From positions 1 through 54,297 of the forward strand of contig NZ_RJRZ01000023.1 in assembly GCF_003993775.1 (NCBI RefSeq): a DNA stretch of 54,297 nucleotides, read 5' to 3'. Both the position numbers and the translations under genes were made by a program. The notes under the pieces were generated by a model. The model saw nothing but the letters and a program-made list of their open reading frames with translations. It did no database searches and had not been told where the DNA came from. This document shows positions 1 to 54,297 of the stretch, piece by piece (the stretch's first letter is position 1; each line of letters starts with the position of its first letter). This DNA comes from Frigidibacter oleivorans (GTDB lineage: Bacteria > Pseudomonadota > Alphaproteobacteria > Rhodobacterales > Rhodobacteraceae).

Positions 1-162
1 CGGCGCCCGGCACCTCGCCCGGGCGATCCGCGGCCGCGCGGGCCGGCGGCGCGACGGGTGGCGCAGCGCCCGCCCCAAGGCCGACCCCCAACCCCTACAG
101 CTTTCCCTGACCCGCCCGCCCGGTGCGGCCTTCGCCCGCCTACGCGGGCCGGTCGACCGCCC

Positions 163-2766
163 TCACGCCGCCTGCAGCAATCGCCGCATCCGCGGCAGCG
201 CCGCATCAAGGTGCCGGCGCAGGTCGGGCTGCAGCGCGGCGGCGGTGCGATGATCCCCGGCGCGGGCCGCATCTTCCTGCCGGCACAGCAGGCGGTGCAG
301 CCCGGTCCGGCCGAGCGCCGCCGCGCTGCCGGCAAGCCGGTGGGCGAGGTCGGCCGCGGCGGCGAGGTCGCGCGCCGCCAGCGCCGCGGCGATCCGGGCC
401 AGCGCATCCTCCCCGTCGGCGCCGAAACGGGCCACCATGCCCGACAGGAAGTCGGGGCCGAGATCGGCGGCAAGCTGGGCGAAGACCGCGTCCCCGGCGT
501 CCTCTGCGGCATCCGCTCCGACGTCCGCTCCGGCCTCTTCCCCGCCCTCTCCGGCCCCGGCGGCCTGCGAGCTCTCGGCGAGGACGCGCCGGATCAGCCG
601 TGCCAGCGCATCGATGGTGGCGGGTTTGGTGATGACCTCGTCCACGCCGGCATCGAGGAACTCCCGCACCCGTTCCGGCGCCGCCTGCGCCGTCAGCGCC
701 ACCACCGGCACCCCCGGCTGCGCCATGCCGGACCGGATCCGCCGCGTCGCCTCGAGCCCGTCCATCCGCGGCATCGACACGTCCATCAGCACCAGGTCGA
801 ACGGCGCGCGGGCGACCTGTTCCAGCGCCTCGACGCCGTCGACCGCCTCGGTCACGGTCACGCCCAGGCCTTCCAGCTGCCGGCGCAGCAGCATCCGGTT
901 CACGGCATTGTCCTCGACCAGCAGCAGCCGCGCGTCGAGCAGACCTTCCGCCGGGTCGGCCATCGGTTCGAGGACGGGCAGGGGCAGGGCCGCCAGCGGC
1001 GCGTCGAAGATCAGGGTGAACGCGCTTCCCGCGCCCAGGGTGCTGCGCGCCTCGATCCGCCCGCCCAGGGCCTCGGTCGACAGTTTCGCGATGCCCAGCC
1101 CCAGACCGCTGCCTTCGCGCAGCCGGGAATAGGAAGTGTCGAGCGTCTCGAAGTTCTGGAAGATCCGGTCGATGTCCTCGGCCGCGATGCCGATGCCGGT
1201 ATCCTCGACCGCGACGGTCAGGCGCACATGCCCCGCGGCCTCGGCCGGGCTGCGCGTCAGGCGCAGCACGATCGAGCCGTCCTCGGTGAACTTGACCGCG
1301 TTCGACAGCAGGTTCGACAGCGCGCGACGCAGCGAGGGCAGCGACGCCCGGATCGCGAAGTCGGGGCCGATGTCGCCCGCCAGCGTCAGGCTGGTCCGGT
1401 TGCGCGCCGCGTCGGCCGAAAACTGGTTGACCAGCGCGTCGAGCTCTTGCGGCAGCGAGAACACCGTCGCGGGAAACTCCTCGGTCTCGGCCGCGGCGAG
1501 CCGCGTCAGGTGCAGCACGTTGTTCACCTGTTCCAGCGCGGTGTTGCCGCAAGAGCGGATGATGCCGGCATACCAGCGCTGGTCGGCATCCAGCGCGGTA
1601 TCGTGCAACAGCTCGGCCGCGGACAAGAGCCCGTTCAGGGGCGTCCGCATCTCGTGCGACATGACGGCGAGGAACCGCGCCTTCGCGGCGCCGGCGGCCT
1701 CGGCGGCCGAACGGGCGGCAGAGAGGTAGCTTTCGCGCGCGATCTGGTCGGAAATGTCATGGACGAAGGCCACGACCATGTTGCGTTCCGTCTCGGTCCG
1801 CACCGAGGCGAGGCTCAGCTCGGCGGTGCAGGTCCGCTCGCAGCCGCAGTTCAGCTCCACCCGATAGCGGCGGCCGGGCTCAAAGCCGGCCAGCAGCTGG
1901 TCGACGGGAACATCGGACCGGGAGATGAACTGCGCCATCGGCGGGGCGCCCGTCAGTTCGACCCCTCCCAGCATGTCGCGGAAGGCGTCGTTGCTGCTGA
2001 CGATGCGCCCCGAGGGACCCAGGATCACCACCCCGTCGAGCGAGGCATTGAGCGTCGAGCGAAGGTTCTGCACCGCGATCGCCAGCAGCTGCGCGTGATG
2101 CGCCTGCCGGCGGCCCTGGCGATAGATGGACAGCATCAGCACCGCCATGCCGAAGGTCAGCCACATCACCGCCGCGATGAACCGGCCCAGCGCGCCGCGC
2201 AGTTCCGAACGGGTGACCTCGCCAAAGGCGATCTGCGCGGTCACCGCGTCCAGAACGGCCTGGCGCAGCGGATCGCGCAGCGCCGCCACGTCCTCGGCCA
2301 TCCGCGCCGCCGCCGCCCCCAGCGCCGCGTCCCCGGCATCGAGCAGCGGCAGGTGCGATTCGATCAGTCCGCCCGGCCCCTTCAGCCTGGCCCAGGCCGC
2401 GCTGTCCGGCAGCCGCGCCTGCGGCGACACCCGCGGCGCCGCGGCGATCGACAGACGGCTGTAGAGGATGTCGAACTGCCTGCGCACCGCCTCCAGCCGG
2501 TCGGGCTGGTCGGGCTGTCGGGCCGCGGCCGTCAGCGCCAGTTCGTATTTCAGCAGATCGACCTCGATCTGCGCCAGCACCCAGGTGCGGTTGTCCGAGG
2601 CCGCCTCTTCGCTGCGCGACAGCTGCGTCTGCAGGATCACGAAGATATAGGCCGTGATCAGCGCGGTGAAGACCGCAAGCACCGCGATCGAGATGACCGT
2701 CATCCGCTGCTGCCGGCGCGCCGTGACGGCGGCTTCGGCATAGGGGTTGACGGCCAGCAGCGTCAT
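163..2766 (-). CDS. Hybrid sensor histidine kinase with receiver and Hpt domains
   Basis: This 867-residue inner-membrane phosphorelay kinase should autophosphorylate, pass phosphate to its own receiver and then through its Hpt domain to a separate regulator. Transmembrane segments lie at about residues 22-46 and 195-215, flanking a roughly 145-residue periplasmic sensor. A PAS-like region (about 235-345) follows and contains an unusual Cys-rich stretch (C307, C309, C313). The H-box has His371 in MSHEMRTPLNG, and the ATPase domain has an N-box near 486-489, DTGIGI at 522-527 and GSGLGLGI at 552-559. The receiver has Asp662 and Lys714. The Hpt domain has His809 in AHRLAGS. The start is preceded by AGGAGG 6 nt upstream. 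The upstream gene ends just inside that leader, so the two form an operon. The divergent response regulator at 3473 is the obvious candidate partner. The stimulus is unknown. Confidence 0.93.
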   Translation of the reverse strand: MTLLAVNPYAEAAVTARRQQRMTVISIAVLAVFTALITAYIFVILQTQLSRSEEAASDNRTWVLAQIEVDLLKYELALTAAARQPDQPDRLEAVRRQFDILYSRLSIAAAPRVSPQARLPDSAAWARLKGPGGLIESHLPLLDAGDAALGAAAARMAEDVAALRDPLRQAVLDAVTAQIAFGEVTRSELRGALGRFIAAVMWLTFGMAVLMLSIYRQGRRQAHHAQLLAIAVQNLRSTLNASLDGVVILGPSGRIVSSNDAFRDMLGGVELTGAPPMAQFISRSDVPVDQLLAGFEPGRRYRVELNCGCERTCTAELSLASVRTETERNMVVAFVHDISDQIARESYLSAARSAAEAAGAAKARFLAVMSHEMRTPLNGLLSAAELLHDTALDADQRWYAGIIRSCGNTALEQVNNVLHLTRLAAAETEEFPATVFSLPQELDALVNQFSADAARNRTSLTLAGDIGPDFAIRASLPSLRRALSNLLSNAVKFTEDGSIVLRLTRSPAEAAGHVRLTVAVEDTGIGIAAEDIDRIFQNFETLDTSYSRLREGSGLGLGIAKLSTEALGGRIEARSTLGAGSAFTLIFDAPLAALPLPVLEPMADPAEGLLDARLLLVEDNAVNRMLLRRQLEGLGVTVTEAVDGVEALEQVARAPFDLVLMDVSMPRMDGLEATRRIRSGMAQPGVPVVALTAQAAPERVREFLDAGVDEVITKPATIDALARLIRRVLAESSQAAGAGEGGEEAGADVGADAAEDAGDAVFAQLAADLGPDFLSGMVARFGADGEDALARIAAALAARDLAAAADLAHRLAGSAAALGRTGLHRLLCRQEDAARAGDHRTAAALQPDLRRHLDAALPRMRRLLQAA

Positions 2767-2776
2767 CGGTCGCCTC

Positions 2777-3247
2777 CTAGTCCGCGACCAGCCGGGTCAG
2801 CTGCCAGACGCTGCGGCTGTAGGCGGTTTCGCTGCGATAGGCGGGGCTCGCATCGTAGGGGTAGACGATCCACAGCGGACCCTTTTCCCGGACCGGGAAG
2901 GGTTTGCCATCGACGAAATAGGCGACGATCGGCACCTCGTCCTCGAGGTCGTCCAGAGAGATCGTCACCGCATAGTCGTTCAGCGCGACGGCCTTCACCT
3001 CGCCCTCGGTAATGCCGGCATCGGCCAGCAGCACTGTCAGCGGCACGCCGGTGAACACATGCGCGCCTTCGGTCCAGATCGTGGTGGTCGAGAACTCGAC
3101 GGGCGCGAAGGCCTGCAGCGCCTGAAGGTCATAGCTCTTCGCCGGGCCGCCTGGGGCGGAGATTTCCAGAAGGGCCTCGCCGGCCCGGGACAGGGCAGGC
3201 GACAGCAGGGACAACATTGCCACGCAGCAGCAGAGAATCTTGCGCAT
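2777..3247 (-). CDS. Exported molybdopterin-oxidoreductase-like small protein
   Basis: This protein of about 156 residues begins with a signal peptide (MRKILCCCVAMLSLLSPALSRA), so it is probably periplasmic. The mature part resembles the small sulfite-oxidase/YedY-type molybdopterin-binding fold: an N-terminal leucine-rich beta/alpha stretch, a GVPLTVLLADAG motif, and a C-terminal WIVYPYD segment. I see no clear molybdopterin-ligating cysteine, so it may be a non-catalytic binding or sensing version. An upstream ATG at 3298 gives a longer frame, but 3247 is preferred because it has AAGAGG about 6 nt upstream and starts the signal peptide. It sits about 10 bp from the kinase gene, which suggests it feeds a signal to that kinase; this is inference. 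Confidence 0.7.
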   Translation of the reverse strand: MRKILCCCVAMLSLLSPALSRAGEALLEISAPGGPAKSYDLQALQAFAPVEFSTTTIWTEGAHVFTGVPLTVLLADAGITEGEVKAVALNDYAVTISLDDLEDEVPIVAYFVDGKPFPVREKGPLWIVYPYDASPAYRSETAYSRSVWQLTRLVAD

Positions 3248-3472
3248 CGCTTGCCTCTTGAGAACAGGATGTCGCGCGATAACACAGCTGTATTGCACCT
3301 CAAGCCAGACAATCGGCAGAACGCCATACTTTCGTCAAAGAAATCGCGAGCCTGAGACGGAACGTCTGAAATTTGGATCGATCTATTTTTTTGCCACTAT
3401 CGTCACGTTAGCAGCCCCGACCGTATGATTGTGACCCATCCGCATGTCAGCGATGTCCCGCGAAGGTAGACG
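3248..3472. promoter_or_regulatory. Divergent promoter region between sensor operon and regulator
   Basis: These 225 bp separate the minus-strand sensor operon from the plus-strand response regulator. They are clearly richer in A and T than the surrounding genes. A 5-bp perfect inverted repeat, AGACG-GAA-CGTCT, lies at 3355-3367 and could be an operator or a small hairpin. A run of seven T lies near 3386. I cannot place promoter hexamers with confidence. Confidence 0.45.
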
Positions 3473-4120
3473 ATGACCGAAGAAGCCGCGCCGCGCCCGC
3501 CTGCCGCCCCCAGCGTCCTGATCGCCGACGATCACCGGATGGTGCTCGACATCTTCTCGATGTTCCTGACCGCGACGGCGGGAATGTCGGTCCAGACCGC
3601 CACCGACCTCGACGGTGCGCTGGAGCTGGTGCGCGCGCATGGCCATTTCGACGTGGTGCTGCTGGACCTCAACATGCCCGGCATGAACGGCGTCACCGGG
3701 CTGCGGCGCATGATGCGGGCCAATGGCAACCATCCCGTCGGCATCATCACCGCCAACCCCACCCCCCGCATGGCAGAGGAACTGCTGAACGCGGGCGCGG
3801 CGGGCATCGTGCTGAAGACGACCCCGGTGCGCAGCCTCGCCAATGCGATCCGCTTCATGCAGTCGGGCGAACGGTACCTGCCGCTCGAACTGATGCGCAG
3901 CCAGGCCGAAGCGCAGCGCCAGTCGGATGGCGTCCTGTCCGAGAAAGAGATGCTGGTCCTTCAGCACCTGGCCGAAGGCAAGCCGAACAAGTCGATCGCG
4001 ACGGCGGTGGGGCTGGCCGAGCCCACGGTGAAGATGCACGTCACCGCCATCTGCAAGAAGCTCAGCGCCCAGAACCGCACACAGGCCGTGGTCGTCGCGC
4101 GCAACATGGGACTGGTCTGA
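3473..4120 (+). CDS. NarL/FixJ-family response regulator
   Basis: This 215-residue DNA-binding response regulator has a receiver at residues about 13-130, with the acidic pocket at D19-D20, phospho-acceptor Asp65 in LLDLNMPGMNG and Lys115. A LuxR-type helix-turn-helix follows (about 152-212), with SEKEMLVLQHLAEGKPNKSIA and a VKMHV recognition helix. It is transcribed away from the hybrid kinase/exported-protein operon and is the likely phosphorelay output. fliS begins 93 bp downstream behind its own sigma-28-like promoter, so the regulator is probably not part of the flagellar operon, although a role in motility is possible. The target genes cannot be seen from sequence. Confidence 0.9.
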   Translation: MTEEAAPRPPAAPSVLIADDHRMVLDIFSMFLTATAGMSVQTATDLDGALELVRAHGHFDVVLLDLNMPGMNGVTGLRRMMRANGNHPVGIITANPTPRMAEELLNAGAAGIVLKTTPVRSLANAIRFMQSGERYLPLELMRSQAEAQRQSDGVLSEKEMLVLQHLAEGKPNKSIATAVGLAEPTVKMHVTAICKKLSAQNRTQAVVVARNMGLV

Positions 4121-4123
4121 GGC

Positions 4124-4150
4124 TAAAGCGGCGGCCCGCCCTGCCGTTGA
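4124..4150 (+). promoter_or_regulatory. Sigma-28 (FliA) promoter for fliS
   Basis: TAAA at 4124-4127, a 15-nt spacer and GCCGTTGA at 4143-4150 match the flagellar sigma-28 consensus. It starts four bases after the regulator stop and lies about 60 bp before fliS. The same pattern precedes flgM, fliD and fliC. Confidence 0.8.
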
Positions 4151-4213
4151 CAGGGGCGGAAGGCGCCCCGGGCATCGGTATCCGGCACCTTCACCCGCAG
4201 CCGGAGCCGCCAG

Positions 4214-4687
4214 ATGAACCTTTCCCTTGCCCGCAACTGCTATCTTCGCACCGCCCGCAGCGACAACCGCATCCCGGACGATCCGCATGCGCTGATCGGC
4301 CTGGCGCTGGCGGAACTGCACCGGGCGCTCGGCGCCCTGTCCGAGGCCTGCGCGGCGCAGCTGCCGGTTCCGTCCGGCCCGATGACGCGCACGCTGTCCG
4401 CCATCTACCTGCTGCAATCGAGCCTCGACTTCGACCGGGGCGGCGACATCGCCCCGGCGCTGTTCAAGGTCTATGAATACTGCCGGCAGGCGACGCTCGA
4501 CGCCTTCCACCCCGACCCGGACGGCGAGACGGCGCGGCGGCTGGCGAAGGCGGCGGGCTTCGTCGACCAGATCCGGGCGGCCTGGTCGCAGATGGAACAG
4601 CGCAGGGCCTCGCTGGCGGATGCGCCCCCCGCCCCGGTGGCCCCGCAGCTGACCGGCCCCGCTGCGGCAACGCCTGCCGCGCCGTAA
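4214..4687 (+). CDS. fliS: Flagellin export chaperone FliS
   Basis: This 157-residue FliS-like chaperone should bind the flagellin C-terminus in the cytoplasm, prevent premature polymerisation and hand it to the FlhA export gate. The early part has the FliS helical pattern (ARNCYLRTA; LIGLALAELHRALG), and the body keeps amphipathic helices with YLLQSSLDFDRGGDIAPALFKVYEYC. The last 30 or so residues are an Ala/Pro-rich tail, making it somewhat longer than the usual 125-135 residues. It stands alone rather than behind fliD, but its sigma-28-like promoter at 4124 makes it a late gene together with fliC and fliD. Confidence 0.82.
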   Translation: MNLSLARNCYLRTARSDNRIPDDPHALIGLALAELHRALGALSEACAAQLPVPSGPMTRTLSAIYLLQSSLDFDRGGDIAPALFKVYEYCRQATLDAFHPDPDGETARRLAKAAGFVDQIRAAWSQMEQRRASLADAPPAPVAPQLTGPAAATPAAP

Positions 4688-4713
4688 CCGGGCCGGCGCC
4701 GGATCCCGCGCGG

Positions 4714-4729
4714 TGGCACGCGGCTTGCA
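4714..4729 (+). promoter_or_regulatory. Sigma-54 promoter for motAB
   Basis: TGGCACGCGGCTTGCA is a -24/-12 element with exact 10-nt spacing between GG and GC. The predicted transcript start is near 4740, leaving a leader of about 29 nt before motA. Confidence 0.88.
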
Positions 4730-4768
4730 GCGCCGCGGCGGACCCTTGGTTGCAGCGGAAGCCGACAG

Positions 4769-5530
4769 ATGGACATCGCCACCCTCATTGGACTGATCGG
4801 CGCCGTGGGCATGGTGCTGGGGTCGATGATCTATGCCGGGGGCGTGTCGCCCTTCGTCGACATCCCCTCGGTGCTGATCGTGCTGGGCGGCACGCTGTTC
4901 GTCGTGATGGCGATGAAGCCGATGCCGGTGTTCCTCGGGCATTTCAAGGCGATGGCCAAGGCGTTCAAACCCGCCGTCTTCGACACCGACGCGCTGATCA
5001 CCCGCATGGTCGACCTGTCCAACATCGCCCGCAAGGACGGGATCATGGCGCTGGAGGGCAAGGTGTCGGGCGAGCCGTTCCTGGAGAAGGGGCTGCAACT
5101 GCTGATCGACGGCGCCGACGAGGCGCGGATGAGCAAGCAGATGAAATACGAGATCAAGGCGATGAAGGCCCGGCACGGCGCCTATCAGGGCGCGATCAAG
5201 GCCTGGGTGGATATCGGGCCGGCGATGGGGATGGTCGGCACGCTGATCGGCCTGGTGCTAATGCTGGGCAACATGTCCGACCCCAAGTCCATCGGCCCGG
5301 CCATGGCGGTGGCGCTGCTGACCACCCTCTACGGCGCGCTGGTGGCCAACGTGATCTTCGGCCCGATCCTGAACAAGCTGGAAGGCTATTCCGAGGACGA
5401 GGTGGTCTATCGCGAACTGGTGATCGAGGGACTGCGCGGCATCGCCCGCGGGGAAAGCGCCCGGATCATCGAGGACCAGCTTCTCTGCGCGCTGGACATG
5501 CGCAGCCAGGCCCGGCGGCGGGCGGCCTGA
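4769..5530 (+). CDS. motA: Flagellar motor stator protein MotA (PomA-like)
   Basis: This 253-residue inner-membrane protein forms the ion-conducting stator with MotB and transmits torque to FliG. Four hydrophobic segments are visible at about residues 5-25, 31-50, 150-175 and 180-205. The large cytoplasmic loop between the second and third carries the charged residues that contact the rotor (ADEARMSKQMKYEIKAMKARHGAY). The segment VDIPSVLIVLGGTL and the GPAMGMVGTLIGLV motif of TM3 are typical of the PomA branch. motB follows after 4 bp. Transcription probably starts at the -24/-12 promoter at 4714. Confidence 0.95.
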   Translation: MDIATLIGLIGAVGMVLGSMIYAGGVSPFVDIPSVLIVLGGTLFVVMAMKPMPVFLGHFKAMAKAFKPAVFDTDALITRMVDLSNIARKDGIMALEGKVSGEPFLEKGLQLLIDGADEARMSKQMKYEIKAMKARHGAYQGAIKAWVDIGPAMGMVGTLIGLVLMLGNMSDPKSIGPAMAVALLTTLYGALVANVIFGPILNKLEGYSEDEVVYRELVIEGLRGIARGESARIIEDQLLCALDMRSQARRRAA

Positions 5531-5534
5531 CGCC

Positions 5535-6764
5535 ATGGCCAAGGCGAAGGTCATCCCCTTCCAGCCCCCCGTCGCCGAGGATGACGAGGGCGACGACTGC
5601 CCGAAATGCCCGCCCCCCGGCGCGCCGGCATGGCTGGCGACCTTTGCCGACATCGCCACCAACCTGATGGCCTTCTTCGTGCTGATCCTCGGCTTCGCGC
5701 AATTCGACGAACCGAGTTTCGAGAAATTCGCCGGCTCGATGCGTCAGCAGTTCGGGTTTCACGTGATGGACGGCGGCCCGCGGGGCGACACCGTCATCGA
5801 ACTCGCGCCGCAGGGGGCGACCGGCGCCGAGGATCGCGAGGAGCCGGGGCGCGATGGCGCGGCGGACCAGACGGTGCAGCCCGACCGGGGCAGCGGCGCC
5901 GAACAGGACGCGGGCGGCGGCGCGGACGGGATATCGCGCGACGGCGAGGGCGCCCCGGGCGAGGCGGGCACGGCGGAGGGGGCGGGCACGGCGGAGGAAG
6001 GCGCGGCGGAAGGTCCGGCCGAGGAGGTGGCCCGCGCGCTGGCCGAAGCACTGGCGGCGGGCAGCCTCGAGGTCGACGGGCCGGGCGGGACGGTGACGCT
6101 GCGCCTGCCGGGCGGGACGGATCAGGCGGGCGTGCTGGCGCTGGCCGATGCCATCGCCGGCGTGGCCGGGGGGCAGGTCCAGCCGATTCCGGCGCCCCCC
6201 GATCTGGCAGGCGGCTCCGCGGACGGGGCGGCAGAGGAGGCAGCAGACGCGGCGGGGGACGAGGCAGCAGACGGGGCGGCGCAGGAGATGCAGGGCTCGC
6301 CCCGCGCCCGCGCCGAACTGGCGGCGCTGGGGCTGGAACGGATCCTGCGCGACGAGATCGGCGACGGCAGCCTGGCGGTGCAGCAGCGCGACGGAACGGT
6401 GACGGTGACGCTGGGCGCGGGCGGCGGCTTCGCCTCGGGATCGGCGGACCTGTCGACCGAGGCGCGCGACGTCATGGCCCGGATCGCCACGACGACCGAC
6501 CGGCCGGGACGCCGGATCACCGTCACCGGCCATACCGATGACGTGCCGCTGGCGGGCGGACCCTATCGCGACAATATCGGCCTTGCCGCAGCCCGGGCGG
6601 CGGCCGTGGCCCGCGAACTCGTCGCGGCAGGGGCCGATCCGGCGCAGCTCTCGGCCGTGAGCCAGGGCGAATACCGCCCGGTCGCCGACAATGCGACCGA
6701 GGCGGGCCGCCGCCGCAACCGGCGGATCGAGATCGAGATCAACTATTCCGGGGACGGGGGGTGA
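5535..6764 (+). CDS. motB: Flagellar motor protein MotB (PomB-like) with long disordered linker
   Basis: This 409-residue stator subunit has one transmembrane helix and a peptidoglycan-binding OmpA-like domain. The N-terminal KCPPPGAPAWLATFADI block is PomB-like, and Asp39 in FADI is the conserved ion-binding acid. The C-terminal OmpA-like domain includes VTGHTDDVPL and ends with RRRNRRIEIEI. Between about residues 90 and 250 is a Gly/Ala/Glu/Asp-rich linker containing an in-frame 18-bp direct repeat (AGTAEG, AGTAEE) at 5964-5997. The linker makes the protein roughly 100 residues longer than typical MotB. Its stop overlaps the end of the convergent minus-strand gene by 26 bp. Confidence 0.93.
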   Translation: MAKAKVIPFQPPVAEDDEGDDCPKCPPPGAPAWLATFADIATNLMAFFVLILGFAQFDEPSFEKFAGSMRQQFGFHVMDGGPRGDTVIELAPQGATGAEDREEPGRDGAADQTVQPDRGSGAEQDAGGGADGISRDGEGAPGEAGTAEGAGTAEEGAAEGPAEEVARALAEALAAGSLEVDGPGGTVTLRLPGGTDQAGVLALADAIAGVAGGQVQPIPAPPDLAGGSADGAAEEAADAAGDEAADGAAQEMQGSPRARAELAALGLERILRDEIGDGSLAVQQRDGTVTVTLGAGGGFASGSADLSTEARDVMARIATTTDRPGRRITVTGHTDDVPLAGGPYRDNIGLAAARAAAVARELVAAGADPAQLSAVSQGEYRPVADNATEAGRRRNRRIEIEINYSGDGG

Positions 6765-7449
6765 CCCCCTCTTCGCCGGGGACTGCCGGGGGCACCCCCG
6801 ATGCCTCGCCCGTCTCGCCGGCCTCGTCGGCCTCGGCCGCCAGCAATGCCCCCATCTGGGACAGCGCCACGCCGGGGTCCGCAATGACCAGCCCCCGGCC
6901 CCGGCGCCCACGCGCCCCGGGTCCGGGGCCGGCTTTATCCGGGGCGGCGCCGGGGTCGGCTTCGCGCGACGTCATCGGGACCGCGGACGCCTGAGCATCT
7001 GCCGGCTCGGGATCGGGCGCCGCAGGGTCCGCCTCTGCCGCCCCGCCCAGCCCCGCCAGCAGCGATGCCGCCTCGTCGAGGCCAAGCCCGGTCGCGCGGC
7101 CCGCCCGGCGGGGGGCGCGACGCGGCGGGGCAGAACGCTCCTCGGTCGCAGGTTCGACGGGGGCCGATAGCGCCTCCGTCGCGGCGACAGGCCCGGCCAT
7201 CGCCGGCACGGGCCGGTCCTTCCGGATCGGGTCGATCGCTAGGGTGCCGGCGGCCTGCAGCACCGCGATCCGCAATGCCAGCATCGCGCGCCGGTCCCCC
7301 GGGCAGGGCGCCGGCTGCCCCGCGAGGCGGCCGAGCAGCCGCGCCCCCCCCGCCGGCCCAAGATCCGGCAGCCCCGCGGCCACCGCCGCGGTCAACCCAC
7401 GCCTGCCGCCCTGCCGGCCCGTCCCGTCCGTTCCGCCGCCGATCGTCAT
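6739..7449 (-). CDS. Hypothetical low-complexity protein between motB and flgB
   Basis: This 236-residue protein is not one I recognise. Its third codon positions are strongly G or C, as in true genes here, and no competing plus-strand frame fills the interval. An AAAGGA-type ribosome site precedes the ATG at 7449. Residues about 1-75 look folded, with leucine-rich helices (LTAAVAAGLPDLG, MLALRIAVLQAAG). The remainder is Ala/Pro/Glu/Arg-rich and probably disordered. It is convergent to motB with a 26-bp overlap, and its start lies about 25 bp from the sigma-54 promoter of flgB, which points the other way. The location suggests a flagellar accessory role, but nothing in the sequence shows a function. 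Confidence 0.6.
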   Translation of the reverse strand: MTIGGGTDGTGRQGGRRGLTAAVAAGLPDLGPAGGARLLGRLAGQPAPCPGDRRAMLALRIAVLQAAGTLAIDPIRKDRPVPAMAGPVAATEALSAPVEPATEERSAPPRRAPRRAGRATGLGLDEAASLLAGLGGAAEADPAAPDPEPADAQASAVPMTSREADPGAAPDKAGPGPGARGRRGRGLVIADPGVALSQMGALLAAEADEAGETGEASGVPPAVPGEEGVTPRPRNS

Positions 7450-7474
7450 CCCGCCGTCCTTTCCGTCGAGGTCA

Positions 7475-7490
7475 TGGCACGGGGCTTGCA
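7475..7490 (+). promoter_or_regulatory. Sigma-54 promoter for the flgBCDEF operon
   Basis: TGGCACGGGGCTTGCA is a -24/-12 match with correct spacing. Transcription is predicted near 7501, 27 nt before the flgB ATG at 7528. It overlaps an in-frame upstream ATG (7474), which therefore cannot be the start from this transcript. Confidence 0.88.
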
Positions 7491-7527
7491 AGCCTCGGGC
7501 CAGATCCCGGCCCCCGCAGGAGGTTTC

Positions 7528-7917
7528 ATGACACTGGACTTGCGCAGCCATCTCGGCCTGCACGCCGAGGCGCTGAGCCTGCACGAAAGGCGCGGCGCGA
7601 TCCTCGCCGCCAATATCGCGAATGCCGCGACGCCGGGCTACAAGGCCCGCGACATCGACTTCGCCGAGGCGCTGCGGCAGGCGACGGGCACCGGCCCGAT
7701 GGCCGTCACCTCCCCCGCACATTTCGCCGCGGCGGCGGGGACCGGCGGCGGCGGTGCCGCCTATCGCCAGCCGGTCTCGCCCGCGCTGGACGGCAATACC
7801 GTCGAACTGGCGGTGGAACAGGTCGCCTTCTCGGAAGCCGTCCTGCGCCAGACCGCGAGCCTCGAACTGCTGGACCGCCGCATCGGCGGCCTGCGCAAGG
7901 CGATCCGGGGGGAATGA
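7528..7917 (+). CDS. flgB: Flagellar proximal rod protein FlgB
   Basis: This 129-residue FlgB forms the proximal rod, exported by the flagellar type III apparatus to join the MS ring to the distal rod. The conserved rod signature is present as ILAANIANAATPGYKARDIDF, followed by the usual variable middle and a C-terminal helix (VEQVAFSEAVLRQTASLELL). The start at 7528 is preferred over an in-frame ATG at 7474 because AGGAGG lies directly upstream and the sigma-54 promoter transcript begins downstream of 7474. It is the first gene of flgBCDEF. Confidence 0.93.
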   Translation: MTLDLRSHLGLHAEALSLHERRGAILAANIANAATPGYKARDIDFAEALRQATGTGPMAVTSPAHFAAAAGTGGGGAAYRQPVSPALDGNTVELAVEQVAFSEAVLRQTASLELLDRRIGGLRKAIRGE

Positions 7918-7918
7918 C

Positions 7919-8329
7919 ATGACCGGACCGATGACCGTCTTCGACCTCGCGCAGCGCGCGCTGTCGGCGCAGATGCAGCGGCTGAACAGCTCTGCCTCGA
8001 ACCTCGCCAATGCCGGCACCTACGGATCCAGCCCCGAGACGGCGTTTCGCCCGCTGCGGCCGGTCTTCACGGTGGACGAGGCGGCGCCGGGATCGGGCAT
8101 CGCCGCACCCCGCGCCGACCGCATCGTCGCGCTGGACCGCGCGCCGATCCCCCGCTTTGCCCCCGACCATCCCCAGGCCAATGCCGAAGGCTTCATCTTC
8201 GAGGCGCCGGTCTCGGTCGAGGAAGAGATGGTCGAGATGCTCGAGGCCGGGCGCCAGTATCAGAACACGCTCGAAGCCGTCTCGACCCTGCGCGGTCTGA
8301 TGGCCCGCACGCTCCGCATCGGCGGATGA
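7919..8329 (+). CDS. flgC: Flagellar proximal rod protein FlgC
   Basis: This 136-residue FlgC is a rod component that assembles with FlgB and FlgF. The N-terminus has the rod/hook family helix (FDLAQRALSAQMQRLNSSASNLANAGT). The C-terminus has the expected EEEMVEMLEAGRQYQNTLEAVSTL heptad helix. The ATG at 7919 is one base after the flgB stop, with a GGGGGG tract upstream. A second ATG at 7931 is also possible. Confidence 0.93.
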   Translation: MTGPMTVFDLAQRALSAQMQRLNSSASNLANAGTYGSSPETAFRPLRPVFTVDEAAPGSGIAAPRADRIVALDRAPIPRFAPDHPQANAEGFIFEAPVSVEEEMVEMLEAGRQYQNTLEAVSTLRGLMARTLRIGG

Positions 8330-8340
8330 AAGGACCAGCG

Positions 8341-9012
8341 ATGACCACGATCGACAGCATTTCGGCCAGCAGTCCGGGCCCGGCCGCCACGGCAAGCTCC
8401 GGGACCGGCGGCACGCTGCTGGGGCAGGAGGATTTCCTGACGCTGCTGACCGCGCAGCTGCAGAACCAGGACCCGCTGAACCCGCTCGACAATGCGGAAT
8501 TCATGACCCAGATGTCGCAATTCTCGATGGTCGGCGGCATCGACCAGGTCAACGACACGCTGCTGACGATGAACGGCGGCCTGCGCGATCTGGGCCTGGC
8601 GGGTGCCGCCGGGCTCGTCGGGCAATCGGCGCTGGTGCCGGGATCGGTGACGCGCCCCGATGCCGGGGGCGCGATCCGGGGCAGCGTCGACCTGACCGAA
8701 CCGGCCGACAATGTCGTCGTCACCTACAGCGACGCGGTGACGGGGCAGATCCTGCACAGCCAGACGCTGGGCCCGCAGCCCGCCGGCGACCTGGCCTTCG
8801 CCTGGACCGACCTGCCCCCCGCGACCGTCGCCGCCCGCGATCCCGTGGCGGTGACGGTGACGGCCACCGCCGCGGGCGCGACCACGGCCGTCGATCCGCG
8901 CGTCTTCGCCCGGGTGACCGCCGCAAGCTCGGACCCCGCCACCGGCGCGATCCTGTTCGAGATCGAGGATCTCGGCGTGGCAAGCGCGCTCGAGATCGAA
9001 ACCTTCCGCTGA
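8341..9012 (+). CDS. flgD: Flagellar hook scaffolding protein FlgD
   Basis: This 223-residue hook cap promotes FlgE polymerisation and is later discarded. The conserved N-terminal block reads GQEDFLTLLTAQLQNQDPL, then NAEFMTQMSQFSMVGGIDQ. The C-terminal half contains the FlgD Ig-like and tudor-like beta segments (for example AFAWTDLP). An in-frame ATG at 8326 overlaps the flgC stop, but AAAGGA seven nt before 8341 favours the later start. It follows flgC closely within the operon. Confidence 0.92.
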   Translation: MTTIDSISASSPGPAATASSGTGGTLLGQEDFLTLLTAQLQNQDPLNPLDNAEFMTQMSQFSMVGGIDQVNDTLLTMNGGLRDLGLAGAAGLVGQSALVPGSVTRPDAGGAIRGSVDLTEPADNVVVTYSDAVTGQILHSQTLGPQPAGDLAFAWTDLPPATVAARDPVAVTVTATAAGATTAVDPRVFARVTAASSDPATGAILFEIEDLGVASALEIETFR

Positions 9013-9038
9013 CCGCCCCAAGACCGGAGCCAGAGCCC

Positions 9039-10316
9039 ATGTCCATGAACACCGCCCTGTCGGGGCTGAACGCCGCCCAGACCGACATTTCGGCCACGTC
9101 GAACAACATCGCCAATGTCAGCACCGTCGGCTTCCGTGGCAGCCGCACCGAATTCGCCGACATCTTCAACACCTCGCCCTACAGCGTTTCGGCCACCACC
9201 ACCGGATCGGGCACCCAGGTCACCCGCGTCGCGCAGGACTTCTCGCAGGGCAGCATCGTCAGCACCGGAAACCAGCTGGACCTCGCGATCGAGGGGACGG
9301 GGTTCTTCGCGCTGCAGCAGACCGGCACCGGCACCAGCGCCGAGACCGAGATCCTCTATTCCCGCGCGGGTGCCTTCTCGATGTCGTCGGACGGCACCAT
9401 CGTCAACGCCTCGGGACAGGCCCTGCTGGGCTGGCCGGTGGCCCGGGATGGCGAGGTGCTGAACCAGGCGATGCCGAACGCGATGCCGATGGCCGTGCCG
9501 CTGAGCATGGGCGAGCCGGTCGCCACGGCAACCGTCACGCTGGACGTGGCGCTGCCCACGGACGGGGCGATGGCCGGCGCGCAGGATGCGGTGCCGCCCA
9601 GCCTCGGCTTCGATCCGGCCGATGCCACGACCTGGGCGCACCGCACGCCGGTTCCCGCCTTCGACGCCGACGGAAACGCGGTCGAGGCGGAGGTCTATTT
9701 CGTCCGGGTGGCGGAACCGGACCTGCTGTCCGAGGACACGACCTACGCGCTGCATTACTTCCAGGGCGGCATGGAATACACGCCCGCCACGGGCAACACC
9801 CTGACCTTCGGTGCCGATGGCCTGCCCACCGGCGCCACAGACCTGGCCTTCACGGGCGCGGGCGCCGGCGCGGGCACGATCACGCTGGCGCTTGGCGACA
9901 GCGCGCTGGAGGACGGCGCCTTCGAGGTGGCCAGCGTGTCGCAGGACGGTGCCGTGGCCACGCCGCTGACCAAGCTGTCCATCGACGACGACGGCACGAT
10001 CTGGGCCACCTATGGCGGCGAGGACAGCCTTGCCGTCGGCAAGCTGATGCTGGTGACCTTCCCCAATCCCGGCGGCCTGATGATCACCGGCAACGCCAGC
10101 TTCGCCGCGACCGCCGACAGCGGCGACCCGATCTCGGGCCTGCCGGGGACCGAAGGGTTCGGGCTGTTGCGGGCGGGCGCGCTGGAACAGGCCAATGTCG
10201 ACCTGACCGAAGAGCTGGTGAGCCTGATCACCGCGCAGCGCAACTATCAGGCCAGCGCCAAGGCGATGGAGACCTCGTCGACGATGATGCAGACGATCCT
10301 CAACATGCGCAACTGA
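9039..10316 (+). CDS. flgE: Flagellar hook protein FlgE
   Basis: This 425-residue hook subunit builds the universal joint between rod and filament. It starts with MSMNTALSGLNAAQTDISATSNNIANVST, the conserved hook/rod helix and ASNNIAN-type motif, and ends with ELVSLITAQRNYQASAKAMETSSTMMQTILN, the conserved C-terminal coiled coil. The middle is a variable beta-rich surface domain with many Asp, Thr and Ala residues. It lies 26 bp after flgD in the same operon. The length is normal for FlgE. Confidence 0.95.
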   Translation: MSMNTALSGLNAAQTDISATSNNIANVSTVGFRGSRTEFADIFNTSPYSVSATTTGSGTQVTRVAQDFSQGSIVSTGNQLDLAIEGTGFFALQQTGTGTSAETEILYSRAGAFSMSSDGTIVNASGQALLGWPVARDGEVLNQAMPNAMPMAVPLSMGEPVATATVTLDVALPTDGAMAGAQDAVPPSLGFDPADATTWAHRTPVPAFDADGNAVEAEVYFVRVAEPDLLSEDTTYALHYFQGGMEYTPATGNTLTFGADGLPTGATDLAFTGAGAGAGTITLALGDSALEDGAFEVASVSQDGAVATPLTKLSIDDDGTIWATYGGEDSLAVGKLMLVTFPNPGGLMITGNASFAATADSGDPISGLPGTEGFGLLRAGALEQANVDLTEELVSLITAQRNYQASAKAMETSSTMMQTILNMRN

Positions 10317-10326
10317 CGGGGCGGGA

Positions 10327-11109
10327 ATGGACCGGCTGATCTACACCTCGCTGAATGCCCTGGATGCGGTCACGGAACGCACCGCGCTGTCGGCGCAGAA
10401 CCTGGCGAACATGGGGGTGCCCGGGTTCCGGCGCGACATGACGCAATCGGCGGGGGCGGCCTTCCTCGTGCCGGGCGGGCCCGGGCAGGAGGACGGCGGA
10501 ACCAGTCGCGCCTTCCGGCTGGACAGCGGACAGAACGGCTTTTCCCGCGCCGAGGGCCGGGTAGAGCGGACCGGCGATCCGATGGACATCAGCCTGAGCC
10601 AGGGCGGGTTCCTGATCATCGCCCCCGCGGCCGGCGGCGCCCCCGCGCTGTCCCGGCGCGGCGACCTGCGCGTGGCCGATGACGGCAGCCTGACCAACGG
10701 CGCCGGCGACCGGCTGCTCGGCAGCGATCTGGGGCCGATCCGCCTGCCGCCCTTCCGCAGCATCGCCATCGACGAGGTGGGGCAGGTGCTGGTCGAGCCG
10801 CGGGACGGTGCCCCGGGGGAACGGGTGCTGGCCGGCGTCATTGCCACGGTCAGCCCGCCCGCCGCGCTGGCCCTGGCCAAGGGACCCGACGGACAGATCC
10901 GCAGGGCCGACGGCGGCGACCTGCCGCCGCCGGACCAGATCGCGCAGGTGATGCAGGGCCAGCGCGAGGGCAGCAACGTCACCGCCACCGACGAACTGGT
11001 CGAGACACTGGAACTGCAGCGCAGCTTCGAGGTGAACCTGCGGATGATCCAGACGGCGCGCGAGATCGACGAGGCCGGCGCCGCGCTGCTGAGGATGCCG
11101 GGGGGCTGA
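10327..11109 (+). CDS. flgF: Flagellar rod protein FlgF
   Basis: This 260-residue proximal rod protein belongs to the FlgF/FlgG/FlgE family. Its N-terminus (MDRLIYTSLNALDAVTERTALSAQNLANMGVPGFRRD) matches FlgF rather than FlgG. The central domain has MDISLSQGGFLIIAP and a typical RRGDLRVADDGSLTN strand pair. The C-terminal helix includes LVETLELQRSFEVNLRMIQTARE. It is the last gene of the flgBCDEF transcript, since flgG has its own promoter 14 bp downstream of the stop. Confidence 0.94.
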   Translation: MDRLIYTSLNALDAVTERTALSAQNLANMGVPGFRRDMTQSAGAAFLVPGGPGQEDGGTSRAFRLDSGQNGFSRAEGRVERTGDPMDISLSQGGFLIIAPAAGGAPALSRRGDLRVADDGSLTNGAGDRLLGSDLGPIRLPPFRSIAIDEVGQVLVEPRDGAPGERVLAGVIATVSPPAALALAKGPDGQIRRADGGDLPPPDQIAQVMQGQREGSNVTATDELVETLELQRSFEVNLRMIQTAREIDEAGAALLRMPGG

Positions 11110-11122
11110 CGGCCCCCGGGCG

Positions 11123-11138
11123 TGGCACGCGGCTTGCA
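11123..11138 (+). promoter_or_regulatory. Sigma-54 promoter for the flgGHIJKL operon
   Basis: TGGCACGCGGCTTGCA, identical to the motA element, has correct -24/-12 spacing. The predicted start near 11149 leaves a 28-nt leader to flgG. Confidence 0.88.
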
Positions 11139-11176
11139 TCCCTTCCGTCACCACAACCCGCCGACAGGAGCGACCG

Positions 11177-11965
11177 ATGTCCACCAATGCCATGCATGTG
11201 GCCCGCACCGGGCTGGACGCCCAGCAGACGCGGATGCAGGTGATCGCCAACAACCTCGCCAACGTCAACACGACCGGCTTCAAGCGCGACCGCGCCAGTT
11301 TCGAAACCCTGCTTTATCAGGTCGAACGCCCCGGCGGCGCCCAGACCTCGGACAGCAGCACCCTGTCCAGCCCGCTGGCCGTGGGCACCGGCGTCCGCGT
11401 CGTCGCGACCGAGAAGATCTTCGCGCAGGGCGGGCTCAGCACCACCGGCAACAGCCTCGACCTGGCCATCGACGGGCAGGGCTTCCTGCAGGTGCTGATG
11501 CCCGACGGGCGCATCGGCTACAGCCGCGACGGCAGCCTGTCGCAGAATGCCGACGGCGTGCTGACCACCGACAGCGGCTATGTGATCCAGCCCGAAATCC
11601 GCATCCCGCCCGGCGCGCTGTCCATCGCCATCTCCGGCGACGGCATCGTCTCTGTCACCCTGCCGGGCGAGGTCGAGCCGCAGGAGGCCGGACAGCTGAC
11701 GCTGGCGAGCTTCGCCAACCCGCGCGGCCTGCAACCGCGGGGCGAGAACCTGATGGTCGAGACCGTCGCCTCGGGCGAGGCCGTCGTGGCCGCGCCGCAG
11801 GCGGACGGCATGGGCACGCTGGTGCAGGGCGCGCTCGAGGCCTCGAACGTGAACGTGGTCCAGGAACTGGTCGACATGATCGAGACGCAGCGCGCCTACG
11901 AGATCAGTTCCAAGTCGATCAGCGCCTCGGACGAGATGATGCGCCAACTCTCGAACAAGCTGTGA
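11177..11965 (+). CDS. flgG: Flagellar distal rod protein FlgG
   Basis: This 262-residue distal rod subunit has the family N-terminus AMHVARTGLDAQQTRMQVIANNLANVNTTGFKRDR, then the FlgG-typical LLYQ segment, and SLDLAIDGQGFLQVLMPDG in the core domain. The C-terminus ends QRAYEISSKSISASDEMMRQLSNKL. The length equals that of typical FlgG. It opens the flgGHIJKL operon behind its own sigma-54 promoter. flgH begins 8 bp later. Confidence 0.96.
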   Translation: MSTNAMHVARTGLDAQQTRMQVIANNLANVNTTGFKRDRASFETLLYQVERPGGAQTSDSSTLSSPLAVGTGVRVVATEKIFAQGGLSTTGNSLDLAIDGQGFLQVLMPDGRIGYSRDGSLSQNADGVLTTDSGYVIQPEIRIPPGALSIAISGDGIVSVTLPGEVEPQEAGQLTLASFANPRGLQPRGENLMVETVASGEAVVAAPQADGMGTLVQGALEASNVNVVQELVDMIETQRAYEISSKSISASDEMMRQLSNKL

Positions 11966-11973
11966 AACCAGCC

Positions 11974-12657
11974 ATGACCTCCAAGCTCCATTCCGTCCTG
12001 CCCCGCTCCATCCTCCCGCCGCTCGCCGCCTGTCTCGCGCTTGCGCCGCTCGCGGCCTGTTCGACCTATGTCGAGGACCGCGCCGGCATGGCCTATGCGC
12101 CCGTCCATGCCGAGGCCGAACGCTTCCTGCCGCCCCCCGCGACCGGCGGCATCTGGCATGACGGCGCGCGCGGTCTCTTCGTCAACGACCGCCGTGCCGC
12201 CGCGGTGGGCGATGTGCTGACGGTGCAGTTCACCGAACGCTTCCAGGCGACCAAATCGCAATCCGCCAGCGGCAGCCGCGAATCCGCCTACGAGGCGCAG
12301 CTTCCCTTCAACCTCGACGGCGATCTGCTGGCCAGCGAGGGCGACCAGTCCTTCGCCGGGCGGGGCGCCGCCGCGCAGTCGAACTCGCTGACCGGGCGGC
12401 TGAGCGTGAGCGTCACCCGTGTCCTGCCCAACGGCGATCTGGAGATCATGGGACAGAAGCGGCTGACCCTGAACAACGGCAACGAATATGTCCGGCTGTC
12501 GGGGATCGTCCGGCCCGAGGATATCGGTTCTGACAACGTGGTGCTGTCGGAGCGCATCGCCCATGCCGACATCCGGTATATCGGCGCGGGCGATGTCGCC
12601 GATACCGGCCGCACGGGCTGGCTGCACCGCGCCGTCACCACGGTCAGCCCGCTGTGA
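11974..12657 (+). CDS. flgH: Flagellar L-ring lipoprotein FlgH
   Basis: This 227-residue outer-membrane lipoprotein forms the L-ring bushing. The start is ATG at 11974. A signal peptide runs to the lipobox LAPLAAC, giving a lipidated cysteine near residue 29. Family features include [27 protein letters not shown] and the C-terminal [19 protein letters not shown] then [13 protein letters not shown]. The gene overlaps flgI by four bases (GTGA), which implies translational coupling. The length is usual. Confidence 0.95.
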
Positions 12658-13817
12658 CTCGGACCCCGTGGACCCGGCCGGTGCTGGGCCTTGCCCGGGC
12701 CGTGGCGCTCGGCCTCGCGTCCTTGGCGGCGCCGGGGCTGACCGCGCCGGCGGCGGCGGACAGGCTGAAGGACATCGCCACCCTCGCGGGGGTGCGCAGC
12801 AATCCGCTGGTGGGTTACGGCATCGTCGTGGGCCTGCCGGGGACCGGCGATGGCGGCAGCACGCTGACGCTGCAGTCGCTGGAATCGCTGATCTCGCGGC
12901 TGGGGCTGCAGGTCAGCGCGCAGGACATGAACGCCAAGAACGCCGCGGCGGTGATGGTGACGGCAGAGCTTGGCCCCTTCCTCAAGGAAGGCCAGACGAC
13001 CGACGTGACCGTGTCCACCATCGGGCAGGCAAAGTCGCTGAAGGGCGGCACGCTGCTGATGACGCCGCTGATGGGCGCGGATGGCGAGATCTATGTGGTG
13101 GCGCAGGGCAACCTCGTCGTCGGCGGCATGGGGATCGAGGGGCGCGACGGCAGTTCGCTGACGGTGAACGTGCCCACCGTCGGCCGCGTGCCGGGCGGCG
13201 GATCGGTGGAACGGACCGTGCCGAGCCCGTTTCAGGACATGCCGGAGCTGGTGCTGAACCTGCACCGTCCGGATTTCGCCACCGCCGCCGCCGTGGCCCG
13301 CGCCATCGACCGGACCTTCGGCGCCGGGACCGCGGCGCCGATCGACGCCGCCTCGATCCGGGTGCGGGCGCCGGCCGATCCGGGCCAGCGCGTCGCCTTC
13401 GCGGGGATGATGGACGCGATCGAGGTCGAACCCGATGCCCCGCCGGCGCGGGTAGTGGTGAACGCACGCACCGGCACCGTGGTCATCGGCGGCGAGGTGC
13501 GGGTCAGCCCGGCCGCCGTCACCCACGGATCGCTGACGGTGCGCGTGTCCGAGGACGCTAACGTTTCGCGCGGCACGACCGTTGTGGCCGGGGACGGGGC
13601 GGTCATCGCCCCCGGAGGAGCCCCGGTCGTGACCCCGGACAGCCAGATCGACGCCGCGCAGGAACCGGCACGCGCCTTCGTCTTCGATGCCGGGGTGTCG
13701 CTGTCTTCGCTCGTCGATGCCATCAACGCCGTGGGGGCGACCCCGGCCGATCTGGTGGCGATCCTCGAGGCGCTGCGCGAGGTCGGCGCGCTGCGGGCCG
13801 AACTGGTGGTGATCTGA
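12654..13817 (+). CDS. flgI: Flagellar P-ring protein FlgI
   Basis: This 387-residue periplasmic P-ring subunit starts at GTG 12654, overlapping the flgH stop. A signal peptide ends near [12 protein letters not shown]. The highly conserved FlgI body follows, with [49 protein letters not shown] and [14 protein letters not shown]. It ends with [28 protein letters not shown], as expected. The stop overlaps the start of flgJ (TGATG). FlgA, encoded at 27691, would assist its assembly. Confidence 0.96.
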
Positions 13818-14149
13818 TGCGGGCGGAGGCTGTGCAGACGCTCGCCGGTTTGGCCACCGCGACCCCGGCCGTGCCCGGTGCGGGACCGGCCGATCCCGCC
13901 GCGATCCGGCAGGCCGCCGAGGGGTTCGAGGCGCTGTTCCTGCGCCAGATCCTGGAGGCGGGGCGCGCGGGCCTGCCCGGCTGCGACCTGACCGGCGGCG
14001 CGGGCGTCACCGCCGCCGCCTCGATGCTGGATGCCGAACTGGCGCGGTCGGTCGCGCGGGGCGCGGGCCTCGGCATCGCCGAGGCGGTCGCGCGCCAGTT
14101 CTCTCCCGCCTCCTCCCCCGCGGCGCCCACCACAGGAGCGATCGGATGA
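13817..14149 (+). CDS. flgJ: Rod-binding protein FlgJ lacking the muramidase domain
   Basis: This 110-residue protein corresponds only to the N-terminal rod-capping domain of FlgJ. The typical AAEGFEALFLRQILEAGRA block is present, followed by a MLDAELARSVARGAGLGIAEAVARQ helix. The C-terminal glucosaminidase domain of enterobacterial FlgJ is absent, which is a known alphaproteobacterial condition. The missing peptidoglycan-opening activity is supplied by SltF, encoded convergently at 19442. The gene overlaps flgI upstream and flgK downstream (ATGA). Confidence 0.9.
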   Translation: MRAEAVQTLAGLATATPAVPGAGPADPAAIRQAAEGFEALFLRQILEAGRAGLPGCDLTGGAGVTAAASMLDAELARSVARGAGLGIAEAVARQFSPASSPAAPTTGAIG

Positions 14150-17100
14150 CCGGCATGCTGGACATCGCCCGCAGCGGTCTGTCCGCCTATCGGACGGCGC
14201 TGGCGGTCACGGCGGAGAACATCGCCAATGTCGAGACCGAAGGCTATCAGCGGCGCGAGGTCGCCACGGTCAGCGCCGCCGGCGCGCAGGCGACCGCGAC
14301 GACGCGGGCCAGCGGCGGGCAGGGCGTCTCCGTGCTCGAGGTGCGCCGGGCCTTCGACGCGCTGGCGGCCGAGCGGCTGCGGGGCAGTTCCGCCGCGCGG
14401 ACGGCAGCGGAAATCCACCTGAGCGCGGCAGAGGCGGTCGAGGCCCTGATGATCCCCGGCGAGGACGGGATCGACGGGGTGCTGCGGGACATGTTCGCCG
14501 CCTTCGGCGATCTGGCAGGCGCGCCCACCGATATCGTGACGCGGCAACTGGCGCTCAACGCCGCGGACGCGTCGGCCGGGGCGCTGCGCGGGCTTGCGGC
14601 CGGGCTCGACGGCCTGCGCGGCGATCTGGTCGCCGAGGCGGGCGCCGTGGCCGACACGGCGACGGCGCTGCTGGCCAATCTCGCGACCCTGTCGCGCCAG
14701 ATCGGCAACCTCGGGGGCAGTTCGCTGCACTCGGCGGCGGCGGCACCGCTTTATGACCAGCGCGACGCGATGCTGGGGCAGCTGTCGGACCTGCTGCCGG
14801 TAGCGGTGTCGCTCGACGCGACGGGGCGCCCCGATATCCGCCTTGGCAGCGCCGCCGGACCCGTTCTGCTGGATGGTCACGGCGCGGCGCGGCTGTCGGT
14901 CGCCGGGACGGACCCGCTGACGCTGGTCTCGGTCGCGGCGGACGGGACATCGGCCGAGACGCGCGCCCTTGCCGGCGGGGCCATCGCCGGCCTGTCGCGC
15001 GGGATCGGCGCGGTGGACATGGCGGTGACAGAACTCGACGGCTTTGCCCGCGACCTCGCCGCGGCGGTCAACGCGGTGCATGCCGGCGGCGTCGACCTGA
15101 CCGGCGCGCCGGGCGGCGCGGTCTATGCGCTGTCCGGCTGGCAGGCGCGGCCCGCCGCCGCGAATGGCGGCCTGACGCAGGTGACGCTGACGGCCACGGC
15201 GACAGCCACGGGAACGGCGACCGGCGGCTACGAGCTGGTCTTCGACGCCGCGGGCGGCACCGGGGGCACCGGCAGCGGGGGCACATGGCGCGCCTTCGAC
15301 GCCGCGGGGACCGAGGTCGCCGCAGGCATGGGGCGGCTGGTGCTGGACGGCGTGACGGTCGATCTGGCGGGCGCGGCCCGCGACGGCGACCGCATCGCCC
15401 TCGCCCCGGTCGAGGGTCATGCCCGCGACCTGACGCTGGTGATCCGCGATCCCCGCGCGCTGGCGGCGGCGGCGGCCTTCGAACTGGCCTCCGACCCGGC
15501 GAACACCGGCACCGCGACGCTGGCGGCGGCGGTCGCGGCGCCTTCCCCCAGCGGGCTCGCCACGGTGGCGGCGCTGCTGGACGCGGGGCCGGCCGATCTG
15601 CTGGGCGGCGTGATCGGCGTGCTGCCCGCCGGCACCGCCAGCGCAGAGCTGCTGAGCCTCGGCCAGACGGCACGGACCCGTCTGCCGCTGACGGGGGACG
15701 AGACGCAGCTTGCGGTGACGATCGACGGCGCGGCGCATCTGTTCGACCTGACCGGGATCGCCGGGGCCGAAGCCATCGCCACCGCGCTGCGTTCCGCCGG
15801 TGCGGGCGGGATCGTCAGCAGCACGGGCCGTTCGCTCGCCAGTCTCGGCCTCGTGGCCGAGGCGGATGCGGCGGGCGAGCTGAACCTGTGGCGGCCGGGC
15901 GCCGCCGACGCGGCGGCGGCCACCGCCACCGGACCCGGCGGGGTGGTGACGGGGACGCTGCAGGCGGCGGTTCCGGCGGGCGGCACGGTGCAGGTCATCA
16001 CCCGGTCCGGCCGGCATGTCGCCGGAGCGCCCCTGTCGGCGGCCGAGGCGGCGGCGCTGCTGACGCCGGCGAACGGATTCCTGCCCGGCGCGGTCTACGA
16101 CCCGGCGCCGCTGACTGCCGGCGGCACCGGCTATCGCGGGATCGGGGTCGCCGCCACCCGCCTGCCGGGCGGTCCGACGGTGACGCTGCCCGGCGCCGCC
16201 GCGACCGGACCCGCGCCCCTGCCCGCCACGGCCGCACGCGATCTGGTGCTGACCGGCGCCAGCGGCAGTTCGGCGGCGGTGGCGCTGCCCGAAGGCGCCA
16301 GCGCGGCGCTGGCGGCATCGCTGCTGCGCGACGCGCTGCCGGGGCTGGCGGCCGAGGCGGTGACGGCGCTGACGCTGTCGGACGTGGCCGACGGCACGCT
16401 GCGCCTGTCGGTCGCCGGCCGCAACGTGGCGCCGCTGGAAATCGAGGCCGCGATCGGCGGCGGGCGGCTCGATCCGCTGGCGGCGGCCTTCAACCGCGAG
16501 ACGGCCGTGACCGGCATCCGGGCGGAACTGTCGCCCGACGGCAGCCGGCTGCTGCTGGTGCAGGAGGAGGGGCATGACATCGCGCTGACCCTCGGCGCGG
16601 GGGCGGTTCAGGTGACCCCCGCCGCGCCGGACGGAACGGCGGCAGGCACGGCGACCGGGCTGGTTGCAGGCCAGAGCCTGCGCCAGTCCGGGCAGCTGCG
16701 GCTGACGGGGGTCGAGGGTTTCGCGCTGGCGGAAGGGGCGGCCGTCATCGCCTCCGCTCCCGGGGACAGCGGACTTTGGTCCATCGACACGTCGCGGGCG
16801 GGGGCCAGCGCGCAGGTGACCTTCGCGCCGGTCGGCACGGGGGTCGAGGGCGGGCTGGCCTATGCGCTGGAGGTCGGCGGGCTGTCCGTCGCCGCCGCGC
16901 TGCCCGCCGGGGCGACCGGGGCCGAGGTGGCCGCGACCATGGCGGCCGCCCTGCGCGCCACCGCGCCGGCCGCGACGGTGACGGGCGCGGCGCTGGCCGC
17001 CCTGCCCGCCGATGGCACGACGCTGGCCCTGCGCCTGGAGGGTGCGGACTATCGGCTGACGATGCTGGGCGGCCGGCCGGTGATCGAGGGACCGGAGCCC

Positions 17101-18174
17101 GGGCGCATCGCCGCGGCCTTCGACGCCGGCAACCGGCTGGTGCTGACGGCAAAAGGGGTGACCGGAGGCGCGGGGATCGAGGTCGCGGCCGCGGCCGCCT
17201 TCGGCCTGTCCGCCGGTGCGGGGGCGCGGCAGGTGCTGGCCGGGGGGCCGGTGGATGCGGCCGCCCTGCCCGCCGCGCTGTCGGTGACGCTGGCCGGAAC
17301 CACGGGCACCGTCACCCTGTCGGCGGGCGCCGTGGAGGTGACGCCGGAACTTGCGGCGCTCGGCCTTCTCGCATCGCGCGACCCCGAGGGTCGGCTGGTG
17401 CTGGACCTGCCCGCGCCGGCCGTGGCAGTCGTTGCCCTGTCCGCCGCGGCGGGCTTCGGCGGCCCCCCGGCGGCGGTGCGGGTCGAGGGCGCGGCACTGG
17501 CGCTGGACGGATCGCAGGTGCTGGGCCTCACCGCCCGGGTGGCGGGCAGCGCCGCCCAGGGCCTGCAGCTGACCGGCCTGCCGGACGAGGAACTGATCGT
17601 CGCCCTGACCGGCAGCGGCACCTTGCGGCTGGCCGGCTCGGTCGTGGAGGGCGGGGGCGCGGCGCAGGGTCCGCTGACCGTGCAGATCCTTGACGCGGGT
17701 CTGGGGACGGTGGCGCTGTTCGACGGGCTCAGCGGCGACCGGATCGCGACCGGGTGGCTCGATGCCGGCGGCACGGTGACCCTCGGCGGCCATGCCCTGC
17801 GGATCGACGGCGCTCCGGCAACCGGCGACCGCTTCACCCTTCAGCCCACCGCCGCGGGTTCGGCCGACGCGACCACGGCACGGGCGCTGGCCGCACTGGC
17901 CGAGGCCGACCCCGCCACGGGCGCGGCCGGGCTTGCCGCGCGCTTCGGGCTGCTGCAATCGGATGCAGGCGTCCGCGCCGCCGCCGCCGGACGGGCCAGC
18001 GCGACCGCCACCGCCGCCGCCGATGCGGCGGAACGCGCGGTCGCGGCGATCGGGGCGGTCGATCTGGATACCGAAGCCGCCCGGCTGGTGGAATTGCAGC
18101 AGGCCTATCAGGCCTCGGCACAGGCCCTGAGCATCGCGCGGGACATGTTCCAGACGCTGCTCGACATGATCTGA
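14146..18174 (+). CDS. flgK: Hook-associated protein 1 FlgK, greatly enlarged
   Basis: This 1342-residue HAP1 joins hook to filament. The ends are orthodox. The N-terminus has LDIARSGLSAYRTALAVTAENIANVETEGYQRRE, and later LATLSRQIGNLGG and PLYDQRDAMLGQLSDLLPVAV. The C-terminus has LVELQQAYQASAQALSIARDMFQTLLDMI. Typical FlgK proteins are 450-650 residues, so about 700-850 residues of Ala/Gly/Thr-rich beta-type sequence are inserted, roughly between residues 330 and 1220. The frame is open throughout with uniform codon use, so this is not an assembly fusion. From memory, R. sphaeroides Fla1 also has a very large FlgK. It overlaps flgJ by 4 bp. Confidence 0.93.
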   Translation: MTGMLDIARSGLSAYRTALAVTAENIANVETEGYQRREVATVSAAGAQATATTRASGGQGVSVLEVRRAFDALAAERLRGSSAARTAAEIHLSAAEAVEALMIPGEDGIDGVLRDMFAAFGDLAGAPTDIVTRQLALNAADASAGALRGLAAGLDGLRGDLVAEAGAVADTATALLANLATLSRQIGNLGGSSLHSAAAAPLYDQRDAMLGQLSDLLPVAVSLDATGRPDIRLGSAAGPVLLDGHGAARLSVAGTDPLTLVSVAADGTSAETRALAGGAIAGLSRGIGAVDMAVTELDGFARDLAAAVNAVHAGGVDLTGAPGGAVYALSGWQARPAAANGGLTQVTLTATATATGTATGGYELVFDAAGGTGGTGSGGTWRAFDAAGTEVAAGMGRLVLDGVTVDLAGAARDGDRIALAPVEGHARDLTLVIRDPRALAAAAAFELASDPANTGTATLAAAVAAPSPSGLATVAALLDAGPADLLGGVIGVLPAGTASAELLSLGQTARTRLPLTGDETQLAVTIDGAAHLFDLTGIAGAEAIATALRSAGAGGIVSSTGRSLASLGLVAEADAAGELNLWRPGAADAAAATATGPGGVVTGTLQAAVPAGGTVQVITRSGRHVAGAPLSAAEAAALLTPANGFLPGAVYDPAPLTAGGTGYRGIGVAATRLPGGPTVTLPGAAATGPAPLPATAARDLVLTGASGSSAAVALPEGASAALAASLLRDALPGLAAEAVTALTLSDVADGTLRLSVAGRNVAPLEIEAAIGGGRLDPLAAAFNRETAVTGIRAELSPDGSRLLLVQEEGHDIALTLGAGAVQVTPAAPDGTAAGTATGLVAGQSLRQSGQLRLTGVEGFALAEGAAVIASAPGDSGLWSIDTSRAGASAQVTFAPVGTGVEGGLAYALEVGGLSVAAALPAGATGAEVAATMAAALRATAPAATVTGAALAALPADGTTLALRLEGADYRLTMLGGRPVIEGPEPGRIAAAFDAGNRLVLTAKGVTGGAGIEVAAAAAFGLSAGAGARQVLAGGPVDAAALPAALSVTLAGTTGTVTLSAGAVEVTPELAALGLLASRDPEGRLVLDLPAPAVAVVALSAAAGFGGPPAAVRVEGAALALDGSQVLGLTARVAGSAAQGLQLTGLPDEELIVALTGSGTLRLAGSVVEGGGAAQGPLTVQILDAGLGTVALFDGLSGDRIATGWLDAGGTVTLGGHALRIDGAPATGDRFTLQPTAAGSADATTARALAALAEADPATGAAGLAARFGLLQSDAGVRAAAAGRASATATAAADAAERAVAAIGAVDLDTEAARLVELQQAYQASAQALSIARDMFQTLLDMI

Positions 18175-18188
18175 CGGACAGGACCGAC

Positions 18189-19451
18189 ATGACCCTTGGC
18201 GACGCGCTGTTCACCCGCATCACGATCCGCGATTTCGACCGCCTGTCGGCGCGGATCGGCGATATCCAGTCCCGCATCGCCGCGGGGACCAACGACCCCC
18301 GGATCAGCGCCGACCCCGCCCGGGCGACGCAGCTGTCGGCGCTGCGCGACCTGCGCGCGCGGATGGAGGGGCAGACCGACCTCGCCGCCCGCGCCGGCGA
18401 CCGGCTGGCGCTGGTGGACCGGACGCTTCAGGCCGTGTCGGCCGGGGTGATGCGGATGCAGCAGATCGCGCAGCAGGCCGCGAACGACACGCTGACGCCC
18501 GAGGCGCAGGCCGCGCTGCGGATCGAGGCGACCGCCCTGCGCGACGAGATGCAGGGTCATGCCAACGCCACCGACAGCGAGGGGCGGGCGCTGTTCGGCG
18601 GAACCGCCGCCGGCGCCGCCTTTTCCGGATCGGGCGAGACGCTGGCCTATCGCGGCAACGGCGCGCGGCCGCTGGTCCGGCTGGGCGACGGGCAGGAGGT
18701 GGCGACGGGCCTTGCGGGTCCGGCGGTCTTCGGCACGGCCGGGGCGGGGCTGTTCGGCCTTGCCAACGATCTGGTGGCGGCGCTGACCCCGCCGATGCTG
18801 ACGGCCCGCGCCATGGCCAGCGCCGAGGGCAGCGCGCGGCTGGATCTGCTGCGCGGCCGTCCCGCCGACAGCCTGACACTGACCCTGACCGGGCCGGCCG
18901 GGTCGGCCGAGGTGGTGCTGGACCTGCGCGCCGATGCCCCGGGCGCGGCGGCGGAGGCGATCAATGCCGTCGCGGCCCGGACCGGGATCGCCGCGACGAT
19001 GGCCGAGGACGGATCGGGGCTGCTGCTGTCGGCGGCGGGGCGGATCGCGCTGTCGGACCTCGCGCTGACGCTCGCCCCGCCGGCGACGGGCAGCGACCGC
19101 GACCGCCCGCGTGCGACGCTGACCGCCTTCGGCGGCGATGGCGGCACCGCCACGGTCACCGGCCTGCGCCCCGCGCGACTGGCGGCGACCGAGCTTGTGG
19201 GCGACGCGGCGGCCGCACTCGACCGCGTGACGCAGACCCTGGCCGAGGTGGGCGCGCTCGGCGCGACCGTCGACCGGCGGACGGACATGATCGCGGCCCG
19301 GCGGCTGGAGCTCGACCTGTCGATGTCGCGGCTTGGCGACCTCGATGTGGCCGAGGCGGCGACACGGCTGCAAAGCCTGCTGCTGTCGCAGGAGGCGGCG
19401 CAGCAGACCTTCGTGCGGATCGCCGGATCGTCGCTGTTCGACTATCTCTGA
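18189..19451 (+). CDS. flgL: Hook-associated protein 3 FlgL
   Basis: This 420-residue junction protein couples HAP1 to flagellin. The N-terminus (RLSARIGDIQSRIAAGTNDPRISADPARATQLSALRDL) has the flagellin-like coiled coil. It is followed by RLALVDRTLQAVSAGVMRMQQIAQQAANDTL and, after a variable middle, the C-terminal coiled coil SLLLSQEAAQQTFVRIAGSSLFDYL. It begins 14 bp after flgK as the last gene of the flgG operon. Its 3' end overlaps convergent sltF by 10 bp. Confidence 0.93.
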   Translation: MTLGDALFTRITIRDFDRLSARIGDIQSRIAAGTNDPRISADPARATQLSALRDLRARMEGQTDLAARAGDRLALVDRTLQAVSAGVMRMQQIAQQAANDTLTPEAQAALRIEATALRDEMQGHANATDSEGRALFGGTAAGAAFSGSGETLAYRGNGARPLVRLGDGQEVATGLAGPAVFGTAGAGLFGLANDLVAALTPPMLTARAMASAEGSARLDLLRGRPADSLTLTLTGPAGSAEVVLDLRADAPGAAAEAINAVAARTGIAATMAEDGSGLLLSAAGRIALSDLALTLAPPATGSDRDRPRATLTAFGGDGGTATVTGLRPARLAATELVGDAAAALDRVTQTLAEVGALGATVDRRTDMIAARRLELDLSMSRLGDLDVAEAATRLQSLLLSQEAAQQTFVRIAGSSLFDYL

Positions 19452-20230
19452 CCCGGAAAGACCCCGCCGGCCAGCGGCGACGGCCCGGCACCGCGGGACA
19501 GGATCGCCCCGCCCGACAGCACCAGCAGGCCGCGCGTCGCGGGCGGGCGCGCACCTGGGGCGGGCGCCAGCGGGGCCGCCCGGTCATCCCGCGCCGCGCC
19601 CGGCGGGACCGCCCCCGCGGCCTGCATCGCCGCGACGACCTTGGCGGCATAGGCCGGGCCGCGGACCGTATCGGCCGAATGATAGGCCGCGACCGCCGCG
19701 TCCCATGTGCCGTGGCGATCCTTCAGCTCCCGCAGGAAGCGGGCGGCATAGCGGACATTGGCGTCGGGCGCGATCATCGCGCGGGTGCCACCGAAGGCCG
19801 CGCCGTGCCAGCGCCAGTTGAGTTGCATGCAGCCGATATCGACATTGGTGACGCCCGAGGCGACCAGCGCGTCGATGCGGGCCAGCGCCGCCTCGCGCGT
19901 GGGGGCATGTCCGCCGTCGCCGCCCTGGTTGAACGTCCAGGGCCAGGCCCGCACCTGCCCGTTGCCGGTGCCGCGCCCCGACTCCACCCGCGCGATCGCC
20001 GTCAGCAGGCCCGGGGGAATGCCGAGTGCCCGCGCCTCGCGCTCGGCCAGCGCCTCGCAATCGGGCTGCGGATCGGCCGGAACCGGCGATGCGGCCGGCG
20101 GGACGGCCAACGACATGACGGCCAGTACAGCCGCCAGTGCCGGGCCGAGGATGCGGCGACCGCGGATGCCGGCCGCGGCGGCGGTTCGGCGCGGGCGCGC
20201 GCAGGGGAAACAGGCGGATGCGTCGGTCAT
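19442..20230 (-). CDS. sltF: Flagellar lytic transglycosylase SltF
   Basis: This 262-residue enzyme cleaves peptidoglycan so the rod can cross the wall. An N-terminal hydrophobic export segment (RRILGPALAAVLAVMSLAVPPAAS) precedes a lysozyme-like SLT domain. Catalytic Glu83 lies in IARVESGRG, with downstream GCMQLNWRWHG and AAYHSADTVRGPAYAAKV matching the family motifs. The Pro/Ala-rich tail of about 60 residues could contact FlgJ; in R. sphaeroides the SltF C-terminus is reported to modulate that interaction. A -24/-12 promoter lies immediately before the ATG at 20230. A longer frame reaches 20296, but that would start upstream of the promoter and is rejected. Confidence 0.88.
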   Translation of the reverse strand: MTDASACFPCARPRRTAAAAGIRGRRILGPALAAVLAVMSLAVPPAASPVPADPQPDCEALAEREARALGIPPGLLTAIARVESGRGTGNGQVRAWPWTFNQGGDGGHAPTREAALARIDALVASGVTNVDIGCMQLNWRWHGAAFGGTRAMIAPDANVRYAARFLRELKDRHGTWDAAVAAYHSADTVRGPAYAAKVVAAMQAAGAVPPGAARDDRAAPLAPAPGARPPATRGLLVLSGGAILSRGAGPSPLAGGVFPGQR

Positions 20231-20240
20231 GGCGCATCCC

Positions 20241-20256
20241 TGCAAGCCGGGTGCCA
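20241..20256 (-). promoter_or_regulatory. Sigma-54 promoter for sltF
   Basis: On the minus strand this reads TGGCACCCGGCTTGCA, with correct spacing. Counting from the -12 base places the transcript start at 20230, which is the A of the sltF ATG. The mRNA would therefore be leaderless or nearly so. Confidence 0.82.
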
Positions 20257-20439
20257 GTGCCCGGCCCGGAACCGGCCCATCCGAAAGCCTTGGCACCCAG
20301 ACCTTTGCCAGCCGCGCGCAGACCTTCGCCCGATTGCCCGGACGCCGGCCGCCGGGTCATCTCGGGCTCAGAACCCCGCCTGCACGGGTCCCGGAAGCCC
20401 GTGGCCCCGCAAGCAGGCACAGCACCGTCGGAGCAGGAC

Positions 20440-20580
20440 ATGAGCATCGGCCAGGACATCGTATCGGGCAGCTTCGCGCAGCGCGCGCGGGTGGCGGGCC
20501 GCCGGTCGTGGTGGCTGCTGCCCTTCATGATCGCGGGCGGCACGCTGCATCTGCTGGCCATCCGCTACTTCTTCTTCTGA
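20440..20580 (+). CDS. Small single-pass membrane protein, 46 residues
   Basis: This short gene encodes a 46-residue protein with a basic N-terminal half (SFAQRARVAGRRS) and one hydrophobic segment (WWLLPFMIAGGTLHLLAI) ending RYFFF. It probably sits in the inner membrane with a cytoplasmic N-terminus. An AGGA-type ribosome site (GGAGCAGGAC) precedes the ATG, and the next gene starts 15 bp after its stop, so the two are likely co-transcribed. I do not recognise the family. No sigma-54 or sigma-28 element is visible upstream. Its position inside a flagellar locus suggests an accessory role, but it could be unrelated. Confidence 0.6.
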   Translation: MSIGQDIVSGSFAQRARVAGRRSWWLLPFMIAGGTLHLLAIRYFFF

Positions 20581-20595
20581 CCACGGGGACCGCAC

Positions 20596-21900
20596 ATGAC
20601 GGATAGCACCGCCGACTTTCGCCACGGGCTGGCCCGCGACCTGCTGGACCTGTGCCAGGCCGCGCGCGGGATCGCCGGGTCCGCGGCGCCGCTGCTGCAT
20701 CTGGCGCCCGATCTGGCCCATGTGCGGGACCAGCTGGCGGCGGCCGGCTGCGACCTCGGGGCGGGCGTGGTCCTGCTGCCGGCAGACGGCGGGCCGGACG
20801 GGGCGGCTCTGTCCGGGGACGTCACGCTGCGGCAGATCCAGCCGGCGGATGGCGAGGGGCGGCTGACGCTCGCGCTCGACCTGCCGGGACCGGGGCCTGC
20901 GGTGCTGGCCCGGATCGAGCTGCGCCAGGCCTCGCCCGCCGCGCTGGACCCGCGCAGGCGCGACATCCTGCAGACGCTCGGCCGGATCGCGGCGCGGCGT
21001 GTCGCCCTGCTGCAGACCTGGCCCGCGCCCGCCGCCGCGCAGATGCTGCGGCTGGCGCGGATGGTGGCGGAATTCGACGATGGCGCCGCCTCGCACGCGC
21101 TGACCGGCCTGTTGCGCATCCTGTCGGGACAGGCGCCCAGCCAGGTGGAGGTGACCGCCCTGCAGATCGCCGGGCTGGTCGACGCGGCCAGCCTGCAACC
21201 GGCGGCGCGCGAGACGCGGCTGAGCCGGACGGGACGGGATCTGGTGGCGGCGGCGGGCCTCGATGGCGACCGGGCGGGCGCGCCGCTCGCCGCCCCCGAA
21301 GCCGCTTCCGGACCCGCCCCCGAAACCTTCGACGCGGCCACTGACGAGGCCGCATTCTCCGACGACGCCGGTGCCGGCATCGAGGCGCCCTTTGCCCGGC
21401 TGCGCCTGCTGGGCGACAGCTTCGAGATCGGCGAGACGCCGGACGGGCGGATCTGGTTCCGCCCGCAGGGCGGCGCGGCATGGCAGCCCCTGCTGTCCGG
21501 GCTCGATGACGGCTGGACCCGGCTGGGCGCCGAGGTCCTGGGCCGGACCCGCGACCTAGTCGACGCCTATGCCCGGATGCACACGCTGCGCCGGCGCGAC
21601 GTCCCGGTCGACGAACTGTTCGAGATCTACGCGCTCGACGGGCTCTGCTGGCGGTTGCGCCTCAGCGAGACGGGGGTCGAGGCGATGGCGGAACCGGCAG
21701 AGGGCGATGCGGCCGAACCCGCCGCGCCGTGGCTGCCCGTTCCGGCAGCCGCCGACCTGCCGCAACGCGAACGGTCAATCGCGGCGCTGCGGGTGGCATG
21801 CCCCGACTACCGGCGCGTGATCGAACCCATCGCCGCCGAATGGGCCGAACGCATGGCCCTGTCCGCCGAGGTCCTGCCCTGCCTGCCCCGGGTGGCGTGA
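20596..21900 (+). CDS. Uncharacterised 434-residue protein, possible GAF-like N-terminus
   Basis: I do not recognise this protein. Residues about 10-140 have a layout reminiscent of a small GAF domain: a hydrophobic strand around LGAGVVLLP, the strand VLARIELRQ, then a Pro/Leu-rich final helix ALDPRRRDILQTLGRIAARRVALL. A linker rich in Ala, Asp and Glu (about 215-265) leads to a C-terminal part with WFRPQGGAAWQPLLSGLDDGW and a TRDLVDAYARMHTLRRRDVP helix. There is no signal peptide or membrane segment, so it is probably cytoplasmic. It is coupled to the 46-residue membrane protein and followed by a strong terminator, so the pair forms a two-gene unit. Confidence 0.72.
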   Translation: MTDSTADFRHGLARDLLDLCQAARGIAGSAAPLLHLAPDLAHVRDQLAAAGCDLGAGVVLLPADGGPDGAALSGDVTLRQIQPADGEGRLTLALDLPGPGPAVLARIELRQASPAALDPRRRDILQTLGRIAARRVALLQTWPAPAAAQMLRLARMVAEFDDGAASHALTGLLRILSGQAPSQVEVTALQIAGLVDAASLQPAARETRLSRTGRDLVAAAGLDGDRAGAPLAAPEAASGPAPETFDAATDEAAFSDDAGAGIEAPFARLRLLGDSFEIGETPDGRIWFRPQGGAAWQPLLSGLDDGWTRLGAEVLGRTRDLVDAYARMHTLRRRDVPVDELFEIYALDGLCWRLRLSETGVEAMAEPAEGDAAEPAAPWLPVPAAADLPQRERSIAALRVACPDYRRVIEPIAAEWAERMALSAEVLPCLPRVA

Positions 21901-21936
21901 ACCGTCTCCAGGCTGTTCAGTTCTGAACCGCTGACT

Positions 21937-21964
21937 GACCCCGCCTTCGGGCGGGGTCTTTTTT
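21937..21964 (+). terminator. Rho-independent terminator
   Basis: A perfect 9-bp stem (GACCCCGCC / GGCGGGGTC) with a TTCG loop is followed by six T. It ends the unit 20440-21900 and lies between that unit and convergent fliA. Confidence 0.92.
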
Positions 21965-21984
21965 GTCTCCTGCGGGCGGGGACG

Positions 21985-22698
21985 TCAGGCCGCGTCCCCG
22001 GTCTCCGCCATCAGCGCGCGCAGCCGGCCGACCGCCGCCGTCTTGATCTGCGACACCCGGCCGGTGGTGACCTTCAGGACCTCTGCCACCTCGTAGACGT
22101 TCATCTCCTCGACGAAGTAGAGTTGCAGCACCAGCGCCTCGCGTTCCGGCAGGCGGGCGATCGCGTCGCGCAGGCTGGCCAGCCGCTCTTTCTGCAGGAT
22201 CAGTGCCTCGGCCCCCGGGGATATGTCGCGGAAGCAGTCGGAGTGGTCGCTGTAGACCTCGTCGAGCGAGTCGACCCGGATGTCGCCCTCGGCCTGCCAG
22301 CGCGCCAGTTCCGCCGGGTCGAGGTCCAGATGATCGGCCAGTTCCGCATCGCTGGGGCTGCGCATCAGGCGCTGCTGCAGCGTGCTGATGCCCTCGGCCA
22401 GCCGGCGCCGCATGCGCAGGCTGCTGCGGCTTTGCCCCGACTGGGCGCGCAGATGGTCGATCAGCGCGCCGCGGATGCGGATCGCCGCGTAAGAGGCGAA
22501 GGGGACGCCGGGCTGCGGGACGTGGCGCCGCGCCGCCTCGACCAGCGCGATATGGGCGACCTGCAGCAGGTCGCGGATGTCGGAGCGCTGGCCGGTGCGG
22601 CCGTGGACATGCCAGGCGATGCGCCGTGTCAGGTCCATGTGCCGCTCGACAAGGGCGGCGGGATCGTCCCCCGCCGGGGGATAGCCGCGCATCATCAT
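21985..22698 (-). CDS. fliA: RNA polymerase sigma-28 factor FliA
   Basis: This 237-residue sigma factor directs late flagellar genes. It contains region 2 (LLQVAHIALVEAARRHVPQPGVPFASYAAIRIRGALIDHLR), region 3 (PSDAELADHLDLDPAELARW) and region 4 (LPEREALVLQLYFVEEMNVYEVAEVLKVTTGRVSQIKTAAVGRLR). The start at 22698 is chosen from three consecutive ATG codons because it overlaps the flhF stop (ATGA). A much longer open frame continues upstream but has no homology. Its anti-sigma factor FlgM is encoded at 28532. The matching promoter sequences occur before fliS, flgM, fliD and fliC. Confidence 0.95.
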   Translation of the reverse strand: MMMRGYPPAGDDPAALVERHMDLTRRIAWHVHGRTGQRSDIRDLLQVAHIALVEAARRHVPQPGVPFASYAAIRIRGALIDHLRAQSGQSRSSLRMRRRLAEGISTLQQRLMRSPSDAELADHLDLDPAELARWQAEGDIRVDSLDEVYSDHSDCFRDISPGAEALILQKERLASLRDAIARLPEREALVLQLYFVEEMNVYEVAEVLKVTTGRVSQIKTAAVGRLRALMAETGDAA

Positions 22699-23603
22699 GG
22701 GAACCCCCGCGTTGCGGACAGAAGGCGCGACGGGCGCCGGAAGGGATAGCTGCCGCCGGCAGCGGGTGCGGCGGGCGACGGGACGGCAGGCGGATCGGGG
22801 GGCGGCGGGGCGGCGTCCTTGCCGGATGCCAGCGCCCCCTCCAGTTCCGGCCCCAGGCTGCGCATCAGCACGGGCAGACGGTGGCGCGCGAGCACGGCCG
22901 CCTCGTCCGGTCCGGGCGCGAAGAGGTCGCAGCGCGTCTGCACCACCCCCGACGCCACATGCCCCGTCTCGACGCACAGCCGGTCCAGCAGCGCGGGGTG
23001 CAGGCCCGCGGGAACCACCAGCCACAGCGCGGCGGACCGGTCCGACACCAGCTTCGGCAGCCGCGACAGGGGCGGCGCATCGACGCCGGACAGATCGAGG
23101 ATCTCGACCGCGGGCGCGGACTGCGGGGCGGCGGTATCCGTGTCGGCGGTATCCGGGTCGGCGGCATCTGCCCGGCGCCGCGGCAGCCATAGCGGCACCA
23201 CCCCCTGCAGGCCGAGCGCCGTGGCCCGGTCGCCGAACTGCGCCCGCGTCTTGGCGGCCTCGCGATGTGCGGCGGTGACCCGCGGCTGCAGGCCCCGGGT
23301 CCGCGCCAGCGCCGCCAGTCGCAGGGCCAGCCGCGTGATCCCCGCCCCGGGCGGCCCGAACAGCGCCAGCCGGGGCGGCAGGTCGGGCAGGTCCGGCGTG
23401 CCTTGCGGGATGCCCTCCGGCGCGGCCGGCGGAACGGGTCGCGCCGCCCGGGCCGCGCGTGCGTCGTGCTGCGCCGCGGCCCGGATTTCCACCCCGGCCT
23501 CCGTGCGCCGCAGCCCGAGGATCACCGCGTCGGGTCCGAGGCTGTGCAGCATCCGGTCCAGCGCATCGCCCGTCGTGGCGGCGTTCAGCCTGACCTCGGC
23601 CAT
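22695..23603 (-). CDS. flhF: FlhF-like protein with degenerate GTPase motifs
   Basis: This 302-residue protein sits exactly where flhF belongs, between flhA and fliA, and keeps a reduced SRP-GTPase layout. The G1 loop reads FGPPGAGITRL (residues 82-92), with Ile89 in place of the invariant lysine of GxxGxGKT. The G3 position reads DLSG instead of DTAG, and the G4 region reads TRCD rather than TKLD. The N-terminal basic domain is short, and the last 60 residues are Pro/Ala-rich. FlhF normally places the flagellum at the pole and recruits FliF, but nucleotide hydrolysis here looks unlikely. The start overlaps the flhA stop region with GGAGG upstream. Confidence 0.75.
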   Translation of the reverse strand: MAEVRLNAATTGDALDRMLHSLGPDAVILGLRRTEAGVEIRAAAQHDARAARAARPVPPAAPEGIPQGTPDLPDLPPRLALFGPPGAGITRLALRLAALARTRGLQPRVTAAHREAAKTRAQFGDRATALGLQGVVPLWLPRRRADAADPDTADTDTAAPQSAPAVEILDLSGVDAPPLSRLPKLVSDRSAALWLVVPAGLHPALLDRLCVETGHVASGVVQTRCDLFAPGPDEAAVLARHRLPVLMRSLGPELEGALASGKDAAPPPPDPPAVPSPAAPAAGGSYPFRRPSRLLSATRGFP

Positions 23604-23604
23604 C

Positions 23605-25773
23605 TCAGCCTCCGGTCCCGGCGGCGGCCGGCGTCAGCGCCGGCAGGCCAATCATCTGCCGGATCTCGACCTGCCGGGTGGCCGGGATCTCGGCCAGCGC
23701 GAGCACCGGCAGGTCGGGATGGTGCGGCCGCAGGAAGGCCGCCAGCGCCCGGCGCAGCGCCGGGCCGGTGACGAGGATCAGCGCTCCGTCCGCCGGCGGC
23801 ACCGCCGCCTGCGCCGCCGCCAGTTCCCGCAGGACCGTCGCGGCCAGCGCGGGATCGAGCGTCAGGCCCTCGTCCTGCGGCCGGCGGGCCCGCAGCAGCA
23901 GCTGTTCCAGTTCCGGCGCCAGCGTCGCCAGCGGCAGCACCGCGCCAATCGGGGCCAGCTGTTGCAGCAGCAGCGGCACCAGCGCCGGGCGCAGGCCCTC
24001 GGCCAGCGCGGCGGGCGGGGCGCTGGCCGGGGCAAGCGCGGCCAGCCCGCCCAGGATGCGGCGCAGGTCGGACACGGGCACCCGGTCGGTCAGCAACTGG
24101 CGGATGACGGCGGTCAGCAGATGCAGGGGCACCAGCTTCGGCACCACCGATTCCACCAGCATCGGCGCGGCTTGCGCCAGCGCGTCGAGCAGGGCCTGCA
24201 CCTCGTCCGGGCCGATGAGGTCACCCGCATGGCGTTGCAGCACCTGCCCCAGATGGGTGGCGATGACCGCCTCAGGGTCGATGACGGCATGGTCGTCGGC
24301 CTCGGCCTCGGCCAGCTGGTGCGGCTGGATCCAGATCGCGTCGATGCCGAAGGAGGGGTCGCGCACGGCGACGCCCGCCAGCCGGCGCACCGAGCCGTGG
24401 CCGGGGATCGCCAGCTTGCGGTCGGGCTGCACCGAATCCTCGGCGACGATCGTCTGGCCGATGCGGATGCGATAGCTGTTGGGCGCAAGCGACAGGTCGT
24501 CGCGGATGCGGACACCGGGAATGACGATCCCCAGCGACCGCGACAGTTCCTGACGCATTGCGGTGATGCGCGGCACCAGTGTGCCGCCGTCGCGGCCGCT
24601 GGCCAGTCCGATCAGGCCATAGCCGATCTGCAGCGACACCGGCGCGATGTCGGACACGTCCTCGGGCGTGATCGGGGCGGGGTCCGCACCGGCGGGGGCG
24701 CGCGGATCGGCCTGCCGCCCCGTCCCGCCCGCGCCATCCGGGCCGGCCAGGCCGCCCGGCGCGGCCATCGGCCTCGCTGTGTCCGCACCGGCGGGCCCGG
24801 CGCGGCCGGCCATCACCGCCGCCCCGGCCGCCGCCGCACCGGCCAGCAGGAAGATCAGGTTCGGCATGCCCGGCACGATGCTCAGCACCAGCAGCACGGC
24901 GGCCGTCGGCCACCAGGCGCCCGCCACATGCACCTGCCGCCCGATCAGCCCGCCCATGTCCGAGGCCGAGGACGAGCGGGTGATGATGATCGCCGCCGCG
25001 ATGGACAGCAGCAGCGACGGCACCTGCGCCACCAGCCCGTCGCCCACCGACAGCCGGACATAGCTGTCCGCCGCGGCGCCGAAGGGCATGCCGTGCTGCA
25101 TCGTGCCGATGACGATGCCGCCGATCACGTTGATGGCGAGGATCAGGATGCCCGCGACCGCGTCGCCCTTCACGAATTTCGACGCACCGTCCATGGCGCC
25201 GTAGAAATCCGCCTCGGCCGCGACCTCGGCCCGGCGCTGGCGGGCCGTCTCGGGCGTCAGCAGGCCCGCGTTCAGGTCCGCGTCGATCGCCATCTGCTTG
25301 CCCGGCATCGCGTCGAGCGTGAAGCGCGCCGAGACTTCGGAGACCCGGCCGGCGCCCTTGGCGATGACCAGCATGTTGATGACGACGAGGATCGCGAAGA
25401 CCAGAAGCCCCACGACGAAATTGCCGCCGACCACGAAATCGGCGAAGGCCGCGATGACCTGTCCGGCCGCATCCTCGCCCGCATGGCCCGCCGACAGCAC
25501 GATCCGGGTCGAGGCCACGTTCAGCGCCAGCCGCAGCGTCGTCGCGATCAGCAGCAGCGAGGGAAAGCTGGAAAAGTCCATCGGCCGCCGGGCATGGACC
25601 GCCACCATCAGCACCAGCAGCGACAACAGGATGTTGCCGACGAAGAACAGGTCCAGCAGCGGCGTCGGCAGCGGCACGATCATCATTGCCATGATGGCGA
25701 GGATGCCGAGCGGCAGCACCATGCCGCCCACCCGCAGGCCGCGGCCGCCGGTGGCGGTGGCGGCGCCCGTCAT
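23605..25773 (-). CDS. flhA: Flagellar export gate protein FlhA
   Basis: This 722-residue inner-membrane component of the type III export gate uses the proton motive force. The membrane half contains at least seven hydrophobic segments and the family block PSLLLIATTLRLALNVASTRIVLS. The FHIPEP-type loop reads RVSEVSARFTLDAMPGKQMAIDADLNAGLL, with the essential charged residues. A low-complexity Gly/Ala/Pro linker (about residues 320-370) separates it from the cytoplasmic domain that binds chaperone-substrate pairs (from IGYGLIGL). The ATG at 25773 is preceded by no good ribosome site but overlaps the stop of an 18-codon ORF (ATGA), so it is probably translated by coupling. flhF and fliA follow with overlapping ends. 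Confidence 0.93.
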   Translation of the reverse strand: MTGAATATGGRGLRVGGMVLPLGILAIMAMMIVPLPTPLLDLFFVGNILLSLLVLMVAVHARRPMDFSSFPSLLLIATTLRLALNVASTRIVLSAGHAGEDAAGQVIAAFADFVVGGNFVVGLLVFAILVVINMLVIAKGAGRVSEVSARFTLDAMPGKQMAIDADLNAGLLTPETARQRRAEVAAEADFYGAMDGASKFVKGDAVAGILILAINVIGGIVIGTMQHGMPFGAAADSYVRLSVGDGLVAQVPSLLLSIAAAIIITRSSSASDMGGLIGRQVHVAGAWWPTAAVLLVLSIVPGMPNLIFLLAGAAAAGAAVMAGRAGPAGADTARPMAAPGGLAGPDGAGGTGRQADPRAPAGADPAPITPEDVSDIAPVSLQIGYGLIGLASGRDGGTLVPRITAMRQELSRSLGIVIPGVRIRDDLSLAPNSYRIRIGQTIVAEDSVQPDRKLAIPGHGSVRRLAGVAVRDPSFGIDAIWIQPHQLAEAEADDHAVIDPEAVIATHLGQVLQRHAGDLIGPDEVQALLDALAQAAPMLVESVVPKLVPLHLLTAVIRQLLTDRVPVSDLRRILGGLAALAPASAPPAALAEGLRPALVPLLLQQLAPIGAVLPLATLAPELEQLLLRARRPQDEGLTLDPALAATVLRELAAAQAAVPPADGALILVTGPALRRALAAFLRPHHPDLPVLALAEIPATRQVEIRQMIGLPALTPAAAGTGG

Positions 25774-25826
25774 CTGCGCCACCGGCAGGGCGGCGGGGAC
25801 GGGATGGCGGGGGAAGGACGGGTCAT
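25770..25826 (-). CDS. Short upstream ORF coupled to flhA
   Basis: This frame encodes 18 residues (MTRPSPAIPSPPPCRWRR). Its ATG lies 21 nt after the predicted sigma-54 transcript start and has GGAG upstream. Its TGA overlaps the flhA ATG. The peptide is Pro- and Arg-rich. Other sigma-54 genes here begin 17-29 nt from their transcript start, so this ATG sits where the first start codon would be expected. It may couple or limit FlhA synthesis. A sequencing frameshift that would join it to flhA is a weaker alternative. Confidence 0.5.
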   Translation of the reverse strand: MTRPSPAIPSPPPCRWRR

Positions 25827-25857
25827 GGCGGCTCCGGCACTGGGTCGGGGCGGGGGC

Positions 25858-25873
25858 TGCAAGCGCCGTGCCA
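25858..25873 (-). promoter_or_regulatory. Sigma-54 promoter for flhA-flhF-fliA
   Basis: The minus strand reads TGGCACGGCGCTTGCA with exact -24/-12 spacing. The predicted start is near 25847. It is divergent from the flgP promoter, with only 46 bp between the two elements. Confidence 0.88.
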
Positions 25874-25919
25874 GCGGGGGGAAACGGGCACGGCGCGTCC
25901 CCGGGGTTGGCCTCGCCGC

Positions 25920-25935
25920 TGGCACGGCAGTTGCA
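25920..25935 (+). promoter_or_regulatory. Sigma-54 promoter for flgP-flgT-flgA
   Basis: TGGCACGGCAGTTGCA has correct spacing. The predicted start near 25946 gives a 17-nt leader to flgP. Confidence 0.86.
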
Positions 25936-25962
25936 GGCCGCCCGCAAACACAGGAGCACGTC

Positions 25963-26535
25963 ATGACCCCTCGCCGCGCCGCCCCGGCCCGTTTCCCCCT
26001 GATCGCGCTGGCGCTGGCGCTCGCCGCCTGCGCCGACCCGCCAGGGGCAGTGGACAGCCTGCCGGCAGATGCGACCGGCCGCACCGCGGCGCTGGCCGCC
26101 AGCCGCGATCTGCTGGCCGATCTCGACGGGCTGGCGGCAGAGGGAATGGCGACAGAGGGGATGGCGGGCACGGGCGGCGCGACCGGCTTTCCGGCCCCCG
26201 CCATCGCCGCGCTGCGAGGGCGCGGGTTTTCGCAGGTGGCAGGCCAGCCCGGCGGCACGCTGGGCGAACGGCGGCTGCTGGCGATCCGCGCCGCGCGGGT
26301 CGAGGCGCTGCGCGACCTGACCGAACAGGTGCACGGTCTGGCCCTGCAGGGCACGACGACGCTGGGCCATGGGGCGGTCGTGCAGGACGCGGTCACGGCG
26401 CGGGTGGAAGGGATGATGCGCGGCGCGCGCACCGTCGCGATCACGCCCCGGGGCGATGACGGCTATGAGGTGGTGATGGAGCTGCAGCCCGACACGCTGG
26501 CCTACATGCTGCGCGCGCTGCGGGCGGGGGCCTGA
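25963..26535 (+). CDS. flgP: Outer-membrane flagellar lipoprotein FlgP
   Basis: This 190-residue LPP20-type lipoprotein is of the kind that forms a disc or ring around the flagellar base in Vibrio and Campylobacter. A signal peptide ends in the lipobox LALAAC (Cys near residue 23). After a low-complexity stretch comes the FlgP core: GFSQVAGQPGGTLGERRLLAIRAARVEALRDLTEQV, then VQDAVTARVEGMMRGARTV and GYEVVMELQ. GGAG precedes the ATG. It leads the flgP-flgT-flgA operon, resembling the Vibrio flgO-flgP-flgT/flgA-flgM neighbourhood, but no flgO is seen. Confidence 0.85.
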   Translation: MTPRRAAPARFPLIALALALAACADPPGAVDSLPADATGRTAALAASRDLLADLDGLAAEGMATEGMAGTGGATGFPAPAIAALRGRGFSQVAGQPGGTLGERRLLAIRAARVEALRDLTEQVHGLALQGTTTLGHGAVVQDAVTARVEGMMRGARTVAITPRGDDGYEVVMELQPDTLAYMLRALRAGA

Positions 26536-26536
26536 C

Positions 26537-27694
26537 ATGACGGGGCCTGAATCGAAGGACACCGGGATCGCCGGACGCCGGCGGTTCCTCGCGCTGGCGG
26601 CGGCGGCGGCAGGGGCGGCGCTGTCGCCGGGGCCCGGCGAAGCGCGGCAGGCGGCGCGGCAGGCGGCGGGCGCGGCGGTCGAGGTCGAGGGCTTCGCTCC
26701 TCTCCCCGGCGCAGGCGCTCAGGCAGGCGCGATGCGGCTGGCGCTGGCCGATGCGCTGCTGGCCGCCGCGCTGGCCGGCGGGGCCGAGGTGCGGGGCCGC
26801 ACGGTCATGGCCGGGACGCGCGTCACCTCGGACATCGTGATGGTCCGCCCGATGGGGCAGGTTCTGGCCTACGAGGTTCTGGCGCGGTCCTGCGACGCGG
26901 CCGGCTGCCGCGTGCGGCTGCGCGCCCACGTCGCCCCGGCCGCGACGGGGGCCTGCCCGGCACGGCGGCACCTGCTGCTGGCGGTCCCGCCGCCCGACAT
27001 CCGGGTGTCGACCGCCGCACCGGCCTGGGCGGCGGCGCTGGCCGACGATCTGGCGCTGCGGCTGGTGGCGCTGGCCGAGGCCGCGCCCGAGGTCGCGGGC
27101 CTGACCCGTCTGCCGCGCGATCCGGCGCGGCCCGAACCGCGCGGCAGCGCGCTCTACCGCGCGGCCACCGGGACCGCCGCCGTTGGAGGGCCGGGCGATC
27201 ACCTGCTGATGCTGGCCCTGCGGCTGGAGATCGTCAGCCGCGACCTGCGGCTGGAGGTGCAGGCCGAGCTGCGCGGGCCGGGCGGCGAACGGATGGCGAC
27301 GCGTTTCGCCGCCGCGATCCCCGCGCCGCGCCCGTCGATCCTCGGCGATGCCGCGGCGGTGATCGCGCCCGACCGCGCGCAGATGGCGCAGCGGCTGACA
27401 CGGGGGGCGGGACCGGCGCTGTCGGACCTGTTCGCCCGGGCCGGCTGCCGGCCGGCACTGGCGGTGCTGCGCTGGACCGGGGGACGGCTGGTCGCCGCCG
27501 CCGGTGCCCGGCACGGCATCGGGCCGGCGAGCCTCGCCGTGACCGACGGCGGCGCGGGCTTTCCCGGAATCCTCGAGGTGACCCGGCTTGGCCCCGACAG
27601 CTGCGAGCTGCGCCCCCTCGATCCCGCGGCCCGCGCGGCGGACCACGCCGGCCGGCTGGTGCGCTTCGTCGGCGTGGCGGAACCGTTGCGATGA
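26537..27694 (+). CDS. flgT: Flagellar H-ring/stator assembly protein FlgT
   Basis: This 385-residue exported protein starts with a Tat-like sequence (RRRFLALAAAAAGAALS). The segment that follows matches the N-terminal FlgT pattern: VEVEGFAPLPGAG, MRLALADALLAAALAGGAEVRG, SDIVMVRPMGQVLAYEVL and a VRLRAHV strand. The remaining two thirds would correspond to the middle and C-terminal FlgT domains, with a LLMLALRLEIVSRDLRLEVQAEL strand pair. In Vibrio FlgT builds the H-ring and supports stator assembly. A distant FlgT is known in R. sphaeroides, where it interacts with MotB and FliL. It lies one base after flgP and overlaps flgA by four bases. Confidence 0.75.
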   Translation: MTGPESKDTGIAGRRRFLALAAAAAGAALSPGPGEARQAARQAAGAAVEVEGFAPLPGAGAQAGAMRLALADALLAAALAGGAEVRGRTVMAGTRVTSDIVMVRPMGQVLAYEVLARSCDAAGCRVRLRAHVAPAATGACPARRHLLLAVPPPDIRVSTAAPAWAAALADDLALRLVALAEAAPEVAGLTRLPRDPARPEPRGSALYRAATGTAAVGGPGDHLLMLALRLEIVSRDLRLEVQAELRGPGGERMATRFAAAIPAPRPSILGDAAAVIAPDRAQMAQRLTRGAGPALSDLFARAGCRPALAVLRWTGGRLVAAAGARHGIGPASLAVTDGGAGFPGILEVTRLGPDSCELRPLDPAARAADHAGRLVRFVGVAEPLR

Positions 27695-28485
27695 CGGTCC
27701 TCGGGCGACGGGCCGGGTTCTGCCTCGGGCTGGCCGGGCTGATGCTGGCGGCGGGGCAAGGGGCCGCGGTTCCCGATCTGCCGCCAATCGCGCCTGCGCC
27801 GGGCGGGGCGGAGCAGGACTGGACGGCGGGCGAGCCGATCCCGGGCGCGCGCGCCGCCGCCCTGGTCGGGGCGGCGCTGGCCCGGGCCCGGCTGCCGGGC
27901 GAAGGCCCGGCCGCCGTGGCGGCGCCGCTGCGCCCGCTGCCCCCCTGTGACCATCCTCCGGAGGTGCGGCCCTTCCAGGGCCGCTGGAGTGCGGCGGAAC
28001 TGAGCTGCGACCGCCCGCTGCCGTGGCGGCGGGTGATCCGCACCGGCGCCGTAGCGGCCCCCCCGCCCGCCACGGCGGCCGCGCCGGACCGGCACCAGCC
28101 GGCGATGGCGGCCCTGACGGCGGCGCGGGGATTGCGGCGCGGCGCGATCGTCACCCCGGCCGACCTGCGCCTTGCGCCCGTCGCCGCCATCGACCCGGCG
28201 CAGGTGCTGGCCGATCCCGCGCTGGCGACGGGCCGCCGGCTGCGGGTGGCCGTCGCCGCCGGTCAGCCGCTGCTGGAACGTCACCTCGCCCCGCGGCAGG
28301 ACGTGATGGCGGGGCATGGGGTGACGGTCCTGTTCCGCGGCGCGGGAATCGAGGTGGCGACGCGCGGCATCGCGCTCGACACGGGTGCGGCGGGCGATCT
28401 GGTGCGGGTCGAGACGGCGCCGGGCCGGATCGCCGAAGGACGGGTCGCCGGCGACCGGATCGTGGCCGTGGGCGCCCTGCCCTAA
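27691..28485 (+). CDS. flgA: Flagellar P-ring assembly chaperone FlgA
   Basis: This 264-residue periplasmic chaperone helps FlgI polymerise into the P-ring. A signal peptide ends near GQGAA. A variable N-terminal part contains a Cys pair (CDH... SCDR) that may form a disulfide. The C-terminal SAF-type domain has the FlgA hallmarks TAARGLRRGAIVTPADLRLAPV, LRVAVAAGQPLLERHLAP and GDLVRVE. The ATG overlaps the flgT stop. The TAA stop lies within the -35 element of the flgM promoter. Confidence 0.88.
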   Translation: MTVLGRRAGFCLGLAGLMLAAGQGAAVPDLPPIAPAPGGAEQDWTAGEPIPGARAAALVGAALARARLPGEGPAAVAAPLRPLPPCDHPPEVRPFQGRWSAAELSCDRPLPWRRVIRTGAVAAPPPATAAAPDRHQPAMAALTAARGLRRGAIVTPADLRLAPVAAIDPAQVLADPALATGRRLRVAVAAGQPLLERHLAPRQDVMAGHGVTVLFRGAGIEVATRGIALDTGAAGDLVRVETAPGRIAEGRVAGDRIVAVGALP

Positions 28486-28509
28486 ACTTCGCGGAAAGAC
28501 TGCCGTTAC
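28483..28509 (+). promoter_or_regulatory. Sigma-28 promoter for flgM
   Basis: TAAA (28483-28486), a 15-nt spacer and GCCGTTAC (28502-28509) match the sigma-28 pattern. The TAAA contains the flgA stop codon. It puts the anti-sigma gene under the control of its own target. Confidence 0.84.
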
Positions 28510-28531
28510 CGCATCTGCCGGAGGTCAGGTC

Positions 28532-28828
28532 ATGGTCAGCAGCATCAACTCCCGGGTCGTCCCGGCCAGCACATCCCCCAGCCGCCCGGTCGATCCGGTG
28601 GCGCAGACGGAGCGCCCGCATCCGCCCCGGGGCGCGGCGGAGCCCGCCACGGGCGAGCGGCTGGACCTTGCGGATAGCGGGCGGCTGCTCGCGATGGCCG
28701 AGGGCCCGCCCGTCGATCAGGCGCTGGTCGACCGGATCAGCGCGCGGATCGCGGCGGGGACCTATCCGCTCGATCCCGGCCGGATCGCCGAGGCGCTGAT
28801 GCGGGACGGGCTCGACCTGCTGGACTGA
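28532..28828 (+). CDS. flgM: Anti-sigma-28 factor FlgM
   Basis: This 98-residue protein would hold FliA inactive until hook completion, when it is exported. The N-terminal half is disordered and Pro/Ser-rich (MVSSINSRVVPASTSPS). The C-terminal half holds the sigma-binding helices LDLADSGRLLAMAEG, VDQALVDRISARIAAGTYPLDPGRIAEALM. A GGAGG ribosome site precedes the ATG at 28532. A longer in-frame ATG at 28385 lies inside flgA and is rejected. The gene is separated from flgA by its own sigma-28 promoter, giving a feedback loop. Confidence 0.88.
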   Translation: MVSSINSRVVPASTSPSRPVDPVAQTERPHPPRGAAEPATGERLDLADSGRLLAMAEGPPVDQALVDRISARIAAGTYPLDPGRIAEALMRDGLDLLD

Positions 28829-28887
28829 CCGTCTTTCCGGCGGCGGCCGTCGCCAAAGTATGGGGGGCCATCCCTGCGCCAGCCCGT

Positions 28888-28920
28888 CCATGCCATCGTC
28901 GTGGTAGGGCGACGGCATGG
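28888..28920. repeat. Inverted repeat upstream of the sigma-54 activator gene
   Basis: CCATGCCATCG and CGACGGCATGG form an 11-bp inverted repeat with one mismatch around an 11-nt spacer, ending 45 bp before the activator ATG. There is no T-tract, so a regulatory hairpin or operator is more likely than a terminator. Confidence 0.55.
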
Positions 28921-28965
28921 ATCACGGTTAACACGGGGGCGTGACCAGAAGGCCGAGCCCCCGCG

Positions 28966-30033
28966 ATGACACGACACTGGATACCCGCGCCGACCCTTCC
29001 GGCCGACCGCAGCCCGGCGGCCGATGCCTGCACCCGTTCCGGGGCGGCACGACACCTCGCCGGGTTACTCGCGGCCATCGCGCCCTGTCCCGCACCGATC
29101 CTGCTGCAGGGACCGAGCGGTGCCGGGAAGGAGGTCGCCGCCGCCGAGATCCACCGCCTGTCCGGGCGCGGCGGCGCCTTCGTCGCGGTGAACTGCGCCG
29201 CCATTCCCGCCGACCTGCTGGAGGCCGAGCTGTTCGGGGCCGAGAAGGGCGCCTATACCGGGGCCGACCGGGCGCGTCCCGGGCTGATCGCCCAGGCCGA
29301 GGGCGGCACGCTGTTTCTGGACGAGATCGGCGACATGCCGCTGGCCCTGCAGGCCAAGCTGCTGCGCGTGCTGGAATCCCGCACGATCCGCCGGCTGGGA
29401 TCGGGCCAGTCGCTGGCCGTCGATTTCCGGCTGGTTGCGGCCACCCATCGAGACCTGCCGGCATTGGTGGCCGAGGGCGGCTTTCGCGAGGACATCTATC
29501 ACCGGATCGCGGTGTTCCCGGTCGCGGTGCCGGCGCTGAAGGACCGGATCGAGGATCTGCCCGGGCTGGTGGCGCTGTTCCTGCGCGACGACGGACCGAG
29601 GGCGGGCATGGCCGCCCCGCCGAGTTTCACCGAGGCGGCGCTGGCGGCACTGGCCGCCCATGACTGGCCGGGCAATATCCGGGAATTGCGCTCGGTGGTG
29701 ATGCGGGCGGCGGTGCTGTTCGCAGGCCGGACTGTCGGCGCGCGGGAGGTGCGCGACAACCTGCTGACCTTCCGGATGCGGCAGCCCGAGACGGCCGACA
29801 CCTGCGGAGAGGCCACCCTTCTCGCCGCGCCCGAGCCGGGCAGCGTCGCCGCGCGGATCGCCGCCGGCGCGCCCATCGACCTGCGGCGCGAATTGCAGGC
29901 GGTCGAGATCGCCGCGATCCGGGCGGGGTTGGTGCAATCGGGCGGATCGGTGACCGGCGCGGCGGCGATGCTCGGCCTGCAGCGCACCACCCTGATCGAG
30001 AAGATGCGCAAGCTGGGCATCGGCCGCGGCTGA
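28966..30033 (+). CDS. Sigma-54-dependent flagellar activator (FleQ/FleT-like)
   Basis: This 355-residue AAA+ enhancer-binding protein activates RpoN-dependent promoters. It starts almost directly with the ATPase domain, lacking an N-terminal receiver. Walker A is GPSGAGKE (49-56), the sigma-54 contact loop is GAYTGA (95-100, Tyr replacing Phe), and Walker B is [11 protein letters not shown] (113-123). The arginine-finger region [10 protein letters not shown] is present. A C-terminal Fis-type helix-turn-helix (about 308-350, [27 protein letters not shown]) should bind DNA. R. sphaeroides controls Fla1 with FleQ and FleT. The presence of a DNA-binding domain makes this closer to FleQ, but the exact orthologue is unsure. 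Likely targets are the six -24/-12 promoters of this window. Confidence 0.87.
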
Positions 30034-30058
30034 GGGCCGGTCCGGCCCGCGCACCGTC

Positions 30059-31717
30059 TCAGTCGGATTTCGACCACAGGTCGACGAGGTTCTGCAGATA
30101 GCTGCCGGTGCTGTTCATCCGGGTGATCGCCTGTTCCATCGCAGCAAAGCGGGTCAGGTAGCGTTTTTCGATCAGCGCCGCCCGCGCCTCCAGCGCCTCG
30201 ATCCGCGCCTGCGCCTCGGCGGTCGCGGCCGCGATTTCGTCCTCGCGCCGCGCCAGCGTGCCGTCACCGGAGGTCGCGCCGTCGAGCACGGCGGCGAGCG
30301 ACGCGACGAGGCTGCGGCCGAAGCGGATGGTGCCCGAGGTCACGCCCGCGCCGGTCGTCAGCGTCAGCCCCTCGCCCGGCCCGCCCGTCACCGTCCAGCG
30401 GGTCGATCCGTCCTTCAGCAGCGTGCCGGTGGCGGCATGGCCATCCAGCGTGGCACGGCCCGAGGCATCGACGCGGAACCGGTGCTCGCCCGGGGTGAAG
30501 GCGGCGCCGGGTGTGCCCGAGACCGCCAGCCCGGGGGTGAGGCTGTCCAGCAGATCGCCGAAGACCGCATCGAAGGCGGCGGGATCGGCGGCGAAGGCGG
30601 ACTCCAGCCGGGCCGCATCGACGGACAGGCTGCCGTCGCGGGCGGTGGCCACACCCAGCTGTGCGAGGAACACCGGCCGGTCGCCGAAGCCCGCCAGTGG
30701 CGCCGCCAGCGCGCCGCGGATGGCCTGTTCCAGCGTCCCCAGCTTGCGGTCGCCGGACAGGACGCCGGACAGCGCCTCCTCCTCGCCCTGATCCGGCGAC
30801 CGGGCGGTCAGCGTCCGCAACAGCCCCAGCGTCCCGTTCAGCGCCGTGACCAGCGAGCGGAGATTGTCTTCGGCAACCGCGCCGTCGCGTTCCACCGTGA
30901 TCGTGGCCGAGGTCGCCGCCGCCAGCGTCAGGGTCATGCCCGGAACGATGTCGGACACGGTGTTCGATGCGCGCCGGACCGACAGCCCGTCCACGGTCAG
31001 ATGGGCATCGGCGGCAGCCTGCACCTGACGGGTGGCATTGGTCGCGGTGGTGTCGAAGGCCGACAGCGCCACCTCGCCCGCCCCGGTGCCGCTGGCGGCG
31101 GCGGTCAGCCGGATGGCGCTGGCCGCGCCCGTCGCGCCGGTGATGCCCAGCGACCAGCTGCCATTGCCCTTGTCCAGCGCGCGGGCGCTCAATCCCGGCA
31201 CGCCCGACAGCGCCGTGGCGAGATCGGCGAGGGTCATGCCCTCCGTCACCTCGATGGTCGCCGCCCCGCGGGCACCGTCGGCGGTGAAGCCGGTGGCCGC
31301 CGCGTCCCAGCTGCCGAAGTCGATGGTCAGGCGACCGGGCGCGATCCTGTCGCCGGTCGAGGCAAAGCCGCCGAATTCCAGCACCTGTCCGCTGGCCAGC
31401 GACTGCACCGCGATGGCCGTGGCGCCTTCCAGCAGTTTCGCGCGGTCCGTCACCGTCGGCATGATCTGCGACGATCCGGTGGTCACCGACAGCACCGGGT
31501 TCGAGGCCGCGGCGACCAGCGCCGATCCGAGGCTGTCGAGCTGGGCGCGCATCCCGGACAGCGCCGACAGCCGGATGCTGTCGGTGGCGAGCGATGTCTG
31601 CAGCGCCGTCAGCCGGGGCGCGGTTTCCGCCGTGGCCAGCGTGCCGGCAAGGCCGGACAGGTCGAGGCCGGAACCGTTGCCGTTCAGACTTTTCAGAAGA
31701 TCTGTCGAGGTGCTCAT
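30059..31717 (-). CDS. fliD: Flagellar filament cap protein FliD (HAP2)
   Basis: This 552-residue cap folds incoming flagellin at the filament tip. The N-terminal D0 region reads LSGLAGTLATAETAPRLTALQTSL. The family core has LDSLGSALVAAASNPVLS, a Flagellin_IN-like repeat in the middle, and FDTTATNATRQVQAAADAHLTVDGLSVRRASN. The C-terminal coiled coil is RIEALEARAALIEKRYLTRFAAMEQAITRMNSTGSYLQNLVDL. GGAG precedes the ATG at 31717, and a longer frame upstream is rejected. It is divergent from fliC and convergent with the activator gene. fliS is not adjacent, unlike in many bacteria. Confidence 0.93.
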   Translation of the reverse strand: MSTSTDLLKSLNGNGSGLDLSGLAGTLATAETAPRLTALQTSLATDSIRLSALSGMRAQLDSLGSALVAAASNPVLSVTTGSSQIMPTVTDRAKLLEGATAIAVQSLASGQVLEFGGFASTGDRIAPGRLTIDFGSWDAAATGFTADGARGAATIEVTEGMTLADLATALSGVPGLSARALDKGNGSWSLGITGATGAASAIRLTAAASGTGAGEVALSAFDTTATNATRQVQAAADAHLTVDGLSVRRASNTVSDIVPGMTLTLAAATSATITVERDGAVAEDNLRSLVTALNGTLGLLRTLTARSPDQGEEEALSGVLSGDRKLGTLEQAIRGALAAPLAGFGDRPVFLAQLGVATARDGSLSVDAARLESAFAADPAAFDAVFGDLLDSLTPGLAVSGTPGAAFTPGEHRFRVDASGRATLDGHAATGTLLKDGSTRWTVTGGPGEGLTLTTGAGVTSGTIRFGRSLVASLAAVLDGATSGDGTLARREDEIAAATAEAQARIEALEARAALIEKRYLTRFAAMEQAITRMNSTGSYLQNLVDLWSKSD

Positions 31718-31764
31718 GCCCGGCTCCGCCAGTACCCCCGCCCCCGGGGAAGTTCGTCGCAGCC

Positions 31765-31791
31765 ACAACGGCCCGCCGCGGCAAATCTTTA
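31765..31791 (-). promoter_or_regulatory. Sigma-28 promoter for fliD
   Basis: On the minus strand TAAA (31791-31788), a 15-nt spacer and GCCGTTGT (31772-31765) match the sigma-28 consensus. Transcription is expected about 40 nt before the fliD ATG. Confidence 0.82.
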
Positions 31792-31845
31792 GCGCCCGGC
31801 CCGAACCCGCCACGGCCCCGCCGCGGCCGCGACCGGGATGGGGGC

Positions 31846-31871
31846 TAAAACTTTCCGCCCGCGGCCGTTTG
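31846..31871 (+). promoter_or_regulatory. Sigma-28 promoter for fliC
   Basis: TAAA at 31846-31849, a 14-nt spacer and GCCGTTTG at 31864-31871 resemble the other three sigma-28 sites, with the spacer one base shorter. It is divergent from the fliD promoter. Confidence 0.75.
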
Positions 31872-31923
31872 GATTGCAGGCGCCGAAGCGGCGGCCTTCA
31901 ACGAGACCTGACGAGGAAGCGAC

Positions 31924-33396
31924 ATGACCAGCATCAACACGAATATCGGCGCCCTGTCCGCACAGGCGAACATGACCCGGGTGAACGACGACCTGAACAC
32001 CGCGATGACCCGCCTGTCCACCGGCCTGCGGATCAACGCCGCCAAGGACGACGCGGCCGGCATGGCCATCGGCGAGAAGATGACGGCGCAGATCCAGGGC
32101 CTGAACCAGGCGGTGCGCAACGCGACCGACGGCAAGAACCTGATCGACACCACCGAATCCGCCCATGTCGAAGTCTCGTCGATGCTGCAGCGCCTGCGCG
32201 AACTGGCCGTGACCTCGGCCAACGACACCAATACCTCGTCCGACCGGGGCAGCATCGTGTCGGAAACCCGTCAGCTGATCGCCGAGATCAACCGCGTGTC
32301 CGAAACGACCACCTTCAACGGCATGAAGGTGATGGACGGCAGCTATCAGGACAAGCAGTTCCAGATCGGCGCCGATGCCAACCAGACGGTGTCGGTCAAT
32401 GTCGGCAGCACCCGCGCCACCGATATCGGCGCCTATCAGCTGAAATCCGACGTGAACGTGGCGGCGGGCGCCTCGGCCATCGCGGGCGGCACCACGCTGG
32501 TGATCTCTGGCTTTGCCGGATCGGCCGAGGTGGACCAGACTGCCGGCATGTCGGCCAAGGACATGGCGGCGGCGATCAACGACAAGACCTCGCAGACCGG
32601 CGTCAAGGCGGATGCGGCGACCACGGCCAAACTGTCGGGCCTGACCGGCGCGGGCACGCTGAGCTTCCAGATCAACGGCAATGACGTGGGTCCGGTCGCC
32701 ATCTCGGACGCCAGCGACCTGCGCTCGCTGCGCGACGCGATCAACGCCAAGACCTCGGAAACCGGCGTCGCGGCGAAGATGGGCGAAACCGACGGCGAGA
32801 TCATCCTCGAGGATTCGACCGGCGCGAACATCGCGGTCACGGGGTTCGATTCCGATGACGGCGCGGGCGGCGACCTGTCGATGGACGTGGACGGGCTGAA
32901 CGCGGACGGCAGCGCCGCGGCCACCGGCTTCACCACCACGACCACGATCACCGACGGCGACGACGCGACGGTGACGGGGCAGGTGACGCTGTCCTCGACC
33001 ATGTCCTTCTCGGTCCATACCTCGGACAACACCGCCGACGAGGCCTTCTTCGAGGACTCCAACTCGGGCGCCGCGCTGGAACAGCTGGCCGAGATCGACC
33101 TGTCCACCGCCGAGGGTGCGGCCAAGGCCATCGACGTGATCGACAGCGCCCTGTCGAAGATCAGCCAGTCGCGGTCGGACCTGGGTGCCGTGTCGAACCG
33201 GCTGGACTCGACCATCTCGAACCTGACGAACATCTCGACCTCGGTGCAGGCCGCGAAGTCGCAGGTGATGGATGCCGATTTCGCCGCGGAATCGACGAAC
33301 CTCGCCCGCGGCCAGATCCTGAGCCAGGCCGCGACCGCGATGCTGGCACAGGCGAACGCCTCGAAGCAGAACGTGATGAGCCTGCTGCGCGGCTGA
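31924..33396 (+). CDS. fliC: Flagellin FliC
   Basis: This 490-residue filament subunit has orthodox flagellin ends. The N-terminus contains TRLSTGLRINAAKDDAAGMAIGEKMTAQ and RELAVTSANDTNTSSDRG. The C-terminus has LGAVSNRLDSTISNLTNISTSVQAAKSQVMDADFAAE and ends AMLAQANASKQNVMSLLRG. Two Flagellin_IN-type repeats occupy the middle, as LRDAINAKTSETGVAAKM and the matching AAINDKTSQTGVKADA. The surface-exposed region is rich in Asp and Thr, as in other acidic flagellins. A sigma-28-like promoter precedes it and a terminator follows. It is the only flagellin gene in the window. The neighbouring sugar cluster makes glycosylation conceivable but unproven. Confidence 0.97.
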   Translation: MTSINTNIGALSAQANMTRVNDDLNTAMTRLSTGLRINAAKDDAAGMAIGEKMTAQIQGLNQAVRNATDGKNLIDTTESAHVEVSSMLQRLRELAVTSANDTNTSSDRGSIVSETRQLIAEINRVSETTTFNGMKVMDGSYQDKQFQIGADANQTVSVNVGSTRATDIGAYQLKSDVNVAAGASAIAGGTTLVISGFAGSAEVDQTAGMSAKDMAAAINDKTSQTGVKADAATTAKLSGLTGAGTLSFQINGNDVGPVAISDASDLRSLRDAINAKTSETGVAAKMGETDGEIILEDSTGANIAVTGFDSDDGAGGDLSMDVDGLNADGSAAATGFTTTTTITDGDDATVTGQVTLSSTMSFSVHTSDNTADEAFFEDSNSGAALEQLAEIDLSTAEGAAKAIDVIDSALSKISQSRSDLGAVSNRLDSTISNLTNISTSVQAAKSQVMDADFAAESTNLARGQILSQAATAMLAQANASKQNVMSLLRG

Positions 33397-33428
33397 TCCG
33401 TCCGCTGGCGCATGCCCTGATAGGGGCC

Positions 33429-33458
33429 AGGCCCGTCGCGATTGCGGCGGGCCTTTTT
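33429..33458 (+). terminator. Rho-independent terminator of fliC
   Basis: An 11-bp stem (AGGCCCGTCGC / GCGGCGGGCCT, one G-T pair) around GATT is followed by a T-tract. It lies 32 bp after the fliC stop. Confidence 0.9.
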
Positions 33459-33594
33459 GCGCCCGCCGCGCCGCAATGCCCGGCCCGTCGGAAACCGGAC
33501 GGGCCGGGTGTCAAACGTCTGACTCCCGCAACCGGCGGGCATGGCTAAAACGAAAGGCACCCGCAACGTCCCGCCGCGCAGTCCAAGGTGCAGA

Positions 33595-34941
33595 ATGCAG
33601 CTTTCGTTCCAGCAGACCGTCAGTCACCGCCAGTCGATCGTCGTGTCGCAGCAGTTGCGGCAGGCCATTGTCATCCTGCAGATGTGCAACGCCGAACTCG
33701 AGTCCTTCATCGAATCCCAGGTCGAGGAGAACCCCTTCCTCGACCTGCGCCCCGCCCCGCAACCGGGCGCGTCCGCCGCCCCGGCCACGGGGCCCGCCGC
33801 CGCCTCGCGCGGCGAGGAGGACTGGGACCGGATCGCCGCGCTGCCCGGGGCTGCGGCTTCGCTGTGGGGTCACGTCGCGCAGCAGATCGCGGCCCTGGGC
33901 CTGTCGCCGGACGACCTGACGCTCGCCTCGGCCTTTCTCGACGCGCTGGCGCCCTCGGGCTGGATCGACGCGCCGCTGGCCGAGATCGCCGCCGCCGCCG
34001 GCGCAACCGGGGGCGAGGCGCTGGCGATGCTCGACCGGCTGCAGGGGCTGGAGCCGGCCGGCATCTTCGCCCGCGATCTGGCCGAATGCCTGGCCCTGCA
34101 GCTGAAGGCCGCGGGCGAGCTGTCGGCGCCCTTTCCCGCGATGCTGCGCAACCTGCCCCTTGTGGCGGCGGCGGACCTGCGGGCGCTGGCGCGCGCCTGC
34201 GACTGCGGGATCGACGAGTTGCGCCCCGCCCTGCGGCGGCTGCGCGAACTCGACCCGAAACCGGGCGCCGCCTTCGACACGGTGCGCGACCCCGTGCGGC
34301 CCCCGGACCTCGTGATCTCGGACGCCGCGGGGGGCGGCTGGCTGGTGGAACTGAACCGTTCGACCCTGCCCGGCGTGGTCGTCCGGCGCGACGAGGCGCG
34401 CCGCATGGCGCCCGTCCTGGGCAAGACCGGCCACGGCGCCTATCTGTCGGACCGGCTGGCCCATGCGCGATGGCTGGCGCGGGCGGTGGACCATCGCAAC
34501 CGGACGCTGCGGACGATCGGCGAGACGCTGGCCCGCCTGCAGGACGACTTCCTGCGCCTCGGGCCGGATCACCTGCGCCCGATGACGATGAAGGAGGTCG
34601 CGCTTGCCTCGGACGTGCATGAAAGCACGGTCAGCCGTATCGCCGCCGGCATCCTCGTGGCGACGCCGCAGGGCTGCCTGCCGCTGCGCCGGTTCTTCAC
34701 CGCGGCCCTGCCCGCGCGGGATACGGCGCCGGGATCGGCGGGCGCGGTGCGCCACCGCATCGGCCGGCTGATCCGCGACGAGCCCGTCGATGCGCCGCTG
34801 AGCGACGATCAGCTGGTGGGACTGATGCGGGCGGAGGGCGTCGATGTCGCCCGGCGGACGGTCGCCAAATACCGTACCCAGCTGAACCTGCCCGCCTCCA
34901 AGCAGCGCCACCGGCAGGCGGTTCTGGCCGGACGGGCCTGA
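33595..34941 (+). CDS. rpoN: RNA polymerase sigma-54 factor RpoN (flagellar type)
   Basis: This 448-residue sigma factor recognises -24/-12 promoters. Region I begins MQLSFQQTVSHRQSIVVSQQLRQAIVILQMCNAELESFI. The core-binding region includes LQGLEPAGIFARDLAECLALQL and the HTH-type block MTMKEVALASDVHESTVSRI. The C-terminal RpoN box ARRTVAKYR lies at about 419-427. The ATG at 33595 is preferred because AAGG lies 8 nt upstream and region I starts there; an in-frame ATG at 33541 would add 18 residues. Its location inside the flagellar locus suggests a paralogue dedicated to motility, like RpoN2 of R. sphaeroides, rather than a nitrogen-control RpoN. Confidence 0.94.
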   Translation: MQLSFQQTVSHRQSIVVSQQLRQAIVILQMCNAELESFIESQVEENPFLDLRPAPQPGASAAPATGPAAASRGEEDWDRIAALPGAAASLWGHVAQQIAALGLSPDDLTLASAFLDALAPSGWIDAPLAEIAAAAGATGGEALAMLDRLQGLEPAGIFARDLAECLALQLKAAGELSAPFPAMLRNLPLVAAADLRALARACDCGIDELRPALRRLRELDPKPGAAFDTVRDPVRPPDLVISDAAGGGWLVELNRSTLPGVVVRRDEARRMAPVLGKTGHGAYLSDRLAHARWLARAVDHRNRTLRTIGETLARLQDDFLRLGPDHLRPMTMKEVALASDVHESTVSRIAAGILVATPQGCLPLRRFFTAALPARDTAPGSAGAVRHRIGRLIRDEPVDAPLSDDQLVGLMRAEGVDVARRTVAKYRTQLNLPASKQRHRQAVLAGRA

Positions 34942-34963
34942 CCGCCGCACCGGCGGCGGCGTG

Positions 34964-35983
34964 TCAGGCCACTGCCGCGGATTGCGCGGGGCCGGCGGCG
35001 GTGGCGTAGATCGCGTCGATGAGGCCTGCGAGGGTTTCGTAGTCCGCGGCCCGCGGGTCGAACCCCCGATCGCGGGCGAGGTCGCGCGCCCAGGCCCGGA
35101 TCATCGCGATCCCCCAGGGGTCGGGCGGCGCGGCCAGCCGTTCGCTGGCGGTGCCGCGATGCAGCCAGGCCTCGAAATCGTAGAAATCGCCGCCCGGATT
35201 GGTCAGCGACAGCCCGCCTTCGGTGCCGTGGAACTGCATCTCGATCCGCGCGTCGCGGCCGGCGTGCAGCCGCCAGGAACAGGCGATGCGCAGGGTGGCG
35301 CCATCTTCGGTGCGCAGGGTGGCGCCGGCATAGTCCTCGGTCAGCGCCGCATCCGCGTGGCAGGCACCCTCGCGATACAGCTCCGCCGCAACGACCGAGG
35401 TGCGGGGGAAGTCGAGACACCACAGCGCCGAATCGACCAGATGAACCCCGAGGTCCATCAGCGGGCCGCCCCCCGACTGCGCCTTGTCATAGAACCACGG
35501 CTTGTCCGGGCCATAGGCGTTGTGGAACACCAGTTCCGCCGCGAAGACCCGGCCGATGCCGCCGCTGCGGATGGTGTCGCGCATCGCCTGCAAAGCCGCC
35601 GTGCCGCGATAGGACAGGTCGACCCGCAGCAGCCGGTCGGCGTCGCGCGCCGTCTCGACCACGCGGCGCACCTCGGCGGCGCTGCGGCCCAGCGGTTTCT
35701 GGCAGAAGACGGCGCAGCCCGCCTTCAGCGCGGCGATCGCCTGCCCGGCATGCAGCGCCGAGGGCGAGGCGATGACGACCGCGTCGGGACGGGTCTGCAA
35801 CGCCTCCTCCAGCGTCCGCCCCTGCGCGGCACCCGGGGCCAGCCCGGCGGCGGCGGCCAGCGTTTCGGCCGAGGGATCGGCGATGGCCACGGGTTCGACC
35901 AGATCGACAATGCCCTCCATCCGGTGCCGGCCGATCCAGCCGAGCCCGACGAAGGCGACGCGGGGCTTCAGGTCGCCGCTCAT
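34964..35983 (-). CDS. Gfo/Idh/MocA-family sugar oxidoreductase
   Basis: This 339-residue NAD(P)-dependent dehydrogenase has an N-terminal Rossmann fold (FVGLGWIGRHRM) and the catalytic lysine in CQKPLGRS; the usual EKP is QKP here. The second domain has MDLGVHLVD carrying the active-site histidine. Such enzymes oxidise or reduce sugars, inositols or nucleotide sugars. The substrate cannot be assigned. The coding region overlaps the upstream MDR gene by four bases, so the two enzymes are co-translated and probably act on related intermediates. They diverge from the glycan operon at 37260. Confidence 0.88.
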   Translation of the reverse strand: MSGDLKPRVAFVGLGWIGRHRMEGIVDLVEPVAIADPSAETLAAAAGLAPGAAQGRTLEEALQTRPDAVVIASPSALHAGQAIAALKAGCAVFCQKPLGRSAAEVRRVVETARDADRLLRVDLSYRGTAALQAMRDTIRSGGIGRVFAAELVFHNAYGPDKPWFYDKAQSGGGPLMDLGVHLVDSALWCLDFPRTSVVAAELYREGACHADAALTEDYAGATLRTEDGATLRIACSWRLHAGRDARIEMQFHGTEGGLSLTNPGGDFYDFEAWLHRGTASERLAAPPDPWGIAMIRAWARDLARDRGFDPRAADYETLAGLIDAIYATAAGPAQSAAVA

Positions 35984-36975
35984 CCGCAGGCCACCCAGGC
36001 CTTGACCAGACCGTCGGGCTTGTCGCGGGTGGCGTCCAGCGCCCGGTCCAGCGCGTCGAGCGAAAAGCGGTGCGTCAGCAAGGGCGCCGGGTCCAGCCGC
36101 CCGGCCTCGATGGCGCGGATCGCTTCGGCGATGCCGCGCAGGCAGGTCTGCGGGTTGCGTTCATGCGCGTTGATCACGTCGATGCCGCGCCAGTTCCAGT
36201 TCTGCATGTTCACCTGCCGCGGCCCGTCCTGGTGATAGCCGGCGATGACCAGCCGCCCGCCCTCGGCCACAATCTCTCCCGCCAGATCCAGCGGCCACTG
36301 GCGCCCCACCGCCTCGACCACGACATCGCAGAAGCGGTGGGCGGTCAGTTCCGCGACCTCGGCGATGATGCGGTGATGATCGTCCATGCGGACGGTGCGC
36401 GCCGCGCCCATCTGCCGGGCCAGTGCCAGCGAGCTGTCGCGGCGCGAGATGGCGATGACCTCTGCCCCGACATTCGCCGCCAGCCGCGTGACCACCGCCC
36501 CGATGAAGCCGATGCCGATGATCGCCACCCGGTCCCCCGGCCCGATGCCCGAGCGCAGGAAGACGTTCATCGCGCAGCCGAAGGGCTCACCGGGGAAGGG
36601 GCCGGCGATGCTGTCGGGCAGCGGCAGGACCAGCGCCGCATCCACCAGTTCATGCGTGGCATAGCTCGCCTGCCCCAGCCAGACGACGCGCTGCCCGGGC
36701 GCGAGCCCGGTGACGCCCTCGCCCGCCGCGTCGATCCGGCCCCAGCCTTCATGCCCCAGCCCGCCCGGTTCGGTCGGGAACTGCATCCAGTCCGGCCCGG
36801 CCCAGGGTTCGAGGTTCGAGGCGCAGACGCCGCAGCCTTCGACCCGGATCCGCACCTGCCCCGGTCCGGGTTCCGGCAGGGGCAGATCCTCGACCCGGAT
36901 CGCGCCGGGGGCCGTCACGCGCACGGCACGCATCAGCGTCGTGTCGGGGGTGAAATCGCTGGACTGCTGGTTCAT
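35980..36975 (-). CDS. Zinc-type alcohol dehydrogenase-like (MDR) protein
   Basis: This 331-residue medium-chain dehydrogenase has a GroES-like N-terminal half with GCGVCASNLEPW and GLGHEGWGRI (catalytic-zinc-type Cys and His-Glu). It also has the nucleotide-binding motif VAIIGIGFIGAVVTRLAA. I see no four-cysteine structural zinc loop. The C-terminal part reads WNWRGIDVINAHERNPQTC. Enzymes of this subgroup oxidise polyols or sugar alcohols. The ATG at 36975 is used because AAGGGG lies just upstream; an open frame continues to 37113 without homology. It overlaps the Gfo/Idh/MocA gene and faces away from the sugar operon. Confidence 0.87.
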   Translation of the reverse strand: MNQQSSDFTPDTTLMRAVRVTAPGAIRVEDLPLPEPGPGQVRIRVEGCGVCASNLEPWAGPDWMQFPTEPGGLGHEGWGRIDAAGEGVTGLAPGQRVVWLGQASYATHELVDAALVLPLPDSIAGPFPGEPFGCAMNVFLRSGIGPGDRVAIIGIGFIGAVVTRLAANVGAEVIAISRRDSSLALARQMGAARTVRMDDHHRIIAEVAELTAHRFCDVVVEAVGRQWPLDLAGEIVAEGGRLVIAGYHQDGPRQVNMQNWNWRGIDVINAHERNPQTCLRGIAEAIRAIEAGRLDPAPLLTHRFSLDALDRALDATRDKPDGLVKAWVACG

Positions 36976-37259
36976 CGGTTCCCCTTGCTTTGTGGATGGT
37001 CCGGGTCGGGCCGGGTGTCGTCGGGCCGGCCTGTCCGCTGCGGCGCGGCCGGTGACAGAACCGGCAGTTTCCCGCCCTGTTCCAGCCGCTTCGGCCGCGG
37101 GGGAAGAAGTCACTGATGTTATTGAAGAAGATGTCTCTGAAGATGCCGGCTTGCTGAAGGTCGCCGGGCAAGGCCCGGGCCGGGAACGGAATTTCTCGGA
37201 ACATGCGCGGCATCTTCCTGTTGCAACCCCCGATCACGACAACTGGAAGGATGCGGCGC
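36976..37259. promoter_or_regulatory. Divergent intergenic region of the glycan cluster
   Basis: These 284 bp separate the two divergent parts of the sugar cluster and contain an AT-richer core around 37110-37145. I could not identify -24/-12 or sigma-28 elements here, so the cluster is probably not in the flagellar regulon. No hexamers can be assigned safely. Confidence 0.4.
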
Positions 37260-38363
37260 ATGAGCAAGGTGCTGATCACCGGAGGCTGCGGCTTCATCGG
37301 ACGACACGTCGCCGACGAGATGCTGGAGAAGGGTCACGAGGTGCGCCTGTACGACGCGCTGATCGACCAGGTCCATGGCGGCGCGGCGCCGCAGCTGCCC
37401 GACGGGGCGGAACTGGTGCGCGGCGACATGCAGGATGCCGACCGGCTGCGCGCGGCGCTGGATGGCTGCGACGGCGTGATCCATCTGGCGGCCGAGGTCG
37501 GCGTCGGCCAGTCGATGTACGAGATCGCGCGCTATGTCGGGGCGAACGACCTTGGCACCGCGGTGCTGCTGGAGGCGCTGCTGGCCCATCCGGTGCGGCG
37601 GATCGTGGTCGCCTCGTCGATGAGCGTCTATGGCGAGGGCTATTATGCCCTGCCGGACGGTGCCCTGCTGGAAGGCGTGCGCCGCCGCCCGGCCGAGGTG
37701 CGGTCCGGCAACTGGAACCCGGTCGCCCCGGATGGCACGCCGCTGCGGCCCGCGCCCACCGACGAGCGCAAGCGGCCGGACCTCGCCTCGATCTATGCGC
37801 TGACCAAATATGCGCAGGAACGGGCGGTGATGATCTTCGGCGAGGCCTATGACGTCGAGGCGGTCGCGCTGCGGCTGTTCAACGTCTTCGGCGCGGGACA
37901 GGCGCTGTCGAACCCCTATACCGGGGTGCTGGCCAACTTCGCCTCGCGGCTGGCCTCGGGCGAGCGGCCGACGATCTTCGAGGACGGGCAGCAGCGCCGC
38001 GACTTCGTGCATGTGCGCGACGTGGCCCGCGCCTTCCGGCTGGCCTACGAGACGCCCGATGCGGCGGGCGAGCTGTTCAACATCGGGTCCGGGAATGCCT
38101 ATACCGTGACGCAGGTGGCCGAGTTGCTGGCGGCGGCGATGGGGTCGGACCTGTCGCCCGAGATCACCGGCAAGTACCGCGCCGGCGACATCCGCAACTG
38201 CTTTGCCGATATCGGCAAGGCGCGCAGCCTGCTGGGTTTCGAGCCGCGCGAGCGGCTGGAAGACTCGCTCGGCGAATTCGTCGACTGGGTGCGCGGCGAG
38301 GTCGTGATCGACCGCGGTGCCGAGATGCGGCGGCATCTGGAACAGCGGAGGCTCGTTTCATGA
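37260..38363 (+). CDS. NAD-dependent nucleotide-sugar epimerase/dehydratase
   Basis: This 367-residue extended short-chain dehydrogenase has the NAD motif TGGCGFIGRHV, IHLAAEVGVGQSMYEI, the catalytic triad context SSMSVYG and YALTKYAQE (YxxxK), and the C-terminal RDFVHVRDVARAF with NIGSGNAYTVTQVAELL. It resembles UDP-glucose 4-epimerases and dTDP-glucose 4,6-dehydratases. An insertion of about 35 residues, including EGVRRRPAEVRSGNWNP, precedes the YxxxK motif. The start is ATG 37260 with GGAAGG upstream. It opens the operon and overlaps the following fusion gene by four bases. Confidence 0.9.
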   Translation: MSKVLITGGCGFIGRHVADEMLEKGHEVRLYDALIDQVHGGAAPQLPDGAELVRGDMQDADRLRAALDGCDGVIHLAAEVGVGQSMYEIARYVGANDLGTAVLLEALLAHPVRRIVVASSMSVYGEGYYALPDGALLEGVRRRPAEVRSGNWNPVAPDGTPLRPAPTDERKRPDLASIYALTKYAQERAVMIFGEAYDVEAVALRLFNVFGAGQALSNPYTGVLANFASRLASGERPTIFEDGQQRRDFVHVRDVARAFRLAYETPDAAGELFNIGSGNAYTVTQVAELLAAAMGSDLSPEITGKYRAGDIRNCFADIGKARSLLGFEPRERLEDSLGEFVDWVRGEVVIDRGAEMRRHLEQRRLVS

Positions 38364-40357
38364 AGGGCTACGGCTTTGCCGAATGGTTCCGCCCGGACGA
38401 ACATGAGCGGGTGGACGAGGTGCTGCCGGGTCTTCTGGCCTCGGGCGCGTCGCATCTGCGCACGCATCTGAGCTGGGCCGAGTACCTGGCGCCGGGGGGC
38501 GAGGCCTGGTTCGACTGGCTGATCCCCCGTCTGGGCAGCCAGATCGACCTGTTGCCCTGCATCCATTACACGCCGCCCTCGCTGTCGCGGAACGGGCGGA
38601 CGACCGGCGCGCCGCATGTGCTGAAGGACTATGCCGATTTCATCGACCATGTGCTGACCCGCTATGGCCGGCATTTCAGCCATGTCGAGCTGTGGAACGA
38701 GCCGAACAACCTGCTGGACTGGGACTGGCGGGCGGATCACGACTATCGGCAGTTCTGCGAGATGGTGGGCGGCGCCGCCTATTGGGTGCGCCAGCGCGGC
38801 TGGCAGGCGGTGCTGGGCGGACCCTGCCCCTTCGACCCGCTGTGGCTGGACCTGATGGGCCGGCGCGGGGTGCTGGAGCAGTGCGCGGCGGTGGGCTTTC
38901 ACGGCTTTCCCGGGACATGGGACAGCGAGGAAGGCACCTGGGGCGGCTGGGACATGCATCTGGGCGAGATGCGCGCGATCCTCGACCGCCACAACCCGCA
39001 GGCGGAGGTCTGGATCACCGAGACCGGCTATTCCACCTGGCGCGGCGACCAGATGGAGCAGGCCCGCCGCTTTGCCCGCGCGATGGAGGCGCCGGCGGAC
39101 CGGCTGTACTGGTATGCCTGGCGCGACCTGCCGGCCGATGTGGCGGTGCAGGAGGGGCTGTGGTTCGACCCGCGCCACTATCACATGGGCGCGGTCGATG
39201 GCGAGGGCGCGCCCAAGCTGCTGGCCCGGCTGCTGACCGCGGGCGGCCTGCCCCGGGTGCGCGAGGTGACGCGGCTTGCCGCACCGTCGCTGGGCCGGGC
39301 GACGCGGCCCGTGGTCATCACCGGGGGCAGCGGCTTCATCGGGTCGAACCTCGCCGACAGCTTCCTTGCCGAGGGCCGCGACGTGATCGTGGTCGACAAC
39401 CTGTCGCGCCCCGGCGTGGACCAGAACCTGCGCTGGCTGATCGAACGGCATGGCGACCGCGTCTTTCCGATGCCCGCCGACCTGCGCGACGAGGCTGCGC
39501 TGCGCGATGCCGTCCGCGATGCCGAGGCGGTGATCCATCTGGCGGCGCAGACGGCGGTGACGACCAGCCTGACCGCGCCCATCGACGATTTCGAGGTCAA
39601 TGCCCGCGGCACGATGAACCTGCTGGAGGCGGTGCGCGCCACCGGCCGGCGGGTGCCGGTGCTGTTCGCTTCGACCAACAAGGTCTATGGCGCGCTGGAC
39701 GATCTGGCGATGATCGAGACCGAGGACCGCTATGTCCCGGCCGACGCCCGGATCCGCCAGAACGGCATCGGCGAGGACCGGCCGCTGGATTTCTGCACGC
39801 CCTACGGCTGTTCCAAGGGCGTGGCCGACCAGTATGTGCTCGACTACGCCAAGAGCTTCGGCCTGCCGACGGCGGTGCTGCGGATGTCCTGCATCTATGG
39901 GCCACGCCAGTTCGGCACCGAGGATCAGGGCTGGGTCGCGCATTTCCTGATCCGCGCGCTGATGGGCGAGCCGATCTCGATCTACGGCAACGGCAAGCAG
40001 GTGCGCGACATCCTGCATGTGTCGGATGCGGTGGCGGCCTATCGCGCGGTGCTGGGCCGCATCGACGGGCTGGCGGGGCGCGCCTTCAACCTGGGCGGCG
40101 GACCGCAGAACTGCGTCAGCCTGAAGGCGGTGCTGCACGAGATCGAGCGGGTGGTGAACCATCCGGTGCCGCTGAGCCATGGCGACTGGCGGCAGGGCGA
40201 CCAATATTACTTCGTCGCCGACACCGCGCGGCTGACCGCCGAAACCGGCTGGCAGGCACAGGTCGGCTGGCGCGAGGGCGTGGCCGATCTGGCCCGCTGG
40301 CTGCGCGAGAACCGCAGCTTCCCCGACCTGCGCGCGCCGATGAGGGCGCGGGCATGA
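38360..40357 (+). CDS. Glycoside hydrolase (clan A-like) fused to CDP-paratose 2-epimerase-like domain
   Basis: This 665-residue protein joins two enzymes. Residues 1-about 300 look like a TIM-barrel glycoside hydrolase of clan A: Glu114 in HVELWNEPNN is a candidate acid/base, and Glu221 in VWITETGYST a candidate nucleophile. Aromatic residues (WYAW) line the last strands. Residues about 316-665 form an extended SDR with TGGSGFIGSN (321-330), FASTNKVYG (the CDP-paratose 2-epimerase-type signature) and YGCSK with Tyr482 and Lys486. No signal peptide is present, so both domains are cytoplasmic. The junction has no stop or frame change, so the fusion appears real. It overlaps both neighbours by 4 bp. 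The substrate is unknown. Confidence 0.88.
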   Translation: MKGYGFAEWFRPDEHERVDEVLPGLLASGASHLRTHLSWAEYLAPGGEAWFDWLIPRLGSQIDLLPCIHYTPPSLSRNGRTTGAPHVLKDYADFIDHVLTRYGRHFSHVELWNEPNNLLDWDWRADHDYRQFCEMVGGAAYWVRQRGWQAVLGGPCPFDPLWLDLMGRRGVLEQCAAVGFHGFPGTWDSEEGTWGGWDMHLGEMRAILDRHNPQAEVWITETGYSTWRGDQMEQARRFARAMEAPADRLYWYAWRDLPADVAVQEGLWFDPRHYHMGAVDGEGAPKLLARLLTAGGLPRVREVTRLAAPSLGRATRPVVITGGSGFIGSNLADSFLAEGRDVIVVDNLSRPGVDQNLRWLIERHGDRVFPMPADLRDEAALRDAVRDAEAVIHLAAQTAVTTSLTAPIDDFEVNARGTMNLLEAVRATGRRVPVLFASTNKVYGALDDLAMIETEDRYVPADARIRQNGIGEDRPLDFCTPYGCSKGVADQYVLDYAKSFGLPTAVLRMSCIYGPRQFGTEDQGWVAHFLIRALMGEPISIYGNGKQVRDILHVSDAVAAYRAVLGRIDGLAGRAFNLGGGPQNCVSLKAVLHEIERVVNHPVPLSHGDWRQGDQYYFVADTARLTAETGWQAQVGWREGVADLARWLRENRSFPDLRAPMRARA

Positions 40358-41430
40358 GCCTGCGGATCCTGATGACGCTCGACGCGGCGGGCGGGGTCTG
40401 GCGCTATGCGATGGACCTTGCCCGGGCGCTGCGGGCGGATGTGGTGTTCCTGGGCTTCGGACCCCCGCCCTCGCCCGACCAGCGGACCGAGGCGGCGGCT
40501 ATCGGCGCGCTCGACTGGACGGACCTGCCGCTGGACTGGATGGTGGGCGATCCCGCCGTGCTGTCGCCGGTGCCGGCGGCGGTGGCCGAGGCGGCGGCGC
40601 GGCATGGCGCGGACCTGATCCACCTTAACCTGCCGACGCAGGCGGCGGGGCTGGTCACCGACCTGCCGGTGCTGGCGGTGCATCATTCCTGCGTGGCGAC
40701 CTGGTTCCGCGCCGTCCGGGGCACGGACCTGCCGCCGGACTGGGCCTGGCAGCGCGCGATGAACGCGGCGGGGCTGGACCGGGCCGATGCGGTGGTGGCG
40801 CCGTCGCGCGCCCATGCGGCGCTGATGGCGCAGGTCTACGGGCCGCTGCCGGTGGCGGTGGTGCCGAATGCCACGCCCGCGCCGGAACGCGGCTGGTCCG
40901 GGGGCGCGGGCATCGTCGCCGCCGGTCGCTGGTGGGACGAGGGCAAGGACGGCGCAACGCTGGACCGCGCGGCGGCCGGAACGCACTGGCCGGTGAAGAT
41001 GATCGGGCCGCTGACGGCGCCGGACGGGCAGGCCTTCCGCGCGACCCATGCCCGAACCGCCGGCACCCTGCCCCATGCCGCGACCCTGCGGACGCTGCGC
41101 GATGCGGGGCTGTTCGTGTCGCCCTCGCGCTATGAACCCTTCGGGCTGGCGGTGGCCGAGGCGGCGCGGCTTGGCCTGCCGCTGCTGCTGGCCGACATCC
41201 CGACCTTCCGCGAGCTGTGGGACGAGGCGGCGCTGTTCTTCCCGCCTGGCGACGCAGAGGCGCTGACCGATGCCGCGAACCGGATCGCCGCCGATCCCGG
41301 GCTGCAGCGGCGGCTCGGCGAGGCCGCCCGCGACCGCGCCCGGCGCTTCCTGCCCGAGGCACAGGCCCGGGCGATGATCGACCTCTATGCCCGGCTGATC
41401 CAGCCGCAACCCCAGGCTGCCGCGAGCTGA
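40354..41430 (+). CDS. GT4-family glycosyltransferase
   Basis: This 358-residue protein has the two-Rossmann GT-B layout. The N-terminal domain begins MTLDAAGGVWRYAMDLARAL, as in retaining glycosyltransferases of family GT4. The C-terminal donor-binding site has SRYEPFGLAVAEAARLGLPLL, carrying the E-x7-E motif. It lacks a signal peptide or transmembrane helices. It overlaps the fusion gene by four bases, and the next glycosyltransferase begins one base after its stop. The donor and acceptor sugars are not predictable. Confidence 0.88.
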   Translation: MSLRILMTLDAAGGVWRYAMDLARALRADVVFLGFGPPPSPDQRTEAAAIGALDWTDLPLDWMVGDPAVLSPVPAAVAEAAARHGADLIHLNLPTQAAGLVTDLPVLAVHHSCVATWFRAVRGTDLPPDWAWQRAMNAAGLDRADAVVAPSRAHAALMAQVYGPLPVAVVPNATPAPERGWSGGAGIVAAGRWWDEGKDGATLDRAAAGTHWPVKMIGPLTAPDGQAFRATHARTAGTLPHAATLRTLRDAGLFVSPSRYEPFGLAVAEAARLGLPLLLADIPTFRELWDEAALFFPPGDAEALTDAANRIAADPGLQRRLGEAARDRARRFLPEAQARAMIDLYARLIQPQPQAAAS

Positions 41431-41431
41431 C

Positions 41432-42574
41432 ATGCGCTTTCTCTTCTACACCCATTCGCTGATCTCGGACTGGAACCACGGCAACGCGCATTTCCTGCGC
41501 GGCGTGATGCGGGAATTGCTGGCGCTCGGCCATCGGGCCACGGCGCTGGAACCCGAAGACAGCTGGAGCCGCCGGAACCTGCTGGCCGATCAGGGGCCGC
41601 AGGCGGTGGCCGCCTTTCACCGCGATTTCCCGATGCTGGAGTCGCAGGTCTATGGCGAGGGCTTCGACCATGCCGCCGCGCTGGACGGGGCGGATGTGGT
41701 GATCGTCCATGAATGGACGGACCCGGCGCTGGTGGCGCGGATCGGCGCGCTGCGGCAGGCGGGGGGGCGTTTCACGCTGCTGTTCCACGATACCCACCAC
41801 CGCGCCGTCAGCCGCGAAGGCGAGATCGCGGGGCTGGACCTGTCCGGCTATGACGGCATCCTCGCCTTCGGCGAGACGCTGCGCGACCGCTATCTGAAGG
41901 CGGGCTGGGGGCGGCAGGTCTTCACCTGGCACGAGGCGGCGGATACCGCGCTGTTCCGCCCGATCGAGGCCGAGGCCGAGGGCGACCTGATCTGGATCGG
42001 CAACTGGGGCGATGACGAACGCAGCGCGGAGCTGGCCGAATTCCTGATGGAGCCTGCCCGCGACCTGGGGCTGCGGACGACGGTGCGGGGGGTGCGCTAT
42101 CCGGACGAGGCGCTGGAACGTCTGCGGGCGGCGGGCATCCGCCATGAGGGCTGGATCCCCAATGCCGAGGTTCCGGCCGCCTTCGCCCGCCACCGGGTGA
42201 CGGTGCATGTGCCGCGCCGGCCCTACGTGCGCGAATTGCCGGGCATCCCGACGATCCGACCCTTCGAGGCGCTGGCCTGCGGCATCCCGCTCGTCTCGGC
42301 CCCGTGGTCGGACAGCGAGGACCTGTTCCGCCCCGGCGATTTCCGCTGGGCCGGGGATGGCGATGCCATGCGGCGGCACCTGCACGAGCTGACGCACGAT
42401 CCGGCGGCCCGGGCCGAACAGGCGGCGCGGGGGCTGCAGACGATCCGCGCCCGCCACAGCTGCGCGCACCGGGTGCAGGAACTGCTGTCGATTCTCGACC
42501 GGCTCGGCGGCAGGCGCGGCGCGGCGCCCGGACGGGCAGCCCCGGAACCGAACCCGGAAAGGAACATGGCATGA
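41432..42574 (+). CDS. CgeB-like glycosyltransferase, copy 1
   Basis: This 380-residue GT-B-type glycosyltransferase resembles the CgeB (Glyco_trans_1_2) group. The N-terminus reads FLFYTHSLISDWNHGNAHFLRG, and the donor-site region RPFEALACGIPLVSAPWSDSEDLFRPG is typical. It has a characteristic IWIGNWGDDERSAEL segment. The Pro/Arg-rich C-terminal 25 residues have no obvious role. The next two genes encode related proteins of similar length, so the three probably arose by tandem duplication and extend a glycan in sequence. It overlaps the following gene by 4 bp. Confidence 0.85.
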   Translation: MRFLFYTHSLISDWNHGNAHFLRGVMRELLALGHRATALEPEDSWSRRNLLADQGPQAVAAFHRDFPMLESQVYGEGFDHAAALDGADVVIVHEWTDPALVARIGALRQAGGRFTLLFHDTHHRAVSREGEIAGLDLSGYDGILAFGETLRDRYLKAGWGRQVFTWHEAADTALFRPIEAEAEGDLIWIGNWGDDERSAELAEFLMEPARDLGLRTTVRGVRYPDEALERLRAAGIRHEGWIPNAEVPAAFARHRVTVHVPRRPYVRELPGIPTIRPFEALACGIPLVSAPWSDSEDLFRPGDFRWAGDGDAMRRHLHELTHDPAARAEQAARGLQTIRARHSCAHRVQELLSILDRLGGRRGAAPGRAAPEPNPERNMA

Positions 42575-43662
42575 AGACGATCGGCTTCTACGGCTCCAGC
42601 CTGCTGTCGGCCTACTGGAACGGCGCGGCGACCTATTATCGCGGCATGCTGAAGGCGCTGGCGCCGCTCGGCTATGACATCACCTTCTATGAACCCGACG
42701 TCTATGACCGTCAGGCGAACCGCGACATCGATCCGCCCGACTGGGCGCGCGTGGTCGTCTACGAGGGCACCCGTGCCGCCATGCAGCAGGCGGCGGCCGA
42801 GGCGGTGCGCCATGACATCGTCGTCAAGGCCTCGGGCGTGGGGTTCGAGGATGACCGGCTTCTGGTCGAGGTGATGGCCGCCGCCCGGCCCGGCACGCTG
42901 CGCCTGTTCTGGGATGTGGACGCCCCGGCGACGCTGGCGGACCTGCGGGCGACGGCGGACCATCCGCTGCGCGACCTGCTGCCCGCGCTCGACATGGTGC
43001 TGACCTATGGCGGCGGCGATCCGGTGGTGGCGGCCTATCGGGCGCTTGGCGCGCGGGACTGCGTGCCCATCTACAACGCGCTCGATCCCGAGACGCATTT
43101 CCCGGTCGACCCCGACCCGCGTTTCGCCGGCGACCTTGCCTTTCTCGGCAACCGCCTGCCGGACCGCGACGCCCGCGTGGGCGAATTCTTCCTGCGCCCG
43201 GCCCGCGACTTGCCCGAGAGCCGGTTCCTGATCGGCGGTTCGGGCTGGGGCGATGTGGCGATGCCGGCAAATGTCGGCAAGCTGGGCCATGTGCGGACGG
43301 CGGATCACAACGCGCTGAACTGCACGCCGCGGATGGTGCTGAACGTGGCGCGCGACAGCATGGCGGCCAACGGCTTTTCCCCCGCCACCCGCGTCTTCGA
43401 GGCGGCGGGCGCCGGGGCCTGCCTGATCACCGACATCTGGGAGGGGATCGAGCTGTTCCTGAAGCCGGGCGAGGAAATCCTCGTCGCCCGCGACGGGCGG
43501 GACGTGGCCGAGTGCCTCGCCACCGTCGGCCCCGACCGGGCGGCCGCCATCGGCAGCGCCGCCCTGGCCCGCGTGCTGCAGGAACATACCTATGCCCATC
43601 GCGCCGCGCAGGCCGATGCGCTGTTCCGCGCCCATGCCGCGCGGCGGGAGGCGGCCGCATGA
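42571..43662 (+). CDS. CgeB-like glycosyltransferase, copy 2
   Basis: This 363-residue member of the same family has GFYGSSLLSAYWNGAATYYRGMLKAL at the N-terminus, LTYGGGDPVVAAYRALGA before the hinge, and the donor-site motif TRVFEAAGAGACLITD followed by WEGIELFLKPGEE. A conserved LAFLGNRLPDRDARVGEFFL segment parallels the GNWGDDERSAEL block of copy 1. It overlaps copy 1 and copy 3 by four bases each. Sequence relatedness to its neighbours is visible only in motifs. Confidence 0.85.
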   Translation: MKTIGFYGSSLLSAYWNGAATYYRGMLKALAPLGYDITFYEPDVYDRQANRDIDPPDWARVVVYEGTRAAMQQAAAEAVRHDIVVKASGVGFEDDRLLVEVMAAARPGTLRLFWDVDAPATLADLRATADHPLRDLLPALDMVLTYGGGDPVVAAYRALGARDCVPIYNALDPETHFPVDPDPRFAGDLAFLGNRLPDRDARVGEFFLRPARDLPESRFLIGGSGWGDVAMPANVGKLGHVRTADHNALNCTPRMVLNVARDSMAANGFSPATRVFEAAGAGACLITDIWEGIELFLKPGEEILVARDGRDVAECLATVGPDRAAAIGSAALARVLQEHTYAHRAAQADALFRAHAARREAAA

Positions 43663-44774
43663 ACGCCGGGGCCCCGCAGCGACCGCTCGACATCGTCATC
43701 CTTGGCCTGTCGCTGTCCTCGGCCTGGGGCAACGGCCATGCCACCACCTTCCGTGCGCTGATCCGCGGGCTGGCCGCCGAAGGGCACCGGGTGCTGTTCC
43801 TCGAACGCGACGTGCCCTGGTACGCCCCGCACCGCGACCTGCCCGATCCCGACTTCTGCGACTTCGCCCTGTATGACGGGATCGAGCCGATGCTGGCCCG
43901 GTTCGGCGACCGGCTGCGGCAGGCCGATGCGGTGATCGTCGGGTCCTATGTGCCCGAGGGGATCGCGCTGATCGACCGGCTGGACGCCATGGGGCTGCGG
44001 CAGCTGTGCTTCTACGACATCGACACGCCGGTGACGCTGCAGGCGCTGGACGAGGGGCGCTGCGACTATCTCGCGCCGCGGCAGATCCCGCGCTTCGACA
44101 TCTGTTTCAGCTTTTCCGGCGGTGCGGTGCTGACGCATCTGCAGGACATGCGCGGCGCGCGGCGGGCCGAGGCGCTGTTTTGTTCGGTAGACGAGACACG
44201 CTATCCGCACCTGCCCGAGGTGCCGAAGCGGTGGGATCTGGGCTATCTCGGCACCTATTCGCCGGACCGGCAGCCGACGCTGCAGGCGCTGCTGCTGGAC
44301 CCCGCCCGCCGCCTGCCCGAGATGCGCTTCGTCGTGGCCGGGCCGCAATATCCCGCGGACATCGACTGGCCCGCGAATGTGGAGCGGATCGAGCATCTGC
44401 CCCCCGACGAGCACGCAGGCTTCTACAACGCGCAACGGTTCACGCTGAACGTCACCCGGCAGGCCATGCGGCGGATGGGCTGGTCGCCCAGCGTGCGGCT
44501 GTTCGAGGCAGGCGCCTGCGGGGTTCCGGTAATCAGCGACGACTGGCCGGGGCTGGACGAGCTGTTCGCGGACGGCCGGTCGATCCTGATCGCGCGCGAC
44601 ACCGAGGATGTGGTTCGCGGGCTTGCCGCCGCCGACGCAGGCGATGCCCGCCGGATCGGGCAGGCCGCGCGGCAGACGGTGCTGTCCGGCCATACCGGCC
44701 GTGCCCGGGCGCGCGAGCTGGCGGCGGCGCTGCAGGCGGCGCCGGCCCCCCTTTCCCCAGCAGATGGCAGATGA
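43659..44774 (+). CDS. CgeB-like glycosyltransferase, copy 3
   Basis: This 371-residue protein has ILGLSLSSAWGNGHATTFRALIRGL at the N-terminus, the LGYLGTYSPDRQPTLQALLL block and the donor-site signature VRLFEAGACGVPVISDDWPGLDELF. The pattern matches copies 1 and 2. The last 20 residues are Ala/Pro-rich. It ends 15 bp before the decarboxylase gene, the widest gap in the operon, which still has its own AAGGAG ribosome site. Confidence 0.85.
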   Translation: MNAGAPQRPLDIVILGLSLSSAWGNGHATTFRALIRGLAAEGHRVLFLERDVPWYAPHRDLPDPDFCDFALYDGIEPMLARFGDRLRQADAVIVGSYVPEGIALIDRLDAMGLRQLCFYDIDTPVTLQALDEGRCDYLAPRQIPRFDICFSFSGGAVLTHLQDMRGARRAEALFCSVDETRYPHLPEVPKRWDLGYLGTYSPDRQPTLQALLLDPARRLPEMRFVVAGPQYPADIDWPANVERIEHLPPDEHAGFYNAQRFTLNVTRQAMRRMGWSPSVRLFEAGACGVPVISDDWPGLDELFADGRSILIARDTEDVVRGLAAADAGDARRIGQAARQTVLSGHTGRARARELAAALQAAPAPLSPADGR

Positions 44775-44789
44775 CGCAAGGAGCATGCG

Positions 44790-45803
44790 ATGCACAGAGA
44801 CGACGCAATGACCATCCTCGTCGCCGGTGGCGCCGGCTTCGTCGGCTCGCACCTGTGCGAGACCCTGTTGCAGCAGGGGCACCGGGTGATCTGCCTCGAC
44901 AGTTTCCTGACCGGGCGCGAGGAGAATGTCCTGCCGCTGTGCGGCTTCCGCGACTTCCGGCTGCTGCGGCATGACGTGGCGCAGCCGGTGGTGCTGTCGG
45001 AACGGCTGGACCGGGTCTACAACCTCGCCAGCCCTGCCTCGCCGCCGCATTACCAGGCGGACCCGATCCACACGATGATGACCAATGTCAACGGCACGCT
45101 GCGGATGCTGGAACTGGCCGAGCGCGACGGGGCGCGGATGCTGCAGACCTCGACCAGCGAGGTCTATGGCGACCCCGAGGTCCATCCCCAGCAGGAAGAC
45201 TATGTGGGCCATGTCAACTGTACCGGGTCGCGTGCCTGCTATGACGAGGGCAAGCGCGCGGCCGAGGCGCTGTGCTACGATTTCGTGCGCGCGGGACGGG
45301 CGGATGTGCGGGTGGCGCGCATCTTCAACACCTATGGCCCCCGCATGCGGCCCGATGACGGGCGGATCGTGTCGAACATGATCGTGCAGGCACTGCGCGG
45401 ACAGCCGATGACCGTCTATGGCGATGGCAGCCAGACCCGCAGCTTCTGCTTCGTCTCGGATCTCGTGGCCGGCCTGATCGCGCTGATGGAGGCAGGGCGC
45501 GCGCCCGCCACGCCCGTCAACCTTGGCAATCCGGAAGAATTCGAAATCCGCGAACTGGCGCAGATGGTGCGGGCAATGGTGCCCACGACCTCGCCCCTCG
45601 TCTTCGGACCGCTGCCCGAGGACGACCCCAAGCGCCGGCGCCCCGACATCGCGCGGGCGCGGGAATTGCTGGGCTGGCAGCCCACGGTCACCCTGTCCGA
45701 AGGCCTGCCGCAGACCGTCGCCTGGTTCACCGCCGAAATCGGCGGCGCGGCGGGGCTGGCGACCGGGACGACCGACGAGGGCCGGAGCCGTGCCGATGCC
45801 TGA
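44790..45803 (+). CDS. UDP-glucuronate decarboxylase (UDP-xylose synthase)-like
   Basis: This 337-residue SDR should convert UDP-glucuronate to UDP-xylose, consuming and regenerating NAD. It keeps nearly the whole UXS signature: VAGGAGFVGSHL, NLASPASPPHYQADPI, TSTSEVYGDPEVHPQQEDYVGHVN, SRACYDEGKRAAEALCYD (YxxxK), ARIFNTYGPRM and VNLGNPEEFEI. The start at 44790 has AAGGAG six nt upstream; the ATG at 44808 is less likely. It implies a xylose or UDP-xylose-derived sugar in the product of this operon. It overlaps the methyltransferase by eight bases. Confidence 0.93.
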   Translation: MHRDDAMTILVAGGAGFVGSHLCETLLQQGHRVICLDSFLTGREENVLPLCGFRDFRLLRHDVAQPVVLSERLDRVYNLASPASPPHYQADPIHTMMTNVNGTLRMLELAERDGARMLQTSTSEVYGDPEVHPQQEDYVGHVNCTGSRACYDEGKRAAEALCYDFVRAGRADVRVARIFNTYGPRMRPDDGRIVSNMIVQALRGQPMTVYGDGSQTRSFCFVSDLVAGLIALMEAGRAPATPVNLGNPEEFEIRELAQMVRAMVPTTSPLVFGPLPEDDPKRRRPDIARARELLGWQPTVTLSEGLPQTVAWFTAEIGGAAGLATGTTDEGRSRADA

Positions 45804-46503
45804 CCACCTGCAACGGCGCATCCGCGAGCTGGGACCGTGGTTCCACAACCTGCGCCTGAACGGGATCGAGACGGCGCCCGACCACTTCCTCGGCGACTAT
45901 CCGCAGTTCAAGTGGCAGGGCTTTCGCCATGTCCTGCCTCAGGACATGCGCGGGATGACAGTGCTCGACATCGGCTGCAACGCCGGCTTCTACGCGATGG
46001 AGATGGCACGCCGCGGCGCCGACCGGGTGCTGGGGATCGACAGCGATCCGCGCTATCTGGCGCAGGCCCGGCTCGCCGCCGAGACCGAGGGGCTGCGGAT
46101 CGAGTTCCGCGAGCTGTCGGCCTATGACGTGGCGCAGGTCGGCGAGCGGTTCGATCTGGTGATCTTCATGGGGGTCTTCTACCACCTGCGCCACCCGCTG
46201 CTGGCGCTGGACCGGATCCGCGAACATGTGGCGGGCGACCGGATGCTGTTCCAGTCGATGCAGCGCGGGTCCCGCCGCGTGGCGCCATTGGCCGAGGATC
46301 ACGCCTTCGACGACCCTGCCCCCTTCACCGGCGAGGACGTGCCCCTGTGCTATTTCATCGAGAACCGCTTCGCCGGCGACCCCACCAACTGGTTCGTCCC
46401 GAACCGCGCGGGGATGGAGGCGATGCTGCGCTCTGCCGGGTTCCGGATCCTCGAACATCCCGAACCCGAGGTGTATCTGTGCGGGCTGTCGGAGCGGGGG
46501 TGA
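45796..46503 (+). CDS. Class I SAM-dependent methyltransferase of the glycan operon
   Basis: This 235-residue protein has motif I VLDIGCNAGFYAMEMARRGA and motif II VLGIDSDPRYLAQARLA, with an N-terminal PDHFLGDYPQFKWQGF segment. The overall layout is close to the CmoB-type fold and, from memory, to a family (TIGR04290) often found beside such glycosyltransferase operons. It has no membrane segment and probably O-methylates the sugar product or its precursor. It starts inside the decarboxylase gene and is the last gene of the operon. The stop at 46503 is 24 bp from the convergent kinase gene. Confidence 0.87.
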   Translation: MPDHLQRRIRELGPWFHNLRLNGIETAPDHFLGDYPQFKWQGFRHVLPQDMRGMTVLDIGCNAGFYAMEMARRGADRVLGIDSDPRYLAQARLAAETEGLRIEFRELSAYDVAQVGERFDLVIFMGVFYHLRHPLLALDRIREHVAGDRMLFQSMQRGSRRVAPLAEDHAFDDPAPFTGEDVPLCYFIENRFAGDPTNWFVPNRAGMEAMLRSAGFRILEHPEPEVYLCGLSERG

Positions 46504-46527
46504 GGGCAACGTCCGGCAGGATCGGCC

Positions 46528-47940
46528 TCAGGCCGCCTGCGGCAGCACGAGCGTGGCCCTGAGGCCGGGGTCGCGGCGAGACAGGACGATGTCGCCGCCG
46601 TGCTGGCGGGCGATCGCGCGGGCGATCGACAGGCCGAGGCCGATCCCCCCCGTTTCCGGAGAGCGCGACTCCTCGAGCCGGAAGAACGGGGTGAAGACGT
46701 CTTCGAGATTGCCGGCCGGGATGCCCGGCCCCTCGTCCTCGACGACGACCGTGACCCCCCTGTCGTCGGATGCAAGCCGGACATCGGCGCCGCCGGCATA
46801 GCGGACCGCGTTCTCGATCAGGTTGCGGATGACGCGCTTCAGCCCCTCGGGGCGGCAGCGGTAGTCCTGCCTTGCCTCGGGCCTCTCGTCCGGCACGAAG
46901 CGGACGGGATAGCCGATCTCCGCCAGGTCGTCGCAGACGCTTTCGACGAGGGCCGTCAGGTCGATGGTGCGGGTCGGCTCGGCGCTGCTGTCCTGGCCGA
47001 CAAGGGACAGCGTCGCCTCGGTCATCGCCTGCATCTCGTCGATGGTCGCCAGCATCCGGTCCTGCAGTTCGGGGTCCTCGACCAGTTCCGCGCGCAGGCG
47101 CAGGGTTGTCAGCGGGGTGCGCAGGTCGTGGCCGATGGCGGCCAGCATGCGGGTCCGGTCGGCGACGAAGCGCTGCAGCCGTTCCTGCATGCTGTTGAAG
47201 GCCACGGTCGTGCGGCGGATGTCCTCGGGTCCGCGCACGTCCAGGGACGAGACCTGCTCGCCCCGGCCCAGCAACTCGGCCGCGCGGGTCAGCTGCCGGA
47301 GCGGGCTGGCGATGCGCCGGACGGTCAGCACCCCGACCAGCGAGACGAGGATAGCCGTCAGGGTCAGCGACAGGGGCAGATGCGTCCGCCACAGCGAAGG
47401 GGCGATGTTCTTGTGATAGGCCGCGTTGAGGACCCGGCCGTCGCCCAAGGGAACGATCACGCCGGCACCATACTGCCGCGCGAAGTCGAGGGACCGGGTC
47501 AGGACCGGCAGTTCGGCGTGATCCGCCGTCGACAGTGACCATTCGGCGCCCTGCAGGAAGTAGCCGACATCGACCCCGGCCGGCAGGCCGGACCCGGCCT
47601 CGGGGCCACCCTCTTCGCCGAGGATGTCGTGAAGCGGCACCTCGAAACGGTCGAAGGCCTGCCGCACCCAGCTGTCCAGCGCCACCTGCCGGTTGTCCGA
47701 GATCCAGAACCGGGAGGTGGCGGTGCTGGAGATGGCGAGCAGTTCGACCAGCAGGTCGGGCGGCACCGTCTGCGTCAGACGCGCCACCGCCGCGGCCCGG
47801 CTGGCCAGTTCCGCGCGCGCCGCCGCCCGCAGGTCGCTTTGCAGATAGTCCCAGAGGATCGCGAAGCCGATGGCCTGCGACGCGAAGAGCGCGACCAGCA
47901 TCGACGACAGCAGCTGCACCGTCAGGCTTTTCTGCCACAT
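46528..47940 (-). CDS. Two-component sensor histidine kinase (EnvZ-like)
   Basis: This 470-residue inner-membrane kinase has TM1 (about 10-30) and TM2 (about 188-208) around a periplasmic sensor of about 155 residues. A HAMP linker follows (RRIASPLRQLTRAAELLGRG). The dimerisation helix has phospho-acceptor His271 in AAIGHDLRTPL, then the N-box VIRNLIENAVRYA, G1 DEGPGIP and G2 GGIGLGLSIARAI. The likely start is ATG 47940; an in-frame GTG at 47946 is possible. The response-regulator gene ends 14 bp upstream, so the two form an operon. The ligand is unknown. Confidence 0.9.
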   Translation of the reverse strand: MWQKSLTVQLLSSMLVALFASQAIGFAILWDYLQSDLRAAARAELASRAAAVARLTQTVPPDLLVELLAISSTATSRFWISDNRQVALDSWVRQAFDRFEVPLHDILGEEGGPEAGSGLPAGVDVGYFLQGAEWSLSTADHAELPVLTRSLDFARQYGAGVIVPLGDGRVLNAAYHKNIAPSLWRTHLPLSLTLTAILVSLVGVLTVRRIASPLRQLTRAAELLGRGEQVSSLDVRGPEDIRRTTVAFNSMQERLQRFVADRTRMLAAIGHDLRTPLTTLRLRAELVEDPELQDRMLATIDEMQAMTEATLSLVGQDSSAEPTRTIDLTALVESVCDDLAEIGYPVRFVPDERPEARQDYRCRPEGLKRVIRNLIENAVRYAGGADVRLASDDRGVTVVVEDEGPGIPAGNLEDVFTPFFRLEESRSPETGGIGLGLSIARAIARQHGGDIVLSRRDPGLRATLVLPQAA

Positions 47941-47954
47941 TCCCACGATGCGGT

Positions 47955-48680
47955 TCAATCCGCGAAGACCTCCGGCATGAAGCTGTAGCCGCCGCCGCGA
48001 TGGGTCTGGATGATCGTCGGGGATTTCGGATCGCGTTCCACCTTGCGGCGCAGGCGGCTGATCTGGTTGTCGATGGAGCGGTCGAAGGGGTCGGCCTCCC
48101 GTCCCACGGTCATGTCCAGCAGCTGGTCGCGGCTGAGCACCATGCCGGGATGATCCACCAGCACCTTCAGCAGCCGGAACTCGGCGGTGGACAACGGGAT
48201 CCCCACCCCGTCGTCGCCCTGCAATTCGCGCCGCGAGAGGTTCAGCACCCAGCGGTCGAAACGCACCACGCCGGACCGGCGGGCCGCCCGCTGCGGCGGC
48301 AGGCTGTTGACGCGCCGAAGCACCGCCTTGATGCGGGCCACAAGTTCGCGCGACGAGAACGGTTTCACGAGATAGTCGTCGGCACCGAGCTCGAGCCCGA
48401 TCACGCGGTCGGTCTCGTCGCTGCGGGCGGTGACGAAGATGATCGGGATGTCGGGGCCGGACCGGGACCGAAGCTCGCGGCACAGCGTCAACCCGTCCTC
48501 GCCCGGCATCATGATGTCCAGCACGACGAGGTCCGGCGCCCCGGTTTCGACGATCCGGCGCAGGCCGGTGCCGTTTTCGGCGGTGCTGACGCGATAGCCC
48601 TGCTGTTGCAGATACTTCGCCACCAGATCGCGGATCTCGCGGTGATCGTCGACGACGGCGATATGGGGCACCTGCGGCAT
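47955..48680 (-). CDS. OmpR-family response regulator
   Basis: This 241-residue regulator has a receiver with D11-D12, phospho-acceptor Asp55 in LVVLDIMMPGEDG and a KPF motif (DDYLVKPFSSREL). A winged-helix effector domain follows: PLSTAEFRLLKVLVDHPGMVLSRDQLLD and SIDNQISRLRRKVERDPKSPTIIQTHRGGGYSF. The start at 48680 has GGAAGG upstream. It lies upstream of its kinase and diverges from the oxidoreductase operon. Repeated elements at 48750 and 48803 in the shared region are plausible binding sites. Confidence 0.94.
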   Translation of the reverse strand: MPQVPHIAVVDDHREIRDLVAKYLQQQGYRVSTAENGTGLRRIVETGAPDLVVLDIMMPGEDGLTLCRELRSRSGPDIPIIFVTARSDETDRVIGLELGADDYLVKPFSSRELVARIKAVLRRVNSLPPQRAARRSGVVRFDRWVLNLSRRELQGDDGVGIPLSTAEFRLLKVLVDHPGMVLSRDQLLDMTVGREADPFDRSIDNQISRLRRKVERDPKSPTIIQTHRGGGYSFMPEVFAD

Positions 48681-48749
48681 GGCAAGCCTTCCGGAGCGGG
48701 ACAACACCCCTCTTATAGCGCCGTCGCCGGGCCATGGCTCGTGTCGAAC

Positions 48750-48818
48750 TGTATCCGTTTGTAAGCGCCGCCGGGCATTTGCGGGACCTGCGCCCCGACG
48801 CGGTTACACATTGATACA
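48750..48818. promoter_or_regulatory. Pair of inverted operator-like sequences
   Basis: TGTATCCGTTTGTAAG (48750-48765) recurs in the opposite orientation at 48803-48818 (plus strand GTTACACATTGATACA), with 12 of 16 bases matching. They lie in the 291-bp divergent region between the regulator and the oxidoreductase operon, at 70-85 and 123-138 bp from the regulator start. They suggest binding by the OmpR-type regulator and control in both directions. Confidence 0.5.
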
Positions 48819-48971
48819 CAGCGCGACCGAACCGGCACAGCCGGGCGACAGGGTCCGGGTAGCGTCGCCTCATGAAAGGGCTGGGCGGCAGGTCTGTCGG
48901 CCGCGCCACGCCACCGAAGCGCCCGACGAAGACCGTCACTCGCCGGGCCGCCCCCTAGCGCAGGAGCCGAC

Positions 48972-49436
48972 ATGGTCCGATTCACCGTCAACACCACGCC
49001 GATCACGCTGGACGTGCCCCAGGACAAGCCGCTGCTGTGGGTCCTGCGCGAGGATCTCGGCCTGCTGGGGCCGAAATACGGCTGCGGCGTGGCCCAATGC
49101 GGGGCCTGCCGGGTTTTGCTCAACGGGGAATCCGTTCCCTCCTGCATGACCTTCGCCGCCGATGTCGAAGGCGCCGAGGTGGTGACGATCGAGGGGCTGG
49201 CCGCGCCCGACGGCACGCTGACGGCCGTGCAGCAGGCCTGGATCGACGAGCAGGTGCCGCAATGCGGGTTCTGCCAGCCGGGCTTCATCATCGCGGCCAC
49301 CGCGTTGCTGGAATCCAATCCCGCCCCCACCGATGCCGAGATCGACGACAGCATCACCAACATCTGCCGTTGCGGCACCTATCCCCGCATCCGTCGCGCG
49401 ATCCACCGGGCCGCCGCGACGCTTGCCGGCAACTGA
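48972..49436 (+). CDS. 2Fe-2S subunit of a molybdopterin oxidoreductase (IorA-like)
   Basis: This 154-residue small subunit carries two [2Fe-2S] clusters in the xanthine-dehydrogenase-family manner. Cysteines C38, C43, C46 and C58 (CGVAQCGAC, then C58) fit the plant-type cluster, and C98, C101, C132 and C134 fit the second (CGFC ... CRC). It is the size of stand-alone IorA-type subunits of isoquinoline or aldehyde oxidoreductases, which pass electrons from the large subunit to a membrane acceptor. It lacks a signal and is followed 10 bp later by the large subunit. Expression may be controlled by the divergent OmpR-type regulator. Confidence 0.93.
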
Positions 49437-49446
49437 GGAGGACGAG

Positions 49447-51765
49447 ATGCCAAGACTGCTTTCCAGACGCGGCTTCCTGATCACGGGCGCCGTGCTGAGC
49501 GGCACGGTCGCGGTCGCCGCCACGGCCGGGGTCGGCTACCTCGCCACCGTGGACATCGACGGGCCGGACGGGTTTGTCGATGGTGAAGTCGGGGTGCTGA
49601 ATGCCTTCGTCGCGATTTACACCGACGGAACCGTCACCGTCTCGGTTCCGAAGGTCGAGATGGGCCAGGGCATCCACACCGGGATCGCCATGCTGGTGGC
49701 CGAGGAACTGGACATCCCCTTCGACGACAACATCTCGGTCGAGCATCCGACCGAGATCCTGCCGGTCTATGGCGGATGGGCCTCGCAACTCGGGATCCGC
49801 CCCGAAGAGGCCAGCGGCCCGCTGCACTGGCTGGGGCGGCGCGCGCTTGGCGCGGTCTCGCTCGTCTCTACCGGAGCCTCGTCATCGACCTACGAGCTGT
49901 GGACCCAGCTGCGGCAGGCGGGGGCGGCTTCCCGGCACATGCTGATGGGCGCCGCCGCCGAACGGCTCGGGGTGCCGGTGTCCGAACTGACGACCCCCGG
50001 CGACGGCACCGTGTTCCACGCGGCGACCGGCACCCGTCTGAGCTATGGCTCTCTGGCGCTGGCTGCCGCGACGGTGCCGCCTCCCGCGGCCCCGGCGCTC
50101 AAACCCGCCACCGACTGGCGCCTGATCGGCCGCCCGCAGCCGCGCGTCGACATTCCCGCCAAGGTGCGCGGACGTCCGGTCTTCGGCATGGACGTGGTCC
50201 TGCCCCGGATGCTGCATGCCGCGATCCGTCAGGCCCCCGTTTCCGGTGCCGCCGTCGCCCGCGTGGCGAACGAGGCCGAACTGCGCGACCTGCCCGGCGT
50301 CGTCGACGTGGTGGTGGTCGACGGCCACAGCGTCGCGGTGGTCGCCGACAGCTGGTGGACCGCGGAACAGGCGCTCTGGCAGGCCGACATCGCCTGGACG
50401 CCGACGGAATGGGACGATCTGTCGGGGGCCGAACTGGCCCGCCGGATGGAGGCCGCGCTCGACAGCGGCGAACCCAACGTCGTGCATGACGAGGGCGACC
50501 CGTTCCCGGACGCGCCCGGACGGCTGGTCGAGGCGGCCTATTCCGCGCCGCTCGTCACCCATGCCTGCATGGAGCCGATGAACGCCACGGTCCTGGTGCG
50601 CGGCGACGGCACCGCCGAGGCATGGGTGTCCACCCAATCCCCGACCTCCGCCCGCTGGGGCGTGTTTCGCGGCGCCGAAGCCGCCGGCACCCGTCCGGAC
50701 GACGTCATCGTGAACGTGACACAGAATGGCGGCGCCTTCGGCCGCCGGCTGGAACTCGACGTCGTCCAGCAGGCCGCCTATCTCGCCGCGCGGCACCCGG
50801 ACCGGCCTGTCAAGCTGCTGTGGTCCCGGGAAGAGGACATCGGCCGCGGCATCTATCGCAGCCATGCCCGCGCCCGCCTGCGCGCGGCACTGGGAGAGGA
50901 CGGCCTGCCTCTGGCCTATGAGGCGCTGGTGGCCGGGCAGTCGGTGGCGCAGGGGATGATGGGACGGCTTCTGCCGATCACCGGCGGCGGCAGTCCCGAG
51001 GGCGATTTCCTTACCTCGGAAGGGTTGGAAAGCCCGCATTACGCGATCCGCAGCCAGTATGTCGGCTCCTACCATGTGCCCAGCAACATCCGCGTCGGCC
51101 TGTGGCGGTCGAACGGGTTCTCGCACAATGTGTTCTTCGCGGAATCCTTCTTCGACGAATGCGCCCATGCCGCCGGCTCCGACCCGCTGGACTATCGGCG
51201 CAGGCTGCTGGCCGACAGCCCGCGCCTGCGCGCGGTGCTTGACCGGGCCGCGGCGATGGCGGGATGGGACCGCCCCCTGCCCCCCGGACGGGGCCGCGGC
51301 ATTGCCATCGGCGGGGCCTATTACAGCGTCGTCGCGCAGGTGGTCGAGGTCTCGGTGGCTGCTGACGGCGAGATCACGGTCGACCGGGTGTTCTGCGCCG
51401 TCGATGTGGGCACCGTCGTCAACCCGAACCAGGTCGTGGCCCAGATGGAGGGCAGCATCCTCTGGGGGCTGACCACCGCCCTGATGAGCGCGAACACCGT
51501 CGAGAACGGCGCCATCGTCGAGACGAACTTCCACGACTTTCCGGTCCAGCGCCTGCGCAACGCGCCCCGGATCGCGGTCGAGATCGTCGCCAGCGATGCC
51601 CTGCCCGGAGGCGCGGGCGAAACCGGCGTGATCCCCGTCGCCGCCGCGCTCGGCAACGCCATCTTCGCTGCCACCGGACGCCGGCTCAGGTCGCTGCCGC
51701 TGGCCATTACCGAATCCGTCGGAGAGCGTCGCACCCGATCGGTCCTGCGCACCGAGGATGCCTGA
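49447..51765 (+). CDS. Molybdopterin-binding large subunit (IorB-like), Tat-exported
   Basis: This 772-residue oxidoreductase belongs to the xanthine-dehydrogenase superfamily, in the IorB subgroup. A Tat signal (SRRGFLITGAVLSG) points to periplasmic export, with the 2Fe-2S partner carried along. The cofactor region includes VEMGQGIHTGIAMLVAEEL, VTQNGGAFGRRLELD and the near-C-terminal GGAGETGVIPVAAA, whose glutamate is the usual catalytic base. The segment SHNVFFAESFFDECAHAAGSDP is typical of IorB. GAGGAGG precedes the ATG at 49447. The substrate is unknown; aldehydes and N-heterocycles are family substrates. Confidence 0.92.
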   Translation: MPRLLSRRGFLITGAVLSGTVAVAATAGVGYLATVDIDGPDGFVDGEVGVLNAFVAIYTDGTVTVSVPKVEMGQGIHTGIAMLVAEELDIPFDDNISVEHPTEILPVYGGWASQLGIRPEEASGPLHWLGRRALGAVSLVSTGASSSTYELWTQLRQAGAASRHMLMGAAAERLGVPVSELTTPGDGTVFHAATGTRLSYGSLALAAATVPPPAAPALKPATDWRLIGRPQPRVDIPAKVRGRPVFGMDVVLPRMLHAAIRQAPVSGAAVARVANEAELRDLPGVVDVVVVDGHSVAVVADSWWTAEQALWQADIAWTPTEWDDLSGAELARRMEAALDSGEPNVVHDEGDPFPDAPGRLVEAAYSAPLVTHACMEPMNATVLVRGDGTAEAWVSTQSPTSARWGVFRGAEAAGTRPDDVIVNVTQNGGAFGRRLELDVVQQAAYLAARHPDRPVKLLWSREEDIGRGIYRSHARARLRAALGEDGLPLAYEALVAGQSVAQGMMGRLLPITGGGSPEGDFLTSEGLESPHYAIRSQYVGSYHVPSNIRVGLWRSNGFSHNVFFAESFFDECAHAAGSDPLDYRRRLLADSPRLRAVLDRAAAMAGWDRPLPPGRGRGIAIGGAYYSVVAQVVEVSVAADGEITVDRVFCAVDVGTVVNPNQVVAQMEGSILWGLTTALMSANTVENGAIVETNFHDFPVQRLRNAPRIAVEIVASDALPGGAGETGVIPVAAALGNAIFAATGRRLRSLPLAITESVGERRTRSVLRTEDA

Positions 51766-51771
51766 AAGGCC

Positions 51772-52434
51772 ATGCCCATGCTCGAATCTCCCCCATCCGC
51801 CCCGATCCTCGGCGCCGACCAGCGGCGACCGGACCTGCGTCTGTTCCTGCGAAGCTGGGCGGCCGAGCCCCTGCGGGTGGCCGCCATCGCCCCGTCCGGC
51901 CTGTCGCTCGCGCGGCTCATCACCAGCGAGATCGACGGCACCAGCGGCCCCCTGCTGGAGCTCGGTCCCGGAACCGGGGTCTTCACCCGCGCCCTGATCG
52001 CGCGCGGGGTCGCCCCTGCGGACCTGACGCTCGTCGAGTTCGGCGCGGAATTCGCGGCGCTGTTGCGACAGCGCTTCCCCGAGGCGCGGATCGTTCACGG
52101 CGATGCGGCGCGGATACGGCCGGAAGAGCTGTTTCCCGCCGCGGATGCGGGCGCGGTGGTCAGCGGGCTCGGCCTGCTGTCGATGCCGCCGCGCACCGTC
52201 ATGGCCATCCTCGCCAATGCCATCGACTGCCTGCGAGCGGGCGGGAGTTTCTACCAGTTCACCTATGGGCCGCGCTGCCCCGTGCCGCGCCCGATCCTCG
52301 ACCGGCTGGGCCTGAAGGCGCGCCGGATCGGGGGGACGGTGATGAACCTGCCGCCCGCCTCGGTCTACAGGATCACCCGGCGCGCCCCGCGTCGCCCGCC
52401 GGCCGGGGCGCCGGCGGACCGGGCTGCCTGCTGA
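51772..52434 (+). CDS. PmtA-like SAM-dependent methyltransferase
   Basis: This 220-residue protein resembles phospholipid N-methyltransferases. It has DLRLFLRSWAAEPLRVAAIAPSGLSLARLI in the N-terminal helix typical of PmtA, motif I LLELGPGTGVFTRALI, and LTLVEFGAEFAALLRQRFPEARIVHGDA. Later strands include GAVVSGLGLLSMPPRTVM and FYQFTYGPRCPVPRP. The function would be conversion of phosphatidylethanolamine to its methylated forms, or methylation of another lipid. It begins 6 bp after the molybdopterin gene, so all three are probably one operon. ATG 51778 is an alternative start. Confidence 0.83.
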   Translation: MPMLESPPSAPILGADQRRPDLRLFLRSWAAEPLRVAAIAPSGLSLARLITSEIDGTSGPLLELGPGTGVFTRALIARGVAPADLTLVEFGAEFAALLRQRFPEARIVHGDAARIRPEELFPAADAGAVVSGLGLLSMPPRTVMAILANAIDCLRAGGSFYQFTYGPRCPVPRPILDRLGLKARRIGGTVMNLPPASVYRITRRAPRRPPAGAPADRAAC

Positions 52435-52557
52435 ACGGGTCGATGACCGGAGGGATGGCGGGGAAGTCTTGCCGGCGCCCGTCCACTCCTGTCCTGGCGC
52501 TTCACGTTCTGCGCCCCCGCAGCGTCGAGGGTCGGGGGGACGCCGATGCGCTCCCCC

Positions 52558-53601
52558 TCAGGCGGCCAGATGCCGGTGGAAGAACGGCACCAGCGTCTGG
52601 ATCGCCCGGGTCACGGCCTCGGGCTTGTAGTACATGTCGTAATGCCCGGCGCCGTCGACGACGAAGATGTCCTTGTCCCTGGCGGGCGACATTTCGAACA
52701 GGCGGTGCCCGGTCTCGTACTGGCCGGTAGTGCCGCGCTTGCCGCCGACGATCACCTGCAAGGGCTGCGTCAGCAGTTCGGGCACCAGACCGAAGGCGTC
52801 GAAGGCGAGGATGGGTCCGTAGCTGGTGTAGAGCAGCCGGTTGGTGGAATTGGGGTGGCGGTATTCGGACTCGCGGTAGAAGGCCACCGCCTCGAGCAGT
52901 TCGGGATCGGAGACGCCGGCTTCGACGGCCTCGGCCATGCTGTCCGGGATCCAGGGATCGCGGCGGGGCGCTGCGCCCCGCGCCGCGCGCGTGCGCTGGC
53001 GGCCGACCTCGTCCAGCATCTCCATCAGCGCATCCCGGGGCTGGACCTGCCGGAAGTAGCTGCCCATGTCATTCGCCACCACGGTACCGATGGCCCCGAA
53101 GCGGCGTTCGGTCAGCGCGGCATGGATCGCATAGCCGCCACCGGCGCAGATGCCGAGCAGGCCGACGCGCGCCTCGTCCGCGAAGGGAAGGGTCATCAGG
53201 AAGTCGACGGCACATCGGATATCCTCGACCCGGACCGACGGGTCCTCCAGGTCCCGCGGCTCTCCGCCGCTTTCGCCCTGATACGAGGGATCGAAGGTCA
53301 GCGCGAGGAACCCGGCTTCGGCCAGTTTCGAGGCATAGATCCCACCGATCTGCTCCTTCACGCTGCTGCCGGGCGTCGCGATCACAATGGCCGGATGGCG
53401 GCCGGTCTCGTCGAAACCGGGCGGGACATGCAGGTTTCCGACGACCTCGTCCGCCCGGCTGGGAAAGGTGACGCGCTTCATGCCTGTGCTCCTGTCGATG
53501 GCGGGGGTGTCGATGGCAGGCAACTCCTGCGCGGTTGCGGCCAGCGCGCCCGAACCGGCGAGGATCAGAAGACCTCGCCGCGAGATGGTGCGTCCTGTCA
53601 T
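52558..53601 (-). CDS. Exported dienelactone-hydrolase-like alpha/beta hydrolase
   Basis: This 347-residue protein has a Tat-type signal (ISRRGLLILAGSGALAATA) and an alpha/beta-hydrolase fold. The nucleophile elbow reads GICAGGG, with Cys in place of the usual Ser, as in dienelactone hydrolases. A His follows near the C-terminus (GAGHYDMYY). FDPSYQGESGGEPRDLEDPS corresponds to the strand-loop before the elbow. Earlier ATG codons at 53604 and 53634 exist, but 53601 begins the Tat motif with the fewest extra residues. The divergent MarR-type regulator beginning 68 bp away probably controls it. Substrates are unknown. Confidence 0.88.
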   Translation of the reverse strand: MTGRTISRRGLLILAGSGALAATAQELPAIDTPAIDRSTGMKRVTFPSRADEVVGNLHVPPGFDETGRHPAIVIATPGSSVKEQIGGIYASKLAEAGFLALTFDPSYQGESGGEPRDLEDPSVRVEDIRCAVDFLMTLPFADEARVGLLGICAGGGYAIHAALTERRFGAIGTVVANDMGSYFRQVQPRDALMEMLDEVGRQRTRAARGAAPRRDPWIPDSMAEAVEAGVSDPELLEAVAFYRESEYRHPNSTNRLLYTSYGPILAFDAFGLVPELLTQPLQVIVGGKRGTTGQYETGHRLFEMSPARDKDIFVVDGAGHYDMYYKPEAVTRAIQTLVPFFHRHLAA

Positions 53602-53638
53602 CATGCGTTTGAACCTTCGTTGGACATGATCCATAATC

Positions 53639-53662
53639 GTTCAGAAGCATTATAGTTCCGAA
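53639..53662. promoter_or_regulatory. Paired GTTCNGAA operator in the hydrolase/MarR divergent promoter
   Basis: GTTCAGAA at 53639-53646 and GTTCCGAA at 53655-53662 repeat 16 bp apart between the two divergent starts, around an AT-rich core (TTATAG). Each half is nearly palindromic. The location and spacing suit binding by the adjacent MarR-type regulator. Confidence 0.55.
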
Positions 53663-53669
53663 ACAGAAC

Positions 53670-54101
53670 ATGTCAAACAATGGAACGACATCGGCCGGTC
53701 TGGAGGGCGAGCGGATCTTCCGGCTCAGCCTGAAACTCTCGACCGAGACGCTGACCGAGGCGGCACCAGAGATCGAGGCCCTGGGCTTCGAGCCGAAGGC
53801 CTTCTTCGTCCTCGACGGGATCGAGGATCACCCCCACCCGGCGGACCTGGCCCGGCATCTGTCGATGCCGAAGCCGACGCTGACCGCCTATCTGAAGAAC
53901 CTGGAAGCGCGGGGGTTGGTGGGGCGGAGCATCGACCCCCGCGACCTGAGGCGTCACCGTCTGGACCTCACGCCCGCCGGGGCCGAACTGCTCGGCCAGG
54001 CCAGAGGCGCGCTGCTGCGCCGCTATGGCGCGCGGCTGGTGCGGCTGACGGAGGACGAACAGGCCACGCTGGCCGCGCTGCTGGAAACGCTTTGCGGCTG
54101 A
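53670..54101 (+). CDS. MarR-family transcriptional regulator
   Basis: This 143-residue winged-helix protein has the MarR layout: a dimer helix (IFRLSLKLSTETLTEAAPEI), a helix-turn-helix in ADLARHLSMPKPTLTAYLKNLEARGLVGRSID and the wing RDLRRHRLDLTPAGAELL. It should repress itself and the divergent hydrolase and release DNA on binding a small ligand. The ATG at 53670 has no strong ribosome site. Its own promoter region contains the paired GTTCNGAA repeats. Confidence 0.9.
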   Translation: MSNNGTTSAGLEGERIFRLSLKLSTETLTEAAPEIEALGFEPKAFFVLDGIEDHPHPADLARHLSMPKPTLTAYLKNLEARGLVGRSIDPRDLRRHRLDLTPAGAELLGQARGALLRRYGARLVRLTEDEQATLAALLETLCG

Positions 54102-54126
54102 GGCGGTTCACACCCGTGCTTGGCCC

Positions 54127-54166
54127 AAACGCAAAACCCCGCCGGTTGGGCGGGGTCATTGCGTTT
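54127..54166. terminator. Bidirectional terminator between the MarR gene and the tRNA
   Basis: A perfect 8-bp stem (ACCCCGCC / GGCGGGGT) is flanked by complementary AAACGCAA / TTGCGTTT, giving a long hairpin. On the minus strand the GC stem is followed by TTTT, suiting termination of the tRNA transcript. On the plus strand it follows the MarR gene. Confidence 0.75.
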
Positions 54167-54174
54167 GTTAATTC

Positions 54175-54251
<77 letters not shown>

Positions 54252-54297
54252 CCGGTGCCGCATTGTTTTGCGGCGTGGATTGTCTGGTTTGTTTCGT

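Follow-up and report, generated by a model that had tools for sequence, protein, structure and literature searches.

A patchily distributed glycan gene cassette with general-stress promoter motifs in Alphaproteobacteria, and its possible product

Introduction

Mycothiol synthesis starts with an inositol-3-phosphate synthase, MshA and a phosphatase, and SDR epimerases, GT4 glycosyltransferases and UDP-xylose synthases are also found in surface polysaccharide loci. PslG, a GH39 enzyme, belongs with other clan GH-A glycosidases in having one glutamate after strand 4 of the barrel and another on strand 7. NCBIfam names two families, the methyltransferase family TIGR04290 and TIGR04295, 'B12_rSAM_oligo', both as hypothetical equivalogs with no function given. 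Finally, trehalose synthesis is EcfG-controlled in Bradyrhizobium (PMC8092242).

Here we describe an eight-gene operon, A to H, in a 54,297-nucleotide stretch of Frigidibacter oleivorans DNA (the window). The pathway proposed for it would resemble otsBA trehalose synthesis of Bradyrhizobium diazoefficiens (PMC8092242) in yielding a sugar-based protectant inside the cell and in answering to the general stress sigma factor of Alphaproteobacteria. Trehalose, however, takes OtsA and OtsB, whereas the cassette encodes four glycosyltransferases together with enzymes for donor synthesis, a methyltransferase and a glycosidase. The likeness to the start of the mycothiol pathway is that relatives of the operon have genes for a synthase of the mycothiol type, for a phosphatase and for a GT4 enzyme, but the GT4 enzyme of the cassette is not MshA by score, and the window's genome lacks the synthase.

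The initial annotation had put this operon forward as an undescribed system, and we would keep that proposal in part. No characterised pathway with the gene set of the cassette was found in the open-licence PMC literature, nor any mention of TIGR04290, nor CgeB alongside a glycosyltransferase, Bradyrhizobium and UDP-xylose; among the matches listed for EcfG, glycosyltransferases, inositol and desiccation, no title or opening of an abstract describes the cassette. On the other hand, H is a member of TIGR04290 and a relative, L088, has TIGR04295, and both families are already named. What we describe here is how these genes form one cassette, how that cassette appears to be regulated, and the permutation of its glycosidase.

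Results

Layout of the operon

The features of the locus are collected in Table 1. Successive genes overlap by 4 bp at A/B, B/C, D/E and E/F and by 8 bp at G/H, while C and D are separated by 1 bp and F and G by 15 bp (counted from the ATG of G at 44790; the family scan of G used its second ATG, at 44808). This recount agrees with the initial annotation, which had described eight plus-strand genes joined by overlaps of 4-8 bp or gaps of 1-15 bp, and its account of their contents was likewise borne out: A and the C-terminal domain of B (B2) are extended SDRs, as the claimed epimerases should be, one GT4 and three CgeB-like enzymes are present, the claimed hydrolase domain corresponds to the N-terminal part of B, modelled as a clan GH-A barrel, and UDP-xylose synthesis and methylation are represented by G, which is near UXS1, and H, which exceeds the TIGR04290 cut-off.

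Table 1. Features of the cassette and its divergent neighbours in the window
Feature	Position	Strand	Basis or remark
X: Gfo/Idh/MocA oxidoreductase	34964..35983	-	PF01408, PF22725; co-conserved with cassette
Y: zinc-type MDR dehydrogenase	35980..37113	-	PF00107, PF08240; co-conserved with cassette
EcfG-type promoter match GGAAC-N16-TGTT	37198..37222	+	starts 62 bp 5' of the gene A ATG at 37260
A: extended SDR, NDP-sugar 4-epimerase-like	37260..38363	+	GalE model 155 bits, cut-off 262
B: clan GH-A glycosidase domain fused to NDP-sugar 2-epimerase-like domain	38360..40357	+	structure model, PDB matches
C: GT4 glycosyltransferase	40354..41430	+	family scan
D: CgeB-like glycosyltransferase	41432..42574	+	PF13524, 118.7 bits
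E: CgeB-like glycosyltransferase	42571..43662	+	PF13524, 137.4 bits
F: CgeB-like glycosyltransferase	43659..44774	+	PF13524, 138.6 bits
G: UDP-xylose synthase (UDP-glucuronate decarboxylase)	44790..45803	+	387 bits to human UXS1 (4gll)
H: SAM-dependent methyltransferase, TIGR04290	45796..46503	+	373.1 bits, cut-off 300

The closest solved relatives of C are the Tll1590 protein (51 bits) and SenB (29 bits). Among extended SDRs, UXS is by far the nearest to G (387 bits against 129 for the next family). The match of H covers positions 2-226 of the 226 in TIGR04290, and H is the sole copy above the cut-off in the window's genome. Divergent from the operon, as had been reported, lies the Gfo/Idh/MocA and MDR pair, X and Y, which overlap each other by 4 bp; the nearest named models are inositol 2-dehydrogenase IolG for X (TIGR04380, 100.8 bits) and scyllo-inosose 3-dehydrogenase IolM for Y (NF041097, 102.6 bits), both scores falling far below the respective cut-offs of 355 and 450. 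Family scans of these ten proteins detected no transporter, priming transferase, flippase or polymerase, as the initial annotation had also stated. The best hydrophobic 19-mer in A to H scores 1.59 on the Kyte-Doolittle scale, with no clear membrane span; that of Y scores 1.82 and lies within an apparent nucleotide-binding motif.

Conservation of the cassette

A search for the same gene order across genomes, suggested by the initial annotation, found it conserved, and away from flagellar genes. Among the best 80 of 223 confirmed relatives, 34 keep the exact order A to H and 61 keep A, B, (radical SAM), C, D, E, F; such conservation means that the grouping is not due to chance, although the sample is skewed towards near kin, having been chosen as the best of 223. 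The divergent pair travels with the cassette, X or Y being found in 31 of the 80 loci, in which left flanks are often cut. The cassette occurs in rhizobia, bradyrhizobia and roseobacter-type bacteria, more sparsely in several further phyla, and on many plasmids; examples are Sinorhizobium meliloti 1021 (pSymB, about 242-258 kb) and Rhizobium etli CFN42 (p42b, 53.4-64.9 kb). In the order Rhodobacterales, just 2 of 195 sampled genomes have H. We conclude that the window carries a version of a cassette that is both conserved and patchy in its distribution, and not a flagellar locus.

Eight annotated plasmid loci have no annotated export or lipid-carrier gene within the cluster, the PLSDB gene table on which this is based being incomplete; in locus L091, msbA and lpxK lie 6-7 kb outside it. 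TIGR04295 is found in relatives, for instance in L088 with 715 bits (cut-off 400). Some relatives have stress-type neighbours: a Mn-catalase, a DUF4142 protein and a small sigma-70 family factor.

A general-stress promoter motif

We looked for the EcfG motif, GGAAC-N16/17-BGTT, within 200 bp upstream of genes. It is present upstream of A in 29 of the 41 loci where A heads the operon (27 of 39 once near-copies are removed), while control searches with other spacer lengths gave a mean of 0.85 loci and a maximum of 4. Upstream of the inositol synthase carried by some relatives it is present in 31 of 37 cases (23 of 29 without near-copies), compared with a control mean of 0.38 and maximum of 5. 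Of 80 alphaproteobacterial loci, 64 have such a site ahead of a core gene, compared with 0 of 10 others, as classed by record title (Fisher p 9e-7, the loci not being independent); the remaining 16 of the 80 lack the motif as written. The window itself holds 2 matches against a shuffle mean of 1.07, and 25 of 100 shuffles reach 2. The candidate site at 37198-37222 is thus not significant alone, and draws its support from conservation in relatives.

The window's genome encodes an EcfG-type system, with genes for NepR (58.2 bits, cut-off 25.7), PhyR and an ECF sigma factor sitting together: the reading frames adjoining NepR match PhyR_sigma2/PhyR_sigma-like plus a receiver domain, and Sigma70_r2/r4_2, the latter labelled EcfG from its position. 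The EcfG motif occurs 172 times across this genome, and its reversed control 58 times. Judged by comparison of loci, control of the cassette by EcfG in Alphaproteobacteria is well supported. The cassette genes were not found in main-text passages of stress-regulon papers on R. etli (PMC3892343) and S. meliloti (PMC3616915, PMC6180224), whose regulon lists sit in supplements.

Canonical and permuted glycosidase domains

Residues 318-650 of B form the 2-epimerase-like domain, for which the closest solved protein is CDP-tyvelose 2-epimerase (1orr, 269 bits; next family 128) and the best NCBIfam model is dTDP-glucose 4,6-dehydratase, at 175 bits below its cut-off of 365. The first ~310 residues have no Pfam match. 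Their structural model is a (beta/alpha)8 barrel with a glutamate after strand 4 and another on strand 7 (E114 in the motif WNEPNN and E221 in WITETG), and we regard residues 1-310 as a putative retaining glycosidase of clan GH-A. Neither glutamate varies among the 35 fused and the 43 free-standing proteins compared. PslG is the best PDB fold match (E 8e-14) and shares the placement of the two glutamates with this domain, but identity to PslG and other clan members is 18-20%, the B domain is fused to an epimerase, and its free-standing homologue is permuted.

Free-standing homologues are circularly permuted in 44 of 44 cases, none having the canonical strand order; the permuted model runs from beta4 to beta8 and then from beta1 to beta3. 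Fused and free-standing versions replace each other across loci. Among the matches listed from the open-licence PMC literature, no title or abstract opening describes a natural circular permutation in clan GH-A.

An inositol module in some relatives

Many relatives carry an extra inositol-3-phosphate synthase and phosphatase. Of the 80 loci, 32 contain the synthase, and in 31 of these the phosphatase comes immediately after it. In a draw of 337 alphaproteobacterial genomes, H exceeds its cut-off in 15, the synthase is present in 31 and both are present in 6, in all of which the two lie within 3.5 kb of each other; the synthase is absent from 9 of the 15 genomes bearing H. Of 40 chosen genomes with the cassette, 11 have the synthase. 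One relative has a synthase with a full-length match to the mycothiol-type model (529 bits, below the cut-off of 638).

Because the synthase and phosphatase have been added in these relatives, the acceptor there is probably inositol. An inositol acceptor is unsupported for the window's version, neither the synthase nor IolB having been found in its genome. The idea that X and Y stand in for the synthase was dropped, since some loci, among them L063, L087 and L090, have the pair and the synthase side by side in one cassette.

Discussion

The reading that we favour, with a probability of roughly 0.55, is of a mobile cassette under EcfG control whose enzymes make, in the cytoplasm, a soluble O-methylated oligosaccharide containing pentose; like trehalose, this product would probably protect the cell under stress. 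A (as a 4-epimerase), B2 (as a 2-epimerase) and G (converting UDP-glucuronate to UDP-xylose) would supply sugar donors; the GT4 enzyme C would begin the chain on a soluble acceptor, the CgeB-like enzymes D, E and F would lengthen it, and H would methylate the oligosaccharide, although its target could instead be something else. The GH-A glycosidase, fused to B2 in the window and free-standing elsewhere, may trim, edit or transfer the chain. The analysis shows the gene set and its conservation, the conserved promoter, the genomic EcfG-type system, the modelled GH fold with its invariant catalytic residues, and the linkage of the inositol module; the enzyme order, the solubility of the product, its acceptor and its protective role are inferred. 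The initial annotation had already proposed a methylated, probably xylose-containing oligosaccharide built in the cytoplasm, a view that the lack of export or carrier genes and the presence of UDP-xylose synthesis and a methyltransferase continue to favour; the tie to EcfG stress control, and not to flagella, is added here.

With FliD, flagellin and rpoN directly upstream in the window, the cassette might be thought to build a glycan for the flagellin encoded 4 kb away, or for a pilin. The linkage is not kept in relatives, and we therefore reject this as highly improbable. Of 31 cassette genomes, flagellin is absent from 2, found on other contigs only in 27, and on the contig bearing TIGR04290 in 2 (at ~256 and 348 kb), short contigs limiting this count; none of the 31, only 2 of which share a contig, has flagellin within 250 kb on the same contig. 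FliD, flagellin and RpoN have no match in five left flanks reaching ~15-19 kb past the cassette (L102-L106), in the 80 loci, whose left flanks are often short, or in the eight annotated plasmid loci, and the rarity of H in the order also argues against a flagellar role.

A surface glycan or glycolipid, assembled on a lipid or the LPS core and then moved out by general export machinery whose genes lie elsewhere, seems unlikely, though less so than flagellin glycosylation. B2 resembles an O-antigen sugar epimerase, SDR epimerases, GT4 enzymes and UDP-xylose synthases are also known from surface polysaccharide loci, and L091 has msbA and lpxK nearby. Against this, a priming transferase, flippase, polymerase and ABC exporter are absent from the ten window proteins and the eight annotated clusters, A to H lack a clear membrane span, and the relatives' synthase and phosphatase better suit a small soluble acceptor. 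Export as a polysaccharide by a Wzx/Wzy or ABC route was set aside, the cluster having no carrier or export gene. Somewhat more doubtful again is a small glycosylated signal, cofactor or thiol-like metabolite, such as a mycothiol-like inositol glycoside, in place of a bulk protectant. The full-length match of the relative's synthase to the mycothiol-type model fits such a product, as does the pairing of a GT4 enzyme with a phosphatase, which is akin to the logic of MshA, but the score of C on the MshA model is 22.6 bits (cut-off 462.5), neither a thiol ligase nor a deacetylase is annotated among the cassette genes read, and four glycosyltransferases suggest a longer chain. For the window, whose genome has no synthase, a mycothiol-type product was discarded on that absence together with the MshA score.

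Beyond the soluble oligosaccharide favoured above, we tentatively suggest, as an idea still short of even odds, a new family of O-methylated, pentose-rich oligosaccharide protectants under stress-alarm control. Their acceptor would be inositol in one branch and a different one in the branch of the window, and what sets the two apart would be a natural circularly permuted GH-A enzyme repeatedly swapped with its canonical, epimerase-fused twin. The same catalytic barrel, in canonical and permuted order and interchangeable within one operon, is a natural experiment, and makes fold, fusion and pathway testable together. If the product is a stress protectant, the cassette would account for some of the EcfG regulon, which is poorly annotated, and help to explain how inoculant strains survive salt and drying.

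A conserved, mobile cassette

Translation and family scans bore out the initial annotation's eight tightly packed plus-strand genes, here A to H, and confirmed the divergent pair X-Y, a Gfo/Idh/MocA oxidoreductase and an MDR dehydrogenase. The genes, which are members of known enzyme families, overlap by 4 bp at A/B, B/C, D/E and E/F and by 8 bp at G/H, with gaps of 1 bp between C and D and 15 bp between F and G. B fuses two domains. The family scan found no Pfam domain in its first ~310 residues; for the second domain, B2, CDP-tyvelose 2-epimerase is the closest solved protein, at 269-273 bits against 128 for the next family. The claim that exporters and lipid-carrier enzymes are missing also stood, since the scans found none in the window's set; a clear membrane span is absent from A-H. 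X and Y, which travel with the cassette, weakly resemble inositol dehydrogenases (~100 bits against cut-offs of 355 and 450).

Features of the cassette, its neighbours and related loci
Feature	Location	Assignment or score
A-H	window, 37260-46503, plus strand	eight-gene cassette
A		extended SDR, 4-epimerase type (family scans)
C		GT4
D, E, F		PF13524 (CgeB-like)
G		UDP-xylose synthase; 387 bits against human UXS1
H		TIGR04290; 373 bits, cut-off 300
X-Y	window, 34964-37113	divergent pair
Motif site	window, 37198-37222	EcfG-type
FlgK-like protein	window, 14146-18174	1342 aa
FlhA (FHIPEP) ORF	window, 23605-26562	985 aa
Response regulator and histidine kinase	window, 46528-48707, minus strand	regulator at 47955-48707
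Fused and free epimerases	L017, 7765-13299	Microvirga aerophila
B2 region in three pieces	L033, 2585-3766	Methylobrevis pamukkalensis
Phosphopentomutase	L088, 14033-15238	DeoB type; 459 bits, cut-off 341
Cytochrome c oxidase genes	L085, 27501-30993; L088, 25678-28598
Sigma-54-dependent regulator gene	L091, 24472-25803	Xanthomonas sacchari

One genome-collection scan using H gave 223 confirmed relatives, of which the best 80 were kept. The search for the same gene order, proposed at annotation, found A-H arranged as in the window in 34 of these 80, with the window-type fusion in B in 29 of the 34; the order A, B, (radical SAM), C, D, E, F is kept in 61 of the 80. Plasmid records hold a relative of B in 154 cases and of D in 146, many being strains of the same few species. 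H occurs in 2 of 195 genomes drawn from the window's taxonomic order, the window's own genome included, and exceeds its cut-off in 15 of 337 drawn from the class. We conclude that A-H form a conserved, mobile cassette.

The initial annotation had also asked whether the set stays beside flagellar genes, and this linkage is not kept. Among 31 cassette genomes, a test limited by some short contigs, 27 have flagellin on other contigs only, two have flagellin and H on one contig (~256 and ~348 kb apart) and two gave no flagellin match. Nor did FliD, flagellin or RpoN match in five left-flank regions fetched for the purpose (L102-L106). On the evidence of these genomes and flanks we reject a flagellar locus, and the flagellin, FliD and rpoN genes adjoining the cassette in the window are most likely incidental.

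FlgK and FlhA are usually shorter than the versions encoded in the window; the FHIPEP match is limited to residues 290-962 of the FlhA ORF, so its start may be mis-set. The histidine kinase ORF directly downstream of the cassette is probably too long as listed (803 aa): it overlaps the response regulator in a different reading frame, and none of its named domains begins before residue 539. Elsewhere, coxB and ctaD (cytochrome c oxidase) adjoin the cassette on Rhizobium etli p42b and a Bradyrhizobium plasmid, and COX3- and CtaG-like proteins lie close to it in a further locus, L041.

Additions in relatives

In many relatives the cassette comes with a linked inositol module. The added genes, present in varying combinations, encode an inositol-3-phosphate synthase (529 bits against the mycothiol-type model, cut-off 638), a histidine phosphatase, a nucleotidyltransferase, a phosphopentomutase, a B12/radical SAM enzyme of family TIGR04295 and one more CgeB-like enzyme, the fourth. 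The synthase is present in 32 of the best 80 loci of the 223 relatives, with the phosphatase immediately after it in 31 of the 32. Across the 337-genome class draw it was found in 31 genomes, six of which also number among the 15 with H (Fisher p 0.001); in these six, the two genes lie within 3.5 kb on one contig. Seven of the 12 fetched regions had been picked for holding the synthase, and all seven show the order synthase, phosphatase, glycosidase (GH) genes, with two more cassette genes between in L101. Neither the synthase nor IolB was found in the window genome, and because of this we do not extend an inositol acceptor to it. In Bradyrhizobium-type cassettes the phosphopentomutase lies near the nucleotidyltransferase, which points to an NDP-pentose (NDP-ribose, for example) as an extra donor.

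Two glycosidase topologies that replace each other

Modelling gives the N-terminal domain of B a (beta/alpha)8 barrel fold (pLDDT 82.5, pTM 0.85). Among PDB chains, 193 match the model with E-values of 0.001 or below; PslG matches best (E 8e-14), and the top ten have query TM-scores of 0.64-0.71. The model places E114 after strand 4 and E221 on strand 7, and neither residue varies across 35 fused and 43 free-standing proteins. All 44 free-standing relatives in the loci match the window's domain as two pieces in swapped order, residues ~109-290 towards the N-terminus and ~3-103 towards the C-terminus, that of L059 being a fragment. The annotated L088 protein starts MIEAAKIWNEPNN, at strand 4, and the L034 protein is predicted (pLDDT 84.8, pTM 0.86) to run through strands 4-8 and then 1-3. 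At the same limit of E 0.001, Foldseek returned only six chains for the L034 model, and their query TM-scores were 0.29-0.48, as would be expected of a permutant. The glycosidase, then, exists in two topologies.

The search for the synthase covered 40 of the best 80 genomes, with window-like and mixed layouts, and left out short loci and Bradyrhizobium-type loci (unfused, synthase in the locus). The fused canonical domain is present in 30 of the 40, 28 of them without the synthase, and the fusion is absent from 10, nine of which have the synthase (Fisher p 1.9e-6, which overstates the number of events as the genomes are not independent). L039 and L064 are exceptions with both GH forms in one genome. 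L033, the sole unfused exception, has neither form detected in its locus and no synthase in its genome. In the cluster of L017, counted as fused, a second epimerase stands free beside the fused GH-epimerase; the genome has no synthase. In a tree of 77 B2 domains the fused/unfused state changes nine times, at least five of these forced by well-supported branches, and the states are interleaved among Rhizobiales, as in the Devosia sisters L023 (fused) and L051 (unfused). Judged from these sequences, the canonical fused and free-standing versions replace each other, the B2 tree showing several switching events.

A predicted general-stress promoter

An excerpt of PMC6599016 gives the EcfG motif as GGAAC-N17-20-GTT, and an excerpt of PMC3892343 describes this general stress sigma factor as exclusive to Alphaproteobacteria. 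Upstream of A in 70 loci the spacer peaks sharply, with GGAAC-N17-GTT in 30 and N18 in four; all remaining spacers from 5 to 34 occur in at most six loci each. GGAAC-N16/17-BGTT lies within 200 bp upstream in 29 of 41 loci where A leads the operon, and in 27 of 39 without near-copies (other spacers: mean 0.85, maximum 4 loci). The motif also precedes the relatives' synthase in 31 of 37 loci, or 23 of 29 without near-copies (other spacers: mean 0.38, maximum 5). At least one core gene is preceded by a site in 64 of 80 alphaproteobacterial loci versus 0 of 10 from other groups (p 9e-7, with groups assigned by record title, loci related and several of the ten short); the pattern as written finds no site in 16 of the 80. 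The window's own site is unremarkable alone (two matches in the window versus a mean of 1.07 in shuffles). Its genome holds 172 motif sites versus 58 for the reversed pattern, and carries NepR, PhyR and ECF sigma factor genes side by side. The promoter pattern and its conservation show that the cassette bears a predicted general-stress promoter.

L091 does not belong to the EcfG-bearing class. A gene for a sigma-54-dependent regulator adjoins its cassette, and control may therefore have passed to a different regulator in this case.

Proposed role

Beyond the anatomy, conservation and promoter pattern shown here, we infer a chemistry and a role. Sugar donors would come from A, B2 and G; C would start a chain on a soluble acceptor, D-F would extend it, H would methylate it, and the GH domain would trim or transfer it. 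In response to oxidative stress, osmotic stress or drying, EcfG would turn on the whole cassette. The closest precedent is trehalose synthesis in Bradyrhizobium, which an excerpt of PMC8092242 describes as EcfG-controlled, trehalose acting as an intracellular chemical chaperone. Two constituent families, TIGR04290 and TIGR04295 ('B12_rSAM_oligo'), have already been named by NCBI without a function. Neither a description of the cassette nor a natural clan GH-A permutant was found among the open PMC papers listed by the searches, with subscription papers and supplements outside their reach. The cassette would be a stress-protectant sugar pathway with an unusual feature of enzyme evolution.
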